Assembly (NCBI GenBank): GCA_019358975.1
Contig: JAHHIL010000042.1
Coordinates: 1 to 51,729 of the forward strand
DNA: 51,729 nucleotides
Source: Trichocoleus desertorum ATA4-8-CV12
GTDB taxonomy: Bacteria > Cyanobacteriota > Cyanobacteriia > FACHB-46
Direction: 5' to 3'
The position numbers and the translations under genes were made by a program. Of the stretch, positions 1 to 51,729 are shown one piece after another (within the stretch, counting starts at the first letter, position 1; each line of letters begins with the position of its first letter). The notes under the pieces were generated by a model. It was not told the DNA's origin and searched no databases. It saw only the letters and a list, made by a program, of their open reading frames with translations.

Positions 1-490
1 TCCATTTGAATATATTATGAATTGGATTGCATTACTTCTTGGAGGTGAGGGCGATCGCACCTTTGTAGAATGCCTGCAACTGCCTCTGTGTATGGATTTC
101 AGTCTTTTTGGTTATTGGTTGACATAGGCCGATCGCCTTTTTATTCCAATCCGATTCATTAGATATCTATATCAAACTATGAAAATATCCAATCTAATTA
201 CCCATATTCATTTGGATTTGTTATGGATCATCTTATCCAATTCGTTCTAAAAGATATGGATATAAGCAATCCAAATCAATCGAGTTGGCTATGAATTTAT
301 GTTTGAAAGGTTAGTTAAACTGCTTGTACGCTTAGATTTACAGCAACTAACTTATTTAGTCCGATCGCCCATCGGATCGCCTAACTTATTGATTTGAGTT
401 GCATAAACCGTAGATTGCATATTGATTTTGAATATGGATTGAAATAGAATAGATATGTAATCCAAAAAGGTAGCTACTTCAACTAATTGA
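1..490. repeat. AT-rich non-coding region with clustered TTGGAT/ATCCAA motifs
   Basis: No convincing gene lies here. The hexamer TTGGAT or its complement occurs at about 22, 187, 212, 235, 269, 461 and 491, with further near-copies (ATGGAT, CCAATCC). That is far more than the fewer than one expected by chance in 490 bp. A short hairpin CCGAT-N5-ATCGG sits at 361-375, flanked by a direct repeat CTAACTTATT at 347 and 381. The position upstream of a protelomerase-like gene makes iterons or resolvase/replication-protein binding sites possible, but that is inference. Confidence 0.4.
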
Positions 491-859
491 TTGGATGTTC
501 TACCGATGAGAGGTAGTTCCATGCTATCAAGGCCCACGCTTTCTAAATCTGCTGTAAGTTTCTCTCCTTTTGTCTCTTTATTGGTTGCTTTGGTTGAGCT
601 GGCGATCGCTAATCTCAGCCTCTTCTATTGTTCTGAGAGTCAGCAGTTGACCTTTCAACAGGCGATCGCAAACTTCAATCTCTTCTCCTTTTCCACTAAG
701 CAGCCATCTACTACTAAGCGGGCGATCGCTGGCCTTATGTTCCTCTATCTACCTACTAACCCACAGTTCGTCCTTGAGCAGGCGATCGCAGCTGTTATAA
801 GGCAAGATTCTCTCTTTCACTTCCAGGCTCTTCGTGGCCTTGCTGAACAAGCCTCCTGA
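491..859 (+). CDS. doubtful ORF with 20-residue repeats
   Basis: A 122-codon open frame whose central part is four units of exactly 60 bp, each starting with GGCGATCGC and read as Ala-Ile-Ala. Between the AIA triplets the residues are hydrophobic and poorly conserved. No good Shine-Dalgarno sequence precedes the ATGs at 491, 506 or 521, and I recognise no family. It may be a real small repetitive protein, or simply the absence of stops in a phased DNA repeat upstream of the protelomerase-like gene. AIA triplets from HIP1 also punctuate the C-terminal linker of that next protein, so the in-frame reading could be functional mimicry or a remnant of a related linker. Confidence 0.25.
   Translation: MDVLPMRGSSMLSRPTLSKSAVSFSPFVSLLVALVELAIANLSLFYCSESQQLTFQQAIANFNLFSFSTKQPSTTKRAIAGLMFLYLPTNPQFVLEQAIAAVIRQDSLFHFQALRGLAEQAS
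601..840. repeat. four 60-bp units, each headed by a HIP1 site
   Basis: GGCGATCGC starts at 601, 661, 721 and 781, with exactly 60 bp between each copy. The remaining ~51 bp of each unit is pyrimidine-rich and only loosely similar (CTCTTCT-type runs). The exact spacing rather than sequence identity is the notable feature. Confidence 0.7.
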
Positions 860-947
860 CATCGATTTCGATCGCTCTCTAGGAGACTGTGTTTGTCTCC
901 TTTTCTATCTCATCTAATTGATAAGCAATGCAATCTGGAGAACGGAT

Positions 948-2918
948 ATGGGTAAACGTGCTTGGCTCTCTAACTTGATTGACAATGACTATCTCCCGGC
1001 GATCGCTCTGCTATCTGATTCTCCTCGGGGCAGGGCTAAGGCTCAACAACTCGTTACTCGCATGCGGCAAGAGTGGTCCGATCGCGGGGCTCTAGCTCTC
1101 AACCAACAGCAGAGTTTGATGGACCAAACTCGTAGGGCGATTAAAGACCAACTGGGGGAAGACCATTTCTCGCTCGACTATATCAAGTTCTCGACTGAGG
1201 AATACACTCAGCTCAATGATGAGAAGCAGCGATCGGTCTCAGAACGCAATGAAGATGTGAAGCAACTGCACAATCCAGATGGCATCGTGGCAACCGCTGT
1301 TCGCTTGCTGGAGTCGCCGGAGTGGGCAGAGGTGGCTGCGGCTCTGGCGGTACTGACGGGTAGACGTTCCAGTGAGCTACTTTCGACGGCCAAGTTTGAA
1401 CCCAAGACGCGCTGGAGTGTGGTCTTTACTGGAGCGCTTAAACGTGGGGGAGAAACGCAAACGCTCAGTTTTGAGATTCCCACGCTGACGACCTCGGAGA
1501 AGGTGTGCAAGGCTTTAGCCAAGATTAGATGTGAGTTACCGGAGGCGCTGGAGCTACCAGCCAAAGAGGTGAATGCTCGCTTTGGTTCCGCTGTCGCGGC
1601 GGCGTGCGATCGCCACTTCTCGGACTTGGTGCCTCCTAGAGCTGGAGGCAACCTCTACACCCACTTGTTTCGTGCTGTCTACGCCACGATCGCGACCTTT
1701 TGGTACTGTCCGTCTCGTGTAGACCCAGTGGAGTTTAGAGCGGCGATTCAAGGTCACTATGCGGTGCTCGATGAACACAATCCAGAACTCAGGCGATCCC
1801 TGGCCGCTTCTCGTCACTACGCCGATTTTGAGATTGCGGACTCGGTCATTGCTCAGTATGCAGGCAAGCGCAAGGGCATTAAGCTGGGCCTAGGCGGTAT
1901 TCAACCCATTGCTCCGTTTCAGCATCGAACGGATGACACTCCAACCAGAGAACGGCAGCGTCAGCAGCGTACTAGCCTGAGAATCTGGAAACACGACCAA
2001 CCCGCGATCGCTCAGATTTTGGAGCACTTTGACGGCAAACTCCAACCCGATAAGATGTCCGCTTGGGTCGCTTGGTCTCTACAGCAGTTGGCCGCAAAAG
2101 CGACAACTGCTGAGTTAGAAGAGGCGACAGTTGACGGGGTAAGGGAGGTGGAAATAAGCGAGGCGATCGCGACCACTGCAACACAAGAGGAATCTGTTGA
2201 TGAAACAGAAACAACTGAGGCGATCGCTTCCATTCCTGAAACTACTGATGCTGCACCACAGCCAATAGAGAAAAGCGAAGTCAGTGAACCAATCCAATCC
2301 ACCGAATCCATAAGCAATTTGTCTCTAGAGCAGCCAACAGCAAATGGATTGGAATCCAAACTCGACAAGCTCATCGATGTTATGGCTCAGTTCGTTCAGT
2401 TTCAACTTCAGGCTCAAACACCACAGACTCAACAGGCAACAGAGCAAAACGCGATCGCTCAAGCAAATTCAACTAAGGCGGCAGTACCGGAGATAGAGCC
2501 AATATCTCAACCCGCGATCGCTCAAGCAGGGACAACTACACTCCCAGCACCAGTACCAGAGCAAGTTCCAATAACCCAACCCGCGATCGCTAATCAGACT
2601 ATAGATACTCCGGAGAAGACAAACACTGAGGAAAGCAAACCGCGCAAATACAAAACTGGTGAAGCTGATGCGATCGTTCATCAGGCGATCGATGCCATCA
2701 TCCACCACAACAATCTGCCCAACCAGCTCCATGACCTCAAGTGGGCTATCACTATTAACGGATTGAAGAACTTCAGCACCAATCAAAGAGTGATTGAACG
2801 CATCATGCAGGAACGCAAAGACGAGATTGATGCCCATCATCAACTCCACCAACTCCTTCCCAAACACAACCACCGCCACAAGAGAAAACGTAAAATTGGC
2901 GATGTTATCCAACTCTGA
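948..2918 (+). CDS. protelomerase-like (telomere resolvase family) protein
   Basis: A 656-residue protein resembling the telomere-resolvase/protelomerase family of tyrosine-recombinase-fold enzymes, which cut and rejoin DNA at palindromic sites to make hairpin ends. Visible candidate active-site residues are Arg139/140 in LTGRRSSEL, Lys165 in GALKRGGE, His239 and Arg242 in YTHLFRAVYA, His270 in IQGH and a nucleophile-like Tyr291 in SRHYADFEI. These match the R-K-H/R-H-Y pattern of the family as I remember it in cyanobacterial members. Residues ~390-560 are a low-complexity Gln/Ala/Thr linker with HIP1-derived AIA motifs. The last ~95 residues are a basic, conserved domain ending in RHKRKRKIGDV, probably DNA-binding. 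I chose ATG 948 because GGAG lies 8 nt upstream; a TTG at 918 would add ten residues. Many cyanobacteria with circular replicons carry such proteins, so a linear replicon is not implied. Confidence 0.75.
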   Translation: MGKRAWLSNLIDNDYLPAIALLSDSPRGRAKAQQLVTRMRQEWSDRGALALNQQQSLMDQTRRAIKDQLGEDHFSLDYIKFSTEEYTQLNDEKQRSVSERNEDVKQLHNPDGIVATAVRLLESPEWAEVAAALAVLTGRRSSELLSTAKFEPKTRWSVVFTGALKRGGETQTLSFEIPTLTTSEKVCKALAKIRCELPEALELPAKEVNARFGSAVAAACDRHFSDLVPPRAGGNLYTHLFRAVYATIATFWYCPSRVDPVEFRAAIQGHYAVLDEHNPELRRSLAASRHYADFEIADSVIAQYAGKRKGIKLGLGGIQPIAPFQHRTDDTPTRERQRQQRTSLRIWKHDQPAIAQILEHFDGKLQPDKMSAWVAWSLQQLAAKATTAELEEATVDGVREVEISEAIATTATQEESVDETETTEAIASIPETTDAAPQPIEKSEVSEPIQSTESISNLSLEQPTANGLESKLDKLIDVMAQFVQFQLQAQTPQTQQATEQNAIAQANSTKAAVPEIEPISQPAIAQAGTTTLPAPVPEQVPITQPAIANQTIDTPEKTNTEESKPRKYKTGEADAIVHQAIDAIIHHNNLPNQLHDLKWAITINGLKNFSTNQRVIERIMQERKDEIDAHHQLHQLLPKHNHRHKRKRKIGDVIQL

Positions 2919-2954
2919 ACTGGACGCTCTTTGTAGGTTGAGACGCGATCGCGC

Positions 2955-2976
2955 TCACCAAAATTGCGTATGAACC
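2955..2976 (+). repeat. dispersed 22-bp repeat, copy 1
   Basis: Core CACCAAAATWGCGTATGARC, here with AATTGC and an A before the final C. It is preceded by GACGCGATCGCGC, as in copy 3, and by CGCTCTTTG at 2925. Its reverse complement starts GGTTCATACGC, which looks like an ISL3-type terminal repeat, so it may be a stranded IS end. Confidence 0.6.
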
Positions 2977-3170
2977 GCTCTTTGCCTCCCTTGGGCCACT
3001 TTGCCCAAAGTTTGAATGACGACTATGCTGCTGTGAAGGCAGGATTGACTCTAGACATCAGTAATGGTCCCACGGAAGGCCACATTAATCGTTTGAGCAT
3101 CTTCAAACGATTAATGTACGGTCGCACCGGATTGGAGTTACTGAGGCGGCGATTTCTCTTGCGCGCTTGA
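2977..3170 (+). pseudogene. ISL3-family transposase, C-terminal remnant
   Basis: About 64 codons reading into SNGPTEGHINRLSIFKRLMY and ending LRRRFLLRA. This is the highly conserved C-terminal block of ISL3 (IS204/IS1001/IS1096-like) transposases. The N-terminal ~350-400 residues, including the first catalytic Asp residues, are missing. The fragment abuts repeat copy 1, and the 22-bp repeat at 3422 could be the original right end of the element. It is not functional. Confidence 0.75.
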
Positions 3171-3421
3171 ATTCGTTGGCTTCACACCCAACAGCAGCAA
3201 TCACTCATCACTCACTTGAAAGTCTCGATATGGGCTTTTGGGAAAATGGATTGGAATGTGGGTTGTGGGGATGCCTCTGTGAGGCATCTCTATTCGAGCA
3301 ACCTTCTTTACATTCAATCTTGATCCCACTACTCAAAATTTGCCTTCACCACTCCCGGCGATCCCATCCACCTAAACCACCTATGAACCAATCACCACAA
3401 GATGCCACAGCTACGATCGCT

Positions 3422-3443
3422 TCACCAAAATTGCGTATGAGCC
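3422..3443 (+). repeat. dispersed 22-bp repeat, copy 2
   Basis: Same core as copy 1, with TTGC and a G in the penultimate variable position. It lies ~250 bp beyond the ISL3 transposase remnant stop, a plausible distance for the right end of that element. Confidence 0.6.
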
Positions 3444-3544
3444 GACACGATCGCTCAACCACAGACCGAACAAAGCCTTTTGTAATTTTCCTGCTTGCAA
3501 AGAAAGATGTGACAAGACATAGGCTTGCCCTGTCCACTCCTTCT

Positions 3545-3690
3545 CCCTTTAAGTGGCGGCACTTTCTGTCTGATGTCATTCTACTCAACGTGCGTTGGTA
3601 CTGCCGTTACCCCTTGAGCTACCACAAATTAGAGGAGATGATGCTTGAGCAAGGTCTTAAAGTCGATCCTTCTACAAAAAGTCTTTGCGA
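3545..3690 (+). pseudogene. IS6-family transposase, N-terminal remnant
   Basis: The translation FKWRHFLSDVILLNVRWYCR, then LEEMMLEQGLKVDPST, is the diagnostic N-terminal motif of IS6/IS240/IS26-type transposases. The reading frame loses similarity after about residue 48 and the DDE catalytic core is absent. The frame that contains it runs from 3167 to 3823, but the rest of that frame is not recognisable protein. Confidence 0.7.
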
Positions 3691-3926
3691 CACCATCCGG
3701 AAAAATAGAAAGGCGAGAAAAGTTTGTTTTGTGCATTCCGTGCTTCTTTGGTTAGGGCAGATAACAAAAGGCAATTCTTTAAATAGTCAGACAGATCATC
3801 ATGGGTATCCCTTGAACCTATGATTCAATTGATCAATCAACCTTAACTCCTTGACAAAGGAAAGCAGTTTGTGCAGTAGTTGAGCCTTCATCGCCTAAGT
3901 TTTGAGCAGTCTTAGGAGTAATACTG
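3691..3926. other. intergenic region upstream of the STAND pair
   Basis: No recognisable gene after the IS6 relic. The only clear signal is the ribosome-binding site AGGAG at about 3914-3918, which serves the following GTG start. No obvious sigma-70 promoter could be chosen with confidence. Confidence 0.3.
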
Positions 3927-5273
3927 GTGGTAGACATCCGCAAGTTTTTTCGAGCGACCAATCCTAGCCAGACTCTGAATCCGGAGAAGGAGGAGGATCG
4001 CCAATACTACACCGATTTCTCTTCAGTGCGCGGAGGGCAGATTATTCAAGAATTGAAGGACAACATTTCCTTTTTTTCACCGGATGATCCAACCTGTGTG
4101 TTGTTCACAGGACACATTGGCTGCGGCAAATCGACGGAGTTGCTGCGGCTGAAAGCCGAGCTGGAGCAGGAAGGTTTTCATGTCGTCTATTTCGAGTCTA
4201 GCGAAGACTTAGAGATGGCAGATGTAGACATTGGCGACGTCATGTTGGCGATCGCCAAGCGGGTGAGTGAAAGTCTGGAAAAAGCCGAAGTCAATTCTCA
4301 AGCGACGGGCTTTCGAGCTTTGCTGGAAGGCACGATGAAAGTGCTGATGACGGAAGTGGATGTCACAGCCAAAACTAAGATTCCGGGAGTTGGGGCAGTT
4401 GGGGTCAATACTCAGGGAGAATTTTCACTCTCGGCAGGGATTGCAGAGCTAACCGTCGTTGCCAAGAATGACCAGACGCTGCGGGAGCGACTCAACCAAT
4501 ATCTGGCACCCCAGAAAAACAAGTTGCTGGATATGATCAATCGAGAGCTGCTTGAACCAGCGATCGTTCAGTTGAAACAGCAGGGCAAACGAGGGCTGGT
4601 GGTGATTGTGGACAACCTCGATCGCATTGACAATCGCACCAAATCTTTTGGTCGTCCGCAGCAGGAATATCTATTTATTGATCAAAGCGAATGTTTGACC
4701 AAACTCAGGTGTCATTTGGTTTACACGATGCCCTTGGCGCTAAAGTTTTCTAACGAGTATGGGATGCTGACCCAGCGCTATGAGGAACCCAAGGTGTTGC
4801 CGATGGTACCAGTGCAGTTGCAGGATGGCGGCGATTGTGAAGCAGGTTTAACTCTGTTACAGCAAATGGTGTTGGCAAGGGCTTTTCCTGATTTGGGTGA
4901 AGCGCAACAGTTCGAGAAAATTACCGAGGTTTTTGACCATCCTGAAACGCTCGATCGCCTATGTCGCGTCAGCGGTGGGCATGTCCGCGACCTGCTGCGA
5001 TTGCTGAATGACTGGCTCAAGAAGGGCAGACAGCTTCCTCTATCGGGTGCAATCCTAGAAGATGTCATTCGTGCCCGTCGCAATGAAATGACGATGCCTA
5101 TTTCAGATGATGAGTGGGAGCTGTTGCGACAGGTCAAGCAACGGAAGAAAGTTAGCGGCGATCAGGGATATCAAACGCTGATCCGCAGTCGGTTGGTGTT
5201 TGAGTATCGCGATCGCGGCGAGTCCTGGTTTAACGTCAATCCGATTTTGGCGGAGGCAAAGGAACTGCAATGA
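3927..5273 (+). CDS. P-loop ATPase partner of the WD40-STAND protein
   Basis: A 448-residue ATPase. Walker A is TGHIGCGKST around residues 62-70 (Lys68), and Walker B is GLVVIVDNLDRID around 223-233. A later YTMPLALKF stretch fits a sensor strand, and the C-terminal ~100 residues look like a winged-helix tail (LLRQVKQRKKVSG). The fold is AAA/STAND-like; the substrate is unknown. It starts at GTG with AGGAG eight nucleotides upstream. Its stop overlaps the next start as ATGA, so the two proteins are translationally coupled and probably act together. Cyanobacteria often carry such ATPase plus WD40/TPR STAND pairs, which are suspected defence or signalling devices. A role as an NTP-dependent activator of the large partner is inference. 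Confidence 0.65.
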   Translation: MVDIRKFFRATNPSQTLNPEKEEDRQYYTDFSSVRGGQIIQELKDNISFFSPDDPTCVLFTGHIGCGKSTELLRLKAELEQEGFHVVYFESSEDLEMADVDIGDVMLAIAKRVSESLEKAEVNSQATGFRALLEGTMKVLMTEVDVTAKTKIPGVGAVGVNTQGEFSLSAGIAELTVVAKNDQTLRERLNQYLAPQKNKLLDMINRELLEPAIVQLKQQGKRGLVVIVDNLDRIDNRTKSFGRPQQEYLFIDQSECLTKLRCHLVYTMPLALKFSNEYGMLTQRYEEPKVLPMVPVQLQDGGDCEAGLTLLQQMVLARAFPDLGEAQQFEKITEVFDHPETLDRLCRVSGGHVRDLLRLLNDWLKKGRQLPLSGAILEDVIRARRNEMTMPISDDEWELLRQVKQRKKVSGDQGYQTLIRSRLVFEYRDRGESWFNVNPILAEAKELQ

Positions 5274-8200
5274 CTGATCCGGGCACTCCTTTAGAGATTA
5301 CGGTTGACAACCAGAATGCGTTGGAGGAGCTTGCTTGGGCGATCGACATGTCTCAAGGGCAGTTTGCCCTGTTGCTAGCGCAATGCAACTATGTTCGATT
5401 GCGGACGCAGATAGCGGAGCAGTTACAGAAAATTTCTGCTGTGCCCATTCGAGTGGTGACGTTGCCAAAGTTGGCTACAACGCTTTATACCTCGCTCAAG
5501 GCAGAGTTGGGCGACGAGAAACCTGAAGCCGTAATGGTGTTTGGGCTGGACGAGTCCGAAAATCTGGATCAGTTGCTTGCTTCGACAAATCAAGTACGAG
5601 AGGAGTTTCGCCAAACTTTTCCATTTCCGCTGATCCTCTGGATCAATGATGATGTTCTCAAGAAGCTACTGCGATTGGCTCCTGATTTTCACAGTTGGTC
5701 TACGACTACATCGTTTGAGGTTACCAGCTCTGATCTGCTGGAATCTTTGCGTCAGGGAGCCAATGAACTATTTGCTACGCTTTTGACTGCTGAGACAAAT
5801 GCTTCCTTTAACAGGCTGTTTGCTCAGATAGATCTAGCAATTTTGCGCCAGCAGGAATTAGCAGCCGCATTGAGTGAGCTGCAAAAGCGAGGTCAGGTTC
5901 TAGAGCCAGCGCTGCAAGCTAGTCTGGGCTTTTTCCAAGGGGTCAGTGCTGGAACTGATTCTGAAGCCTTGACATACTTGCAGCGAAGTCTGGATTTTTG
6001 GCAGCAGACTAGCGACGACCCTAAAGGGGGAACTGCTTCACATTCCCAAAGCAACGGCATTGTTCCAGCCTCAAACCAACTCCGTGTAGCGCTGCTGCTT
6101 TTCTTTATTGGGCAGTACCAATATTACGTGACAGAGCAAGATAGAGCGCGATCGCCCGATTGGAAAAAGACCCAAGTTCCTCTCCAGCAAGCCATTGAGA
6201 TCTTTGAGCAAGCTAATCGTCCAGATTTAGCCGCTAAATGTATTACTCGCCTAGAGCGAGTGTTAGAGCGCGTGCCAGATTGGGATGCACTGGAAGCAGT
6301 GGCGCAAAAATCCCTAAAATTACATCAGTCCTACTGTCATCTCAGCAGGTTGGCTCAAGATTACCGCTACCTAGCAGAGGTGGCGTTGCGGCGACAGCGA
6401 GCAGCAGAGGCAAAATCGCTAGCTCAACAAGCATTAGATACTATAGCAAAGATTCCAGAAGACCAGCGATGGCAAGGGTTACATCTGCTGACGCTGGCTA
6501 GGGTGGAACGGCAGCTGGGCAATCAAGAGGGGGCGATCGCCCACCTAAAAGCAGCCTATGATTTAGGCGATCAAGGGTTCCCTCGCCTCTTCAGTGAGAT
6601 TCTGGCGGAGTTGCGAGACATCTACTTAGAGCAGAAGCACTATCTAGAGGCATTCCTACTGAAACAAACACGGCTCTCGGTAGAGCAGCAGTATGGCATT
6701 CGAGCATTTGTTGGGGCAGGACGGCTGAAGCCTAAGCGGGAAGACGCAGAACAACACATCAATCAAGCAAATTTAGCAGAATCAACTGAAGAAATTGCCC
6801 CAGAGATTCGAGCATCAGGACGGCAAAAAGACCTGGATGAACTGCTCCAGCGAATTGGCGACACCGAACACAGATTGATTGTGGTACACGGCTACTCTGG
6901 CGTGGGTAAGAGTTCGCTGGTGGTGGCGGGGTTGGTTCCAGCACTGCGGCAGAGGGCGATCGGTTTTCGCAATAATCTGCCGGTGCTGATTCGGGAGTAT
7001 AGCCGTTGGATGGCCGTACTGGGGCAGCAGTTAGTAACAGCAACAGGAGAGAGCAGCAACGCAGCTTCTGAGAATTCGGAGGAAGAAGCAAGCTGGGATC
7101 AGGCAGCATTTCTAAAACAGTTGCGGCAAAACGAGCAGCGCAACCTCCGTACGGTCCTAATTTTTGACCAGTTTGAGGAATTCTTTTTTGTCTATCCTGA
7201 TCCGGTCCAGCGTAGGCAATTTTTTGAGTTTTTAGGACAGTGTTTAGGGGTGCTGTCGGTTAAGGTAATTCTCTCTTTGCGGGAGGACTATCTCCACTAT
7301 TTGCTGGAGTGCAGCCGTCTTTCTAGCATCAAAACCACAGGAATTGATATTCTCAGCAGCAATGTGCTGTATGGGTTGGGCAATTTTTCGGCTGAGGATG
7401 CGAAGGCGATTATTCAAGACCTGACTGACCGCGCCCAATTTTATCTGGAACCCGCTTTGGTCGATGCCCTGGTTAATGACTTAGCCGGAGAATTGGGAGA
7501 GGTCAGACCGATCGAGCTACAGGTGGTGGGGGCACAGCTACAAGATGAAAATATCACCACGCTAGCGAACTACCAAACCTGCGGTGAAACGCCAAAACAA
7601 GAGCTGGTCAAACGCTATCTGGCACAATCGGTGACAGACTGCGGCAGCGAAAACCAGCAGATTGCCGAACTGGTGCTGTATCTGCTCACCGACGAAAAAG
7701 GAACTCGCCCGCTAAAGACGCGTCCTGAGGTGGAGCGAGATTTGCAGGCGCTGACTGGCATCCTGATTCAAACTGGCTCTGCCTTGGACGATGCTCTGAC
7801 ACTAGTGCTGTGCGTGTTTGTAGACTCCGGCTTAGTTGTGCTGTTGCCAGAAATCCCACTGGATCGCTATCAATTAGTGCATGACTATCTCGCAGCCTTT
7901 ATCCGCCAACAAGCTCCCCAGATCGATCGCCTGATCGCTGAACTCGAAGCAGAACGAAAACAGCGACGGCTAAGTGAAGAAGAACTGGTCAAAGAAAAGC
8001 AGTCCAAGCAGATTTTAGAAGCCGCTCACCAGGAGGCGAAAAAAATTGCTCGTCTGGAGCGAGTGGGCATGCAGGCAATGCGGCAGTTTGAGTTTGCCCA
8101 ACTTGAGGCGCTCACTTCAGCCGTACAAACCGGAGAAGACTTACGAATGCTGATGCACGAGCGGGGTGAAGATGTTTATTCAGCGACTAGCCCCGTTCTG

Positions 8201-10252
8201 GCACTTCAAACGATCTTAGACGCCATTCAAGAGCAAACTCACTTTAGGGGGCATCAGGGCTACGTCAGAAGCGTCAGTTTCAGTCCCAATGGCACGCAGA
8301 TTGTCAGCGCTGGAGACGATAGCACCGTCCGACTGTGGAACCTCGATGGACAACAGGTGCAGCAGTTTAAGGGACATCAGACCCCTATTAGAAGCGTCAG
8401 TTTCAGTCCCAATGGCACGCAGATTGTCAGCGCTGGAGACGATAGCACCGTCCGACTGTGGAACCTCGATGGACAACAGGTGCAGCAGTTTAAGGGACAT
8501 CAGACCCCTATTAGAAGCGTCAGTTTCAGTCCCAATGGCACGCAGATTGTCAGTGCCGGAGCTGATGGCACCGTCCGACTGTGGAACCTCGATGGGGAGG
8601 AGGTGCAGCAGTTCAAGAAACATCAGGGCAGTGTCATTAGCGTCAGTTTCAGTCCCGATGGCACGCAGATTGTCAGTGCCGGAGCTGATGGCACCGTCCG
8701 ACTGTGGAACCTCGATGGGGAGGAGGTGCAGCAGTTCAAGAAACATCAGGGCAGTGTCATTAGCGTCAGTTTCAGTCCCGATGGCACGCAGATTGTCAGT
8801 GCCGGAGCTGATGGCACCGTCCGACTGTGGAACCTCGATGGGGAGGAAGTGCAGCAGTTTAAGGGGCATCAGACCCCTATTAGAAGCGTCAGTTTCAGTC
8901 CCAATGGTACGCAGATTGTCAGCGCTGGAGACGATGGCACCGTCCGACTGTGGAGCCTCGATGGACAACAGGTGCAGCAGTTCCGAGGACATCAGACCCC
9001 TGTCAGTAGCGTCAGTTTCAGTCCCGATGGCACGCAAATTGTCAGCGCTGGAGTCGATTTTACCGTCCGACTGTGGAGCCTCGATGGACAACAGGTGCAG
9101 CAGTTCCAAGGACATCAGGGCAGTGTCATTAGCGTCAGTTTCAGTCCCGATGGCACGCAAATTGTCAGTGCCGGAGCTGATGGCACCGCCCGCCTTTGGA
9201 ACCTCGATGGGGAAGAGATGCAGCAGTTCAAGGGACATCAGACCCCTGTCAGTAGCGTCAGTTTCAGTCCCGATGGCACGCAGATTGTCAGTGCCGGAGA
9301 CGATGGCACGGCACGACTGTGGAGCCTTGATGGACAACAGGTGCAGCAGTTCCAAGGACATCAGGGCTACGTCAGTAGCGTCAGTTTCAGTCCCGATGGC
9401 ACGCAGATTGTCAGTGCCGGAGCTGATGGCACCGCCCGCCTTTGGAACTTGGATGGGGAAGAGATGCAGCAGTTCAAGGGACATCAGGGCATTGTCAGTA
9501 GCGTCAGTTTCAGTCCCGATGGCACGCAGATTGCCAGTGCCGGAGCTGATGGCACCGTCCGACTGTGGAACCTGGATGGGGAGGAGGTACAGCAGTTCCG
9601 AGGACATCAGGACTATGTCAAAAGCGTCAGTTTCAGTCCCGATGGCACACAGATTATCAGTGCCGGAGACGATGGCACGGCACGGCTGTGGAACCTGGAT
9701 GGGGAGGAGGTGCAGCAGTTCCGAGGACATCAGAGTGATGTTAATAGCGTCAGTTTCAGTCCCAATGGCACGCAGATTGTTAGTGCCGGAGCTGATGGCA
9801 CCGCCCGCCTTTGGAACCTCGATGGGGAGGAGGTACAGCAGTTCCGAGGACATCAGGGCATTGTCTGGAGCGTCAGTTTCAGTCCCAATGGCACACAGAT
9901 TGTCAGTGCCGGATACGATGGCATGGCAAAATTACTTCCGGTTCTAGACCTGAATCAACTTTTAAGGAGAGGCTGCGCCTATCTCAACAACTTCTTGATT
10001 GCCTATCCCGATCGCCTCAAAACCCTAACAGCTTGCCATGATGACTCCGATCGCCTTGCTGCGGCTGCCCCTAATTTAGTAAAAGAGGCAGAAGCACAGG
10101 CAAGAGCAGGGAATGTGGATGCTGCGATTGATAACTTCCGTACTGCCCTGCAATGGAATCCCAGCCTTAACATTGATGATCCTGAAGCCAAAGCAAACCA
10201 GTTGGCATCCGAAGGAAAAGCTCAACGTCTAGTTAGCGAGAGTGAGGCTTAG
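5270..10252 (+). CDS. nSTAND1-type NTPase with 14 WD40 repeats
   Basis: A 1660-residue STAND protein. Order: an N-terminal ~170-residue domain of unknown function; a helical TPR-like region (~180-480); an NTPase with Walker A GYSGVGKSS (541-549) and Walker B LIFDQFEEFF (~630-639), typical of nSTAND1; a helical region; a charged coiled coil (~885-935); 14 WD40 repeats of 41 residues (~992-1560), enough for two seven-bladed propellers; and a short TPR-like tail. STAND proteins normally sit inactive until a ligand binds their repeats, then oligomerise on NTP and trigger an effector. Here the N-terminal domain or the upstream ATPase would be the output. The gene stops at 10250-10252, but homologous tail sequence continues out of frame (next entry), so the C-terminus was lost recently. 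No catalytic effector motif is obvious. Confidence 0.75.
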   Translation: MTDPGTPLEITVDNQNALEELAWAIDMSQGQFALLLAQCNYVRLRTQIAEQLQKISAVPIRVVTLPKLATTLYTSLKAELGDEKPEAVMVFGLDESENLDQLLASTNQVREEFRQTFPFPLILWINDDVLKKLLRLAPDFHSWSTTTSFEVTSSDLLESLRQGANELFATLLTAETNASFNRLFAQIDLAILRQQELAAALSELQKRGQVLEPALQASLGFFQGVSAGTDSEALTYLQRSLDFWQQTSDDPKGGTASHSQSNGIVPASNQLRVALLLFFIGQYQYYVTEQDRARSPDWKKTQVPLQQAIEIFEQANRPDLAAKCITRLERVLERVPDWDALEAVAQKSLKLHQSYCHLSRLAQDYRYLAEVALRRQRAAEAKSLAQQALDTIAKIPEDQRWQGLHLLTLARVERQLGNQEGAIAHLKAAYDLGDQGFPRLFSEILAELRDIYLEQKHYLEAFLLKQTRLSVEQQYGIRAFVGAGRLKPKREDAEQHINQANLAESTEEIAPEIRASGRQKDLDELLQRIGDTEHRLIVVHGYSGVGKSSLVVAGLVPALRQRAIGFRNNLPVLIREYSRWMAVLGQQLVTATGESSNAASENSEEEASWDQAAFLKQLRQNEQRNLRTVLIFDQFEEFFFVYPDPVQRRQFFEFLGQCLGVLSVKVILSLREDYLHYLLECSRLSSIKTTGIDILSSNVLYGLGNFSAEDAKAIIQDLTDRAQFYLEPALVDALVNDLAGELGEVRPIELQVVGAQLQDENITTLANYQTCGETPKQELVKRYLAQSVTDCGSENQQIAELVLYLLTDEKGTRPLKTRPEVERDLQALTGILIQTGSALDDALTLVLCVFVDSGLVVLLPEIPLDRYQLVHDYLAAFIRQQAPQIDRLIAELEAERKQRRLSEEELVKEKQSKQILEAAHQEAKKIARLERVGMQAMRQFEFAQLEALTSAVQTGEDLRMLMHERGEDVYSATSPVLALQTILDAIQEQTHFRGHQGYVRSVSFSPNGTQIVSAGDDSTVRLWNLDGQQVQQFKGHQTPIRSVSFSPNGTQIVSAGDDSTVRLWNLDGQQVQQFKGHQTPIRSVSFSPNGTQIVSAGADGTVRLWNLDGEEVQQFKKHQGSVISVSFSPDGTQIVSAGADGTVRLWNLDGEEVQQFKKHQGSVISVSFSPDGTQIVSAGADGTVRLWNLDGEEVQQFKGHQTPIRSVSFSPNGTQIVSAGDDGTVRLWSLDGQQVQQFRGHQTPVSSVSFSPDGTQIVSAGVDFTVRLWSLDGQQVQQFQGHQGSVISVSFSPDGTQIVSAGADGTARLWNLDGEEMQQFKGHQTPVSSVSFSPDGTQIVSAGDDGTARLWSLDGQQVQQFQGHQGYVSSVSFSPDGTQIVSAGADGTARLWNLDGEEMQQFKGHQGIVSSVSFSPDGTQIASAGADGTVRLWNLDGEEVQQFRGHQDYVKSVSFSPDGTQIISAGDDGTARLWNLDGEEVQQFRGHQSDVNSVSFSPNGTQIVSAGADGTARLWNLDGEEVQQFRGHQGIVWSVSFSPNGTQIVSAGYDGMAKLLPVLDLNQLLRRGCAYLNNFLIAYPDRLKTLTACHDDSDRLAAAAPNLVKEAEAQARAGNVDAAIDNFRTALQWNPSLNIDDPEAKANQLASEGKAQRLVSESEA
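8245..9966 (+). repeat. 14 tandem 123-bp WD40-coding repeats
   Basis: Each unit encodes GHQ-xxV/I-xSVSFSPxGTQI and then SAGxDGTxRLWxLDGxxxQQF. Units 4 and 5 (8617-8862) are identical at DNA level over nearly the whole unit, and units 1-3 nearly so. Variation concentrates at residues 4-7 of each unit (GYVR, TPIR, GSVI, TPVS, GIVS, DYVK, SDVN, GIVW) and at the SAGxD position. Such homogeneity shows recent duplication or gene conversion. Long open frames on both strands here are by-products of the stop-free repeat. Confidence 0.95.
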
Positions 10253-10430
10253 TGAAGCAGGGCAAGATTGAGGAGGCGATCGCCTCCTATACTAAAGTCC
10301 AACAAGTGAACTTATCCTTAGAAGTTACTGCTAACGCTTGGAAGGGTCTTTGTTGAAATGGTAGCCTGCAAGGACACGCGAAAGATGTGCTCTTTGCGTG
10401 CGAAAAAGCGGTTGCCCTCTGTCGTTTAAC
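10247..10430 (+). pseudogene. detached C-terminal tail of the WD40-STAND protein
   Basis: In another frame immediately after the WD40 gene, the DNA reads GLVKQGKIEEAIASYTKVQQ, then NAWKGLC-stop-NGSLQGHAKDVLF and ACEKAVALCRLT. This is the TPR-type tail common at the end of cyanobacterial WD40/TPR proteins. One frameshift near 10250 and one TGA (in the LC-x-NGSL context, where relatives usually have Trp) separate it from the main reading frame. The sequence ends at the inverted-repeat element starting at 10420. Confidence 0.65.
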
Positions 10431-10734
10431 ACGCTTCTTATCCCGATTAACACATTAAACGTCCTCCAAAAAAGTCCTAAAAACTTCGTATAACAAAGCT
10501 CTCAGGCTTTTTTAATAAAATCCAGAAAATAACATATTAAATGTCCAAAGTCGGCTATTTTGCAGAGTTCGGACATTTAATTTGTTAATTCCGCCCAAAA
10601 GCAGGATAATTTTCTACGTCTCCCACACAGCATAAGAATGGCAAAACCTTTGCAGGCAGGGTTTTGAATGCTTTTCCCTTCAAGATAGTGGACATTCAAT
10701 GTGTTAACGGGGATGAGAAACGTGTTAAGCGACA
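10420..10734. mobile_element. 315-bp inverted-repeat element, MITE or mini Tn7/CAST-like end pair
   Basis: The ends (10420-10464 and 10690-10734) are inverted repeats of 45 bp with about 85% match, beginning TGTCGTTTAACACG at left. The inner part of each end carries a motif like TTAACACATTAAACGTCC. Two more copies of that motif lie inside at 10530-10546 (same orientation as the left end) and 10571-10588 (inverted). Multiple internal binding-site-like repeats plus TGT...ACA termini resemble TnsB-bound ends of Tn7-like or Tn5053-like transposons rather than simple IS ends. No coding capacity is seen. There is no flanking target duplication, and the two sides belong to different broken genes, so the element may sit on a deletion or recombination joint. 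Confidence 0.55.
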
Positions 10735-11391
10735 ACTGCTGATGAAACAGAAACGACTCAAGCGCTCGCCTCAACTTCTGAAACCACTGAGGCGGCACCA
10801 GAACCGATAGAGGAGAGCGAGGTTAGGGAACCAATCCAATCTATAGAATCCGTAAGCAATTCATTTTTGGAGCAATCAACAGCAAACGGATTGGAATCTA
10901 AACTCGACAAGCTCATTGATGTCATGGCTCAGTTCGTTCAGTTTCAACTCCAGGCTCAAACACCACAGACTTAGCAGGCAACGCAGCAAAACGCGATCGC
11001 TCATTCAGAGACAACTAGAGTGGCGGCAGCACCCGAGATAAATTCAATATCTCAATCCGCGATCGCTAACCAGGATAGGGATACTGCGGAGAGCGAAGCT
11101 GAGGCCAGCAAACCTCGCAAATACAAAACTGGCGAAGCTGACGCGATCGTTCATCAGGCGATCGATGCCATCATTCAACACACCAACCTCCCCAACCAGC
11201 TTCATGACCTCAAGTGGGCTATCACTATCAACGGGTTGAAGAACTTTAGCACCAACCAACGGGTCATTGAACGCATCATGCAGGAACGAAAGGACGAGAT
11301 TGACGCTCATCATCAGCTCCACCAGCTCCTTCCCGGCCACAACAACCGTCACAAACGAAAACGAAAAATTGGAGACGTGGTAAGGGTTTGA
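10735..11391 (+). pseudogene. second protelomerase-like gene, 3' portion only
   Basis: A copy of the C-terminal half of the protein encoded at 948-2918. The linker region (from ~2191) and the basic C-terminal domain are both recognisable, and the last ~94 residues differ at only about seven positions. An in-frame TAG at ~10974 replaces a Gln codon in the linker, and everything upstream, including all catalytic residues, is absent and replaced by the inverted-repeat element. The open frame 11020-11391 could still yield a 123-residue basic protein, but there is no strong ribosome-binding site. The downstream sequence (CGCTCTTTG, then the 22-bp repeat) is also duplicated. Confidence 0.85.
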
Positions 11392-11466
11392 ACTGGCCGC
11401 TCTTTGGAGCTTTTGAGCTTGAGATTCTCAGAACTCTGAAACCTACCCTCGCTGACGCGATCGCGC

Positions 11467-11488
11467 TCACCAAAATAGCGTATGAACC
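11467..11488 (+). repeat. dispersed 22-bp repeat, copy 3
   Basis: Core as in copy 1 but with AATAGC. It shares the upstream GACGCGATCGCGC with copy 1, and a CGCTCTTTG motif lies 69 bp upstream at 11398. It follows the second protelomerase-like gene just as copy 1 follows the first. Confidence 0.6.
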
Positions 11489-11578
11489 CTAATAACGTTA
11501 GAAGCGTGGAAAAGCAACTGGGGATTAAAATAGTGCCATCGACTAGCTTAGGAGAGAGAGGTGACAGTTCGATAACCC

Positions 11579-11672
11579 CGCTACAGCAAAGAAGAATTCG
11601 CCCGACGCAGCGACGCAGGTTTGTGAACTTTAAGGGCGATCGCAAGTTGAGGTAGCTGATCACGGCAAAAAA
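11579..11672 (+). pseudogene. relic of a small cyanobacterial protein (RYSKEEFARR type)
   Basis: One frame reads RYSKEEFARRSDAGL before a stop, and a later frame reads EVADHGK. Together these resemble the start of a short conserved cyanobacterial protein (RYSKEEFARRGDAIYE... followed by ...GKIVAID) that I remember as often being paired with toxin-antitoxin genes. Several stops and frame changes make it non-functional. The assignment rests on memory of the motif and is tentative. Confidence 0.35.
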
Positions 11673-11673
11673 T

Positions 11674-12219
11674 ATGCGCCCAAATGTTGACGCTCAGAAA
11701 ATAGAACGCTTGATGCAAGTCCTGGGTCGAGAAGCTCAAGGTTCAGGTTGCATTTATTTTACAGGTGGTGCTAGCGCTCTCCTGATTGGTTGGCGTAGTT
11801 CCACAGTTGATGTCGATATTCGTTTAGATCCTGAGCCTCCAGGGATTTTTCAAGCAATTGCTAAACTCAAACAAGAGTTGAACATCAATATCGAATTGGC
11901 TTCTCCACAAGATTTCTTGCCCCCTCTTCCAGGATGGCGTGATAGGAGCATGTTCATTGGCAAGCAAGGTCAAATCTCGTTCTATCACTATGACTTTGTT
12001 GCCCAAGCTCTCTCTAAACTATCCAGAGGATTCGACCGTGACATTAATGATGTTCAAGCCATGTACGAACAGAAATTATTTTCTTTGAAGCAGCTACGGG
12101 ATGGCTTGGAAGCCATTGCACCTGAATTGATCCGATTTCCTTCTCTGAATCCTAATGTCATTAGAAGCAGAGTCGGGAGCTTTATCGAACGTTTTGAAGA
12201 CAACCCAGGGGAGAGTTAG
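11674..12219 (+). CDS. nucleotidyltransferase (DUF6036/AbiEii-like)
   Basis: A 181-residue protein with the nucleotidyltransferase-fold motif FTGGASALLIGW followed by STVDVDIRLD, where the two Asp residues are the likely metal ligands. It matches DUF6036-type proteins, which are related to AbiEii/MNT toxins and antitoxins that transfer nucleotides to RNA or protein partners. The next gene starts two bases after its stop, so they form a pair, probably toxin-antitoxin-like. An attC-like integron site follows the pair, suggesting that the two genes travelled as a cassette. No clear Shine-Dalgarno precedes ATG 11674. The function of this particular family is not established. Confidence 0.7.
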   Translation: MRPNVDAQKIERLMQVLGREAQGSGCIYFTGGASALLIGWRSSTVDVDIRLDPEPPGIFQAIAKLKQELNINIELASPQDFLPPLPGWRDRSMFIGKQGQISFYHYDFVAQALSKLSRGFDRDINDVQAMYEQKLFSLKQLRDGLEAIAPELIRFPSLNPNVIRSRVGSFIERFEDNPGES

Positions 12220-12221
12220 CC

Positions 12222-12506
12222 ATGATTCTCAATGAGTTTCCAGGAGCAGAATTAGTCTTGCCGGGATTGGAAGATCTTCGCAATGGCAAGACGAATACAG
12301 TTGGCTCATTGTTAATAGCGATCGCCGCCACACGTTTAACTGGAGCAGGTTTAGATATTCCAAAAGATTACCTAGCTCCAGAACCAGAGTTGACTCTGTA
12401 TGCCCGCCTTCAAGATGAACGAGACGATGCCTATTCCTACTACAATGCTCTGCTGAGCAGCCTGAATAGCTTTTGCAATGCACTTGAACTCAGTTATAAA
12501 TATTAA
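12222..12506 (+). CDS. small partner of the nucleotidyltransferase
   Basis: 94 residues, acidic and helical (SLLIAIAATRLTGAGLDIP, then DERDDAYSYYNALLSSLNSF). I do not recognise a named family. It begins three bases after the stop of the nucleotidyltransferase gene and overlaps the latter's ribosome-binding context, so co-translation is likely. By position it is probably the cognate antitoxin or accessory subunit. The stop lies four bases before the attC-like site, as is usual for integron cassette genes. Confidence 0.55.
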   Translation: MILNEFPGAELVLPGLEDLRNGKTNTVGSLLIAIAATRLTGAGLDIPKDYLAPEPELTLYARLQDERDDAYSYYNALLSSLNSFCNALELSYKY

Positions 12507-12509
12507 GTC

Positions 12510-12596
12510 GTCTAACAAGGCCCATGTACACCGACCGCCGAAGGCGATTGGTTAGAGTTCGAGGTTATGTGCGGCGGGTAATGGACAATGTTAGTT
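12510..12596 (+). other. attC-like integron recombination site
   Basis: Starts with the R'' box GTCTAAC (12510-12516), followed by AAGGCCCATGTACACCGACC. It ends with GCGGCGGGTAATGGACAAT and the R' box GTTAGTT (12590-12596). The two arms are imperfectly complementary, with extra-helical bases as in attC sites. The R' box departs from GTTRRRY at the last variable positions. It lies directly after the nucleotidyltransferase pair but about 16 kb from the integron integrase in this window. Confidence 0.65.
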
Positions 12597-12678
12597 GGCT
12601 TCGTTCTCGGTGATGGCAGTGGTTTGAAATTACTGATCAGGTGCTTGAAGTTGCAGGCACAATATTCGTTCAATTGAG

Positions 12679-13278
12679 ATGAAAGAGTATTTGAAGGTTA
12701 GTGAAGTCATCGACTGGCAGCATCCAGCAGTGATGGAAAGGGCCCAACAGATCGCATTGGGACTTGGCTCACCACAGGCGATCGCTCAAGCTTGTTTTGA
12801 GTGGGTGCGAGACGAGATTGGTCACAGTTTTGACTATCAAATGAATCCTGTAACGTGCCGAGCCTCAGAGGTTCTTCAGCAGAAAACGGGTTACTGCTTC
12901 GCTAAGAGTCATTTACTAGCAGCACTATTACGAGCTAACCAGATTCCAGCAGGATTTTGCTATCAACGGTTGAGTATTGATGACAAAGGTGGGCCGTACA
13001 GTTTGCACGGCTTCAATGCTCTCTATTTGCCTGATGTTGGTTGGTATCGGGTTGATGCCAGAGGCAATAAAGCAGGGGTGAATGCTCAGTTCACTCCACC
13101 TCAAGAGCAGTTAGCGTACAAGATTCAGTTGCCTGAAGAGGCAGATTTCCCAGCGATTCTTGCCGAACCGCTCCAGATTGTCGTAGAAGCGCTGCAAGCA
13201 CAAAGTACGTGGGATGAGATGCTGCGTAACCTTCCAGACATTTCGTTGGAGTCCGCCAAGGTCTATAGTTTGGTCTGA
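12679..13278 (+). CDS. transglutaminase-like cysteine protease family protein
   Basis: A 199-residue transglutaminase-like domain protein. The catalytic triad is visible: Cys in KTGYCFAKSHLL (~residue 74), His in SLHGFNALYLP (~113), and Asp in WYRVDARGN (~127). These enzymes hydrolyse or form amide bonds, and many bacterial stand-alone members act as peptidases. It starts 82 bp after the attC-like site and on the same strand, so it may be a second cassette whose own attC has been lost; none is seen downstream. There is no signal peptide, so a cytoplasmic location is likely. The substrate is unknown. Confidence 0.75.
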   Translation: MKEYLKVSEVIDWQHPAVMERAQQIALGLGSPQAIAQACFEWVRDEIGHSFDYQMNPVTCRASEVLQQKTGYCFAKSHLLAALLRANQIPAGFCYQRLSIDDKGGPYSLHGFNALYLPDVGWYRVDARGNKAGVNAQFTPPQEQLAYKIQLPEEADFPAILAEPLQIVVEALQAQSTWDEMLRNLPDISLESAKVYSLV

Positions 13279-13544
13279 GGCTTCGACCTTCGTGGAAAAA
13301 TTATCACTTTTCAGCAACGCCTCTGAGTTTGAATTTTCCGCTCTTTGAAGGTTGGGGCGATCCCTCAGAGAGGAGCCGGTCAAAATTGAAGAAATAGGGG
13401 GTGTGGAAGCGATCGCTCTTAACCTCAAACTTCTCTTCCGGATGCCAATTCCAGATCAACCAACAACTAGCCCTATTATCAGCGCTTGCCTGTCACTTCA
13501 CCAAAATAGCGTATGAGCCCAGATAGTGCCGAACGCGACAAAAT
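13279..13544. other. intergenic region with third protelomerase-flank-like sequence
   Basis: Contains CGCTCTTTG at 13339 in the context GAGTTTGAATTTTCCGCTC, similar to the sequence just after both protelomerase-like genes, and the 22-bp repeat copy 4 at 13498. The ~150 bp between them is not repeated elsewhere in the window. No gene is seen. Confidence 0.5.
13498..13519 (+). repeat. dispersed 22-bp repeat, copy 4
   Basis: Core CACCAAAATWGCGTATGARC with AATAGC and a G before the final C. It lies just downstream of the caspase-helicase stop (minus strand), so it marks the edge of the Argonaute operon. Confidence 0.6.
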
Positions 13545-16500
13545 CTAAACCTCGAAGGGATCGAGTAGAGTTTCTGTAGAAACCTGCGTGCGTTGATGCT
13601 GGTAATAGGATTTGACAGCTTGCCTCAGCGCTTTCAACTTTTCGTGATCGTTGGAGAGGCAAATAAGCAGGTCTGAATCATCGCTAGATTCTATTGCCTC
13701 GATTCTGCAAAGATTAGCTCTAACAAGTTGAAGATAATCACCTCTTGTTAACTGATTGCCAATCTGTTTTGCTAAATCCACGCAAACTGGTGGCAAGCCA
13801 AGATTGAGTCTTATAAGTAATCGATTAACTCGTTCTTCTAAGTCAAGGATAGGATGAAGAATACTGGCAATTTGAGAAACTGTAGGTAACAAATCACTCG
13901 TTCGTGCTGCAATATCTCGGATTGCCCCTGCTGCACCTCCTGGTGAACCACCAAATTGAGTTAAAGCAGCTTCAATGTCACTTATGCTTCTCTGTGTAAC
14001 AAAAAAGAGGCAGGCAATTGCTTTTTTGGCTCTTAAGGTTGCTTGATGAGGCATCACTGTATTTTGAGCAAGTTTATTGAGCAGGCTTAAAGGTACGTTC
14101 TGTCTCTGTAGCTCCTGCCTCCAAAATAAAGGTTCTTTATTCGTACTGCGTCGGTTAATTGGAAAAAGCATTTGATCTAGCTCTACAGTTAACTGCACAG
14201 CAGTTAGCAAAGTTGGCTCATGAATTGAGTCTGGGTCCAAACCAGCTAGAGCATTAATAATCCGAATAATTGATTCAACCTCTACTCCAGCCTGCCCCGT
14301 TAACTGTCCAAGTGCAGTTAGACAATAGAATCCGTTCTCATTTTGCTCCACAAGGCCATGAGTCAGTAAGCTCTGAATTGCCTCTATGATTTGTGAGCGG
14401 CTCCATTGCCAATGTTGTGAAGCCTGAGTTTGCTGGAATGCTCCAAAACTAGCTTCTAAAAATTCAGTAATATCCTCAGCACTAATACCACGCTTCACAA
14501 TCTGCTGAACGGATGTGAGTACACGAATAATCAATGATCTTGGATCAGTTGTAGTACTGAGAAAACGAGATACAAGATCTTCTGGCTCACCTTCAACATA
14601 ACGTTGCCAGAGATAATGCTGATCATGAGGTGTCAATGCTAAAAGATAGGATGTACCCTTTTCTGCATATCCTAGACGTCCTGCTCGTCCTACTAAATTT
14701 TTATATTCTGCAATTGAGTAAGGTTTTTTGCTGTTGTTTGGAGCAGGATGATTCAGTCCCACAACGATAATGGATGAAGCAGGTGTATTAATACCCATTG
14801 CTAAAGTTGTAGTAGCAGCGATTACACGCAGAGTTGTATCTTCTGCGCGAAAGTGTTCTTCAACTACACGTCTTTCATCGGGTGCAAGCTCACTGGTATG
14901 AAAAGCAATTCCACTTTGGAGAACAGCGTGTAGATCCTCTGAAGCTTTAGAACGATCTCCACCTGGTAAAGCAGCCAGAGCTTCCTGTGCGGAGGGTAAG
15001 TTTAATGCTCTAGCCAAATACTGGGCGCATCCTCTAGCTTCTCCTTTCGTTTCCCGAAACACAATTACTTGCTGCCCTTCACTTACCAACTTTTGAACTA
15101 ATGGAATAACCCAGTCCTGGCTCGTTCCTTTGTGCTTTAAAGGGAGGATAAGAGGCTCTGTTATATGTTTTTTACCTAATATACCGTCAATAAAATGAAA
15201 GCTTCCATCTCTTAGCAGTAAACCCTCATCTAGTGGAATAGGGCGCTCATTACGTCTGAGTAAGCGTGCTCCAAGCCAACGCTCCAGTCCGCTGGTGTCA
15301 CCGATAACCGCAGAAAGAGCTATGATTTGAGGATTAATCCCATGTTGACGTTGTACTCGTAACAGCGTCAGTATAAATTCTAGATTAACTCCACGAGATT
15401 CATCTGCAATCATTTGCACTTCATCAACAACAATGGTTCCGACCTGATTCAGAATATGAGGATTGCTCAGAACAATTGCAGCAAACTTTTCATAAGTCAT
15501 CAGGCACAAATCATACTGACCACGCAGTAGCGGCGTAATGTCGTCTGTTTCCCCAGTAGCGGCGATCGTTAAAATACCAAACGCTCCATAAACCTTGATA
15601 AAGCTTCTCAACTTGTCGTTGACTAATGCCTTTAGAGGGAGTAGAAACAAACCTCGCCTACGCTCTAAAGCTCCCTTTAAAGCTGCAAGCTCACCAATCA
15701 TCGTCTTACCAGATGAAGTAGGCGCTGAGACGACCAAATTTTCACCTTCAAGGATTTTGTATTCGTTGATTGCATCAATTTGTAGCGAGTTTAGAGATGG
15801 AATATTACTTGCCCATAAGCGTAGTAACTCAGTTGGAAATCCATAGGTTTCGAGACTATAAATATCTGTAGTGACTTGAGTTTGTGCTCGTTCAGGAAAC
15901 GCAGCAAAATAACACTTTCCTGGTTTGAAGATAGGCCATAGTAGTTCTCCTTCAAATTGTCCACGAACAGTAGGATGCTGTGTTTGACCAAGCTGTGTAG
16001 AAGCATCAATCACTCGCTTGGTTACAAAATCCAACAATTGGTAGACAGGTAGTTTGCCAGCTTGCTGAACTTCTTCAGCACCCTGCAAAGCCTCCAACAG
16101 ATGATAGGTGAGCAGCCCGTGGCCATAACGAGTATTTTCATAGGCAGGTTCAGTCGCACTAGAAGCTGTTAAAATTAGCCGTCCTTCTCCAGATAGCTCC
16201 AAAAGAAGGTTTTCTGTGGACTTTAAACCTCGTGCTGTTGTCTCAACATGCAGGACTTTCGCTCCTATACCACCGGAGAAACAGCAATCTAAAACGCAAA
16301 TTAAATGACGTGTAGGAATGCTACAAACAAGCTCAGACAACCTTTCTAAGGCAATAGATGTATTCTCTACATCATAAATTTCAGTATCGTAGGTGACCAG
16401 TTGATGCGTTTCTGAACCATGTCCTGAGAAGGTTACCACCACTACGTCATCATAATCACACAGTGATAGCTTCGTAAGTTGCTCTTGAATAGCAGAACAT

Positions 16501-16655
16501 GTAGCATCTTGGTCTACTAGAAGAGTAGTTTCGCCACCAAATGCATCAGTAAACAAAGCATGTAGTGCTATTGCATCACGCTTTGCACAATTTAACCAAG
16601 AGATGCTAGGCGAAGCATAACGATCGATACCAACGAATAGTCCATAAAAAGCCAT
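13545..16655 (-). CDS. caspase domain fused to Ski2-like DExH helicase
   Basis: About 1036 residues. The N-terminal ~240 residues are a caspase-fold peptidase (C14) with His in VTFSGHGSE (~79) and Cys in VLDCCFSGG (~125). The rest is a superfamily 2 helicase: motif I APTSSGKT (~311-318), Ia LLPLKALVNDK, II VVDEVQMI (DEVQ ~411-414), III ALSAV, IV VIVFRETKGEA, V IAATTTLAMGINTPA and VI LVGRAGRLG. This set fits Ski2-like/HelZ enzymes that unwind nucleic acid. A helical C-terminal part follows. The start is chosen at ATG 16655, preceded by AGGAAA; a TTG 24 nt upstream is possible. It is 40 bp downstream of the Argonaute gene and last in the operon. The fusion suggests nucleic-acid sensing or processing coupled to proteolysis, possibly of the host's own proteins. 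That is inference. Confidence 0.85.
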   Translation of the reverse strand: MAFYGLFVGIDRYASPSISWLNCAKRDAIALHALFTDAFGGETTLLVDQDATCSAIQEQLTKLSLCDYDDVVVVTFSGHGSETHQLVTYDTEIYDVENTSIALERLSELVCSIPTRHLICVLDCCFSGGIGAKVLHVETTARGLKSTENLLLELSGEGRLILTASSATEPAYENTRYGHGLLTYHLLEALQGAEEVQQAGKLPVYQLLDFVTKRVIDASTQLGQTQHPTVRGQFEGELLWPIFKPGKCYFAAFPERAQTQVTTDIYSLETYGFPTELLRLWASNIPSLNSLQIDAINEYKILEGENLVVSAPTSSGKTMIGELAALKGALERRRGLFLLPLKALVNDKLRSFIKVYGAFGILTIAATGETDDITPLLRGQYDLCLMTYEKFAAIVLSNPHILNQVGTIVVDEVQMIADESRGVNLEFILTLLRVQRQHGINPQIIALSAVIGDTSGLERWLGARLLRRNERPIPLDEGLLLRDGSFHFIDGILGKKHITEPLILPLKHKGTSQDWVIPLVQKLVSEGQQVIVFRETKGEARGCAQYLARALNLPSAQEALAALPGGDRSKASEDLHAVLQSGIAFHTSELAPDERRVVEEHFRAEDTTLRVIAATTTLAMGINTPASSIIVVGLNHPAPNNSKKPYSIAEYKNLVGRAGRLGYAEKGTSYLLALTPHDQHYLWQRYVEGEPEDLVSRFLSTTTDPRSLIIRVLTSVQQIVKRGISAEDITEFLEASFGAFQQTQASQHWQWSRSQIIEAIQSLLTHGLVEQNENGFYCLTALGQLTGQAGVEVESIIRIINALAGLDPDSIHEPTLLTAVQLTVELDQMLFPINRRSTNKEPLFWRQELQRQNVPLSLLNKLAQNTVMPHQATLRAKKAIACLFFVTQRSISDIEAALTQFGGSPGGAAGAIRDIAARTSDLLPTVSQIASILHPILDLEERVNRLLIRLNLGLPPVCVDLAKQIGNQLTRGDYLQLVRANLCRIEAIESSDDSDLLICLSNDHEKLKALRQAVKSYYQHQRTQVSTETLLDPFEV

Positions 16656-16695
16656 AACTAATTTCCTAGCTTGAGTCAAAGGTTAGTGTTGCGGA

Positions 16696-18939
16696 CTAGA
16701 GCCAAAATTGGCGATCGCACTCAGGCACATAGACACCATTCAGGCGCAAATCCGCCAACCGATCAGCGCCATGCAATAACATCGGCAAGCGGGGCGGCTT
16801 CAGAGCACCATGATGGAGTAGGGTCAGCTTCAAAGTGGCATCCATGATCTGCTCGATCGATGCTGGATGCCCTTCAGAGCGAACTGTTAGGCGAATGGGA
16901 CGAGGAACCCCAATTCTGCCACTGACCTGGGTCGTGACCAGAATGGCTTCATGACTAGAGAGTTTCAACCCAAGTCCGCGAGTCGGAGCCGCAATGCTAC
17001 GTCCCCGGTCAGAGTTTGATCGCGGAAGGTTATAAAGCCTTGACGTACCTGACTTACGACACTCAACCAGGATGAACTGCGATTGGATTGCCGCTGCCCA
17101 GTTCAATAGGTGAGTAACCTCATCGCCGCAAAAACGTCCATCTCGGTAAATTAGAACTGTTTTCCCTCTCAATGCACCGGCTGGTAGCAGTGCCTCCAGA
17201 AACCGTTGCGGAATTTCTTCTCCCTCGATCGCAGCATCTTCCGACTTTGCCCGAATAAATTCTCCTCGATTACCGTACAAGCAGACTCCGGCACAGGCAT
17301 TCATGCTGCCCGACAACCGCCGCTTCTTGGAGCGCGCCACGTCTAGCCCAATAAACACATCGGCAACCTGCAAGGGTTCTGCCAGAACGAAAGGAACGTT
17401 TCCTAATTTCGCTAGCACTCCCAGCATCACCTGATTCAAAACGTATCGAGTTTCTTTCCGAAGCGTCTCCTCATAGATGAACTGACTAGCGATCTGGCGG
17501 CGCAGCAGCTTTGAGTAAATGCGATGGTAGAGGCTACCGCTCTCGTCATCATCAGAACCGCGATCGCTCTGAGGTAGAAATACAAACATGATGTCCGGCT
17601 TGATCGTCATCAACTCATCCAGTTTGTCCTCTAGAGTCGCTCGACCCTCTGGACTGTTCCAGTTGTCCACCAAAATGGCTTCGGTGCTGGGGTTGAGTTC
17701 TAAGCTGGGAAACTTGTAGCGCTCGAGTTGCTGCCGCACCTGCTGCATAAACCCATTAACCTGTGCTTCAGGCTTGAGCAGATTGAGTACCACGAGCCGA
17801 ATGGGTCTTTCTGAAACGTTTTGATAGTCCCGGTGCCGCTGATAAACTCCCCCATTTTCCAATCCACGCAGGATGCCGTTGTAGAGTCCTGTCACACCCT
17901 GTCCAAATTGAATCGGTGTTTGCTCAATCGGGTGCTCTGGTACCCAGAACAAGTCCCCGTTGTCTCTCCCGTTAATCGCTTTGAGGAATTGAATGTTGTA
18001 GGGTCGCAGTGCTTCCTTTGCAGCTGCACTGTATTCCTTCAGAAGTTGCTGACGATCTGCATACGGTATTTTGGTTTGCTCCAGCAGAGTGCCAAAATCA
18101 ATGTCTAACTGATTTGCGGTTTCGGCAGTGACGCAGGGTCGCAATGCCGCCATTGCATAGGGGTAGAGGCGTTTGCTGTTTTGCCCAAAGCGTACAGCCA
18201 CCACCGGTTGCTCTGCCGGAGCTTCCTCCAACGCTTTACGGCTAATAGCGCCACTAGCTTTTGTGAGTAGATATGTACGATGCTCCGCGATCGTTCCAAC
18301 AATCTCTTCGATCGTCGCAGTGCTATCGGTATCTAGGGTTTCAACCTTCAAACTGACCAGTAACCTCTCAGGGTTCTGGCGGTAGGGGTGATTCGCCAAA
18401 AAACCATCCAATGTCCCTTGAAACGTAATGCGGCTGTGGGGAGATAGCGCGATCGCAGGATGAGGCATTTGATTGATTTCGACCGTCTCTGCCCCAAAGT
18501 CTGCTCTTCGCTTGACCTCAATGTTCTGCTCCGAATATACAGTCTTGGGTCGAAATGGTTGGCTAACATCCAAAATCTGTTCTGCAAAGGCGGCAATGAT
18601 GTCTGGAGTCATCTGCGGATTTCGCGATCGCTGAAATCGCCACTCTGGATCGGATGGTTCATAAATCTCACGGTGGATGTACTCCAGTGCCCCCGCCCAT
18701 TCTGCATCCGTTGGTAGGGTTTGCTCCTGGTTCGCTAGGGCATAAAAAAGACCGTTCTTCCAAACGACAATGACGTTTGGGAAGTAACGTGAAAAACGGT
18801 AACTCAGCCGCAACCCATCCTCACGGTCTGTAAGCGGAGACAGGCGAAAGCTAACCAGATTTAGGTCGGTGTGACCCAGGGCAAAAATCTCGCTCAGGCA
18901 ATTTTTATCCTGAAGAGATTGAGTGGCTAATGCAATCAT
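16696..18939 (-). CDS. long prokaryotic Argonaute, probably catalytically active
   Basis: About 747 residues with full pAgo layout: N and PAZ-like region (to ~330), MID (~450-520) and PIWI. MID shows a Y-K...Q...K type 5'-phosphate pocket (IYSKLLRRQIASQF, then VLAKLGNVPF). PIWI shows the DEDX tetrad: Asp in FIGLDVAR, Glu in AIEGEEI, Asp in LIYRDGRF and Asp in LLHGADRLADL near the C-terminus. It resembles the long-A cyanobacterial group (Synechococcus/Limnothrix type) that uses DNA guides to cut DNA. The start at 18939 has GGAG nine nt upstream and leaves 14 bp after the Cas4-like stop; ATG 18999 would overlap that gene. It lies between the Cas4-like nuclease and the caspase-helicase in one operon. 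Confidence 0.9.
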   Translation of the reverse strand: MIALATQSLQDKNCLSEIFALGHTDLNLVSFRLSPLTDREDGLRLSYRFSRYFPNVIVVWKNGLFYALANQEQTLPTDAEWAGALEYIHREIYEPSDPEWRFQRSRNPQMTPDIIAAFAEQILDVSQPFRPKTVYSEQNIEVKRRADFGAETVEINQMPHPAIALSPHSRITFQGTLDGFLANHPYRQNPERLLVSLKVETLDTDSTATIEEIVGTIAEHRTYLLTKASGAISRKALEEAPAEQPVVAVRFGQNSKRLYPYAMAALRPCVTAETANQLDIDFGTLLEQTKIPYADRQQLLKEYSAAAKEALRPYNIQFLKAINGRDNGDLFWVPEHPIEQTPIQFGQGVTGLYNGILRGLENGGVYQRHRDYQNVSERPIRLVVLNLLKPEAQVNGFMQQVRQQLERYKFPSLELNPSTEAILVDNWNSPEGRATLEDKLDELMTIKPDIMFVFLPQSDRGSDDDESGSLYHRIYSKLLRRQIASQFIYEETLRKETRYVLNQVMLGVLAKLGNVPFVLAEPLQVADVFIGLDVARSKKRRLSGSMNACAGVCLYGNRGEFIRAKSEDAAIEGEEIPQRFLEALLPAGALRGKTVLIYRDGRFCGDEVTHLLNWAAAIQSQFILVECRKSGTSRLYNLPRSNSDRGRSIAAPTRGLGLKLSSHEAILVTTQVSGRIGVPRPIRLTVRSEGHPASIEQIMDATLKLTLLHHGALKPPRLPMLLHGADRLADLRLNGVYVPECDRQFWL

Positions 18940-18953
18940 GGGTAGATGCTCCA

Positions 18954-19760
18954 CTAAATGGTAAATTGACAAACGGATTGGAACTGGCAGGTCTGGCATT
19001 GGTAGCCGGAATGGGGCGGAAAGATTTCCTCAAACGATGCTAATTTACGCCTGTAGCGCTGCAAGTCGTTCTGATGTTGCTGGGCGAACCGGAATAAATC
19101 CATTTCCAACACTTGCAATTGCACTGACAATGCACGAATTGGATCTGACCAGGTTTGGGATTCAAGGTTATAGAAAGAGGCGATCGCCTCGTAGTTGGGG
19201 TAGAGATACTTAGCGGCCAGTAGGTAGACATAGGCTTGGCGGCGATCGAAGTCTGATTTGCCAGTTTTGAAGTCTAGAATGTGGAGCGTACCGTCCGGTT
19301 CAACAAAAATACAGTCGATTGCAGCAAAGAGATTACACTCTTGATTGCCCGAACGTAGCAAGATTGGCTCAGGAAATCCTTCATCTCCTCGGCTCAGTTT
19401 CAGAATGTTTTTGCCCAGCAGAATTGGAGTCACCTGATAGTTAGCCAGGACTTGGGTGACACGATTGCGAACCTCCTGACTTCTGTTTTCTAAACCCAAG
19501 ATTGCTGACACTCGGTTCACACCATCGTCACCAATTAGGCAATGTACGTCCTGATGAAATTCGTAAATTCCCTGTTGCGCCAGCAACCCGATCTCCTGAT
19601 AGACCGTTTCCTGCTGAATCAGCGGGGCAACCTCTGGTTCTTTAGCACGAGCTTTCAGAAAACCCCGCTTCATCGGGCAGTGCCGCTGTTCCTGACCGAT
19701 TGCTGGCTCAAACAGGGCCCAGAGGTTGTAACTGAAAAATGGTTTCCAAACAGTCTGCAT
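18954..19760 (-). CDS. Cas4-like PD-(D/E)XK nuclease with C-terminal cysteines
   Basis: 268 residues. The nuclease core is AAIDCIFVEPDG followed by LHILDFKTGK, with Asp and DxK as catalytic residues and a preceding His/Glu region. The C-terminus has the CQTCQFQSVC motif that, with an upstream Cys, usually binds a 4Fe-4S cluster in Cas4/AddB-type exonucleases. Cas4-like nucleases next to long Argonautes have been noted in cyanobacteria, and a role in processing DNA ends into guides or targets is plausible. First gene of the operon: GAGGAG lies ~9 nt before ATG 19760. The 223 bp upstream is the divergent control region shared with the XRE gene. Confidence 0.8.
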   Translation of the reverse strand: MQTVWKPFFSYNLWALFEPAIGQEQRHCPMKRGFLKARAKEPEVAPLIQQETVYQEIGLLAQQGIYEFHQDVHCLIGDDGVNRVSAILGLENRSQEVRNRVTQVLANYQVTPILLGKNILKLSRGDEGFPEPILLRSGNQECNLFAAIDCIFVEPDGTLHILDFKTGKSDFDRRQAYVYLLAAKYLYPNYEAIASFYNLESQTWSDPIRALSVQLQVLEMDLFRFAQQHQNDLQRYRRKLASFEEIFPPHSGYQCQTCQFQSVCQFTI

Positions 19761-19890
19761 TCAGCTGGTCTCCTCACAACAGAAAAACTGCTTACATCGA
19801 ATGGAACAAAAGTTTTAGTACATATTTACTAGTACACTCCATATATAGCGGCCTCAAACGGGACGAACGCTAAGTAAAGTGTTTTTTAGT

Positions 19891-19909
19891 GTTGATTTTT
19901 CTCGTCAAC
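19891..19909. promoter_or_regulatory. XRE operator-like palindrome 1
   Basis: GTTGA-N9-TCAAC, part of a 20-bp motif TGTTGATTTYTSTCGTCAAC that is repeated 41 bp downstream. The spacing of about four helical turns places both copies on the same DNA face. Confidence 0.65.
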
Positions 19910-19931
19910 TATCTGCTATAAGATAATTGAT

Positions 19932-19950
19932 GTTGATTTCTGTCGTCAAC
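19932..19950. promoter_or_regulatory. XRE operator-like palindrome 2
   Basis: Second GTTGA-N9-TCAAC copy, 34 bp before the XRE start codon. It overlaps the region just downstream of the putative -10 box, where bound repressor would block transcription (autoregulation). Confidence 0.65.
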
Positions 19951-19983
19951 CCCCGGTATGATCGATCTGTAGGAAGGGAGGTT

Positions 19984-20352
19984 ATGGTGGATCAAACCTT
20001 TGGTAAACGGCTTCGAGAAGCTCGGCGGAGCAAGGGTTACAGCCAACGAGAGCTTGCAGGTTTCGTTGACGTTGATTACACCTATCTGTCCAAGCTGGAA
20101 AACGATCGCGCCGATTATCCTCCAAAGGAAGATGTGCTTCGGGCACTGGCTCGCCATCTTGAGCTAGATGCTGAAGAACTCAGCTACCTGGCAGGTCGAA
20201 TTACAGCAGAAGACGCAAAGGTGGTACAAGACTTAGCGAAAACGCATCAAAAACAAATGCCAGTTCTACTCAGAACAATTCGTGATAACCCTGCGATCGC
20301 ACAGCGAATTTTGCAAGAGGCACAACAGGAAGAGCACCCGGAGGACTTATAG
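19984..20352 (+). CDS. XRE-family transcriptional repressor
   Basis: A 122-residue protein with an N-terminal Cro/C1-type helix-turn-helix (FGKRLREARRSKGYSQRELA, then DYTYLSKLEND) and a helical C-terminal part. ATG 19984 is preceded by GGGAGG at five to six nt. The next gene begins immediately after its stop. Repressors coupled to ImmA/IrrE-like peptidases (as in ICEBs1 ImmR/ImmA and phage-type systems) are inactivated by cleavage on DNA damage or other stress. The divergent position and twin operators suggest that it controls both itself and the Argonaute operon. Confidence 0.85.
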   Translation: MVDQTFGKRLREARRSKGYSQRELAGFVDVDYTYLSKLENDRADYPPKEDVLRALARHLELDAEELSYLAGRITAEDAKVVQDLAKTHQKQMPVLLRTIRDNPAIAQRILQEAQQEEHPEDL

Positions 20353-21078
20353 GTGGGAGTGATCAAGCCGCATAGACAACTCAACAAGAAACAGATTGAA
20401 CAGCAGGCTGATAAAGTCCTTGCAGCGATGCAATCCAATGACTTTATGCCTAAGAAGTGGTCGAACCTGGCTGAACGCACGGCTGACTTCTTTGACCTCT
20501 GCGTTGACTGGGTGCCCTTCGACCCGAAGCAAGACGGCATTGTCGCTGCGAAAATCTATCCCACAGACAAGCGAATTGAATTGAACTTGGATTTTCAAGC
20601 CTTACACACTAATGAAGGGCTTTACCAATCAACTGTAAGTCACGAGGTTGGGCACTGGGTGCTACAGATCAACCAGGCGGAAGCGGAGGGAACCATCTTT
20701 CAGGGTGAACTTCCTCTGACGCCAGCTATGGATAGGGAAATCTTTCTATGCCGAACTGTAGACGAGCAGATGCTTTATCAGACGACCCAGAGAACCCAAA
20801 GTGATTGGCGCGAGTGGCAAGCACAATATTTTTCCAGTTGCCTGCTTATGCCCCAATTCAAGATTGAGGAGGCCCGCAAAGGACGGAACTTGTTGAACTG
20901 GAACCACCTGAAAGCTATCCAGGAAGAGTTAGGAGTTTCGCAACGGAATTTGGTACATCGGCTGAAAGATCTGGAGTTGATTGAGGAAAGCGGCAGGCGG
21001 CTTTATCCCGGTAGAAGGCTGAAGTCTGGTGAGCCGTTATTGGCAAGTTGGCAGGAATCGTCATCTACCCCAGATTAA
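20353..21078 (+). CDS. ImmA/IrrE-type metallopeptidase
   Basis: 241 residues with the zinc-peptidase motif SHEVGHWVL (HExxH) around residue 97 and a downstream region (VDEQMLYQTTQRTQ, then WQAQYFSSCLLMP) typical of ImmA/IrrE family proteins (formerly DUF955), in which a later Glu or Asp is the third ligand. The C-terminal ~60 residues look like a second small winged helix (ISQRNL-type VSQRNLVHRLKDLEL). GTG start directly after the XRE stop, with GGAGG ~9 nt upstream inside the XRE gene, so the two are coupled. The expected role is to cleave the XRE repressor on a signal. Confidence 0.85.
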   Translation: MGVIKPHRQLNKKQIEQQADKVLAAMQSNDFMPKKWSNLAERTADFFDLCVDWVPFDPKQDGIVAAKIYPTDKRIELNLDFQALHTNEGLYQSTVSHEVGHWVLQINQAEAEGTIFQGELPLTPAMDREIFLCRTVDEQMLYQTTQRTQSDWREWQAQYFSSCLLMPQFKIEEARKGRNLLNWNHLKAIQEELGVSQRNLVHRLKDLELIEESGRRLYPGRRLKSGEPLLASWQESSSTPD

Positions 21079-21353
21079 GTTCTACTAAAGCAGGAGCCTG
21101 GCTAAGGCCGAGGGGGTTCTCAGTTCTGTCGATAAACCAATCTATCGACAGAAAATGCAGGTCTCATATAATTTTGTCGATTCATTACCTAATCGACAGA
21201 ATCAAATGGTTAGTCCTTACCTGACAGCAGAGCGCGATCGCCTCCAACTTATCCCAGCCATCCGCTGCTTGCAAAACGGGATGTCGATCTATTTTTGGAG
21301 TCAGGGTCATTCAACTACACTTAGAAGCAGCACAGATAAGGGGCTTAGGGGCA
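21079..21353. other. intergenic region with two phased palindromes
   Basis: No gene. It holds the two inverted repeats described in the next entry and otherwise nothing recognisable. Confidence 0.5.
21129..21203. repeat. pair of TTCTGTCGAT palindromes
   Basis: The first palindrome is TTCTGTCGATA-N8-TATCGACAGAA with perfect 11-bp arms (about 21129-21158). The second, about 20 bp further on, is TTTTGTCGATT-N8-AATCGACAGAA with one mismatch. The shared half-site TTYTGTCGAT suggests binding by a dimeric regulator, a partition protein or a site-specific recombinase. The first hairpin could also terminate the XRE-ImmA transcript, but no T-run follows. Confidence 0.6.
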
Positions 21354-21968
21354 ATGGTGCAAGCGCTTCCTCAACTGATGAGCTTAGACGAGTTTCTCAA
21401 CTGGTATCCAGATGGCTACGGTCGCTACGAATTGTGGAATGGGGTCGTCATTGAAATGCAACCGACGGGAACACATGAGCAAGTGGGCGGTTTTCTTGCA
21501 GGGGAGTTGTTCCTAGAGAGCAAGCGGCTGCAATTGCCCTATATTATTCCTCGGCAGGCAATCATCAAGCCACTAGATACAGAAAAGTCAGGCTATAACC
21601 CCGATGTGATTGTTCTAGACCAGCCCGCATTGGCTGAAGAACCCCTCTGGAGGAAGCGCTCCACCATTACCCAAGGCGAATCAGTGCGAGTGGTCATCGA
21701 GATAGTCAGCACCAATTGGCGCGACGACTATGGGCACAAGTTTATTGATTACGAGGCACTGCAAATCCCAGAATACTGGATTGTCGATTACCTCGGCTTA
21801 GGCGGCAGGCGCTACATTGGCTCACCTAAACAGGCAACACTCTCGGTTTATCAGCTAGTAGACGGCGAGTATCAAGTTCAACAATTTCGAGGCAGCGATC
21901 GCATTAGTTCTGTGGCTTTTCCAGAATTGCAACTCACCGCCGAGCAGGTTTTTGCAGCAGGTCAATAG
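21354..21968 (+). CDS. Uma2 family endonuclease (DUF820)
   Basis: 204 residues of the Uma2/DUF820 family, PD-(D/E)XK-fold proteins that are greatly expanded in cyanobacteria. Core motifs are present: GRYELWNGVVIEM, the SGYNPDVIVLD segment with its Asp, VRVVIEIVST with the Glu, and HKFIDYEALQIPEYWIVDY with the Lys. Complete nuclease residues suggest an intact fold, but the biological role of Uma2 proteins is unproven. It stands alone between the XRE-ImmA pair and the mobilisation block. The start GTG/ATG choice is uncertain because no strong Shine-Dalgarno is visible. Confidence 0.85.
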   Translation: MVQALPQLMSLDEFLNWYPDGYGRYELWNGVVIEMQPTGTHEQVGGFLAGELFLESKRLQLPYIIPRQAIIKPLDTEKSGYNPDVIVLDQPALAEEPLWRKRSTITQGESVRVVIEIVSTNWRDDYGHKFIDYEALQIPEYWIVDYLGLGGRRYIGSPKQATLSVYQLVDGEYQVQQFRGSDRISSVAFPELQLTAEQVFAAGQ

Positions 21969-22252
21969 TGTTAGCTTTGAGCGATCGCTGCCTCGTCGGG
22001 AAACATCTCCCGATGTTAGCACTGTACCGCTACTCAGCCTGCTTCGCCTGCTTTGTCACTTAGCGATCGCATCAGTTCAAACTTCAGCTTACTGTGCGCC
22101 TCACTCAACTCAGCAAATGTCTGCGTACGGGCTAAACATCCCAAGTAGGTTGCGTTCCCAAATTGGGAGAAGCGGGGGGGCGATCGCCCGCCAGCCTCTA
22201 AGACAAAAACTGGGGCAAGTAAGGGCAGCAGTGAAAAGGTCGCATCGTTTAT
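21969..22252. other. gene-free convergent gap
   Basis: Region between the Uma2 gene (+) and the end of the next gene (-). It carries HIP1 sites, one followed by a G-run (GGGGGGCGATCGC), and CGGGAAACATCTCCCG at ~21996, a short inverted repeat that may act as a terminator. No gene is supported. Confidence 0.35.
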
Positions 22253-23104
22253 CTACTGTTGCGGTGGATCTTCCATCCAGAGAGTACATTTTACGTTGCG
22301 GTCTTGGTTGCAACGAAGCAACCGTTGCTTATTATCCGCTCGGTTAATCAACTGCTGACTGATGGTGTACCAGTCCTCACTGCCAAACTTTTGGGCAGCG
22401 ATCGCCCGTCCCTGTTGAGTCCCTAGCCAGTAAGCTGACCCTGCCACTACCACCAGAGCGATCGCCGTGGCACTACTGGCCCAAACCAAACCCTGCCAGA
22501 AAACATCTTGCAGATAGAGCTTGCGAGTGCGGACGAGCTCTTGGCTCCAGTCCCGTGAAGCCGTAGCGTTGATCTGATTAATCTCTTGGCGGTACGCCTC
22601 TACCTTCTTTTTCAGTACTACATCCGCTGACTGAATGGCCTGGTCAAAAGCAACAGTAAAGGTAGACCTGAACTCAGGCAACAGAGCTTTAGTATCTTCA
22701 CCCCACTGCAACCGAATGCCTTCGATTTGGGCTACCGAATAATTCAGATTGGATTGGATGCTGCCATAAACCGTGGCAGCTTTACGAAACGATTCATCCG
22801 CCGCTGCTTTCATTGCAGCTGGAATCTCTCTGAGAATCTGGACGTAATATTGCAACGCCACTAAGAAGGGGTGCATCGGGTCATTGGTCGGGATACCCAG
22901 CTCTGCCATCAATCGCAAGATAAACTCGCGATCGCCCTTCTCCAGTTGGTTAAGCAGTTTGTCGAGAATTGTATTCCCCGTAAGAATCGGCTTGTGGTTG
23001 CCGTTACTGTCAGGCGTGCTGCTAGCCATTATGAGTACCCCATTGAATTCATGGTTGTCAGATTGAGCTGCCTCGCTTCCAAGCTCAAAAGGTAATGTAG
23101 TCAC
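22253..23104 (-). CDS. mobilisation-block membrane protein, DUF6753-like
   Basis: 283 residues. A mostly helical soluble part (GNTILDKLLNQLEKGDREFI, then AELGIPTNDPMHPFLVALQYY) is followed by one transmembrane segment near residue 215-235 (VWASSATAIALVVVAGSAYW) and a short tail. The arrangement resembles the DUF6753-type proteins encoded beside ParA and mobilisation genes on cyanobacterial plasmids; that naming is from memory. The GTG at 23104 overlaps no gene and lies 30 bp after the ParA stop; ATG 23029 is an alternative. Probably co-transcribed with ParA and the TraK-like gene. Confidence 0.55.
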   Translation of the reverse strand: MTTLPFELGSEAAQSDNHEFNGVLIMASSTPDSNGNHKPILTGNTILDKLLNQLEKGDREFILRLMAELGIPTNDPMHPFLVALQYYVQILREIPAAMKAAADESFRKAATVYGSIQSNLNYSVAQIEGIRLQWGEDTKALLPEFRSTFTVAFDQAIQSADVVLKKKVEAYRQEINQINATASRDWSQELVRTRKLYLQDVFWQGLVWASSATAIALVVVAGSAYWLGTQQGRAIAAQKFGSEDWYTISQQLINRADNKQRLLRCNQDRNVKCTLWMEDPPQQ

Positions 23105-23133
23105 ACCCTGAATTCGTATTGCTCTGCCCGTCT

Positions 23134-23931
23134 CTAGGCCAACCCCAAAAACTCCGCAGCTTTGAGGAATTCTGCTTCGGCTTCATCTAGAAAAACTTTC
23201 ACCCGACGGCGATCGGCCATCGGTAACCCACTCTGAGGTTGCAAGGCATCACTGAAGGTCAGGTTTTTATCATCTAGCACGTCGTAAGTACTGTCGTACA
23301 GGTCGGGGAAGTTGAGAATCACCCCACCTGTTTGCAGAAGCAGTTCTTTCGTTTTGCTCTGGTCAAAGCGGCTGAACTTTTCCGGTTCTCCAAAAAAGCA
23401 GTTCTTCAGCACCACGTGGTCCGTGCGATCGCCACAGTACTCCATCAGCGTTCTGAGGGAGTTGATGCTATCTTTGACTCGACTGAGTACACTGACCATC
23501 GTTAGTTGATACCCGATTTCACTCAGAAAGTCAAAAAGCTTGATCTCTCGTTCAAAGCGCTCAAAGAGCTCTCCTCCACCCGCAGGAAAATCAATCAGCA
23601 CAATCTGAGTCGTGGGGGATTCCAGGCTGTTTAGGAGTTCATCAGCTCCTCCTCGAACACTCAAATCAATCCGGCTTACGCCTGCACCAGAGTCAAAGGC
23701 AGATGAAAATGCTTGGTTGTAATGCCGATAGAGTTGAGCATTGCGGCGATCGCAATCAAAGGCGCGAGTGGGGATGCCTCGTCGGAGGACGATGTCACCT
23801 AGAGCCCGAGCGACTGTACTTTTGCCGTTGCCGCCCTTGTCGGAGGTGATGCCAATCATCCGTTTCGGTTTCAGCTGCTTTGGGAGGGGTTCAGCAACTT
23901 GAGGTTGGAGTTTTGTCGTTTTACTAGCCAT
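23134..23931 (-). CDS. ParA/TraL-like ATPase of the mobilisation block
   Basis: 265 residues with the deviant Walker A GITSDKGGNGKSTVARAL (residues ~28-45), the A' region RAFDCDRRNAQLYRHY and the Walker B QIVLIDFPAGGG. These mark a ParA/MinD-superfamily ATPase. The basic N-terminus and the context with relaxase, MobC and TraK-like genes fit either plasmid partition or the TraL-type ATPase of conjugative transfer regions. No ParB gene is recognisable nearby, which slightly favours a transfer role. The 21-bp gap to the upstream TraK-like gene suggests an operon. Confidence 0.8.
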   Translation of the reverse strand: MASKTTKLQPQVAEPLPKQLKPKRMIGITSDKGGNGKSTVARALGDIVLRRGIPTRAFDCDRRNAQLYRHYNQAFSSAFDSGAGVSRIDLSVRGGADELLNSLESPTTQIVLIDFPAGGGELFERFEREIKLFDFLSEIGYQLTMVSVLSRVKDSINSLRTLMEYCGDRTDHVVLKNCFFGEPEKFSRFDQSKTKELLLQTGGVILNFPDLYDSTYDVLDDKNLTFSDALQPQSGLPMADRRRVKVFLDEAEAEFLKAAEFLGLA

Positions 23932-23952
23932 TGCTCCACTGTTTATCTCCGT

Positions 23953-24453
23953 TTAGAGGTCATCATCAGAACGCATTTCTTGAAAACCGTACTCATTGGT
24001 ATTGGTCAATAAGGGTTGAATTCCAGGCTCAACGAGAGGCTGCACTTTATCTTTGGGCAGTTGCGTAAGCTTGGGCGATCGCTGCGATGAGGGAACGGGA
24101 AGCGAATTCGCCTTTTTGACCTTGCTAGACTTGGAATCTAAAGCGGGTATGGTTGGCAGGTCAGCTTGGGGATTGAGGGCTCGGCTCTCTTGTAAATACC
24201 GCTTGAGAGTATTTAAGGTTAGGTCAACGCCTTCCGCCTTAAACACGTTGGCAATATCCTCTAAGGTGTAGCCTGATTCCTGAGCCGCTTCGATTTTAGG
24301 TCTGAGCCGAAACACCAGCTCTTTCACCTGCAAGCCCTTCGGGTTTTGCGCCAGGTGCTCCAGTTTTGAACTCAACTGGTTCGCGGTGCTCTCGGGATAA
24401 ATCTTCGGCGGCTTGCCCATCATGACCTCGCTGAGTCTTGTCCAAATCGCCAT
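23953..24453 (-). CDS. TraK-like mobilisation accessory protein
   Basis: 166 residues. The N-terminal ~95 residues contain VFRLRPKIEAAQESGYTLED followed by IANVFKAEGVDLTLNTLKRY, a small helix-turn-helix-like domain seen in TraK/MobC-type accessory proteins of plasmid transfer regions. The C-terminal half is Pro/Ser/Lys-rich and probably disordered. The start is uncertain: ATG 24453 has GGAG very close, while ATG 24423 or 24420 has GAGG at better spacing. Its 5' end overlaps that of the divergent MobC-like gene, as expected around an oriT. Confidence 0.6.
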   Translation of the reverse strand: MAIWTRLSEVMMGKPPKIYPESTANQLSSKLEHLAQNPKGLQVKELVFRLRPKIEAAQESGYTLEDIANVFKAEGVDLTLNTLKRYLQESRALNPQADLPTIPALDSKSSKVKKANSLPVPSSQRSPKLTQLPKDKVQPLVEPGIQPLLTNTNEYGFQEMRSDDDL

Positions 24454-25063
24454 GACTCCGATGGAATGCTCCTACTACTCTTCTAACGAAATCACGCTAG
24501 AGCTGGCGGCTTCAGAAGGCGGTCTTAGCAAAACTTTGAATTTGAGCGAGCTGGTTTCTGCTCCAGCGCCTGCCGAAATCACCCTGGACGTGCTAGGACA
24601 GAATTCTGATAGCTCGGTGGCGAGTTGGAGTGTTATGCCTAACTTTGAATCGATGGATCAGGCGATCGCGGAACTTAGAGGTGAGATTCGAGAGACTTTA
24701 GGAGATTCTGAGCTGCATCAACGCAGAACGATCCCGAAGCGTTTTTACATCACTGAAGCAGAAGAACAGCAGCTTGAGGAACTACGACAGGGGGTCAACC
24801 TCTCAGCCTTTGTGCGAGCCAAAGTGTTCGGTTCTGGCATTCCTCGACCTCGGGCGATCGCCCCTCAGATTAACCGAGAAGCTTACGTACAACTCGCTCA
24901 GCTTAGAGCCCTTTGCAACCAAATGGCGAAGGCCATGAATATAGCGGTCCAGCAAAACAGAGATTTACCGCTCACTTCTGCTTACCTAGATCAACTGGAA
25001 CGACTAGAGACATTGCTGGTAGAAATCGGGCTGCAATTGAGCCAACGCCAGGATACTCATTGA
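24452..25063 (+). CDS. MobC-like relaxosome protein
   Basis: About 203 residues. The C-terminal ~110 residues (RTIPKRFYITEAEEQQLEEL, then GVNLSAFVRAKVFG, then LAQLRALCNQMAKAMNIAVQ) match bacterial MobC mobilisation proteins, which bend oriT DNA and help the relaxase nick. The N-terminal ~90 residues are unassigned and acidic. Starts at ATG 24452 or 24461. The relaxase gene follows 14 bp after the stop, so they form an operon. oriT probably lies near the divergent start overlap at ~24400-24470, but no defined nic motif was identified. Confidence 0.7.
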   Translation: MTPMECSYYSSNEITLELAASEGGLSKTLNLSELVSAPAPAEITLDVLGQNSDSSVASWSVMPNFESMDQAIAELRGEIRETLGDSELHQRRTIPKRFYITEAEEQQLEELRQGVNLSAFVRAKVFGSGIPRPRAIAPQINREAYVQLAQLRALCNQMAKAMNIAVQQNRDLPLTSAYLDQLERLETLLVEIGLQLSQRQDTH

Positions 25064-25077
25064 GAGGAAACGAAGGC

Positions 25078-25623
25078 ATGATTGGGAAGACGTTGCAGAA
25101 TCACAACTTTAGAGAAACCACTCAATACGTGCTCGATAAGGAAGCGGCACGGTTACTCGGAGGCAGTGTAATGGGGTCTGATGCGGATACCATCTCACGA
25201 GAATTCCTCTTATCACAGGACTTAAACCTCACCATTGAGCGGCCCGTTTATCACCTGATTGATGCCTATAGCTATGAAGATGCCGCAACTCAGGATTTGA
25301 ATGACGAGTTTTTAAGAGACAGAGCGATCGCTCGGTTTGCTGGATTAGTCGTATCAGCGAGGGAGCCAAACTTGCTGCGAAGCGACGACAAAACTGCATA
25401 TAAACAGCAGATCAGTGAGTTTATTGAGTCGGAACTATACGAGTATCAATGGTTCTGTGCCGTCCACGAAGACACGAAGCATCGGCATACGCATTTCGTT
25501 GCCAGTCGCATCAATCTGCTAGACGGTCGTGCGATTCCCACTTGGCAGGACCACGAGCGCAGCCAGCGCATTTGTCGCGAGACCGAAAAAGAGTATGGAC
25601 TCCAACCTCCGAAACCCGTGTAG
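25078..25623 (+). pseudogene. MOB relaxase, N-terminal half (cut by inversion)
   Basis: About 181 residues with the relaxase catalytic region: RPVYHLIDAYSYED and the metal-binding histidine motif CAVHEDTKHRHTHFVASRIN (HxDxxHxHxH), continuing to LDGRAIPTWQDHERSQRICR. Relaxases nick oriT and pilot the strand. A full protein would be about three times longer. The reading frame ends at TAG 25621 a few codons past the 10-bp sequence CCGAAACCCG (25609-25618), which is also the end point of the 1.4-kb inversion. The missing C-terminal part lies on the opposite strand at 26188-27024. The initiating ATG follows GAGGAAACGAAGG. Confidence 0.8.
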
Positions 25624-25904
25624 ATAATCAGGCAAAAGCTGATCGCGGCAAGAATGCCCACGAAGAGATCTCGGTAGACCCCATCAAACGCTGTGCACGT
25701 AGACCCAGCGTGATAATAAGCGCTAAGAGAATTCTGTATTTCCAGCGGAGCCGAAATCCACCACAAGCTATTAATTCCCCCCACCACGAGCAGCAAGGGC
25801 AGCATAAAGCCAAAAACACCCATGCACCAGCGCAGAACGGAATAAGAGCGCAGGATATGCGTGTCCAGCCGCTCGGGGGGATCAGTGATTCGCATAGTTG
25901 CCAT
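25610..25904 (-). pseudogene. multi-pass membrane protein, N-terminal half (cut by inversion)
   Basis: About 98 residues: a short soluble lead, then transmembrane segments around GVFGFMLPLLLVVGGINSLW and DLFVGILAAISFCLIIYTGF, with the intervening SLSAYYHAGS motif. The family has a YYH motif and a conserved NWLLNIAG segment, but the NWLLNIAG half is found separately at 27028-27617 on the opposite strand. Past residue 98 the frame runs into antisense relaxase sequence. The start ATG 25904 is weakly supported. The function is unknown; it may be related to DUF998-like membrane proteins. Confidence 0.65.
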
Positions 25905-26187
25905 AAATTCTTAGAAGGTCTCGTGATTCTAGATACGTACCAGGAAATTACTTTATGCTCGTCATTTAAGGAGGATCTTGATAATTTTTAGTGCATTGCG
26001 GCTTGATTGAATTATCTACGGCATTTTGTCTGCCTCACTATGATTGGATTGAAACTTTCCATATAAAACGCCTATTGGGGTGATTAGGCGGATGATTTTC
26101 GTATAACATCTCAAATCAAGTAGATAGACGGATACTCTCAATCTTTCTAGATTAGCCCCAGTCCCTGATTCGGCAGGAGTGCTGCCA
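25905..26187. other. gap inside the inverted segment
   Basis: Presumed promoter region of the membrane protein and 3' flank of the relaxase before inversion. No gene or strong repeat is seen; the sequence is AT-rich. Confidence 0.3.
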
Positions 26188-27024
26188 TCAGAGATCAAGA
26201 TGTTGGGATCGCGAGCGAGATCGCCTCGGGAAATTGGTTGCATGCTGCTTCTGCTTTTCCGGGTCTAATGGCTGTGGCAGAGCTTGTTGGTGCAATCGTT
26301 CGTTGAGTTGCTCGATCGCTGTGCAGTCCTGCTCCGTCAAGCCATAGCTCTGATAGTCGCCCTCTGAATACCCCATTAGTAGGCGATCGCGGTGATAGAG
26401 TTCCGGTTGACCTGCCTCACCCAAGCGAATCTGGTAACCCTCAAAGGTTAGCGCTCTGAGCTTAGGCGTACCCGTTTTCTCCCGACTCCATATTTGTTGG
26501 ATCTGGGGTGCAAGGCGATGAACATCTTCATTTTGTACCCTCAAAATATCCTCAAGTGGATCAGGTTCAAGCATCTGCCCAGTTATCGATTCAACCCCAA
26601 GACGCTCGATTTCAATCTCTCTTGCTAGCCGTTGCTGGAGGGCTGGGAGTGTGTAGCCTCGGCCTAGTTGGGACCCTGACATCCTTACCACTTCGCTTTG
26701 AGTATCCGCTTGCTCGAAAATGATGCCTGGTTTGTTGAGGCGATCGCCCCACCTGACTGAAATACCGTGGTTTTGCAGCAAGGCTGCTTGCAGTTGCTCG
26801 AGCCCTCGTCCTGGAATTGCCTCTTGGTCAATGGCGTCTTGCATCAGCACCATTACCGGGGGAACCCCAGTTTTCTGCCACGTCTCCATTTGTCTTCTAG
26901 TGGGCGATCGTCGTTCGATTTCGTAGGAGCTTTTTAGGGGAGTGTAAATCTCCTTGTGTCTAACCAGACAAATTTGACGGGAAATCAAAGATTCCAGCTT
27001 TGGTTTACACAAAAATCCGGACAC
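26188..27024 (-). pseudogene. MOB relaxase, C-terminal half (inverted)
   Basis: About 270 residues on the minus strand matching the accessory C-terminal part of cyanobacterial plasmid relaxases: WQKTGVPPVMVLMQDAID, then LQAALLQNHGISVRWGDR, then MSGSQLGRGYTLPALQQRLA. The C-terminus is charged and ends at 26188. Its 5' end runs into the inversion end point; a GTG start is available but has no biological support. Rejoined with 25078-25618 after reversing the inversion, the frame is off by one base, so the relaxase may have carried an earlier frameshift or the joint lost a base. Confidence 0.7.
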
Positions 27025-27027
27025 TCT

Positions 27028-27617
27028 CGGGTTTCGGCAAGTTAGAAAACTGGCTGCTCAACATTGCTGGTTTATGTCTTGCCGGTGTTGCCTTCTTTCC
27101 GATGGAATGGCCCGAACCACAGGTGCTGTCGGTGTGTCAGGTAGCACCAGGCTTCGAGTCTTTCACTTCCAGTAAGTTGCTAGGACTGCCAATCTCAATC
27201 CATTTCGCGTCCGCTTCCGTTTTCTTCCTAACAATCACATTAGTCAACGTATTCACAGCAATGAATACTGTCGATATCATCAAAAATGAAAGGAAAAAGA
27301 ACTTTTGGCGAAAAATCTTCAGAGTTGCCAGGTTCTTGATGCCGCTCTCACTAGCGCTTGTGCTGCTGCTAAGGATCGTGACGGGCACGAGCATCATTGG
27401 CGATCGCCTAGTCTTGTGGCTGGAGTGGGCAGGCATATGGGCATTCTCCCTGTACTGGCTGCTCAAGAGCATCGAGATCCTCAGTACGAAAGTTGACGTA
27501 GATGTGATCAACGGCAATGTGCAATGGGTATCCCCTTCATCTGCCGACGAGAAAGGACTGCCGCACCACAGACGTCATTTAGCTAAGAGAAGTAAACTAC
27601 CAGGACAAAGAGCATAA
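27028..27617 (+). pseudogene. multi-pass membrane protein, C-terminal half
   Basis: About 195 residues continuing the protein begun at 25904: GFGKLENWLLNIAG, a run of hydrophobic helices (CLAGVAFFPM, HFASASVFFLTITLVNV, FLMPLSLALVLLLRIV, LEWAGIWAFSLYWLL) and a charged tail. An artificial start exists at 27000, but the sequence upstream of 27028 is inverted relaxase DNA. Joined across CGGGTTTCGG with the N-terminal half, the reading frame is continuous, giving a protein of roughly 295 residues with about six transmembrane segments. Confidence 0.7.
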
Positions 27618-28084
27618 GGGTTCCCAACAGCTCAACAAGGGTGAGCGCCTGGAACAGAGGTATACGCTATCGCTATGATGCAAAATTTATCGCCGTCTGT
27701 TGGGCTGTTGAGGAAAGGATGAATTTTCTCCTACGTGGTGAATTCTAAGTTCTATAGCTGAAAACTAGCAATGTGCTATAGAACCCATCTGGATCTTAGG
27801 AAGGGGCTGCAAGCCACTTGAGCATCAGCCTAACGAAACAGAGATTGATTTTGGTCGTGGCATGAGGTAAGGTACCCTCAAAGTTTTTTGCCTACTAGAA
27901 CTTATTTAATAACCTAGTTCATTTGAGTGTTGAGATACTCAAGTACAACAACATGCAAGTGTCAAAATACAAGTTGATGTCAACTTATTCACTGAGAGTA
28001 AGCTCACGGTAGCAACACTGCAATGAAATACTACGCGATCGCTGCAATACTTGGATCAGCATTAGAGTCCTTGACCCTGACACC
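27618..28084. other. gene-free region with two palindromes
   Basis: No supported gene. TTGAGT-N8-ACTCAA lies at 27923-27942 and a 16-bp palindrome AAGTTGATGTCAACTT at 27971-27986. Both precede the small gene at 28085 and could be regulator sites. Confidence 0.4.
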
Positions 28085-28396
28085 ATGAACCGTTCTTTTC
28101 CACCCGATCTCCAACGAGCAATTCAGCAAAGCTTGCAAGACATTGCGTCCCAGATGGGGAAGTCACTGAACGAGGTGGCAGCCAAACAGTTGTATCAGGA
28201 GGCTGAGGCCCTGCTCAATCACGCTCCCCATGAACCCCTTACCTTGGCACGGGTAGCAGGAACGTTGCTGGTATACCAAGTGCAGGACACAGAACCGGAA
28301 GAATTAGAGTGGTTCAAATCTCAAGTGCAACAATGCTCTGGGGATGAGGAGATTGAGGAACTGATGGAGTCACTTCATCGAATTGACGCACTCTAG
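28085..28396 (+). CDS. small hypothetical helical protein
   Basis: 103 residues, predicted mostly helical and acidic (LQRAIQQSLQDIASQMGKSL, then ELMESLHRIDAL). It is well-formed coding sequence ending in a clean stop, but I recognise no family. No strong Shine-Dalgarno sequence is seen before ATG 28085. It lies between the mobilisation block and the integron integrase. Repeated Gln/Glu helices suggest a protein-protein interaction role; this is a guess. Confidence 0.5.
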   Translation: MNRSFPPDLQRAIQQSLQDIASQMGKSLNEVAAKQLYQEAEALLNHAPHEPLTLARVAGTLLVYQVQDTEPEELEWFKSQVQQCSGDEEIEELMESLHRIDAL

Positions 28397-28504
28397 ACTA
28401 AAGCCGCTCTGACATACACAGCAAAAGGTTGCCGAAAATGCCTCAATTCGGAAATGTTTGGTGCAGATTAAGCTTGCTTAGATTTACACATCACGAACTA
28501 GGGG

Positions 28505-29456
28505 TTATGAATCAAGAGGGCTTTTCACGCCTCGTCCGCCTCGATTGAAGACGTGAGTGTAAATCATCATTGTCTTCACATCCTTGTGCCCCAAAAGCTC
28601 CTGAACGGTTCGAATATCACACCCATCCTGCAACAAATGGGTCGCAAAACTGTGGCGAAGCGTGTGATACCCCACTCGCTTTTGGATTCCTACCGCTCGT
28701 GGGGCCTGCTTCACCGCCTTCTGAACACTGTGATGGCGGCAGCGCAGCCCGCTACACGGGTCGAACAGGATGCCGATAGAGGGAAAGACGTACTGCCAGA
28801 CCCCCTCTAGCCCAGCATTAGGATATTTTCGTTCCAAGGCGTAAGACAGATACACCATGCCATATTCCCGCTCTAAGTCTTGCTGATGGGATCGTTTGGT
28901 TCGTCGCATCTGCATTTGTAGTGGCTCAATGGTGCGACTCAGCAGCATTGTCACTCGGCTCTCATTGCCCTTGGCGTTCCTTACCACTTGAGACTGAGCA
29001 AAATCTAAGTCCTTGACCCGCAACTGCAAACTCTCACTGAGCCGTAGACTGCTGCCATAAAGCAATGGCACGACCCATTGCGGCACACCGCTCATGCGAT
29101 TGAAGATGGCATGCGTCTCCGCTTTGCTCAGCACGGTGGGCAGATAGCGAGAAAGTTTCGCTCGAATTGAGTTGATGGACTCATCCAGCTCCTGTCGCAG
29201 CACTGCACGGTAAAGAAATAGCAAAGCACTGAGTGCCTGATTCTGAGTTGAAGCAGCCACGTGTTCCTGGACTGCTAGATAGCTAAGAAACTGCTCGATT
29301 TCCGGTGCTCCCATTTCACTGGGATGGCGTTTGTTGTGGAAGAGGATGAAGCGGCGAATCCTCTTCCACCTAGCTCTCCTCAGTGGGGTAGGGGTAGTGC
29401 TTCATGTGAATGACATCGCGGACTTGCTCCAACAATTTTCGAGGTCGTGATTTCAT
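28505..29456 (-). pseudogene. intI: integron integrase (IntI-type), frameshifted near the N-terminus
   Basis: A tyrosine recombinase with integron-specific signatures: the extra motif LERKYPNAG after MVYLSYA, then [54 protein letters not shown] and the C-terminal GRGVKSPLD. Catalytic residues include Arg in [23 protein letters not shown] and the nucleophile Tyr in IYTHV. The natural start is ATG 29456 ([20 protein letters not shown]). After TEES the frame stops at ~29370, while the continuation [20 protein letters not shown] lies in another frame, consistent with a 2-nt deletion. Only an N-truncated product from 29314 could be made, lacking most of the SAM-like DNA-binding domain. So the integrase is probably inactive, yet its attC sites and cassettes lie next to it. 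Confidence 0.85.
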
Positions 29457-29540
29457 AGGAGTACCCTAAATTCTGTCTAATCCCGTTTCTGGAGTTTAGG
29501 CAGAATCAAAGGTGAAAACGGAGCGAAGAAACGCTGAAGA

Positions 29541-29690
29541 ATTCGGGCTAATTGCCGGAACCAGGGGTATTATACGGAAAATTCGTCGGGCTAATGTCCG
29601 AATTGGAGGATTAGACGGAACTGATTCGGGCTAATCACCTCTATAGGGTAGTTAGCCCGAATCAGTTCCGTCTAAACAATAGTTAGCCAG
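29541..29690. other. putative attI region with direct and inverted repeats
   Basis: Three loosely tandem units begin ATTCG..GGGCTAAT at 29541, 29581 and 29624, each followed by CCG or GACGG sequences. A 24-bp perfect inverted repeat follows: arms at 29611-29634 and 29652-29675 (TTAGACGGAACTG... and complement), 17-nt loop. GTTAGCC occurs at 29651 and 29682 and resembles the GTTRRRY core. The position between the integrase start and the first cassette gene is where attI and the integrase/cassette promoters belong. Assignment as attI is inference. Confidence 0.45.
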
Positions 29691-29775
29691 ATCTGCGTTA
29701 TCTGTGGGGACAATAGTTTAAACGATTTCTGTGAAAATATTTTCATAGTTGATTTAGGATTAAGGGTTTAGAGCC

Positions 29776-30435
29776 ATGACTGCTGAATGGGACGGTATCA
29801 CTAAATCAGAAGTGCTTCGGGACGATGAGGTTGTGATTCGCCATGCACTTGCAGATGCCGCAAAGCAATATAACTGGAAGAAAACCCTTAAAATTCTTGA
29901 TGAGCGTCCAGATTTGATCAATTTGACTCGTCCTGATGGGCGAGCGTTATACACCCCTCTTCATCAGGCTGCACATGGGAATGCACCAGTAGAAGTAGTA
30001 CAACAAATGATAAAAATGGGGGCATGGCGAACGTTACGGACTGCAGATGATGAAAGAGCAGTAGATATTGCAAAAAGAAAGAGTCATCAGCACTTGGTTC
30101 AGTTACTAGAGCCGGTTTACAAAACCCATATTTCTCATGCAAAACTTCAAAAGATTCAGAATCATTTCCATCAAATCATTCTTGCTTGAACAGGTGATTT
30201 GGTTCAAAAATCTGGGCTAAGGCTTCCAGAGCTAGAACCGATGCTAGAAATAGAGGAGCCTAAAATGTGGTTTCTAGTTCCTGGAATGTACGGTGGCTTC
30301 AGTTATTGGTTTGATGGTGAAGGGAAAAATGCAAAGTTGATCTCTGAGAGTTGGTGCCGTGTTGTGGGTGGCTCAGACCAACGTCATGAGATTACTAGCG
30401 AGGAGGGTAAGTTAGTTGACGAGGGCTTCGTTTAA
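29776..30435 (+). pseudogene. ankyrin-repeat cassette protein with an internal stop
   Basis: First part, 137 residues, with ankyrin-like helices (ALYTPLHQAAHGNAPVEVVQ, then AVDIAKRKSHQHLVQLLEPV). An in-frame TGA at 30187-30189 ends it, but the same frame continues as LRLPELEPMLEIEEPKMWF, FLVPGMYGGFSYWFDGEG and ESWCRVVGGSDQRHEI to a stop at 30435. The second part is the conserved C-terminal domain of this cassette-type protein family as I remember it. So the original protein was ~219 residues and has been cut by one nonsense change. An attC follows 20 bp after the full-length stop. The product may still work as a truncated ankyrin protein. Confidence 0.7.
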
Positions 30436-30447
30436 GTTTACAAGTAT

Positions 30448-30554
30448 AACCTTGCGGTCTAACAATCCCGTTGCATACCGCCCGTACAGAGTCTTTTCGT
30501 TGAGTTCGAGAGATTATTCGCGGCGGGTGAACGGGGTCGTTAGACCGCAAGGTT
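30448..30554 (+). other. attC site of cassette 1
   Basis: R'' box GTCTAAC (30457-30463) and R' box GTTAGAC (30539-30545), both fitting consensus. The inner arms CCCGTTGCATACCGCCC and GGCGGGTGAACGGGG are complementary with extra-helical bases. The stem is extended outward by nine perfect base pairs (AACCTTGCG and CGCAAGGTT). The variable terminal structure lies between. This is the best attC in the window. Confidence 0.9.
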
Positions 30555-30625
30555 ATGGGTGAGGGTGATACTTAAAACATCTCTGTTTGATAGGTAGCTT
30601 GTATGTAGCTTGCCTAAAAGAGAAA

Positions 30626-31042
30626 ATGTCAAATATGTTTGAATTTCACGGATGGGCAACACTGCGCGTTGATTCTGTTGATGAATATGGAGATGAGGAT
30701 GAAAAGGCATTACAAGCTTTTTTAAGCGAACTGCACCAACGTATTGAAACAATGCTGATTGATGGTGCAATTCATGTTGAGATTCGTAATGGTCTTCATA
30801 CGTTGACCATTTTTGGGCACAACAATCATCGGCAAGAATCCGTTATTGACTTGTTCAGGTGGGTAGCTATGAATTCACGTGGTTCTTACGGCTTACTTTT
30901 CATACATGATGACGAGGATTACAAAAGGGGCGGTGATTACACCAACCAGTTTCGAGTATGGAAACTGGCATTGGGAGAGTTGGAAGAACTTGATGACCCT
31001 TTTCTCTCGCCTTATATTCCCACTGTGGAACTACCTTCTTGA
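30626..31042 (+). CDS. Imm7-like immunity protein (integron cassette)
   Basis: 138 residues matching the Imm7 family: MFEFHGWATLRV at the start, FGHNNHRQESVIDLF, RGSYGLLFIHDDEDY, and a C-terminal DPFLSPYIPTVE. Imm7 proteins are immunity proteins of polymorphic toxin systems. No cognate toxin is seen in the window, so it may act as an orphan protective cassette against toxins from neighbours. The start is set at ATG 30626 after AAGAGAAA; ATG 30635 is equally possible. An attC follows 77 bp after the stop. Confidence 0.8.
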   Translation: MSNMFEFHGWATLRVDSVDEYGDEDEKALQAFLSELHQRIETMLIDGAIHVEIRNGLHTLTIFGHNNHRQESVIDLFRWVAMNSRGSYGLLFIHDDEDYKRGGDYTNQFRVWKLALGELEELDDPFLSPYIPTVELPS

Positions 31043-31119
31043 AGGCAAAGGTTACAGCGATCTAGTAAATAAGAGTTATGCTTAACTACCTAAAGTTCTC
31101 CACTAGCAACAGATAAGCG

Positions 31120-31206
31120 GTCTAACGATCGCGTTGCACACCGACCGAATCAGGGCGATTGGAAGACCTCAAAAGTCTTGGCGGCGGGTGAACGCGATCG
31201 TTAACG
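31120..31206 (+). other. attC site of cassette 2
   Basis: R'' box GTCTAAC (31120-31126), arm GATCGCGTTGCACACCGACC, then GGCGGCGGGTGAACGCGATC and GTTAACG (31200-31206). GATCGCGTT and AACGCGATC pair exactly. The R' box departs from GTTRRRY after GTTAA, as expected when the bases past the crossover G come from the next inserted DNA. Confidence 0.85.
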
Positions 31207-31373
31207 CTATAACATTACCGAAAATGAGTGAAATTCGGCATTGTTTGAGTTGCGATCGCATGCAGTCACAGTGGTCGAACGCATACTACAAACAATATGG
31301 CACTGTCTGTTTTTGGCAATGTTCCTCACAAACTCAAAATCAAGAGATCGTGCCGACATGAATTGCTCTACCA

Positions 31374-31583
31374 CTATTCCGGGCAATCGCTCCTCTGATT
31401 CAAACACTCTTGAAATAGACGAACAATGGCTACGGCCTCAGCTTCCGAGGCATGGGCGATCGCGTTTTGTAGTAATGTTTGGGCCTCAACGAGTGTCTCC
31501 TTTGCTTCTGGGTCCTCGTACAGTTGAATGAGTTCAGCCAGGCGAGCCAGCATCCCAGCACACTCTTCCCTACCAGTTGTCAT
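31374..31583 (-). CDS. small helical hypothetical protein
   Basis: 69 residues on the minus strand, MTTGREECAGMLARLAELIQ and so on, rich in Leu, Ala and Glu and probably a helical hairpin. It contains a HIP1 site in frame. No family was recognised and no strong ribosome-binding site is seen. It lies after the second attC, opposite to the cassette direction, so it may be chromosomal or plasmid flank, or a third cassette without attC. Confidence 0.35.
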   Translation of the reverse strand: MTTGREECAGMLARLAELIQLYEDPEAKETLVEAQTLLQNAIAHASEAEAVAIVRLFQECLNQRSDCPE

Positions 31584-31806
31584 GGGCGATCGCTCACACT
31601 TCCGCTAGCAATGCTTCTACTTTACTGAGACCCTGCAATTTCTCAATCCCCTGAGCTAAAGCTTTGACGCGCTTACCACGAGCGATCGCTGTATTTGATC
31701 ACGCCCTCTTACTCCCCTCAGCTCATCCAGAGGGTTTTTCCAATTTAGTCCTAGTGGAAAATTAGCATCACTATCCGCTAGGGCTAAATTCTGCTGTCAA
31801 CTACTT
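31584..31806. other. gene-free gap with hairpin
   Basis: Arms AATTTAGTCCTAGTGGA (31742-31758) and TCCGCTAGGGCTAAATT (31774-31790) pair with two G-U/A-C type changes around a 15-nt loop. It lies just past the stop of the SnoaL-like gene on the minus strand and could be its terminator or a small inverted-repeat element. Confidence 0.45.
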
Positions 31807-32283
31807 TCAGGCTTTCCTGAACAGTTTAGATACAGATCCCTTGAGGATATGAGGCAGTAGTTTCGGGCCTGGTAAGAAAACGATACCCAACTGCTGCATC
31901 AATCCGAGCGCATCGCCCTGCCCCCAATGCTCTACAATTTTGCCATTCTCCACTCGGTCAATATGCATGATCGATAAGCTAATTTGCTTACCTGTAGGCG
32001 GAAGTCCCTGAAACTCCCCAAGATGCGTTGCTGTGAACGTTCCCCAAGTCACCACTCGATTGTCGGAGACAACGACTTCATCAAAAATGTGCGTTCCCTG
32101 TTTGAAGGCTAAATAAAACGACATTCCAAACTGCTCAAATCCCTTCTTGTTCAAAGGTTCGGGTGCACCCGCTAAGTGAGCAACAAAATTTGGAGATAAA
32201 AGCTCTAAGGCTTGCTCCATTCTGCGATCGTCAAAAGCTTTGTAAAACTGGAGAACAAGGGCTTTGTTTTGTTCAGTCAGCAT
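31807..32283 (-). CDS. SnoaL-like ester cyclase family protein
   Basis: 158 residues of the SnoaL-like/NTF2-fold family: KALVLQFYKAFDDRRMEQAL, ELLSPNFVAHLAG, VVVSDNRVVTWGTFTATHLG, GLPPTGKQISLSIMHIDRVE and KIVEHWGQGDALGLMQQLG. Family members bind small hydrophobic substrates, and some are polyketide cyclases. Most plasmid or chromosomal copies in cyanobacteria have no known substrate. ATG 32283 is the first Met. The gene stands alone. Confidence 0.8.
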   Translation of the reverse strand: MLTEQNKALVLQFYKAFDDRRMEQALELLSPNFVAHLAGAPEPLNKKGFEQFGMSFYLAFKQGTHIFDEVVVSDNRVVTWGTFTATHLGEFQGLPPTGKQISLSIMHIDRVENGKIVEHWGQGDALGLMQQLGIVFLPGPKLLPHILKGSVSKLFRKA

Positions 32284-32350
32284 ACTGAGTTCCGTTTTGA
32301 GCAGATTGTAGCGTGGTAGCCAGGAGAACTTGAACTAACCATTTAACTTC

Positions 32351-32660
32351 TCAATACCACCTCAGAGACGCGATCGCCCCCTCCAATGGTAACTCCGCAA
32401 CCTCTAGATACCGTTGGAGTGCTTGTAAGCTGTGGTGCCCTGATATCTGCTGAATCACCCGCAGTGGCACCCCCGCGCTATTCATCTGGGTCAGTGCAGT
32501 TCGTCTAAAACTGTGAGTGCTAACCCCTACCAACCCCAGGCGATCGCCCATCCCTCTTAAAATCTCATCAACTGACTTTGAGAATTGCTTGATGGAGCTA
32601 GCGCATTCTAGAGCTAGCTGTTGTGAGTAAACTGCTTCAACTGAAGACCACTACTCTTGC
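32351..32660 (-). pseudogene. tyrosine recombinase, C-terminal fragment
   Basis: About 100 residues reading VDEILRGMGDRLGLVGVSTH, SFRRTALTQMNSAGVPLRVI, SGHHSLQALQRYLEV. This includes HxxR (HSFRR), the SGHHS box and the nucleophile Tyr in LQRYLEV, so it is the C-terminal catalytic half of a phage-type integrase. The open frame continues upstream without a start to about 32660, where it meets the ankyrin gene's 3' end. The N-terminal DNA-binding domain and the first catalytic Arg are absent. Confidence 0.75.
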
Positions 32661-33700
32661 TGACCACCATGACGCTTGAGCAACTCAATGATGACAGGAA
32701 GATTGGTTGAACGCTCTTCCTTGCCCTCACTGTTAGATTCAGGGCGCTGAAGAAACTCCAGTGAGCTAGTTGCATCATCAAGCGGCGTCCGACCTAAAAC
32801 ATCTTTGGCGTTGCTGTTTGCCCCCTGGGCAAGCAGCGTTTCTACAAGTGCAGGGCTATCACCCTGTCTAGCTGCAATGTGTAAGGGGGTGCGACCACAA
32901 TCATTTTTAGCTGCAACGTCTGCACCTTTAGCAATTAATACTTCTGCAACTGAAGTTTGACCGTGGTAGGCTGCCAAGTGCAGTGGAAATGCTCCCCACT
33001 CGTCTAATGACCTGCGATCGCAGAAAAATCGATGGAGGAGATTCCCACTTCTTTTACTATCAACCTCAGCACCTTTGGCAATCAGCAATTCTGTAAGCGC
33101 TCGTCGGTCTGCTGCATTCTCTCGATAATACGACGTTGCAATTGCATGCAAAGGGGTGACCCTAATGAAATTCTTCACATTGGCATCGGCACCTCTAGCC
33201 AGCAAAAGTTCTACAACTTCCCGATTCTGCTGACTCGATACCTTATTTTCATCTCTGTCGATTGCCAACAAGGCTAGTGTCAGCGGCGGTGACTTTTGGC
33301 TTCGGTCCCAGTGGGTGCCGTTAATCTTTGCGCCTCGGTCGAGCAACATCTCTGCAACTTCTCGGTTGCCGAACCAAGCAGCACAGCCGAGGAGGGAGAA
33401 GGAAGGAGGCATATCCGGATCGGTGGGACTGGCGCAAATAGCGTTGGGGTTGCCGCCTTGATTTAGGTATTTCCTGACTGCATCAGCATTCCGAGCTTTT
33501 ATTGCCTCACACAACCCTAAAGGAGCAATCCCCAGTAAAGTCTTAGCTGGAGCCGGAATAGAGGCTCCCAGCATGGCAAACAGGATGATAAAGCGAACGA
33601 ACCAAATACTGAAAGCTGTTAGACCCACAATATTGACAACTCGCCAAATGAGGGGCAAGGTTTTCCGCACCGAGGACGAAGGCTCCATTAGCGAACGCAT
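32651..33700 (-). CDS. ankyrin-repeat protein with N-terminal membrane anchor
   Basis: About 349 residues. One hydrophobic segment near the N-terminus (IVGLTAFSIWFVRFIILFAM) is followed by seven or so ankyrin repeats (GCAAWFGNREVAEMLLDRGA, TPLHAIATSYYRENAADRRA, FPLHLAAYHGQTSVAEVLIA, TPLHIAARQGDSPALVETLL, TPLDDATSSLEFLQ). Ankyrin repeats bind proteins; an inner-membrane location with repeats in cytoplasm or periplasm is likely. ATG 33700 is preferred over a TTG at 33733. The target is unknown. Confidence 0.8.
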   Translation of the reverse strand: MRSLMEPSSSVRKTLPLIWRVVNIVGLTAFSIWFVRFIILFAMLGASIPAPAKTLLGIAPLGLCEAIKARNADAVRKYLNQGGNPNAICASPTDPDMPPSFSLLGCAAWFGNREVAEMLLDRGAKINGTHWDRSQKSPPLTLALLAIDRDENKVSSQQNREVVELLLARGADANVKNFIRVTPLHAIATSYYRENAADRRALTELLIAKGAEVDSKRSGNLLHRFFCDRRSLDEWGAFPLHLAAYHGQTSVAEVLIAKGADVAAKNDCGRTPLHIAARQGDSPALVETLLAQGANSNAKDVLGRTPLDDATSSLEFLQRPESNSEGKEERSTNLPVIIELLKRHGGQQE

Positions 33701-33783
33701 AACAAATGAAGATGACTGGCTGCCTAGGGACAACTACACACTATTGTGAAAGATTCCGCAAATGAGGAGTTAACTGAGGAGCA

Positions 33784-34463
33784 TCAATGCCAAAGCTCTG
33801 CCTGCTTCTTTTTCAGGCTTTGAATGTGACGCATGATGACTGCCAAAGGATTAATCCCCTGTATGAGTAGCAATCCTATCCAGCAAAGCAGTTTGAGTTG
33901 GCTAAAAGCAGAAGGACGAGTGAGGCTTTCGTGGATCGCAATTCGGGCTTCATCCAAAAAGCTGTCGTATTCCTCCACAATGGGAGCGTCATGAAAGACC
34001 CGCCCATTAATGCCATTCACACCACTCACCCAATGGTTTCCCATTTGAATTCTATCGAGCTGAGCCACTTCCAGGTGATAGAGGTCGTGATAGTGAATCC
34101 AAACATTTCGGACTTTGACCCCTCTCTTCCCGATTTTGATGGGAATCAGGCTAATACTACCTAGTTCCTGCTTCAGCTTCACTGTTTTGGCATGATTGGT
34201 GCAATGGGCTAGCCCACCTTTCACCAGCGCCAGCAGTTTTCTGTGAAGGTGACTATACCAGGCGGCCCATTGTCCTTTTCCAGAAATGCCTGACCTCAAT
34301 CGTTGATTCTGGTTTTGCTGAGACACGAGTGTTGAGTTGGAGGGTTCGTCTAACAACAGGGGCAGATAGTAAGGAAACCTGGTGAAGCACAGGGGCGATC
34401 GCCTCCAAGGCTGAGGTTCTGTTTGAGTGAGGCACTCTCTCAACTGTTGTTTGAGGTGATGAC
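33784..34463 (-). CDS. unidentified protein, 5' end possibly replaced by IS4
   Basis: About 225 residues, no family recognised. It is rich in His, Gln and Leu in the first half (HHLKQQLRECLTQTE), has a conserved-looking centre (RNVWIHYHDLYHLEVAQLDR, GNHWVSGVNGINGRVFHDAP) and one hydrophobic helix near the C-terminus (LKLLCWIGLLLIQGINPLAV). The apparent start TTG 34479 lies inside the terminal repeat of the IS4-type element, so the native N-terminus is probably lost and this is a truncated gene. It could alternatively be part of the same locus as the AIPR gene on the other side of the element. Confidence 0.4.
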
Positions 34464-35172
34464 GCTGCTTGACTGACAAAAGTCTTAGCGATTGAAACGA
34501 AAGCTAGGAGGGAAGAGGAGCTTGGTTTAAGCTGATCAGTTACCACACTCATTAGCAAGACCAATGGCTCCTACTTCCCGTCTTTATGATGCGTTGCATG
34601 ATTTTCTGAGTCAATGCCAAGACCGCTGGTGCGATGTTCGACATTTGCAAACGTTGTGCTGGATGATGGTCGGCATCATCCACCGTCAAAAGCTTCATCT
34701 CAATGGATTTGGGGTGTATGTTCTGAGCCGAGCCACCTATGCTCAGTCCCACCAACGACGCTTTCGCTGGTGGTTGTCCAATCGGCGCATTGACGTAGTA
34801 TCCGTTCATCAGGAGCTGATGGCTCAAGCTTTGTCTCAATGGGGCAAGGAGCGACTGTATTTGAGCCTGGACACAACTGTGGTCTGGAATTGTTTTTGCC
34901 TGGTTTGGGTTGGGGTGGTCTATCGAGGACGAACCATTCCCATCGCTTGGAGAGTCGTCCGCTCAAGCGAGCAGTAGCGTGCGATTATGGACGATTCAGC
35001 GGGTGCTACGGCAAGCGGCAAAAGTGATGCCAGAAGGAACAACGGTCGTGTTGCTAGCAGACCGGGGTTTTGCCGATGGCAAGTTGATGAAGTATCTCAA
35101 GGAAACCTTGGTTTGGCATTTTCGCATCCGCATCAAACGCTCGTTTCAGTTTCAACTGTCAGGGAGTTGGTA

Positions 35173-36305
35173 AGTAGCTGGGACTAATTAAATATAAGAT
35201 GATATAGATCCTCTAAACGGAGTTTTCTATCCATTTATGCCTGCTCCTATTCGGATTATCTTAAGCGAAGCAGAGGACTCCATGTTGAGCGAGTTGCGAG
35301 TTGCCCAAACGGTACCACAACGGACCCGTGACCGGGCTCATATGATCCGCTTAAATGCACAGGGGTGGAACGTCCCTGCGATCGCTGAAATTTATGAGTG
35401 TCATGAGCATACCGTTAGAGCCACGTTACGGCGCTGGCAAGCAGGCGGATTGAGTGGGTTATGGGAAGCGCCAAGACGAGGCGCGAAGGTGACCTGGAGT
35501 GAAGCTGACAAGCAACTGCTAGAGACGTGGGTTGAGTCAGATCCTCGCACCTACAACAGCACTCAACTCGCCCGTAAGCTGCAACAACAAAAGCAAATCA
35601 TACTCTCACCCGATTGGATTCGACGGGTGATGAAAAAAAGGGCTTTCGTTGGAAACGCACCCGCCATAGTCAGCGAAACAAACAGGACTTGCTCCAGAAG
35701 CAATCCAAGCAAGCAGACTTAGAACTGTTGCAGCAAGACGCACAAGAGCAACACATCGAGCTGAAGTATTTAGATGAATCGGGGTTTTGTCTGTGGAGCC
35801 CGGTGAGCTACAGCTACAGTCGCATCAGGACCCAGAAATGCCTGGAGCAAACGCAGCAACGCTACGGGAGTCGAATTAGCATTTTGGGTCTTTGGCAACC
35901 GGATGAACGCTTCGAGTATGCCCTGGTACAAGGAGGATTTAAGAGCGCAAGCTACATCAACGTGATGGATTGGGTTGCAGCGAGAGCGGCTGAAACACTC
36001 CAACAAACGGGACGGCTCACCGTTATCGTGCAAGACAATGGACCCATTCACACCAGCAAACTCGTCCGTCACCAGTGGTCACGGTGGCAAGAACAAGGAT
36101 TATTCATTTTCTTTTTGCCTGCTTATTGCTCACAGATGAACCCTATCGAAGGACAGTGGCATCAACTCAAGGCGCATGAAATTGCATGACGAATGTTTGA
36201 CAATGAATATGACTTAGCCCTTGCTGTGATGAATGGTATGGAATCACGAAGTCAACAAAGTGGATATACGCTAGAGCGTTTTAAGTTTAAATTATCCTAG
36301 CTACT
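35173..36305 (+). mobile_element. IS630-family insertion sequence inside the IS4
   Basis: 1133 bp flanked by TA duplications (35171-35172 and 36306-36307). Terminal repeats are AGTAGCTGGGACTAATTAAA at left and AGTAGCTAGGATAATTTAAA (complement) at right. The sharp TA duplication is the hallmark of IS630/Tc1 elements. It carries a two-frame transposase (next entry). Confidence 0.9.
35237..36300 (+). CDS. IS630 transposase, two frames with -1 shift and a premature TGA
   Basis: ORF A (35237-35722) has the helix-turn-helix (VPAIAEIYECHEHTVRATLR). ORF B is entered by a -1 shift at the A7 run 35633-35639 and carries the DDE residues: YLDESGFCLW, VIVQDNGPIHTSK and MNPIEGQWHQLK. Such A6-7G slippery sites are normal in IS630. 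ORF B stops at TGA 36187-36189, but the same frame continues as RMFDNEYDLALAVMNGMESR to TAG 36300, so a nonsense change (HEIA-stop-RMFD, where relatives usually have Gly) removes 36 residues. Activity is therefore doubtful. Confidence 0.8.
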
Positions 36306-36881
36306 TACAAGGTCTCATCAGTCCGACTCCAACCCGGACAAGCCTACTTCACTCCCGCTGTCTCTTTGGGTGAAAGGAAGCCCTATGCCAATGTTTATCT
36401 GGCCTTTGCTCATGACCAAACCAGTGATGAGGATTGGGTGATTGTCAGTGACGAACCGACCACTTTACAAACCTTTGCCCAATACCGACTCAGGTTCCAA
36501 GTGGAAGAATCCTTTTTAGACCTCAAATCTAATGGCTTCAGCCTCGAGGCGTCACGCTTACGAGACAAGTTTGCGTTGACTCAACTGTGTGGTGTCATCG
36601 CTCTGATGATGCTGTTTCTGGTGCTGCAAGGCACTCAGGTGGTGACATCAGGCCAGCATCGTTTAGTCGACGCTTACTGGAGTCGGGGCATGAGTTACCT
36701 CAAGTTAGGCTGGAATTGGATTTGTCTAGCTCTCACTCGACAGTGGAAACTCTCTCTTTTTCAGTTTCTATCGAGTGCGCCCGACCCGCAACCTGCGATC
36801 GCTTCTCAACGACAACGTGATCGCCTCTTAAATCGTGAATTTACCGTTCTTAGCCGCATTCCAGCTTCTTAGTTTTGTCAG

Positions 36882-37925
36882 TCAAGCAGCTCCAAAGCCA
36901 GCAGGTGCAGTTTTCAATAGAATCACACGAATTGAAACACGAACCTTTCCAAGACTTGCATCATCGTCAACTTTGGACAACGAACTCACTGTCTGAGCAC
37001 CGTTTACAATAGAAGCGCCCTTAAAACTAAATATTCCAGAAGAACGTGACGCTGCTCCTGCAGGTGCTTTGGCAGCCTCCTCAGCTACCAAGGTAATACC
37101 GTTGTTGAAGTACCAAAAGTTTTCAGGAGCAGTTGCTGCGGTCTGTTTGATTTGGCTGTTAACTTCAGTGCCACCTAGAGACTGTCGAATATTCTTAGCC
37201 AATAACCCTTTCCCGTGTGTCTTTCACCACTCCTTCAACTGCAAGCCATCCACTATTCCAAAATAAGCAGGGTATGGAGTGGCAACATATGACCAGTCCA
37301 ATATATTAGCATCAAGAGTTAGATTGCCTTGAAAGGGATCAGAGGCAAGTTTAGAGTAAACTTCTGATAAACCCATGATTTCACTTGATGCAATAGCATC
37401 CGGATCATCACCATTTATCTCATCTAAGACTTTTTGAATTACTGACTGGCCATGTTTAGCAAGCGAACTTGCTCCAGTAGATATCAGTACAAGATGAACA
37501 GATGTTCCGGGTATATTGATTCTTATAAAGATATCGCTTAGTGGCCCCTGTAGCCCTGAATCAAAGCTTGTTTGGTCTTGTTCAATAACGTCCTTAACAC
37601 CTTTCGTAAACGCGCCAATATCTTTGGCCTCTGGCTCCCCTGAGCCTTTGGAAATCCATTTTGACTGCACAAGTATGACTCTAGAGTCTGATGGATCGAA
37701 ATACGCTGCATCTATACCGTTATCGCCAGAACCATCCCATACGGCTGTAGCTGCCTCCTTTTCACTGCAACCAGTTTGAAGATAGATAGCAAATGCTGCA
37801 AGGCATCGACTGAGTATTTTAGTCTCTCGTTGTGAGTCATTTGTACCGATCTTACTTAAATCAAGATGGGCCTCAAACATCTCAAGGAGCTTGCTCTTAA
37901 TTTGCTTGACTTTCAACGATGACAT
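36882..37925 (-). pseudogene. AIPR-type abortive infection protein, interrupted
   Basis: Two parts of one frame. 37925-37224 carries an N-terminal nuclease-like region DGSGDNGIDAAYFDPSD followed by VILVQSKWISK (a D...QxK pattern of PD-(D/E)XK/Mrr-type enzymes). After an in-frame TGA at 37224-37226, the same frame continues as THGKGLLAKNIRQSLGG, FWYFNNGITLVAEEA and FKGASIVNGAQTVSSL, the AIPR signature. The C-terminus ends GFGAA-stop inside the IS4 terminal repeat, so ~200 or more residues are missing. AIPR proteins are linked to phage resistance. ATG 37925 starts the frame. It is doubly inactivated. Confidence 0.8.
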
Positions 37926-38014
37926 CTACTGTTACTCCTAGAAGGTAATACAAAAAGAGAACGATTTGGTTTCGAGTGCGACTACATCTGAGAATGGCTT
38001 GCAACTCACTTGCT

Positions 38015-38494
38015 TTAGTCTCGCGATCGCCAACTACAAATTTTTTCGTTATCCTGCCCCACATTTTCGTCCATCATAATGAACCGCTCAGTTAGCTTCC
38101 TATCTTTGAATTCCATTCGTATCTCAACTGATCTAGTGTCGTCCTTGTCTGTCCAAATCAACGTCCCAAAACTTGGATCTTGATAAGTTAAAAAAGGCTG
38201 GTCGGGTGGTTTACTAATCTGCTCCTGAGTCTCCTCTGGGGATGAGCCAATAGGTACGGTAAGAATACGATTAAAAAGCTCACTGTCAGCAATGGCCTGT
38301 GGCAGCTCGCAAGGCTTGCCAGCAGGTACCAATGTTTTGCCATTGACAACAGTTGTTCCTGGGGACTGGGCAGTTGCAACTGTACTTGGGGTTGCAGGGG
38401 ATGGGTTTTGAGTTGCTGTTGGCGTTCGACCACAGCCCAACAATGCCAAGGTAAACGCGATCGCAACTAACGGGGAATACCTCATACTTTTCAC
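38015..38494 (-). CDS. small lipoprotein
   Basis: 159 residues with a signal peptide ending in the lipobox LALLGCG (Cys ~21). A Pro/Thr/Ala-rich linker follows, then a domain with NGKTLVPAGKPCELPQAIAD and DPSFGTLIWTDKDDTRSVEI. It should be lipid-anchored in the periplasm or outer membrane. No named family was recognised. The two Cys in the mature part (CELP, KICSW) could form a disulfide. It lies 23 bp downstream of the next gene on the same strand and may be co-transcribed with it. Confidence 0.7.
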   Translation of the reverse strand: MKSMRYSPLVAIAFTLALLGCGRTPTATQNPSPATPSTVATAQSPGTTVVNGKTLVPAGKPCELPQAIADSELFNRILTVPIGSSPEETQEQISKPPDQPFLTYQDPSFGTLIWTDKDDTRSVEIRMEFKDRKLTERFIMMDENVGQDNEKICSWRSRD

Positions 38495-38516
38495 TCGTCA
38501 GGGCATATACAAAATA

Positions 38517-39270
38517 TCACTGTTGGGGTTGAGGCTGCGGCGTTTGCGCTGGTTCAGGTTGTGGAGCTGGAGCGCTACCAACAAAACTACTCCAAAGTAC
38601 TTGCCCGGTTAGACCTACACTGTTCTGCGAGGCATGACTCAAGAACTCCTCCTTTGACTGATAGGGAGCACCGTTCTTAATTGCTCTGATTTGGCTTTCG
38701 GTGACGACTCCAAACCGCTTTTTGATGTCATCGTTCGATGGATTGCCTGCCAGGAATTCATTAACCTGCTTCAGGGTTTTAGTATCTGCCACGGTGGATG
38801 TCACCTTTGGGGCACCGACACGCCTGAGATCAATGCCACAAGAGCCAAAGTTAGCTAGCCGCTCACCGGCGGTCGGATGTTTGGAGCGATCGAAAACTTC
38901 GCTTTTTTCATCCAAAGCTTGATTGACTACGGCATTATAGATGAGCTCATAATCTGCCTTGGTTGCCGCTAGCTGAGTCTGTAGGTTTTGAGGAAGCTGG
39001 GAAACGTCGCCGCTTAGGATGGCATTAGCATACTTGCGGGTCAGGATGGTATTGCCAACGCCATCTTCACCCAGTGCCATTACAGCAGCCAAATCACGCT
39101 TGAGCTTTTGCTGAAGTCCTGGGTCTTGCAACAACTTGCTGCTGAACATCCCCCCGATCGCGGCTTGGGTAAAAGTAGCTGAGTCGAGCTGAGCGATCGC
39201 TGTAGTCGTTTCAGCCGTTTCTCCACTTTCCGGTACTGTTGGGGGATTGGCTCGTCTCGCCCCGAATCGT
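38517..39270 (-). pseudogene. C-terminal half of a protein related to 46262-47740
   Basis: About 245 codons on the minus strand. The open frame from ATG 39149 encodes 210 residues, and homologous sequence extends upstream without a start (TTAIAQLDSATFTQAAIGGM) to about 39270. It matches residues ~265-492 of the protein at 46262-47740: shared LLQDPxLQxKL, DRSKxPTAxERLAxFGSCG, DEKS and NGxPYQSKE. The first ~265 residues, including the tube-like domain, are missing. A possible matching N-terminal piece lies at 47760-47872 on the same strand. A Pro/Gln-rich tail ends the protein. Confidence 0.7.
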
Positions 39271-39288
39271 CTACCCTACGAATCAGCT

Positions 39289-39474
39289 CTAAGGCTGTTC
39301 AGCATTTATAAAAAATTCTTCTATTCCAGATATGTCCAGCTTTAGAAATCCATCTTGCAAGGTAATAACTCGATAAATTAGCTCTGAATCACCAGATTCA
39401 TCAGCTTCGCGTAGAATCTCATTCAACGTAATAATCAGAGCTTTTGTATTCCAGATTTTACGAGAGTTGTTTCC
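39289..39474 (-). pseudogene. detached C-terminus of the Avs-like NTPase
   Basis: Minus-strand frame reading NNSRKIWNTKALIITLNEIL, READESGDSELIYRVITLQD, GFLKLDISGIEEFFINAEQP-stop at 39289. It has no start codon and abuts the IS1 element. The large NTPase gene at 40204-44643 ends abruptly inside the other end of the same IS, so this ~60-residue segment is best explained as its original C-terminus. Confidence 0.6.
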
Positions 39475-40205
39475 GGCGTTGCAGAATAGAAGTATGAATT
39501 GAGGCTATTCTTGATGCAATGTCCTGAGTGTGGCTCCACTCATATCCGTAAGAATGGGAAAAAGCGAGGTAAACAGAATCACATCTGCGTGACTTGCTCT
39601 CGCCAGTTCCTCGACCACTACGAGCCTCACCTAGGCTACTCGGATGAGGTCAAACGAGAATGCTTGAAGATGTACGTCAACGGCATGGGATTCCGTGGCA
39701 TTGAACGAGGTCATTGCGAGTGCATCACACCACTGTGATTAACTGGGTCAAACAAGTGGCTCAGCATCTCCCCGATGCTTATGACCCAGAAACAGTTCCG
39801 CAGGTCGGAGAACTGGATGAACTGGAAACCTTTGTTGGGGCTAAAAAAACAAAATCTGGCTCTGGACGGCAGTTGACCACTTCACCTGTGGAATTTTAGG
39901 GTGGGTGTTAGGGGATCACAGCGCCGAGACCTTTACTCCCTTATGGGCAATTGTCGCTCAATGGCAGTGCTACTTCTATGTGACGGATGGATGGAGTGTT
40001 TATCCTGGTTTTATTCCAGAGGGTGACCAGATTGTGAGCAAGACCTACATGACCCGAGTCGAGTCAGAAAATACCCGCTTACGGCACTATCTAGCTCGTC
40101 TGCATCGCAAGACGTTGTGCTATTCCAAGAACGAGGAAATGCTGAGACACTCGATTCGCTTGTTACTTCACTACTTGAAATTCTGGGATGTACCTGTTCC
40201 AGCTT
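39475..40205 (+). mobile_element. IS1-family insertion sequence
   Basis: A ~730-bp element containing an IS1-type transposase in two or three frames. It splits the 3' end of the Avs-like gene. The exact ends are uncertain: a weak terminal similarity was seen but no convincing inverted repeat or 8-9 bp duplication. Confidence 0.6.
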
Positions 40206-40207
40206 AG
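39511..40207 (+). pseudogene. IS1-family transposase in three frames
   Basis: Begins MQCPECGSTHIRKNGKKRGK with a zinc-finger-like CPxC...CxxC, then SRQFLDHYEPHLGYSDEVKR. The frame shifts near 39715 (GFRGIERG to VHHTTVINWVKQ) and again by -1 at the A7C run near 39844 (FVGAKKTK to WLWTAVDHFTCGILGWVLGD), ending LLHYLKFWDVPVPA. The second shift resembles the programmed A6C slippage of IS1. The first looks like a true indel, so the element is probably dead. Confidence 0.75.
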
Positions 40208-43200
40208 TTCATACCTTCATTCAGCAATGCCTTGTTTCCTTCCTCTAGTTTTTTAAGCAATGTCTCCAGAAACTCTAGCGTGGACAATGGATTTCGGTAC
40301 GCTTTATAACTTAACCATTCAAGAAAATCATGAATATCGCGTCTCTCTACAAGAACTGGCAAAGCATTAAGAAATGCAACGACCAGTTCGTGCTGAATAG
40401 CTTCCCTATTACTCTCCTTGCCAAAGCATTCCTCAACTTCTTGAAGAACCAAGTCCGACATATTAGCTTGTTGTAAGATATTAATTAGTCCGGTATGACA
40501 AGCTGTTGTATGTTGCCGTTCGTCCAAATTAGATTTAAAGACTTGGGCAGCTCCTTTCCAAGCATCAGCATTAGTTGTTCTCAAAGTGCTAAAGAGCCGT
40601 TCTTGACTAATGTATCTCGCCAAACTAGCTAATGTTGCAAGACGACCCCAAACACTGCCAGCTTCTTCAACGCCCTCATTTAGAAGACGGTTCAAATATG
40701 GTTCAACTAGATTGAAATTTTCCCGATACTGATAGTAGAAACAAAGCTCTGCATACTCCCAAAGACGAGGTTGTGGCTCTTGAAAGACAGCAGCTAGCAA
40801 TTTCCATCCAAGACTGGGGTGTTTATATATAAGAAAAGGAAGCCGTTCGAGAACAGGAATCCGCACGTAGATTGCCGGATCACGAGCAAGATGGTGCAGA
40901 AGAGATGGTAGTAACTCAGGCAGTTCCTGTTCTTGCTCTAAAAGCTTATTACAAAGGATCATTGCACTCTCAGCTGCAACACCACAAGGTGAGTTGATAG
41001 CAGTGGAGCGGAGATCTCGGCTATCGTTACTAGTCTGCCTATCGCTAGGAAATTTAGCACGAAGCCAAAAGAGCAATAACGTTAGGCGCTCAGCTGAGAT
41101 CGAATTTTCTAGAACAACGCAGCAAGCTTCTAGGGCTGAACTAACTACTTTAAGATCTTTCCAGATGATGCGATATCGCTCTAGTAAGCAAAGCAAAGCA
41201 GATGCAAGCATACCTCCTTCAGGTAATGGCTCCATGGGTTCCCACGGCTTGCTTGGACTAAGATTGCTGAATCGGTAGCGTAGATGAACTGCAATACCTT
41301 CAATAAGAGCGTGTATGTGCTCCTGACACAAATTTTTCTCTATAAACCAAGGAAATAAGCTTAAAAAGCGTATAGGTTCAAGTGAACAGGCTTCACGTAC
41401 AACACTTCTTACCTCACTAAACCCACCCACTAAGTCTCGATCAAACGGGTCTCGCATTGGGTATTGCTCGTAGTATTGCAATAAGCGCAAAAGAGCTTGA
41501 TCCGAAAGCCTGAGTAAGTCTTGAGGGGAGAATGGCGGCATTACCAAACCACCAGAACTTTGAATCGTTGGTGAAGGTTGGGTATAGCCCAAACGATTTT
41601 GCCAAATGTCAATAAAAGCTTGGGTTGTCGATGTTCGAAATATTGAGGGAATTAAGGAGAGAAGGTTGTATGCCTTGCGAGAAGCCCAAACTACCACGTC
41701 ATTGCTCTCATTTTGATATTGAAGAGAATACATGGCTATATTTTCAGTCCGTAATGCTGAAACAAGCTCTTGGTTAGTTGTTTGCACTGATTCAGAGATA
41801 TAGGGGTAGGCCATCTGCATTAACTTCCCTAATTCATAACTAAGATCGCTCTCGTTAAGGAGTACTCGATCTTGGAGTTGAGCCTCTATCCCAAATATAT
41901 TTTCTTCAAGATTTTCTTTGTAAGCTTGAATTAAGAGGTAACGAATGCCAGCTTCTTGACTGCCGCGTAGGCTTAGCTCGTTTGCCTGCCACCAAACGTC
42001 ATTCTGCCGAGATCGCTGTTTCAGCGCTTCCTCTAAGGCACTGAATAGAACCTTAAGATTATCTCCAGAATGAATGTCTTGCCTGCTGTGCTTATATATC
42101 CAAGATGTATCACGCAAAAACTCGTTTTTCAGACTGCCTTCGTCGCAGTCCATAAAGCGGTTATTGCTCCAATCTTCTAGGCTAACTAGCGCTAGCGTTA
42201 GAAGCTTCTCGGACGTGACTAAGCGTTCTGCCAAGAAATTTTCTGTATAAAAAGTGTGAGGTGTACAACGCAATTTATTACGCAGGTCCAAGCGCCCCTC
42301 ATGTTCAGAGAAAATGTCCTTAGTAATATATCTCCAGAGCAAATCATCCCCAGAGTTCGTAGCTTCCACCCATTGGCTAAGAGACTTGCCGAGCAAAGAA
42401 CTGCGATCGCTGTTGGAGTATTGCACTAAGCTTTCTAGCAGTGATTGAATATCCTGGGTACTCCAAGCATTAAATTTGTCTAAGCCGTGGCAAATGATTT
42501 CAACAATATGTTGGTTGTCTATCCATTGACATACAATTGCTTCCTGCCATAGCTTAATTACTTCAGTTGGGTATTGATTTGCCCAAGCACCTAATTGCCA
42601 ACAAAACTGTCGCAACCAGCCTTCTCGCTCCTGCAAGGCTTTGACCTCCGGCAACCAGTATTTTTGAAGGATTTGGAACCAGGCATTTCCATGTACACTT
42701 GCAAACAGCCGACGAAATAAATCAGGGTAGCTTTGAAAGATTCGGCGTAATAGCCGCCAATCTTCTGCTCCTGGTTCAATTTCAGCAAGAGACTGACAGA
42801 TTAAACGTTTAACATGATATGCAACTTCTGTATGTGATAAAACTTCCCATACTTGATGCCTAAACTTACTTGGTTCATGGGTACGTAGAAAGAAGAAAAA
42901 AGCCCGGACTACTGGCCGAATGAAGGGAAGTTGAGGATATTCAAGAATGAACTGCGCTAAGGTTTTTCTCTCCGCCAGAGTTGCTCGAACAACAAGACAA
43001 TCTATTAAAGTTTGATGGCTAAATGACAAAGTACCAGGCACAGGACTCCATAGAACCTCTTGACTAATTAGCCGTCTAACTACATCCTCGCTACACCGAA
43101 AAGTTTCTTTATGACAAGATTGGCTTCTGTGTTTCACAAAGTATTTTGCCATGTCCTGCAATGCAGTCATAGCACCATTACCTAAATTAGGATTTTGAAC

Positions 43201-44643
43201 TACTACTTCCTCAACAAAGCTGTCATAGAGTTCGTAAGTTGATGAAGGATTTAACGCTCTACCAAGCTTTGCTAGTTTTTCATACATCTTTAGATTTTGA
43301 GGTGAGCTCAGCAATCGTTTAAGTTCGAGGTTAATACTATCAGGATTAATTCCCCAACTAACTAAAAAGCTTTTGACTACAGCATCAAAATCAAGTGGTT
43401 GCAAGTAAACTGTGTGTTGCCATGAACGCCCTCTAAGCAAAGGATCATATTGCAAATCAAAACTGCGGCAACCAGCAATTACTGTTACTCCATCAACTTT
43501 TTCCAAACGATCAACAAGCCCTAAGAAAACCTTAAGGGCACTGTGTTGTCGGCTTAAAGATAAAACATCAAGGGAATCGATAATGACAACGACTTTGCGG
43601 TAACTTGCTAAGCGGGCGCATTGGCCTACAATATCAGTTGGCAAACCTCTTACACTAAGATCTTGCTCATTATCTACATCAGTAAACTGATCACCTTTAA
43701 TAAATAATAAGCTCCAAGAGCAAGACGGTCGTTCAATATAATCTGCCAGATCCAACAAAACACAGGTTTTACCACTACCAGGACGATCAGATAGTAAGAT
43801 TACTCGACTCCCTTGTTCAATAAGCTCAATAACTTTGGATAACTCAGTTCGGACAATAGACTTGTTGTCGATTGTACGTGGCCAATGCCGGCCAATATTT
43901 GAAGCTAATTCAAAAGTTCTACAAATCTCTGCTTCGCTCAGCTTGGGTGCTAGACTCAAGCCATGTCTATTTAGTTCAGCTAATATATCTTCACGGGTAA
44001 TTAAGTGCCTTGAATCCCTGAGATTGGTCTCGTGGCTTACTAGATAACGCTCTAATAAAGGCATAGCAAGCTCAGCTCTGGGTAAAATTCGATCCAGAGC
44101 TGACTGATTTTGCTGATCCCAATCCTCAAACTCATTAGTTGGGCCAAAGCCTAATCTTTGAGCTAGACTAAAAGCTACTTCCTCCGAACGCTCAAAGATT
44201 TTCGATAAGTGCTTTAGAGCTTCAAGCTGGTTCTTTGGTGCATTATGCGTAAAGGCAAAATAGTCAGGAAAATTTTTGCAAGCTTCTACTAAACTTTTAA
44301 CTTCCCCAAACGGGGATCGAGAATAAAATTTAACTTCCGAATTCTGGCTGAGCTCTAACTGTTTACAAGCTTTTTGCAACTCTTTTTGCAAAGTTTTGTC
44401 TGAAAATCTCCAAGCTTCATGATCAGATTGATTCTTTTTTGCTTGGATAAAACATGCTCGCTCTTCCTCAAATAAAATAACTATGTCATCAACAGTAACC
44501 TGAAAATTCATTTCTGGTATTCCAGTCGAATTGACTTGAATGCCCCGAATAGAATCATCTTCTAGAAGGCGGATAAGCCAATGCAAAGCGACTCTTAGTT
44601 GATATTCATCACCTTGGCTAGAACGTTTCCCTGCAAGACTCAT
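40204..44643 (-). CDS. Avs-like STAND NTPase with Cap4-type nuclease domain (3' end lost)
   Basis: 1479 residues. The N-terminal ~150 residues carry a Cap4/DUF4297-like nuclease pattern: RSSQGDEYQLRVALHWL, FQVTVDDIVILFEEE with Asp52/53, and ACFIQAKKNQ with the QxK at 67-69. A STAND-type NTPase follows: Walker A SDRPGSGKT (285-293), Walker B KVVVIIDSLDV (Asp356), sensor TVIAGCRSFDLQ. Over 900 residues of helical repeats follow, the usual sensor region of antiviral STAND (Avs) proteins that bind phage terminase or portal and then activate the nuclease. The final residues (NEGMN) end in an IS1 element; the natural C-terminus lies at 39289-39474. The protein may still work without ~60 residues. 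ATG 44643 is clear. Confidence 0.75.
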   Translation of the reverse strand: MSLAGKRSSQGDEYQLRVALHWLIRLLEDDSIRGIQVNSTGIPEMNFQVTVDDIVILFEEERACFIQAKKNQSDHEAWRFSDKTLQKELQKACKQLELSQNSEVKFYSRSPFGEVKSLVEACKNFPDYFAFTHNAPKNQLEALKHLSKIFERSEEVAFSLAQRLGFGPTNEFEDWDQQNQSALDRILPRAELAMPLLERYLVSHETNLRDSRHLITREDILAELNRHGLSLAPKLSEAEICRTFELASNIGRHWPRTIDNKSIVRTELSKVIELIEQGSRVILLSDRPGSGKTCVLLDLADYIERPSCSWSLLFIKGDQFTDVDNEQDLSVRGLPTDIVGQCARLASYRKVVVIIDSLDVLSLSRQHSALKVFLGLVDRLEKVDGVTVIAGCRSFDLQYDPLLRGRSWQHTVYLQPLDFDAVVKSFLVSWGINPDSINLELKRLLSSPQNLKMYEKLAKLGRALNPSSTYELYDSFVEEVVVQNPNLGNGAMTALQDMAKYFVKHRSQSCHKETFRCSEDVVRRLISQEVLWSPVPGTLSFSHQTLIDCLVVRATLAERKTLAQFILEYPQLPFIRPVVRAFFFFLRTHEPSKFRHQVWEVLSHTEVAYHVKRLICQSLAEIEPGAEDWRLLRRIFQSYPDLFRRLFASVHGNAWFQILQKYWLPEVKALQEREGWLRQFCWQLGAWANQYPTEVIKLWQEAIVCQWIDNQHIVEIICHGLDKFNAWSTQDIQSLLESLVQYSNSDRSSLLGKSLSQWVEATNSGDDLLWRYITKDIFSEHEGRLDLRNKLRCTPHTFYTENFLAERLVTSEKLLTLALVSLEDWSNNRFMDCDEGSLKNEFLRDTSWIYKHSRQDIHSGDNLKVLFSALEEALKQRSRQNDVWWQANELSLRGSQEAGIRYLLIQAYKENLEENIFGIEAQLQDRVLLNESDLSYELGKLMQMAYPYISESVQTTNQELVSALRTENIAMYSLQYQNESNDVVVWASRKAYNLLSLIPSIFRTSTTQAFIDIWQNRLGYTQPSPTIQSSGGLVMPPFSPQDLLRLSDQALLRLLQYYEQYPMRDPFDRDLVGGFSEVRSVVREACSLEPIRFLSLFPWFIEKNLCQEHIHALIEGIAVHLRYRFSNLSPSKPWEPMEPLPEGGMLASALLCLLERYRIIWKDLKVVSSALEACCVVLENSISAERLTLLLFWLRAKFPSDRQTSNDSRDLRSTAINSPCGVAAESAMILCNKLLEQEQELPELLPSLLHHLARDPAIYVRIPVLERLPFLIYKHPSLGWKLLAAVFQEPQPRLWEYAELCFYYQYRENFNLVEPYLNRLLNEGVEEAGSVWGRLATLASLARYISQERLFSTLRTTNADAWKGAAQVFKSNLDERQHTTACHTGLINILQQANMSDLVLQEVEECFGKESNREAIQHELVVAFLNALPVLVERRDIHDFLEWLSYKAYRNPLSTLEFLETLLKKLEEGNKALLNEGMN

Positions 44644-45160
44644 ACATCTAGCAATTTGAATTCATTAAAATTTTGAAGAAAGTTGATTTTAACTACTAAT
44701 TAGTTAAAGAGCTATAAAATATTTATTTCTTTAAAGATATACAGAAGGCACAAAGTAACTTCATATGCTGTAAAGTAGACCTCTTGGGGACGATCGTCCT
44801 TTGAATCCATTAGCTCTTTCCTCTCTGTCAGCTTATGTCTCCTGATGACTCCTCAGAGCAAAAAGACGCAATCTATAACGGCGAAACCATCTCTCAACCG
44901 CCTCAGCGCCGGACACGGCCCGAACAATTAGAGTTGCTTTGTGGTATCCAGCCTTCACAGGTCAACGTCCACAATGTCCTACTAGTGCTTGAGCTTAGGG
45001 GAAGCACTAGTAGGACATTGGAATTGTGAAAACTGTGGCTAGAGTGATAAATAGTTAATGGAGCGCGATCGCTTGACTGGAAAAACTATCCACTAGAAAA
45101 TCGCTTAAGCGAGGAATCGGACGTACTTTGAGTAATGATACTACTCAGCTAGTCCACCAT
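44644..45160. other. intergenic region with a 19-bp perfect inverted repeat
   Basis: AT-rich promoter region upstream of the Avs-like gene, then a 65-codon frame at 44835-45029 (MSPDDSSEQKDAIYNGETIS...) that I do not trust because half of it is the hairpin. The inverted repeat at 44972-45020 has 19-bp perfect arms (CAATGTCCTACTAGTGCTT and its complement) and an 11-nt loop. Confidence 0.5.
44972..45020. repeat. perfect 19-bp inverted repeat, 11-nt loop
   Basis: Arms 44972-44990 and 45002-45020. There is no T-run on either side, so it is not a classical terminator. It could be a regulator site, a small structured RNA or a degenerate element end. Confidence 0.8.
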
Positions 45161-46057
45161 CTAAAACTTTCCCATGACTTGAAGCATCATTGGGCCTAGC
45201 TCAACGCTAGCCTCAGAATTTAGCTCGACCGCGTAGGCTTTGTCGTTTTTTAATTCAAGCTGAAAATGTAATGATGAGGATAAATTGGCACCCTGCTGAC
45301 GTAAATATTCAATCAAGTTAGGTAAATTCTCTTTGACATGATTCTCTAAGTTTTTAATTGTTCTGGCATAACAATTGCACGTTACCCGAACATCTAAAGA
45401 AATGTTAGAAACTGAATAGCCACCTCCCAACAAAGAATATATAGTGCCGTCAGGAACTTGAATGGAAGTTGATATGCCATACTTCCGAAGTTGTGCGATA
45501 TCCTCATCCGTTACAGGTGTATTCGCAAGCCTGTAACCTTCTGGCACTTTAAATAGTTCAATTGACCTAGGCCAATTATGGTGAATGATTTCAATTAGCC
45601 GTTGTTGGGACCAGCTGCCATGACCAATTACATCAAGCATATAAAAATTATCATCTGTCACACGCGCGAAAAGGAGTGGGCCTGTCCTTTTAATAAAGCC
45701 AGATTTCTCTATTGAGGTTCCAAGATGGAAATGATGAATTCCCCAATCATTTAATAGAGGATCAGGATCACCGGGAGAGCGAATTTTGTTTAAATGCGGT
45801 ATTAAATCTTTTCCATGTTTCACTTTTTGACGAATCAGCTTAATTCCTGCTCGATACTTTTTGGGACAAGTAAACTCTTGAGAAACTAAAATCTTCCTTG
45901 GTTTTGATTCTATACGTCGCCGAAGCGTATTAAAGTATTGAATACAAGTGTCAATATTTGGATTGACAGAATATCCATCCTTTATCAATCTTTGGTTTAG
46001 GATATCTATCCAGTCTTTTTGAAAGTCAATTGTTAGACTTAATTCAGTATTATTCAT
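45161..46057 (-). CDS. unidentified 298-residue protein near the Avs-like gene
   Basis: No family was recognised with confidence. Visible features: DFQKDWIDILNQRLIKDGYS, CIQYFNTLRRRIESKPRKIL, a striking NDWGIHHFHLGTSIEKSGF, then TGPLLFARVTDDNFYMLDVI and HGSWSQQRLIEIIHHNWP. The clustered His (HHFHLG, GHGSW, IIHHNW) could be metal or catalytic ligands, for example in an RNase or hydrolase. The protein is full of conserved-looking blocks and has a clean ATG and stop, so it is real. It lies ~500 bp upstream of, and on the same strand as, the Avs-like NTPase. A toxin or defence role is possible but unproven. Confidence 0.5.
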   Translation of the reverse strand: MNNTELSLTIDFQKDWIDILNQRLIKDGYSVNPNIDTCIQYFNTLRRRIESKPRKILVSQEFTCPKKYRAGIKLIRQKVKHGKDLIPHLNKIRSPGDPDPLLNDWGIHHFHLGTSIEKSGFIKRTGPLLFARVTDDNFYMLDVIGHGSWSQQRLIEIIHHNWPRSIELFKVPEGYRLANTPVTDEDIAQLRKYGISTSIQVPDGTIYSLLGGGYSVSNISLDVRVTCNCYARTIKNLENHVKENLPNLIEYLRQQGANLSSSLHFQLELKNDKAYAVELNSEASVELGPMMLQVMGKF

Positions 46058-46185
46058 TGAGGGATTGCTAAAGGTGTCCTTACAGGATAGCTAAACTACA
46101 CTTCTAGCGAAATTGCCACAGTCACCTGTGAAATCCCATTGCCGCCCGTAAACCCCAGCCACCTAGAACCAAAAGACACCTGACT

Positions 46186-46372
46186 GACTCAGGGGGGAAA
46201 GAAGATATCATCGGCGTTAGCTCTGCACCCCAATACTAACAGTAGAAATTCAGGAGATACGATGGCGCGAGATCCTATCAAGCCGACTCCTCCACAATCT
46301 GCCTCAGTAGCTCAAGCTTCCACTACTCCAGCGGCCTCAGCCAAGCCTGCGAGCCCAGCCACTAAACCAACC
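46186..46372 (+). repeat. left arm of ~185-bp inverted repeat
   Basis: Covers the 5' flank (ACTCAGGGGGGAAAGAAGAT and onwards), ribosome-binding site and first ~37 codons of the gene at 46262. A ~80% similar copy in opposite orientation lies at 47760-47945, so the gene is flanked by its own inverted 5' region. Confidence 0.75.
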
Positions 46373-47740
46373 CTAGGCCCCAAAATCCCCCAGGCTAGTC
46401 ACAGACCTTCTCCCTTGAAAGAGCAAGCCCGTGATCTCAGGGGGCAACCTGACTACTCGCCAGTGCAAATCATCATTTTGAACGGGGCTTACAAGGGCAA
46501 ATCTGTGGATTTGGGTTTGGCAGTTAACGAGATCATGCACTCGGAGACGGCGGACTGGGAAGCCCAAGATGGGGATGGCATTCGGGTTGGAATTAATTTC
46601 AAGCGCCTCAGCCCTCGCGACATCTCCCTTGCCCTAACCTATTACAGCGCGATCGAGGATGTGTCACATCTGGCAGAGAATCTCAAGCATCTCAAGGAGA
46701 TTACTGAAGGTGAGAGCAGACCCCCACTCCTACTCTTTACTCAGGGCAGCATGCAGGCAACTGAGTGTGTTTGCACCTCCGTTCAAGACAAGTACTCAGA
46801 ACCTCACCCCAAACGCAAAGGATTGCGACGGGTAGATGTAGATATCAAGCTGTTACTGGGAGGTGGCAAGAACAGTTCCTATGCGCTTGGTGGTCCCTTA
46901 ACTAGCACTCCACTCGGAGATGAGCGGGCTCGTACCACCGAAAGAGAACGTGAAAAGCGGGGGTTTCAAGCCGTTGTCAAAACGCTGTTTGCCCCTTGCG
47001 TGGGAGCAGAAGGCAGTGCGGCTTTAGAGAAGCTGATTGAACAGAACAAGCTGAATGACCCTTCCGAGATCGCCAAGCTAAATGCCCCTACCTTTGTGCA
47101 AGCCGCGATCGCAGGGATGTTTTTCCCATCTCTACTACAAGACCCCAAGTTACAAACGAAGCTAGCGGGAAACCTAGCAGCAGAGATGGCAGTGAATCAA
47201 GACGGAGTGGGGAGAACGATCCTAGCTCGCAAGTTTGCTGAAGGACTTCTTACAGGTATTTTGCCTGGACCTAATCCAAATCCCACTTTGCAACAACAAC
47301 TGGACTTGACGAAGCCAGATTATGACTTATTGCTGCAAGCTATTCAAACCCAATCCCTAGATGAGAAAAGCCCCTTGTTCGATCGCTCCAAGTATCCCAC
47401 CGCCTCAGAGCGGCTGGCTCAATTCGGCTCCTGTGGGCTCAACCTCAGACGAGTGGGAACACCTGAGGCTAACACCAAAAATGACCCTGAAGTTCTACTA
47501 CGAGTCAATAAATTCTTGGGTGACGAAAAGCCTTCAGATGAGGAGATCAAGAAGCGATTTGGGTTACAAAGTGATGCTCAGGTAAAACTCGTGAGGAATG
47601 GGGTTCCGTATCAGTCCAAAGAGCAGTTCATCGCTCACAATTCTCAGCTCAGTGCTGGCATAGTAGGCCATAAGCTTTGGGGTAGCTTCGTCAAAACTAC
47701 GCCAGAGCCCCAACCGTCCGCTCCACCCGCCGAGTCGTAA
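46262..47740 (+). CDS. possible tube/baseplate-like domain protein
   Basis: 492 residues. A Pro/Ala-rich head (~50 residues) precedes a ~170-residue domain (SPVQIIILNGAYKGKSVDLG, DGDGIRVGINFKRLSPRDIS, PPLLLFTQGSMQATECVCTS, GLRRVDVDIKLLL) whose pattern of 'load into LLF-G, VxSVQDKYSEPHPKRKGLRR' recalls phage or contractile-injection tube/LysM baseplate proteins. That link is weak. The C-terminal part (FVQAAIAGMFFPSLLQDPKL, DRSKYPTASERLAQFGSCGL, NGVPYQSKEQF) is a helical domain shared with 38517-39270. ATG 46262 follows AGGAGATACG. No other injection-system genes are nearby, so the function is unknown. Confidence 0.45.
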   Translation: MARDPIKPTPPQSASVAQASTTPAASAKPASPATKPTLGPKIPQASHRPSPLKEQARDLRGQPDYSPVQIIILNGAYKGKSVDLGLAVNEIMHSETADWEAQDGDGIRVGINFKRLSPRDISLALTYYSAIEDVSHLAENLKHLKEITEGESRPPLLLFTQGSMQATECVCTSVQDKYSEPHPKRKGLRRVDVDIKLLLGGGKNSSYALGGPLTSTPLGDERARTTEREREKRGFQAVVKTLFAPCVGAEGSAALEKLIEQNKLNDPSEIAKLNAPTFVQAAIAGMFFPSLLQDPKLQTKLAGNLAAEMAVNQDGVGRTILARKFAEGLLTGILPGPNPNPTLQQQLDLTKPDYDLLLQAIQTQSLDEKSPLFDRSKYPTASERLAQFGSCGLNLRRVGTPEANTKNDPEVLLRVNKFLGDEKPSDEEIKKRFGLQSDAQVKLVRNGVPYQSKEQFIAHNSQLSAGIVGHKLWGSFVKTTPEPQPSAPPAES

Positions 47741-47759
47741 GCGAAGCGCGAGAACGCAG

Positions 47760-47945
47760 TGTTAGCTTAATGGCTGGGCTCGTAGGCTTGGCTGAGGCTG
47801 CTGGAGTAATAGAAGCTTGAGTTATCAAGGTGGATTGTGGAGGAGTCGGCTTGATAGGACTCGCGCCATCACATCGCCTGGACTTCTGCTGTCAATATTG
47901 GGGCGCAGAGCTGATGATATCTTCTCTCTCCTGAGTTGCTCAAAT
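47760..47945 (-). pseudogene. inverted 5' fragment of the 46262 gene family
   Basis: On the minus strand, ATG 47872 starts MARVLSS..., a frame-damaged copy of MARDPIKPTPPQS. The DNA up to ~47765 matches codons 1-37 of the gene at 46262, and the upstream ~70 bp matches its 5' flank. It is probably the beginning of the same minus-strand paralogue whose C-terminal half survives at 38517-39270, with the intervening part replaced. Confidence 0.65.
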
Positions 47946-48148
47946 ATCTTTTAGTTCTGGGTGGCTGAGATTTACAGTTGGAGGACAAGAGGGCGATCGC
48001 TGTAGTTAGATTCAAGAATCACGACCATTTCTGCGTACTCCAACAAGTACACGCTTAAGATGAGCCACACTTTTTAATTTTCTTGTGTCGATGTATATCA
48101 AGTTTGTAAAGTGCTATATTCCTGAATAGTACATCGAAATATAAAATT
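47946..48148. promoter_or_regulatory. control region of the PadR gene
   Basis: TCGATGTA at 48088-48095 and its complement TACATCGA at 48130-48137 are separated by 34 bp that include TATATC and CTATATTCCTG, possible -10 sequence. Such spaced inverted half-sites near the start suggest an operator for the PadR regulator that follows. No gene is seen. Confidence 0.5.
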
Positions 48149-48532
48149 ATGGCAAAACAAGGGCAAGGTGATGGCGGCCAAGATATTACACTCTCGGCTC
48201 TCGAAGAGGATTTATTAACAGTCCTGCTTGGCAAAGAGCTTTACGGACTTCAGGTGATGAATGCCATGAACGAGGCAAGGCAGGGTAGGCGTCAAATTGG
48301 ATTTGGTAGTTTGTATCCCACTCTCCATCGGCTCGATAAGAAGGGTTTGGTCAAAGCCCGTTGGGGGGATGAAGCTGACGAAGAGGCAGGAGGCGCACGT
48401 AGAAAATACTACAAGCTAACTGGATTGGGTGAGAAAGTGCTCAAGGAAACCCAGGAATACCGGGCTTATCTAGCAGGATGGCAACCCACCTTTCAGCAGT
48501 TCTTTGGATGGTCATTGGTATCTACTCAGTAA
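48149..48532 (+). CDS. PadR-family transcriptional regulator
   Basis: 127 residues with the PadR winged-helix signature: LSALEEDLLTVLLGKELYGL, QIGFGSLYPTLHRLDKKGLV, ARRKYYKLTGLGEKVLKETQ. PadR repressors respond to small molecules or stress and usually control an adjacent gene. The next gene begins 10 bp after the stop, so the two form an operon that PadR probably autoregulates via the upstream inverted half-sites. Confidence 0.9.
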   Translation: MAKQGQGDGGQDITLSALEEDLLTVLLGKELYGLQVMNAMNEARQGRRQIGFGSLYPTLHRLDKKGLVKARWGDEADEEAGGARRKYYKLTGLGEKVLKETQEYRAYLAGWQPTFQQFFGWSLVSTQ

Positions 48533-48542
48533 GGAGCCTAAG

Positions 48543-49136
48543 ATGACGACACTAATAAGACTGATGATCATTTTGCTTAGGCTGCTAGGTACAACTACAA
48601 GAGTGAGCATTAGATTAGCGACAAAGCCCCAAGTTGTTAAGGTTTTGCTACCAAATAATTTTCCAGTCTGGCGGCAAGAAGTCCTGAACTTTACTCAGGA
48701 GCAATCCCAATATGTCAAAGACATGAGACATTACATCAGAACTTTGGATATGTCACGGTTTAGTGAAGCCGAAATCCAAGTTCTAACAAAACAAAAATTA
48801 CAGCGACTTGAGCAGATGGAAGCTCAAGCTCAAGCGCTTAACATGAGAGTTCAAAGCCTGGACCAGGACTATCAGCACCTAGTCGCATCATTTGAGAAAC
48901 TTGGTTTCAATGAAAAGCTAAGAGCACAACTACCTTATTGGATGGCTATTAAGCTGCCCGAAGACTGGCGTCAAGCACTAGTGGAGCGGCGCAGGCAGTG
49001 GGTAGCAGAACAACAACCACGGCTTATATTTTATTTCAAAACTGCTGAGGCTTTGTTGCAGATGATTTGGGCAGCTATCTTGATCAGATGCCTCAATTGG
49101 AAGTGGTTTGGCTTTCAGAAGAAGGTTGATGACTAA
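48543..49136 (+). CDS. coiled-coil protein co-transcribed with PadR
   Basis: 197 residues from ATG 48543, which is preceded by AAGGAG at ideal spacing. It starts with a hydrophobic stretch (TLIRLMIILLRLLG) that may associate with membrane, then a long coiled coil (EAEIQVLTKQKLQRLEQMEA, RVQSLDQDYQHLV), and ends with a second hydrophobic stretch (LLQMIWAAILIRCLNW). No family was recognised. Partners of PadR genes are often membrane stress-response proteins. Confidence 0.65.
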   Translation: MTTLIRLMIILLRLLGTTTRVSIRLATKPQVVKVLLPNNFPVWRQEVLNFTQEQSQYVKDMRHYIRTLDMSRFSEAEIQVLTKQKLQRLEQMEAQAQALNMRVQSLDQDYQHLVASFEKLGFNEKLRAQLPYWMAIKLPEDWRQALVERRRQWVAEQQPRLIFYFKTAEALLQMIWAAILIRCLNWKWFGFQKKVDD

Positions 49137-49139
49137 ATT

Positions 49140-49179
49140 AAGACCCTGCTTGAATCGCTTAACTTTCAAACAGGGTCTT
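49140..49179 (+). terminator. stem-loop after the PadR operon
   Basis: AAGACCCTGCTTGAA and TTCAAACAGGGTCTT pair over 14 of 15 positions around a 10-nt loop, starting three bases past the stop codon. There is little T-run, so it may be a bidirectional or processing hairpin rather than a strong intrinsic terminator. Confidence 0.6.
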
Positions 49180-49238
49180 CAAAACACAAGCCAAATGCAA
49201 GCAACAACTCCACTTGTTACCTACTTCAACTTCATAAT

Positions 49239-49529
49239 ATGACAACGACCGACCCATCGACAAACAACAGCTTTGATTCCTGTTCAGCCGTAGATTTGAG
49301 CATTACTCAAGAACGCTTACGTCAAGCACATCACAGCTTTAACCTAGTCTTGATTGTGACCGCAGCTTCTGCTGTGATGAGTTTAGGTGGGGTTATAGTT
49401 CTATTTCTAGGGCACGGGGCGGAGGGAGCTATTACAGCGATCGCAGGGTTGGCTTCGACCGTGCACTGTATAGAGCTAGCCAGGGATGCGAACGATAGGC
49501 TTGACAGAGTGAGAGCTGAAAGAGACTGA
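49239..49529 (+). CDS. cyanobacterial TRADD-N-associated 2TM membrane protein
   Basis: 96 residues matching the cyanobacterial TRADD-N-associated membrane domain: ITQERLRQAHHSFNLVLIVT, ASAVMSLGGVIVLFLGHGAE, GAITAIAGLASTVHCIELAR, DANDRLDRV. It has two transmembrane helices joined by a short loop. The domain is linked to TRADD-N adaptor proteins in predicted bacterial immunity or cell-death systems and is thought to act at the membrane. No TRADD-N partner is seen nearby; the PadR operon is directly upstream. Confidence 0.8.
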   Translation: MTTTDPSTNNSFDSCSAVDLSITQERLRQAHHSFNLVLIVTAASAVMSLGGVIVLFLGHGAEGAITAIAGLASTVHCIELARDANDRLDRVRAERD

Positions 49530-49548
49530 CGAGTAAGATTAGACTGAT

Positions 49549-49690
49549 TTACAGGCGATCGCCTTGGTCGCTAAGCAATCGCTGCGCTTCCAAGATGAAT
49601 GCGTCCACGCGAGCACTTAAACGATCAATTCGTGAGTCTGTTTGTCTTTGCTGATGTGCTAGAATTAGCTCTTGATCCTTGAGGTCTACT
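49549..49690 (-). pseudogene. remnant of a coiled-coil protein C-terminus
   Basis: Minus-strand frame VDLKDQELILAHQQRQTDSR, IDRLSARVDAFILEAQRLLS, DQGDRL-stop at 49549. A TAA lies immediately upstream and no start codon is present, so only the tail survives. Confidence 0.4.
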
Positions 49691-49787
49691 TAGATCTGCG
49701 ATCGCAAATTTCTCACTCAACCTAAATACTTTACTGAACCTGATAAAGATAAAGGAGCTTGGACTGGGAAGGAGTATGTCAAATAGA

Positions 49788-51077
49788 TTGTGTCAAGGAA
49801 AGAAAGCTAAAGGGAAAGACGATCGCCAAACTCAATCGCGAAACGGTTGAGGGCAGGTTTCCAGTCTCGAATCGGCATCGTCCATTTCTTAGCAATATTG
49901 TGAATCGCCAGGTAAACGACTTTCATCGCCGACTCATCAGTCGGAAAAGCACGGTGGTTTTTCAGAACTTTTCTAAGAGTCATATTCATTGATTCAACTG
50001 CATTGGTGGTGTAGATGGCTTTACGAATCTCTGGTGGGAAAGCAAAGAACGGGATAATTCGTTGCCAGTGTTTCACCCAAGACTTACTGATGGTCGGATA
50101 CTGCTTGTCCCACTTCTCGGCAAACTCAAGCAGGCGTTGCTCTGCCTCAGTTTCCGTGGCAGCGGTGTAAATCAGGCGCAGGTCGGTCGCAACAGCTTTG
50201 CGGTCTTTGTAAGAGACATAGGAGAGGGAATTTCTGACCATGTGAACGATGCACAATTGCACGGTTGTTTTGGGAAAGACCGCCTCAATGGCATCAGGAA
50301 AGCCGGTCAGACCATCAACACAAGCAATCAGAATGTCCTTCAATCCTCGGTTCTGCAATTCGGTGAGCACGGAGAGCCAGAACTTGGCAGACTCGTTTGG
50401 GGTCATCCACAGCCCCAGCAGTTCCTTTGTCCCCGATAGGTTGACGCCTAACGCTAAGTGAATGGCTTTGTTGATCACTCGCCCATCCTGCCTGACCTTA
50501 ACGACTAAAGCATCAAAGTAGACAATTGGGTACACCGAATCGAGGGTGCGGTTCTGCCAGAGCTTGCGCTCCTCTTCCACAGCATCGGTGACATTAGAAA
50601 TTAAACCAGCCGACACTTCTACCCCGTATAGGTCTTGTAGTTGTGCCTGGATGTCGCGGACGCTCATGCCCCTGGCGTATAGGGACAGGATTTTGTCATC
50701 AAACCCGTCAAAGCAGGTCTGCCCTTTCTTGATGATCTGAGGTTCAAATTCACTCGTTCTGTCGCGTGGAATCGTGATCTGCGCCTCACCAAACTCGCCC
50801 TTGATGGTCTTCTTGCTGTGTCCGTTACGGCGATTCTTCGTGGACATAGGAGCAGGTTCAGCACGTTGCTGCTCTAGGTGAGTTTTCATTTCACCTTCCA
50901 AGCAGCGTTCAACCAAAGCTTTAGTCAGTTGCTTAAGGATGTCACCTTCGCCCAACAGATCTTCAGGGCTCTGGTAGCCTTTGAGCAGTTCATCGAGGAT
51001 TTCAGGGGGAAAAGTCATAGGAGTGTTGTCTCAGGTTCAGTAGTTCATTAGATCTTATTTCTGACCTTTGACACAAA
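49788..51077 (-). mobile_element. IS256-family insertion sequence
   Basis: Ends TTGTGTCAAGG (49788) and the complement of TTGTGTCAAAGG (to 51077) flank a single transposase gene. The flanks show only imperfect 8-9 bp similarity, so a target duplication cannot be claimed. It lies 9 bp before a group II intron start. Confidence 0.75.
49807..51018 (-). CDS. IS256-family transposase
   Basis: 403 residues, full length for the family. Conserved blocks: SPEDLLGEGDILKQLTKALV, NRRNGHSKKTIKGEFGEAQI, DRTSEFEPQIIKKGQTCFDG, YARGMSVRDIQAQLQDLYGV. The catalytic triad is in VYPIVYFDALVVKVRQDG (Asp), ILIACVDGLTGFPDAIEAVF (Asp) and TTNAVESMNMTLRKV (Glu). It appears intact. Confidence 0.95.
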   Translation of the reverse strand: MTFPPEILDELLKGYQSPEDLLGEGDILKQLTKALVERCLEGEMKTHLEQQRAEPAPMSTKNRRNGHSKKTIKGEFGEAQITIPRDRTSEFEPQIIKKGQTCFDGFDDKILSLYARGMSVRDIQAQLQDLYGVEVSAGLISNVTDAVEEERKLWQNRTLDSVYPIVYFDALVVKVRQDGRVINKAIHLALGVNLSGTKELLGLWMTPNESAKFWLSVLTELQNRGLKDILIACVDGLTGFPDAIEAVFPKTTVQLCIVHMVRNSLSYVSYKDRKAVATDLRLIYTAATETEAEQRLLEFAEKWDKQYPTISKSWVKHWQRIIPFFAFPPEIRKAIYTTNAVESMNMTLRKVLKNHRAFPTDESAMKVVYLAIHNIAKKWTMPIRDWKPALNRFAIEFGDRLSL

Positions 51078-51085
51078 ATAATTTA

Positions 51086-51729
51086 GTGCGACACGTTCTC
51101 TCGAAACCAATATCGATTGGGGGATGAGAGGCAAGGTCTCTGAACCTTGACAACTGATGTCTGATAAGGGTGAAAGTCCCTTCCTCCTGGTAGTGGAGTG
51201 ACAGCATAACCCCCAGGTTCGCGACTCGCCATCAACGCCTGAAGCGGGGTTAAACGGCGGTAACTGGAAGCCCAATCTGGAATCCCGTCTAGCAAGCTGT
51301 ATGGATACGCGAGGAATCCATGACTGAAGGATCGTGATTTGTGAGCGGTGAAATCAGGCTGAGACACCGCAGCCAAAAGGCAAAGGATAAGAGACAGGCA
51401 CCTTAAATTGTGACCTGTAACTACTCTCAATAAACCCGGTCTAGAGTGGAGTCCTAAGTACAGCAATCATCAGACATCGGAACGTGGGAACCCCATTCAT
51501 CTCTTTGGGAACGGTCGATACCCAGAGTCGGTGCTAACCAGATGGTGGATGGGATTGGGATTGTGTAAGAAGCCAATGCTTGAGGTAATGCTCAAGATAT
51601 GCCGACTCAGATCTTGCACCTTGTGATGTGAACCTCCCATCCCTGCTGCTGTAACAGCCTTCGCTTTTGCTCAACTTCCTCAAGGAGCAGAGCAACCACC
51701 ACCTCACACAGGCAGGCTTCGAGCACGAT
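51086..51729 (+). ncRNA. group II intron, 5' part (runs off the window)
   Basis: Begins with GTGCGACACG, the 5' consensus of bacterial group II introns. It contains diagnostic blocks GTGAAAGTCCCTT, GGAACGTGGGAACCCC and a large structured domain I without long ORFs. This resembles cyanobacterial class B introns. The intron-encoded reverse transcriptase should lie beyond the window end. The 5' exon is unknown because an IS256 sits 9 bp upstream. Confidence 0.8.

What the first reader, a model, noticed from the sequence alone, without database searches (positions are those of the whole stretch)
13545..19760. Argonaute operon with Cas4-like nuclease and caspase-helicase fusion
Seen: three genes on the minus strand with gaps of 14 and 40 bp (Cas4-like nuclease, long pAgo with an apparently complete DEDX tetrad, caspase-Ski2-like helicase). 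Known: long cyanobacterial pAgos use DNA guides, Cas4-like nucleases can neighbour them, and caspases act as death effectors in several bacterial defences. Inference: guided cleavage or helicase processing of invader DNA is coupled to a proteolytic suicide output. I do not recall a described pAgo system with this exact composition.
Basis: partly seen in the sequence, partly recalled or inferred. Interest (0 to 1): 0.92.

Follow-up and report, generated by a model that had tools for sequence, protein, structure and literature searches.

The report
Argonaute–Cas4 operon beside unrelated caspase-helicase
A cyanobacterial contig, probably a plasmid, carries a known type of DNA-cutting defence (an Argonaute paired with a Cas4-like nuclease) under an apparently damage-responsive genetic switch, and next to it sits a separately acquired, widespread caspase-helicase gene that is not a regular partner of the Argonaute.

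Summary
The three genes are real and correctly placed: Cas4-like nuclease, long pAgo with a complete DEDD tetrad, and a caspase–helicase, on the minus strand with gaps of 14 and 40 bp. The proposed three-part system is not supported. Cas4-like plus pAgo is a conserved pair: 18 of 18 cyanobacterial relatives have it. The caspase–helicase is a stand-alone gene found in about a dozen phyla. None of 92 other loci has a relative of this pAgo or Cas4 nearby. None of the 18 pAgo genomes has the caspase–helicase, and none of 7 cyanobacteria with the caspase–helicase has this pAgo. Its third-position GC is 30% against 53% for pAgo and Cas4, so it looks later acquired. It may now be co-transcribed with pAgo. 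Its likely operator, GTTGA-N9-TCAAC, usually doubled, lies in 13 of 16 such intergenic regions (25 sites; shuffles average 0.24). Best reading: a damage-inducible Cas4–pAgo module with a captured caspase–Hel308 gene downstream. Induction, protease activation and any death output are inferred, not shown.

The parts
13545..16655 (-). Caspase (C14, residues ~1-240) fused to a Hel308-like helicase (~259-1020), 1036 aa; stand-alone family, probably a later arrival here
16696..18939 (-). Long pAgo with complete DEDD tetrad
18954..19760 (-). Cas4-like PD-(D/E)XK nuclease with four invariant Cys (C28, C255, C258, C264), D163-x-K165 and Q175...Y179
19891..19909 (.). Putative operator 1, GTTGATTTTTCTCGTCAAC
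19932..19950 (.). Putative operator 2, GTTGATTTCTGTCGTCAAC; its half-sites form the -35 boxes of two opposed promoter-like sites
19984..20352 (+). HTH (XRE/CapH/ImmR-like) repressor, divergent from cas4-pAgo
20353..21078 (+). ImmA/IrrE (M78, CapP-like) metalloprotease with H97-E98-x-x-H101 and invariant C133

Best explanation
Two modules lie end to end. Module A is a conserved cyanobacterial invader-DNA defence: a Cas4-like nuclease and a DNA-cutting long pAgo, transcribed divergently from an HTH repressor and an ImmA/IrrE-type protease. The repressor probably binds two 19-bp palindromes overlapping the opposed promoters. DNA damage or ssDNA, as produced by phage, plasmid replication or uptake, would activate the protease, remove the repressor, and switch on cas4-pAgo. 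Module B is an independent, mobile caspase–Hel308 gene that was inserted just downstream of pAgo and may now be read from the same promoter. On its own it most likely uses the Hel308 domain to engage abnormal DNA and the caspase to cleave proteins when activated. Shown here: gene content, conserved motifs, conserved neighbours and operator, absence of co-occurrence, and the GC3 break. Inferred: repression, damage induction, protease activation, guided cleavage and caspase output.
For: Cas4-like directly upstream of pAgo in 18/18 cyanobacterial relatives; divergent HTH in 15/18 (one degenerate), ImmA/IrrE in 14/18. GTTGA-N9-TCAAC: 25 sites in 13 of 16 HTH-bearing intergenic regions against 0.24 expected from shuffles, and 0 of 3 where the HTH gene is absent; pairs usually 38-45 bp apart and overlapping TTGAC...TATAAT promoters. 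PADLOC capH and capP models match the pair (E 1e-11 and 2e-13); HExxH and one Cys invariant. Caspase–helicase is full-length and solo in about a dozen phyla with varied neighbours. No co-occurrence with this pAgo. GC3 0.30 against 0.53-0.56 for pAgo, Cas4, IrrE and ParA (Fisher p 3e-22 for pAgo). In S. elongatus, both SeAgo and a Cas4-like nuclease limit RSF1010 plasmids (PMC10653904).
Against: No expression, binding or induction data exist for this locus. Seven of the 18 pAgo relatives come from one family, so they are not all independent. The PADLOC capH/capP matches are modest, and phmmer found no CapP structure for the protease, so the exact trigger (ssDNA, RecA or another) is unknown. The 40-bp gap leaves no room for a separate caspase–helicase promoter unless one lies inside pAgo, which is compatible with functional coupling. 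The genome search is a sample, and the 80 best genome-contig loci were kept out of 152.
Confidence: 0.78

Rival explanations
1. Integrated three-gene system: pAgo/Cas4 detect or process invader DNA and the caspase–helicase delivers a suicide output.
For: Tight same-strand spacing (40 bp), no promoter-like site in the gap, so probable co-transcription; caspases serve as effectors in other bacterial defences (PMC12799240).
Against: No co-occurrence elsewhere in either direction; GC3 break at the junction; the caspase–helicase is conserved without pAgo in about a dozen phyla.
Confidence: 0.12
2. Plain co-location of two independent defence genes in a plasmid cargo region, with no shared expression or function; the caspase–helicase has its own promoter inside pAgo. 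(A sub-case of the two-module reading that denies the shared transcript.)
For: Varied neighbours and frequent integrases or plasmids around other copies; Spirosomataceae plasmids carry a copy near a different pAgo on the opposite strand.
Against: 40-bp spacing on the same strand is typical of co-transcription; no internal promoter was demonstrated.
Confidence: 0.35
3. The HTH/IrrE pair is a separate toxin–antitoxin-like or mobile-element regulator that merely flanks cas4-pAgo.
For: HTH–ImmA/IrrE pairs also regulate integrative elements (best PDB match of the HTH is the ICEBs1 Xre-family regulator).
Against: Conserved divergent arrangement in 14-15/18 relatives and an operator conserved in the shared promoter region, missing where the HTH is missing.
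Confidence: 0.1

Closest known systems
Cyanobacterial long-A pAgo with Cas4-family nuclease (PDB 9iad with 9iab/9iac; SeAgo and Cas4-like of S. elongatus, PMC10653904; Cas4 orthogroups of Ryazansky 2018, PMC6299218). A 2025 study of cyanobacterial Argonautes cooperating with Cas4-family nucleases is known to me from memory only.
   Same: Same pAgo and Cas4-like families, same order, intact catalytic residues
   Different: Here followed by a caspase–helicase; the HTH–ImmA/IrrE switch and its operator are not mentioned in the papers I could read
CapH–CapP and ImmR–ImmA repressor–protease switches (PMC13373217 summarises CapH+CapP as ssDNA-activated control of immune operons)
   Same: HTH gene followed by HExxH protease, divergent from a defence operon, palindromic operator at the promoter
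   Different: Controls a pAgo operon; ssDNA activation and repressor cleavage untested; sequence similarity modest
Hel308 / DNA polymerase theta helicase domain
   Same: Whole helicase fold including C-terminal domains (Foldseek TMt 0.85-0.88 for Hel308, VIA Z 32.7)
   Different: N-terminal caspase domain fused; about 22-24% identity
Hachiman (HamAB) and Canu (caspase–nuclease), PMC12799240
   Same: Ski2-like helicase coupled to an effector; caspase as defence protease
   Different: No HamA nuclease, no MBL-fold nuclease or Ig-like domain found here; helicase and caspase in a single protein
Bacterial metacaspases with helicase domains (Asplund-Samuelsson 2012, PMC3501461: 12 of 671 carry helicase activity)
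   Same: Caspase–helicase architecture already noted in general
   Different: No function assigned there; not linked to pAgo

Membership tests
Cyanobacterial pAgo–Cas4 system | Full-length long pAgo homologous to the solved cyanobacterial-type Ago | tested here: met
   9iad aligned over 34-767, E 3e-231
Cyanobacterial pAgo–Cas4 system | Complete DEDX tetrad | tested here: met
   D553, E594/E595, D620, D746
Cyanobacterial pAgo–Cas4 system | Adjacent Cas4-like nuclease with PD-(D/E)XK motif and four Cys | tested here: met
   upstream in 18/18 relatives
Cyanobacterial pAgo–Cas4 system | DNA-guided DNA cleavage and plasmid interference | not testable with these tools
   Biochemical
CapH–CapP-type regulator | HTH protein next to M78/IrrE protease, divergent from a defence operon | tested here: met
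CapH–CapP-type regulator | HExxH zinc motif | tested here: met
   H97-E98-x-x-H101 invariant in 14 aligned sequences
CapH–CapP-type regulator | Palindromic operator in the shared promoter | tested here: met
   25 sites in 13/16 loci vs 0.24 expected
CapH–CapP-type regulator | ssDNA-activated cleavage of the repressor | not testable with these tools
   Needs biochemistry; invariant C133 is suggestive only
Three-gene pAgo–Cas4–caspase–helicase system | Conserved co-occurrence of the three families | tested here: not met
Hel308 helicase | Full Hel308 fold and SF2 motifs | tested here: met
Hel308 helicase | NCBIfam Hel308 equivalog cut-off | tested here: not met
   200.6 bits against a cut-off of 1200; so Hel308-like, not Hel308
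Caspase (C14) | His–Cys dyad | tested here: met
   H79 in 55/55, C125 in 54/55; Pfam E 5e-15
Hachiman | HamA partner gene | tested here: not met
   No HamA match among the operon and regulator proteins scanned
Canu | MBL-fold nuclease partner and Ig-like domain | tested here: not met
   No such domain in the three operon proteins by Pfam

The most novel reading that the evidence does not exclude
The caspase–Hel308 gene has been captured under a damage-inducible switch and now acts with pAgo and Cas4, so that DNA ends made by the Argonaute module load the helicase and trigger proteolytic cell death, making this a guided-nuclease system with a caspase output.
Probability: 0.1. Interest if true: 0.85.

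Novelty: new variant of a known kind. Interest (0 to 1): 0.52.

Why it matters
How long pAgos are kept from harming their host is little understood. A conserved repressor–protease pair with a recognisable operator in front of cas4-pAgo would mean these systems are switched on by damage, and that can be tested directly. Separately, the caspase–Hel308 fusion is a widespread, apparently uncharacterised single-gene candidate that joins a DNA-repair-type helicase to a death-type protease.

Tried and rejected
Conserved three-gene operon: rejected by co-occurrence searches. First phylum-wide search for the caspase–helicase scored only two candidates per genome and was therefore repeated on chosen genomes. 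Obligate partner of the caspase–helicase: none found; a DUF2158-like small gene (13 loci) and a ~200-aa gene (6 loci; one copy resembles PDC-S54) recur only in subsets. Pfam and PADLOC scans of 121 neighbours show mixed genes, several of defence type, without a dominant partner. Viral contigs: one caspase–helicase, no pAgo of this type. Phmmer found no CapP structure for the IrrE protein. Fold search with the whole caspase–helicase model was dominated by the helicase, so the caspase half was not tested by structure. Contig ends show no overlap, so no proof of circularity, and no terminal inverted repeat longer than 11 bp. No paper held links Argonaute with IrrE. No Rfam match in the window. 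A search of the papers for the 2025 cyanobacterial Argonaute–Cas4 study found none held.

Full report
Observation. The three minus-strand ORFs exist as described. Families are unambiguous: Cas4-like (PADLOC Aga_Cas4-like_Nuc; PDB 9iab and 9iac), pAgo (PADLOC pAgo_II; PDB 9iad), caspase plus helicase (Pfam C14, DEAD, Helicase_C). The PIWI tetrad is D553-E594/595-D620-D746; D746 aligns with AaAgo D683. Cas4-like keeps four invariant cysteines and the D163-x-K165 and Q175...Y179 motifs.

The pAgo pair. In 386 cyanobacterial genomes, 22 have a pAgo match; the 18 closest relatives other than the window's own all have the Cas4-like gene directly upstream. The whole window is contig 42 of a 6.06-Mb cyanobacterial genome.

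The missed partner. Divergent from cas4-pAgo lie an HTH gene and an ImmA/IrrE metalloprotease (19984-21078, plus strand). PADLOC's capH and capP models match them. Among 18 relatives, 15 have the HTH (one of them degenerate) and 14 the protease. The protease keeps HExxH and one Cys in all 14 sequences aligned, the window's included. The intergenic region carries GTTGA-N9-TCAAC twice in the window (19891-19909, 19932-19950). Across 19 regions there are 25 sites (at most one mismatch) in 13 loci, all among the 16 with an HTH gene; 300 shuffle rounds averaged 0.24 and never exceeded 2. Spacer letters differ between loci while half-sites are kept, and the sites overlap TTGAC...TATAAT promoters. 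Seven of the 18 relatives are from one family, so the effective sample is smaller. I read this as a repressor–protease switch; that it answers to DNA damage is inferred from CapH+CapP (PMC13373217) and not shown here.

The caspase–helicase. The fusion is nearly full-length in 12 plasmids (37-59% identity) and in 80 genome loci from cyanobacteria, proteobacteria, Bacteroidota, actinobacteria, Patescibacteria, Acidobacteriota, Chloroflexi, Planctomycetes, Verrucomicrobia and others. H79 and C125 of the caspase and all helicase motifs checked are conserved. The AlphaFold2 model (pLDDT 86.7) matches Hel308 and the polymerase theta helicase domain over residues 259-1023 (Foldseek TMt 0.85-0.88 for Hel308; VIA Z 32.7, rmsd 2.9 over 682). 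Neighbours vary: restriction, Septu-, BREX-, TIR-, caspase- and integrase-type genes, many on plasmids or near integrases.

Are they one system? No relative of this pAgo or Cas4 lies within the fetched flanks (up to 10 kb) of any of 92 caspase–helicase loci (one of them held twice) by tblastn or profile search; two near-identical Spirosomataceae plasmids carry a different pAgo 2.5 kb away on the other strand. None of 18 pAgo genomes has the caspase–helicase and none of 7 cyanobacterial caspase–helicase genomes has this pAgo; essentially the same queries do find the window's own genome. GC3 is 0.30 in the caspase–helicase and 0.53-0.56 in pAgo, Cas4, IrrE and the window's ParA. So the gene is a separate, later arrival. 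Because only 40 bp separate it from pAgo, it may now share the promoter; that is untested.

How it works. Module A: repression by HTH at two operators; protease activation by damage or ssDNA; expression of Cas4-like nuclease and pAgo; DNA-guided attack on plasmids or phage. The last step rests on work on relatives: in S. elongatus loss of ago or of a Cas4-like gene favours RSF1010 plasmids (PMC10653904). Module B: Hel308-like motor engages abnormal DNA, caspase cleaves proteins; inferred from domains only.

Novelty. The pAgo–Cas4 pair is known. Caspase–helicase architecture was counted in 2012 (PMC3501461) but I found no functional study. The regulatory pair with its operator was not found in connection with Argonaute in the papers I could search; subscription papers were not available.

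Noticed in passing
window 918-2918 (+): Telomere resolvase (ResT/TelK, Pfam E 1e-29). The own genome has further matches on C33 and C79, and 14 of 373 cyanobacterial genomes pass the cut-off, several near contig ends; this contig may be a linear plasmid with hairpin ends.
   Followed up: partly
L156 (G000:C21) 6693-8846: A second, different pAgo (PADLOC PDLC02387 / PprPIWI-like) in the same genome.
   Followed up: partly
window 40204-44643 (-): 1479-aa AAA protein with weak LmuA-like N-terminus (PADLOC E 9e-8).
   Followed up: no
window 5270-10252 (+): 1660-aa protein with at least 14 WD40 repeats; the repeats also create long overlapping ORFs in other frames.
   Followed up: no
L142, L146: Two cyanobacterial relatives lacking the HTH gene also have His in place of the last PIWI Asp and stop codons in the pAgo match, suggesting decay together with loss of the switch.
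   Followed up: partly
L039-L044, L047, L053, L063: Nearly identical islands with caspase–helicase and a tyrosine integrase in Bradyrhizobium, Sphingomonas, Xanthobacter and others: recent spread of a mobile element.
   Followed up: partly
L031, L107: Plasmid-type regions of Spirosomataceae with a caspase–helicase near a different pAgo plus its own helicase on the opposite strand.
   Followed up: partly
L023, L024, L050, L068: A ~200-aa gene directly upstream of the caspase–helicase; the L024 copy resembles the N-terminal half of PADLOC candidate PDC-S54.
   Followed up: partly

Follow-up and report, generated by a model that had tools for sequence, protein, structure and literature searches.

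A probable one-off inversion beside a 91-bp MITE breaks a relaxase gene and a membrane protein gene in Trichocoleus desertorum

Is the inverted segment that splits a relaxase gene and a membrane protein gene in Trichocoleus desertorum ATA4-8-CV12 a switch or an accident? The window analysed here (51,729 nucleotides) is the whole of contig C42 from a 6.06 Mb genome assembled in 90 contigs. In this window, a preliminary description had noted the 10-mer CCGAAACCCG at 25609-25618 (+ strand) and its complement at 27028-27037 (- strand), and had proposed that an inversion between these repeats broke both genes. The two copies are indeed present at these positions, and they are the sole ones in the window even when one mismatch is allowed (two matches, the pair itself). 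Since chance would give 1.79 matches when one mismatch is allowed, the repeat has no significance by itself; exact inverted 10-mer pairs less than 2 kb apart number 312 in the window. We judge the inversion to be real because of the gene evidence, namely the membrane protein ORF that is rejoined by a flip, the relatives that run across the join and two intact paralogues of the relaxase.

The 5′ part of the membrane protein gene lies at 25610-25904 (- strand) and the 3′ part at 27029-27617 (+ strand), as delimited from the ORFs, the flip and the relatives. When 25609-27037 was flipped by script, a single ORF of 291 amino acids was obtained, and the claim that this protein is restored in perfect frame was confirmed. 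Four of the 386 genomes in the phylum set, the own genome included, contain a match to the protein. In the phylum relatives, the residues covered are 11-252 (G025), 12-254 (G375) and 8-124 plus 151-261 (G200); two of 72,556 plasmid records also matched, over residues 5-245 and 11-246. Two of the three relatives used for alignment run straight across the join, which reads TGFGKLENWLLNIAG in the window and KGFTDLENYVLNFAG and RGYGRRENTALNIAG in these relatives; the third (L040) was left out of the alignment with its frame wrongly picked. In the own genome, the two pieces in the window are the only matches and no intact copy was found. A scan of genome contigs with the membrane protein pattern gave 11 matches, with no relative among them.

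The relaxase gene was examined against its paralogues. Its 5′ part (25078-25609, + strand) comprises 177 codons and one base, and the ORF now continues to a stop at 25623. Its 3′ part (26188-26937, - strand) comprises 249 codons and a stop. The sum of the codons, 426, equals the length of the intact paralogue on contig C68; a second intact paralogue, of 425 amino acids, is encoded on contig C33. A gene for a NikA/MobC-like mobilisation protein (24413-25063, + strand; Pfam PF21983 NikA-like, 29.7 bits, cut-off 27) lies just upstream of the relaxase gene. Up to 25609, the 5′ part shares 86-88% DNA identity with the two paralogues. Both paralogues then join 25609 directly to 26937: the join reads CAACCTCTAAAAAGC in each, the 10-mer is absent there, and a single C is shared by the window positions 25609 and 26937. 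Because both paralogues pass directly from 25609 to 26937, the 10-mer and the stretch 26938-27037 are both foreign to the relaxase gene. On the evidence of this reversed join and of the rejoined membrane ORF, the inverted segment is 25610-26937 (1328 bp). The claim that the inversion ends exactly at the repeats therefore holds at 25609 but not at the right end, where the relaxase resumes at 26937 according to the intact paralogues; 26938-27037 is a 91-bp mobile element with its flank. The further claim that one flip also mends the relaxase failed. The flipped gene would hold a 100-bp insertion, the frame of the first half stops soon past the join, after PKPESVRIFV, and the second half is in another frame.

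The 5′ part encodes a complete MOB relaxase (MobA/VirD2-like) nuclease domain (PF03432, residues 17-175, profile positions 1-132 of 132, 80.1 bits, cut-off 24.6). Since the entire Pfam nuclease domain is retained, the product, which is predicted to be truncated just past this domain, may still nick DNA. Moreover, mobilisation is not necessarily lost because the genome has the two intact paralogues. For the first part of the relaxase, the dN/dS value of the window copy was 0.07 against the C68 paralogue and 0.05 against the C33 paralogue, as compared to 0.07 between these paralogues. For the second part, the corresponding values were 0.24, 0.22 and 0.21. Thus, comparison with the intact copies gave no sign of relaxed selection on the split relaxase. 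Because both halves are open reading frames and their dN/dS values match those of the intact pair, the break looks recent on the dN/dS scale.

The element at 26938-27028 (+ strand), which the preliminary description had missed, is a MITE. It is non-coding, 91 bp long, and has terminal inverted repeats of putative IS256 type (GGGAGTGT..TTGTGTCTAACC / GAGAGTGT..TTTGTGTAAACC). The alignment score of its ends is 5, as compared to a mean of -6.0 for shuffled sequences, and only one of 1000 shuffles reached 5. Two further copies, 98 and 97% identical to window positions 26938-27026, are present in a congener (G001). All three copies are exactly 91 bp, and their flanks differ, as expected for a mobile element found in full in two genomes. 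The ends are GGGAGTGT and ACACTCTC in the window and GGGAGTGT and ACACTCCC in the congener. One congener copy (L025) has CTTAAATT on each side, a target-site duplication (TSD) with 8/8 agreement. Two observations count against the history that we favour below: the other congener copy (L027) is flanked by CTAACAAC and CTACAAGC, which agree at 5/8 positions, and the rightmost bases of the element are CTC in the window and CCC in the congener. Within the own genome the MITE is single-copy, and among the 386 phylum genomes it was found only in this one. A search of viral contigs and genome contigs with the MITE pattern gave no match. In the sets searched, including the order-level and genus-level sets of three genomes each, the element occurs in two genomes of one genus only.

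In the IS256 family (Mutator superfamily), ends of this kind and duplications of 8-9 bp are usual. The MITE resembles this family in the 8-bp duplication and possibly in its GAGTGT...TTGTGTAA-type ends, a pattern similar to which occurs in the congener at the start of the IS256-type element, next to its transposase gene. In contrast to the family, the MITE contains no transposase. On contig C37 of the congener (L036, 1370-1420), a partial MITE copy ends about 6 bp away from where an IS256-type element begins, perhaps a hint at the parent element. In the own genome, one IS256/Mutator-type transposase gene was found (49807-51018, - strand; NF033543, 422.9 bits; one PF00872 match). The ends of this element are clearly different from those of the MITE. 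The gene is a possible source of transposase for the MITE.

Next to the MITE, an 8-bp sequence, GGGTTTCG, occupies 27029-27036 (+ strand). Its reverse complement occupies 25610-25617 (- strand), with 8/8 agreement, and GGGTTTCG occurs only once per strand in the whole window. The direct flanks of the window MITE agree at 4/8 positions. When the right flank is compared with the far end of the inversion in inverted orientation, the agreement is 8/8. This perfect match in inverse orientation fits a TSD of which one copy was carried off by the inversion. The displaced copy starts at the first base past the relaxase break. The two outer matches of the repeat are the C at 25609, which is a relaxase base, and the C at 27028, which is the final base of the MITE; the right 10-mer thus consists of the TSD, the last MITE base and one gene base. 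Therefore, the 10-bp repeat is better read as an 8-bp TSD that is extended by a chance match at either end.

These features are consistent with the following history, which we consider probable: a one-off, MITE-associated inversion in which the MITE entered the membrane protein gene before the inversion took place. In the ancestor, an intact 426-aa relaxase gene would have been followed by the membrane protein gene, both on the + strand. The MITE would have inserted into the membrane protein gene and duplicated the 8 bp GGGTTTCG. Cuts would then have been made exactly between one TSD copy and the MITE end and within the relaxase gene downstream of the nuclease domain, and the 1328 bp between the cuts would have been rejoined in reverse. 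One TSD copy would have stayed at the MITE, and the other would have moved, inverted, to the far end. The outcome would be a broken membrane protein gene and a relaxase truncated directly after its nuclease domain. This history would require two events, an ordinary insertion and a reciprocal inversion. The anatomy of the locus shows the MITE with its 8-bp duplication, one copy of which is displaced and inverted; we infer the order of events and the cutting agent. Because the relaxase junction has a one-base overlap and no 8-bp duplication, the inversion probably arose when an end of the MITE that had been cut by transposase was joined aberrantly, rather than by another normal transposition; for the same reason, we only infer a role of transposase in the inversion itself. 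More tentatively, we suggest a one-ended, non-replicative route in which a single transposase cut at a MITE end is joined to an unrelated break without duplication and inverts nearby genes. It counts against this history that, among the genomes searched, no relative had a membrane protein gene interrupted by nothing but the MITE, and none had the uninverted gene order.

The same events might be ordered in reverse. If the MITE had first been inserted in the relaxase gene, it could have attacked GGGTTTCG in the membrane protein gene by intramolecular replicative transposition and inverted the DNA between; the MITE copy at the relaxase end and its flank would later have been deleted. The 8-bp flank on the relaxase side, CTAAAAAG, is somewhat like the MITE targets in the congener and would suit this order. 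Furthermore, inverted target duplications around an inverted segment are a described outcome of such a reaction in the available text of PMC7986276. The inverse target copies are present here (25610-25617 and 27029-27036), but two bracketing copies of the element are required and the locus has a single one, with none at the far end. The extra deletion would also need two precise ends, one at the border of MITE and TSD and the other at the initial base of what would have been the old TSD. For these reasons, we regard replicative transposition as unlikely, while giving it some weight. Much less probable is the mechanism of the preliminary description, a single recombination event between pre-existing 10-bp inverted repeats. 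An exact 10-mer at each end and the in-frame membrane protein after a flip agree with it. However, the 10-mer is absent at the relaxase join in 2/2 intact paralogues, the relaxase gene of the ancestor would have to have been interrupted beforehand by a MITE without any TSD, and the repeat length is accounted for by the 8-bp TSD and two chance bases. We rejected this mechanism because the paralogues do not have CCGAAACCCG at the site. An assembly or amplification artefact is improbable to a similar degree. The assembly is a draft of 90 contigs, but the single-copy state of the MITE in the genome argues against a misjoin driven by repeats, and an inverted 8-bp duplication at the edge of a MITE is not what an assembler would be likely to produce.

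The least credible explanation is a phase-variable invertible switch, in which a recombinase, for instance the integron-type integrase encoded at 28505-29314, would turn the segment. A tyrosine recombinase gene does lie 1.5 kb away. However, its product passes the cut-off of the integron integrase model TIGR02249 (336.7 bits, cut-off 265) and not that of an invertase model; no invertase adjoining the segment was identified. The segment ends are the TSD and the MITE edge, a flip restores only the membrane ORF and leaves the relaxase frameshifted, and the assembly contains one orientation only. A switch driven by the integron integrase was rejected on account of these ends and the unmended relaxase. 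A switch controlling mobilisation, as had been suggested, is unlikely because the truncated relaxase keeps its whole nuclease domain and the genome has two intact paralogues. Of the two possibilities originally offered, the one-off rearrangement fits and the phase-variable switch found no support. The inversion looks like an ordinary accident.

Several other features of the contig should be mentioned. A second palindromic repeat, unrelated to the MITE, lies at 26023-26153, between the membrane protein gene and the relaxase 3′ end; in the original order it stood between the two genes. It matches seven places in one distant genome (G022) with 76-82% identity; no other match in the own genome was listed. 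This repeat is probably another MITE. The integron integrase lacks about the first 40 positions of the TIGR02249 model. The members of a pair of 31-bp repeats, located at 30454 and 31117, are 87% alike and attC-like by eye, and 28505-31147 is possibly a small integron on a plasmid-like contig. An ORF at 918-2918 (+ strand) encodes the catalytic domain of a telomere resolvase (ResT/TelK; 103.7 bits). This domain is also found on contigs C33 and C79 of the own genome and in Synechococcus elongatus, which served as a control; no clear hairpin-type palindrome was found within positions 1-3000 of the window. A P-loop NTPase-like ORF (3927-5273) precedes a gene for a 1660-aa protein with 14 WD40 stretches (5270-10252, + strand). 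A caspase-domain and DEAD helicase protein is encoded at 13545-16679 (- strand) and a PD-(D/E)XK nuclease at 18954-19760 (- strand); from this arrangement, 13545-19760 (- strand) is a possible defence cluster. The contig end (51115-51729) resembles, by eye, the beginning of a group II intron, and the Rfam search, which included this end, gave no match at the gathering score.

It is already known that mobile elements cause adjacent inversions and that MITEs inactivate genes (available text of PMC7986276 and PMC10969869). In IS6-family adjacent (intramolecular) inversion, as described in the available part of PMC7986276, inverted target copies bracket the segment. The present locus likewise has a segment flipped beside a mobile element and, at either end of it, target copies of 8 bp that are inverted relative to each other. 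In contrast, there is a single 91-bp element without a transposase here, and the relaxase side has no duplication. Gene inactivation by prokaryotic MITEs in cyanobacteria is on record in the accessible text of PMC10969869, and our element resembles the MITEs treated there in being short and non-coding, in its terminal inverted repeats and in its TSD. In contrast, a MITE that borders a gene-splitting inversion is not described in that text; the inversion which it mentions is that of the Correia element itself. No matching case emerged from our literature search for inversions with a MITE or an IS256 element at their border.

The inversion has a modest biological effect: of the three relaxase genes one is truncated, and a membrane protein gene is broken. 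The locus has also yielded a small MITE, whose 8-bp duplication is clear, from an order represented by only three genomes in our search. It shows how a TSD split by an inversion can mimic a recombinase switch, and comparison with intact paralogues and with copies of the element elsewhere offers a simple check. If the tentative one-ended route is correct, miniature elements would rearrange plasmids and leave behind a false signature of an inverted-repeat switch.
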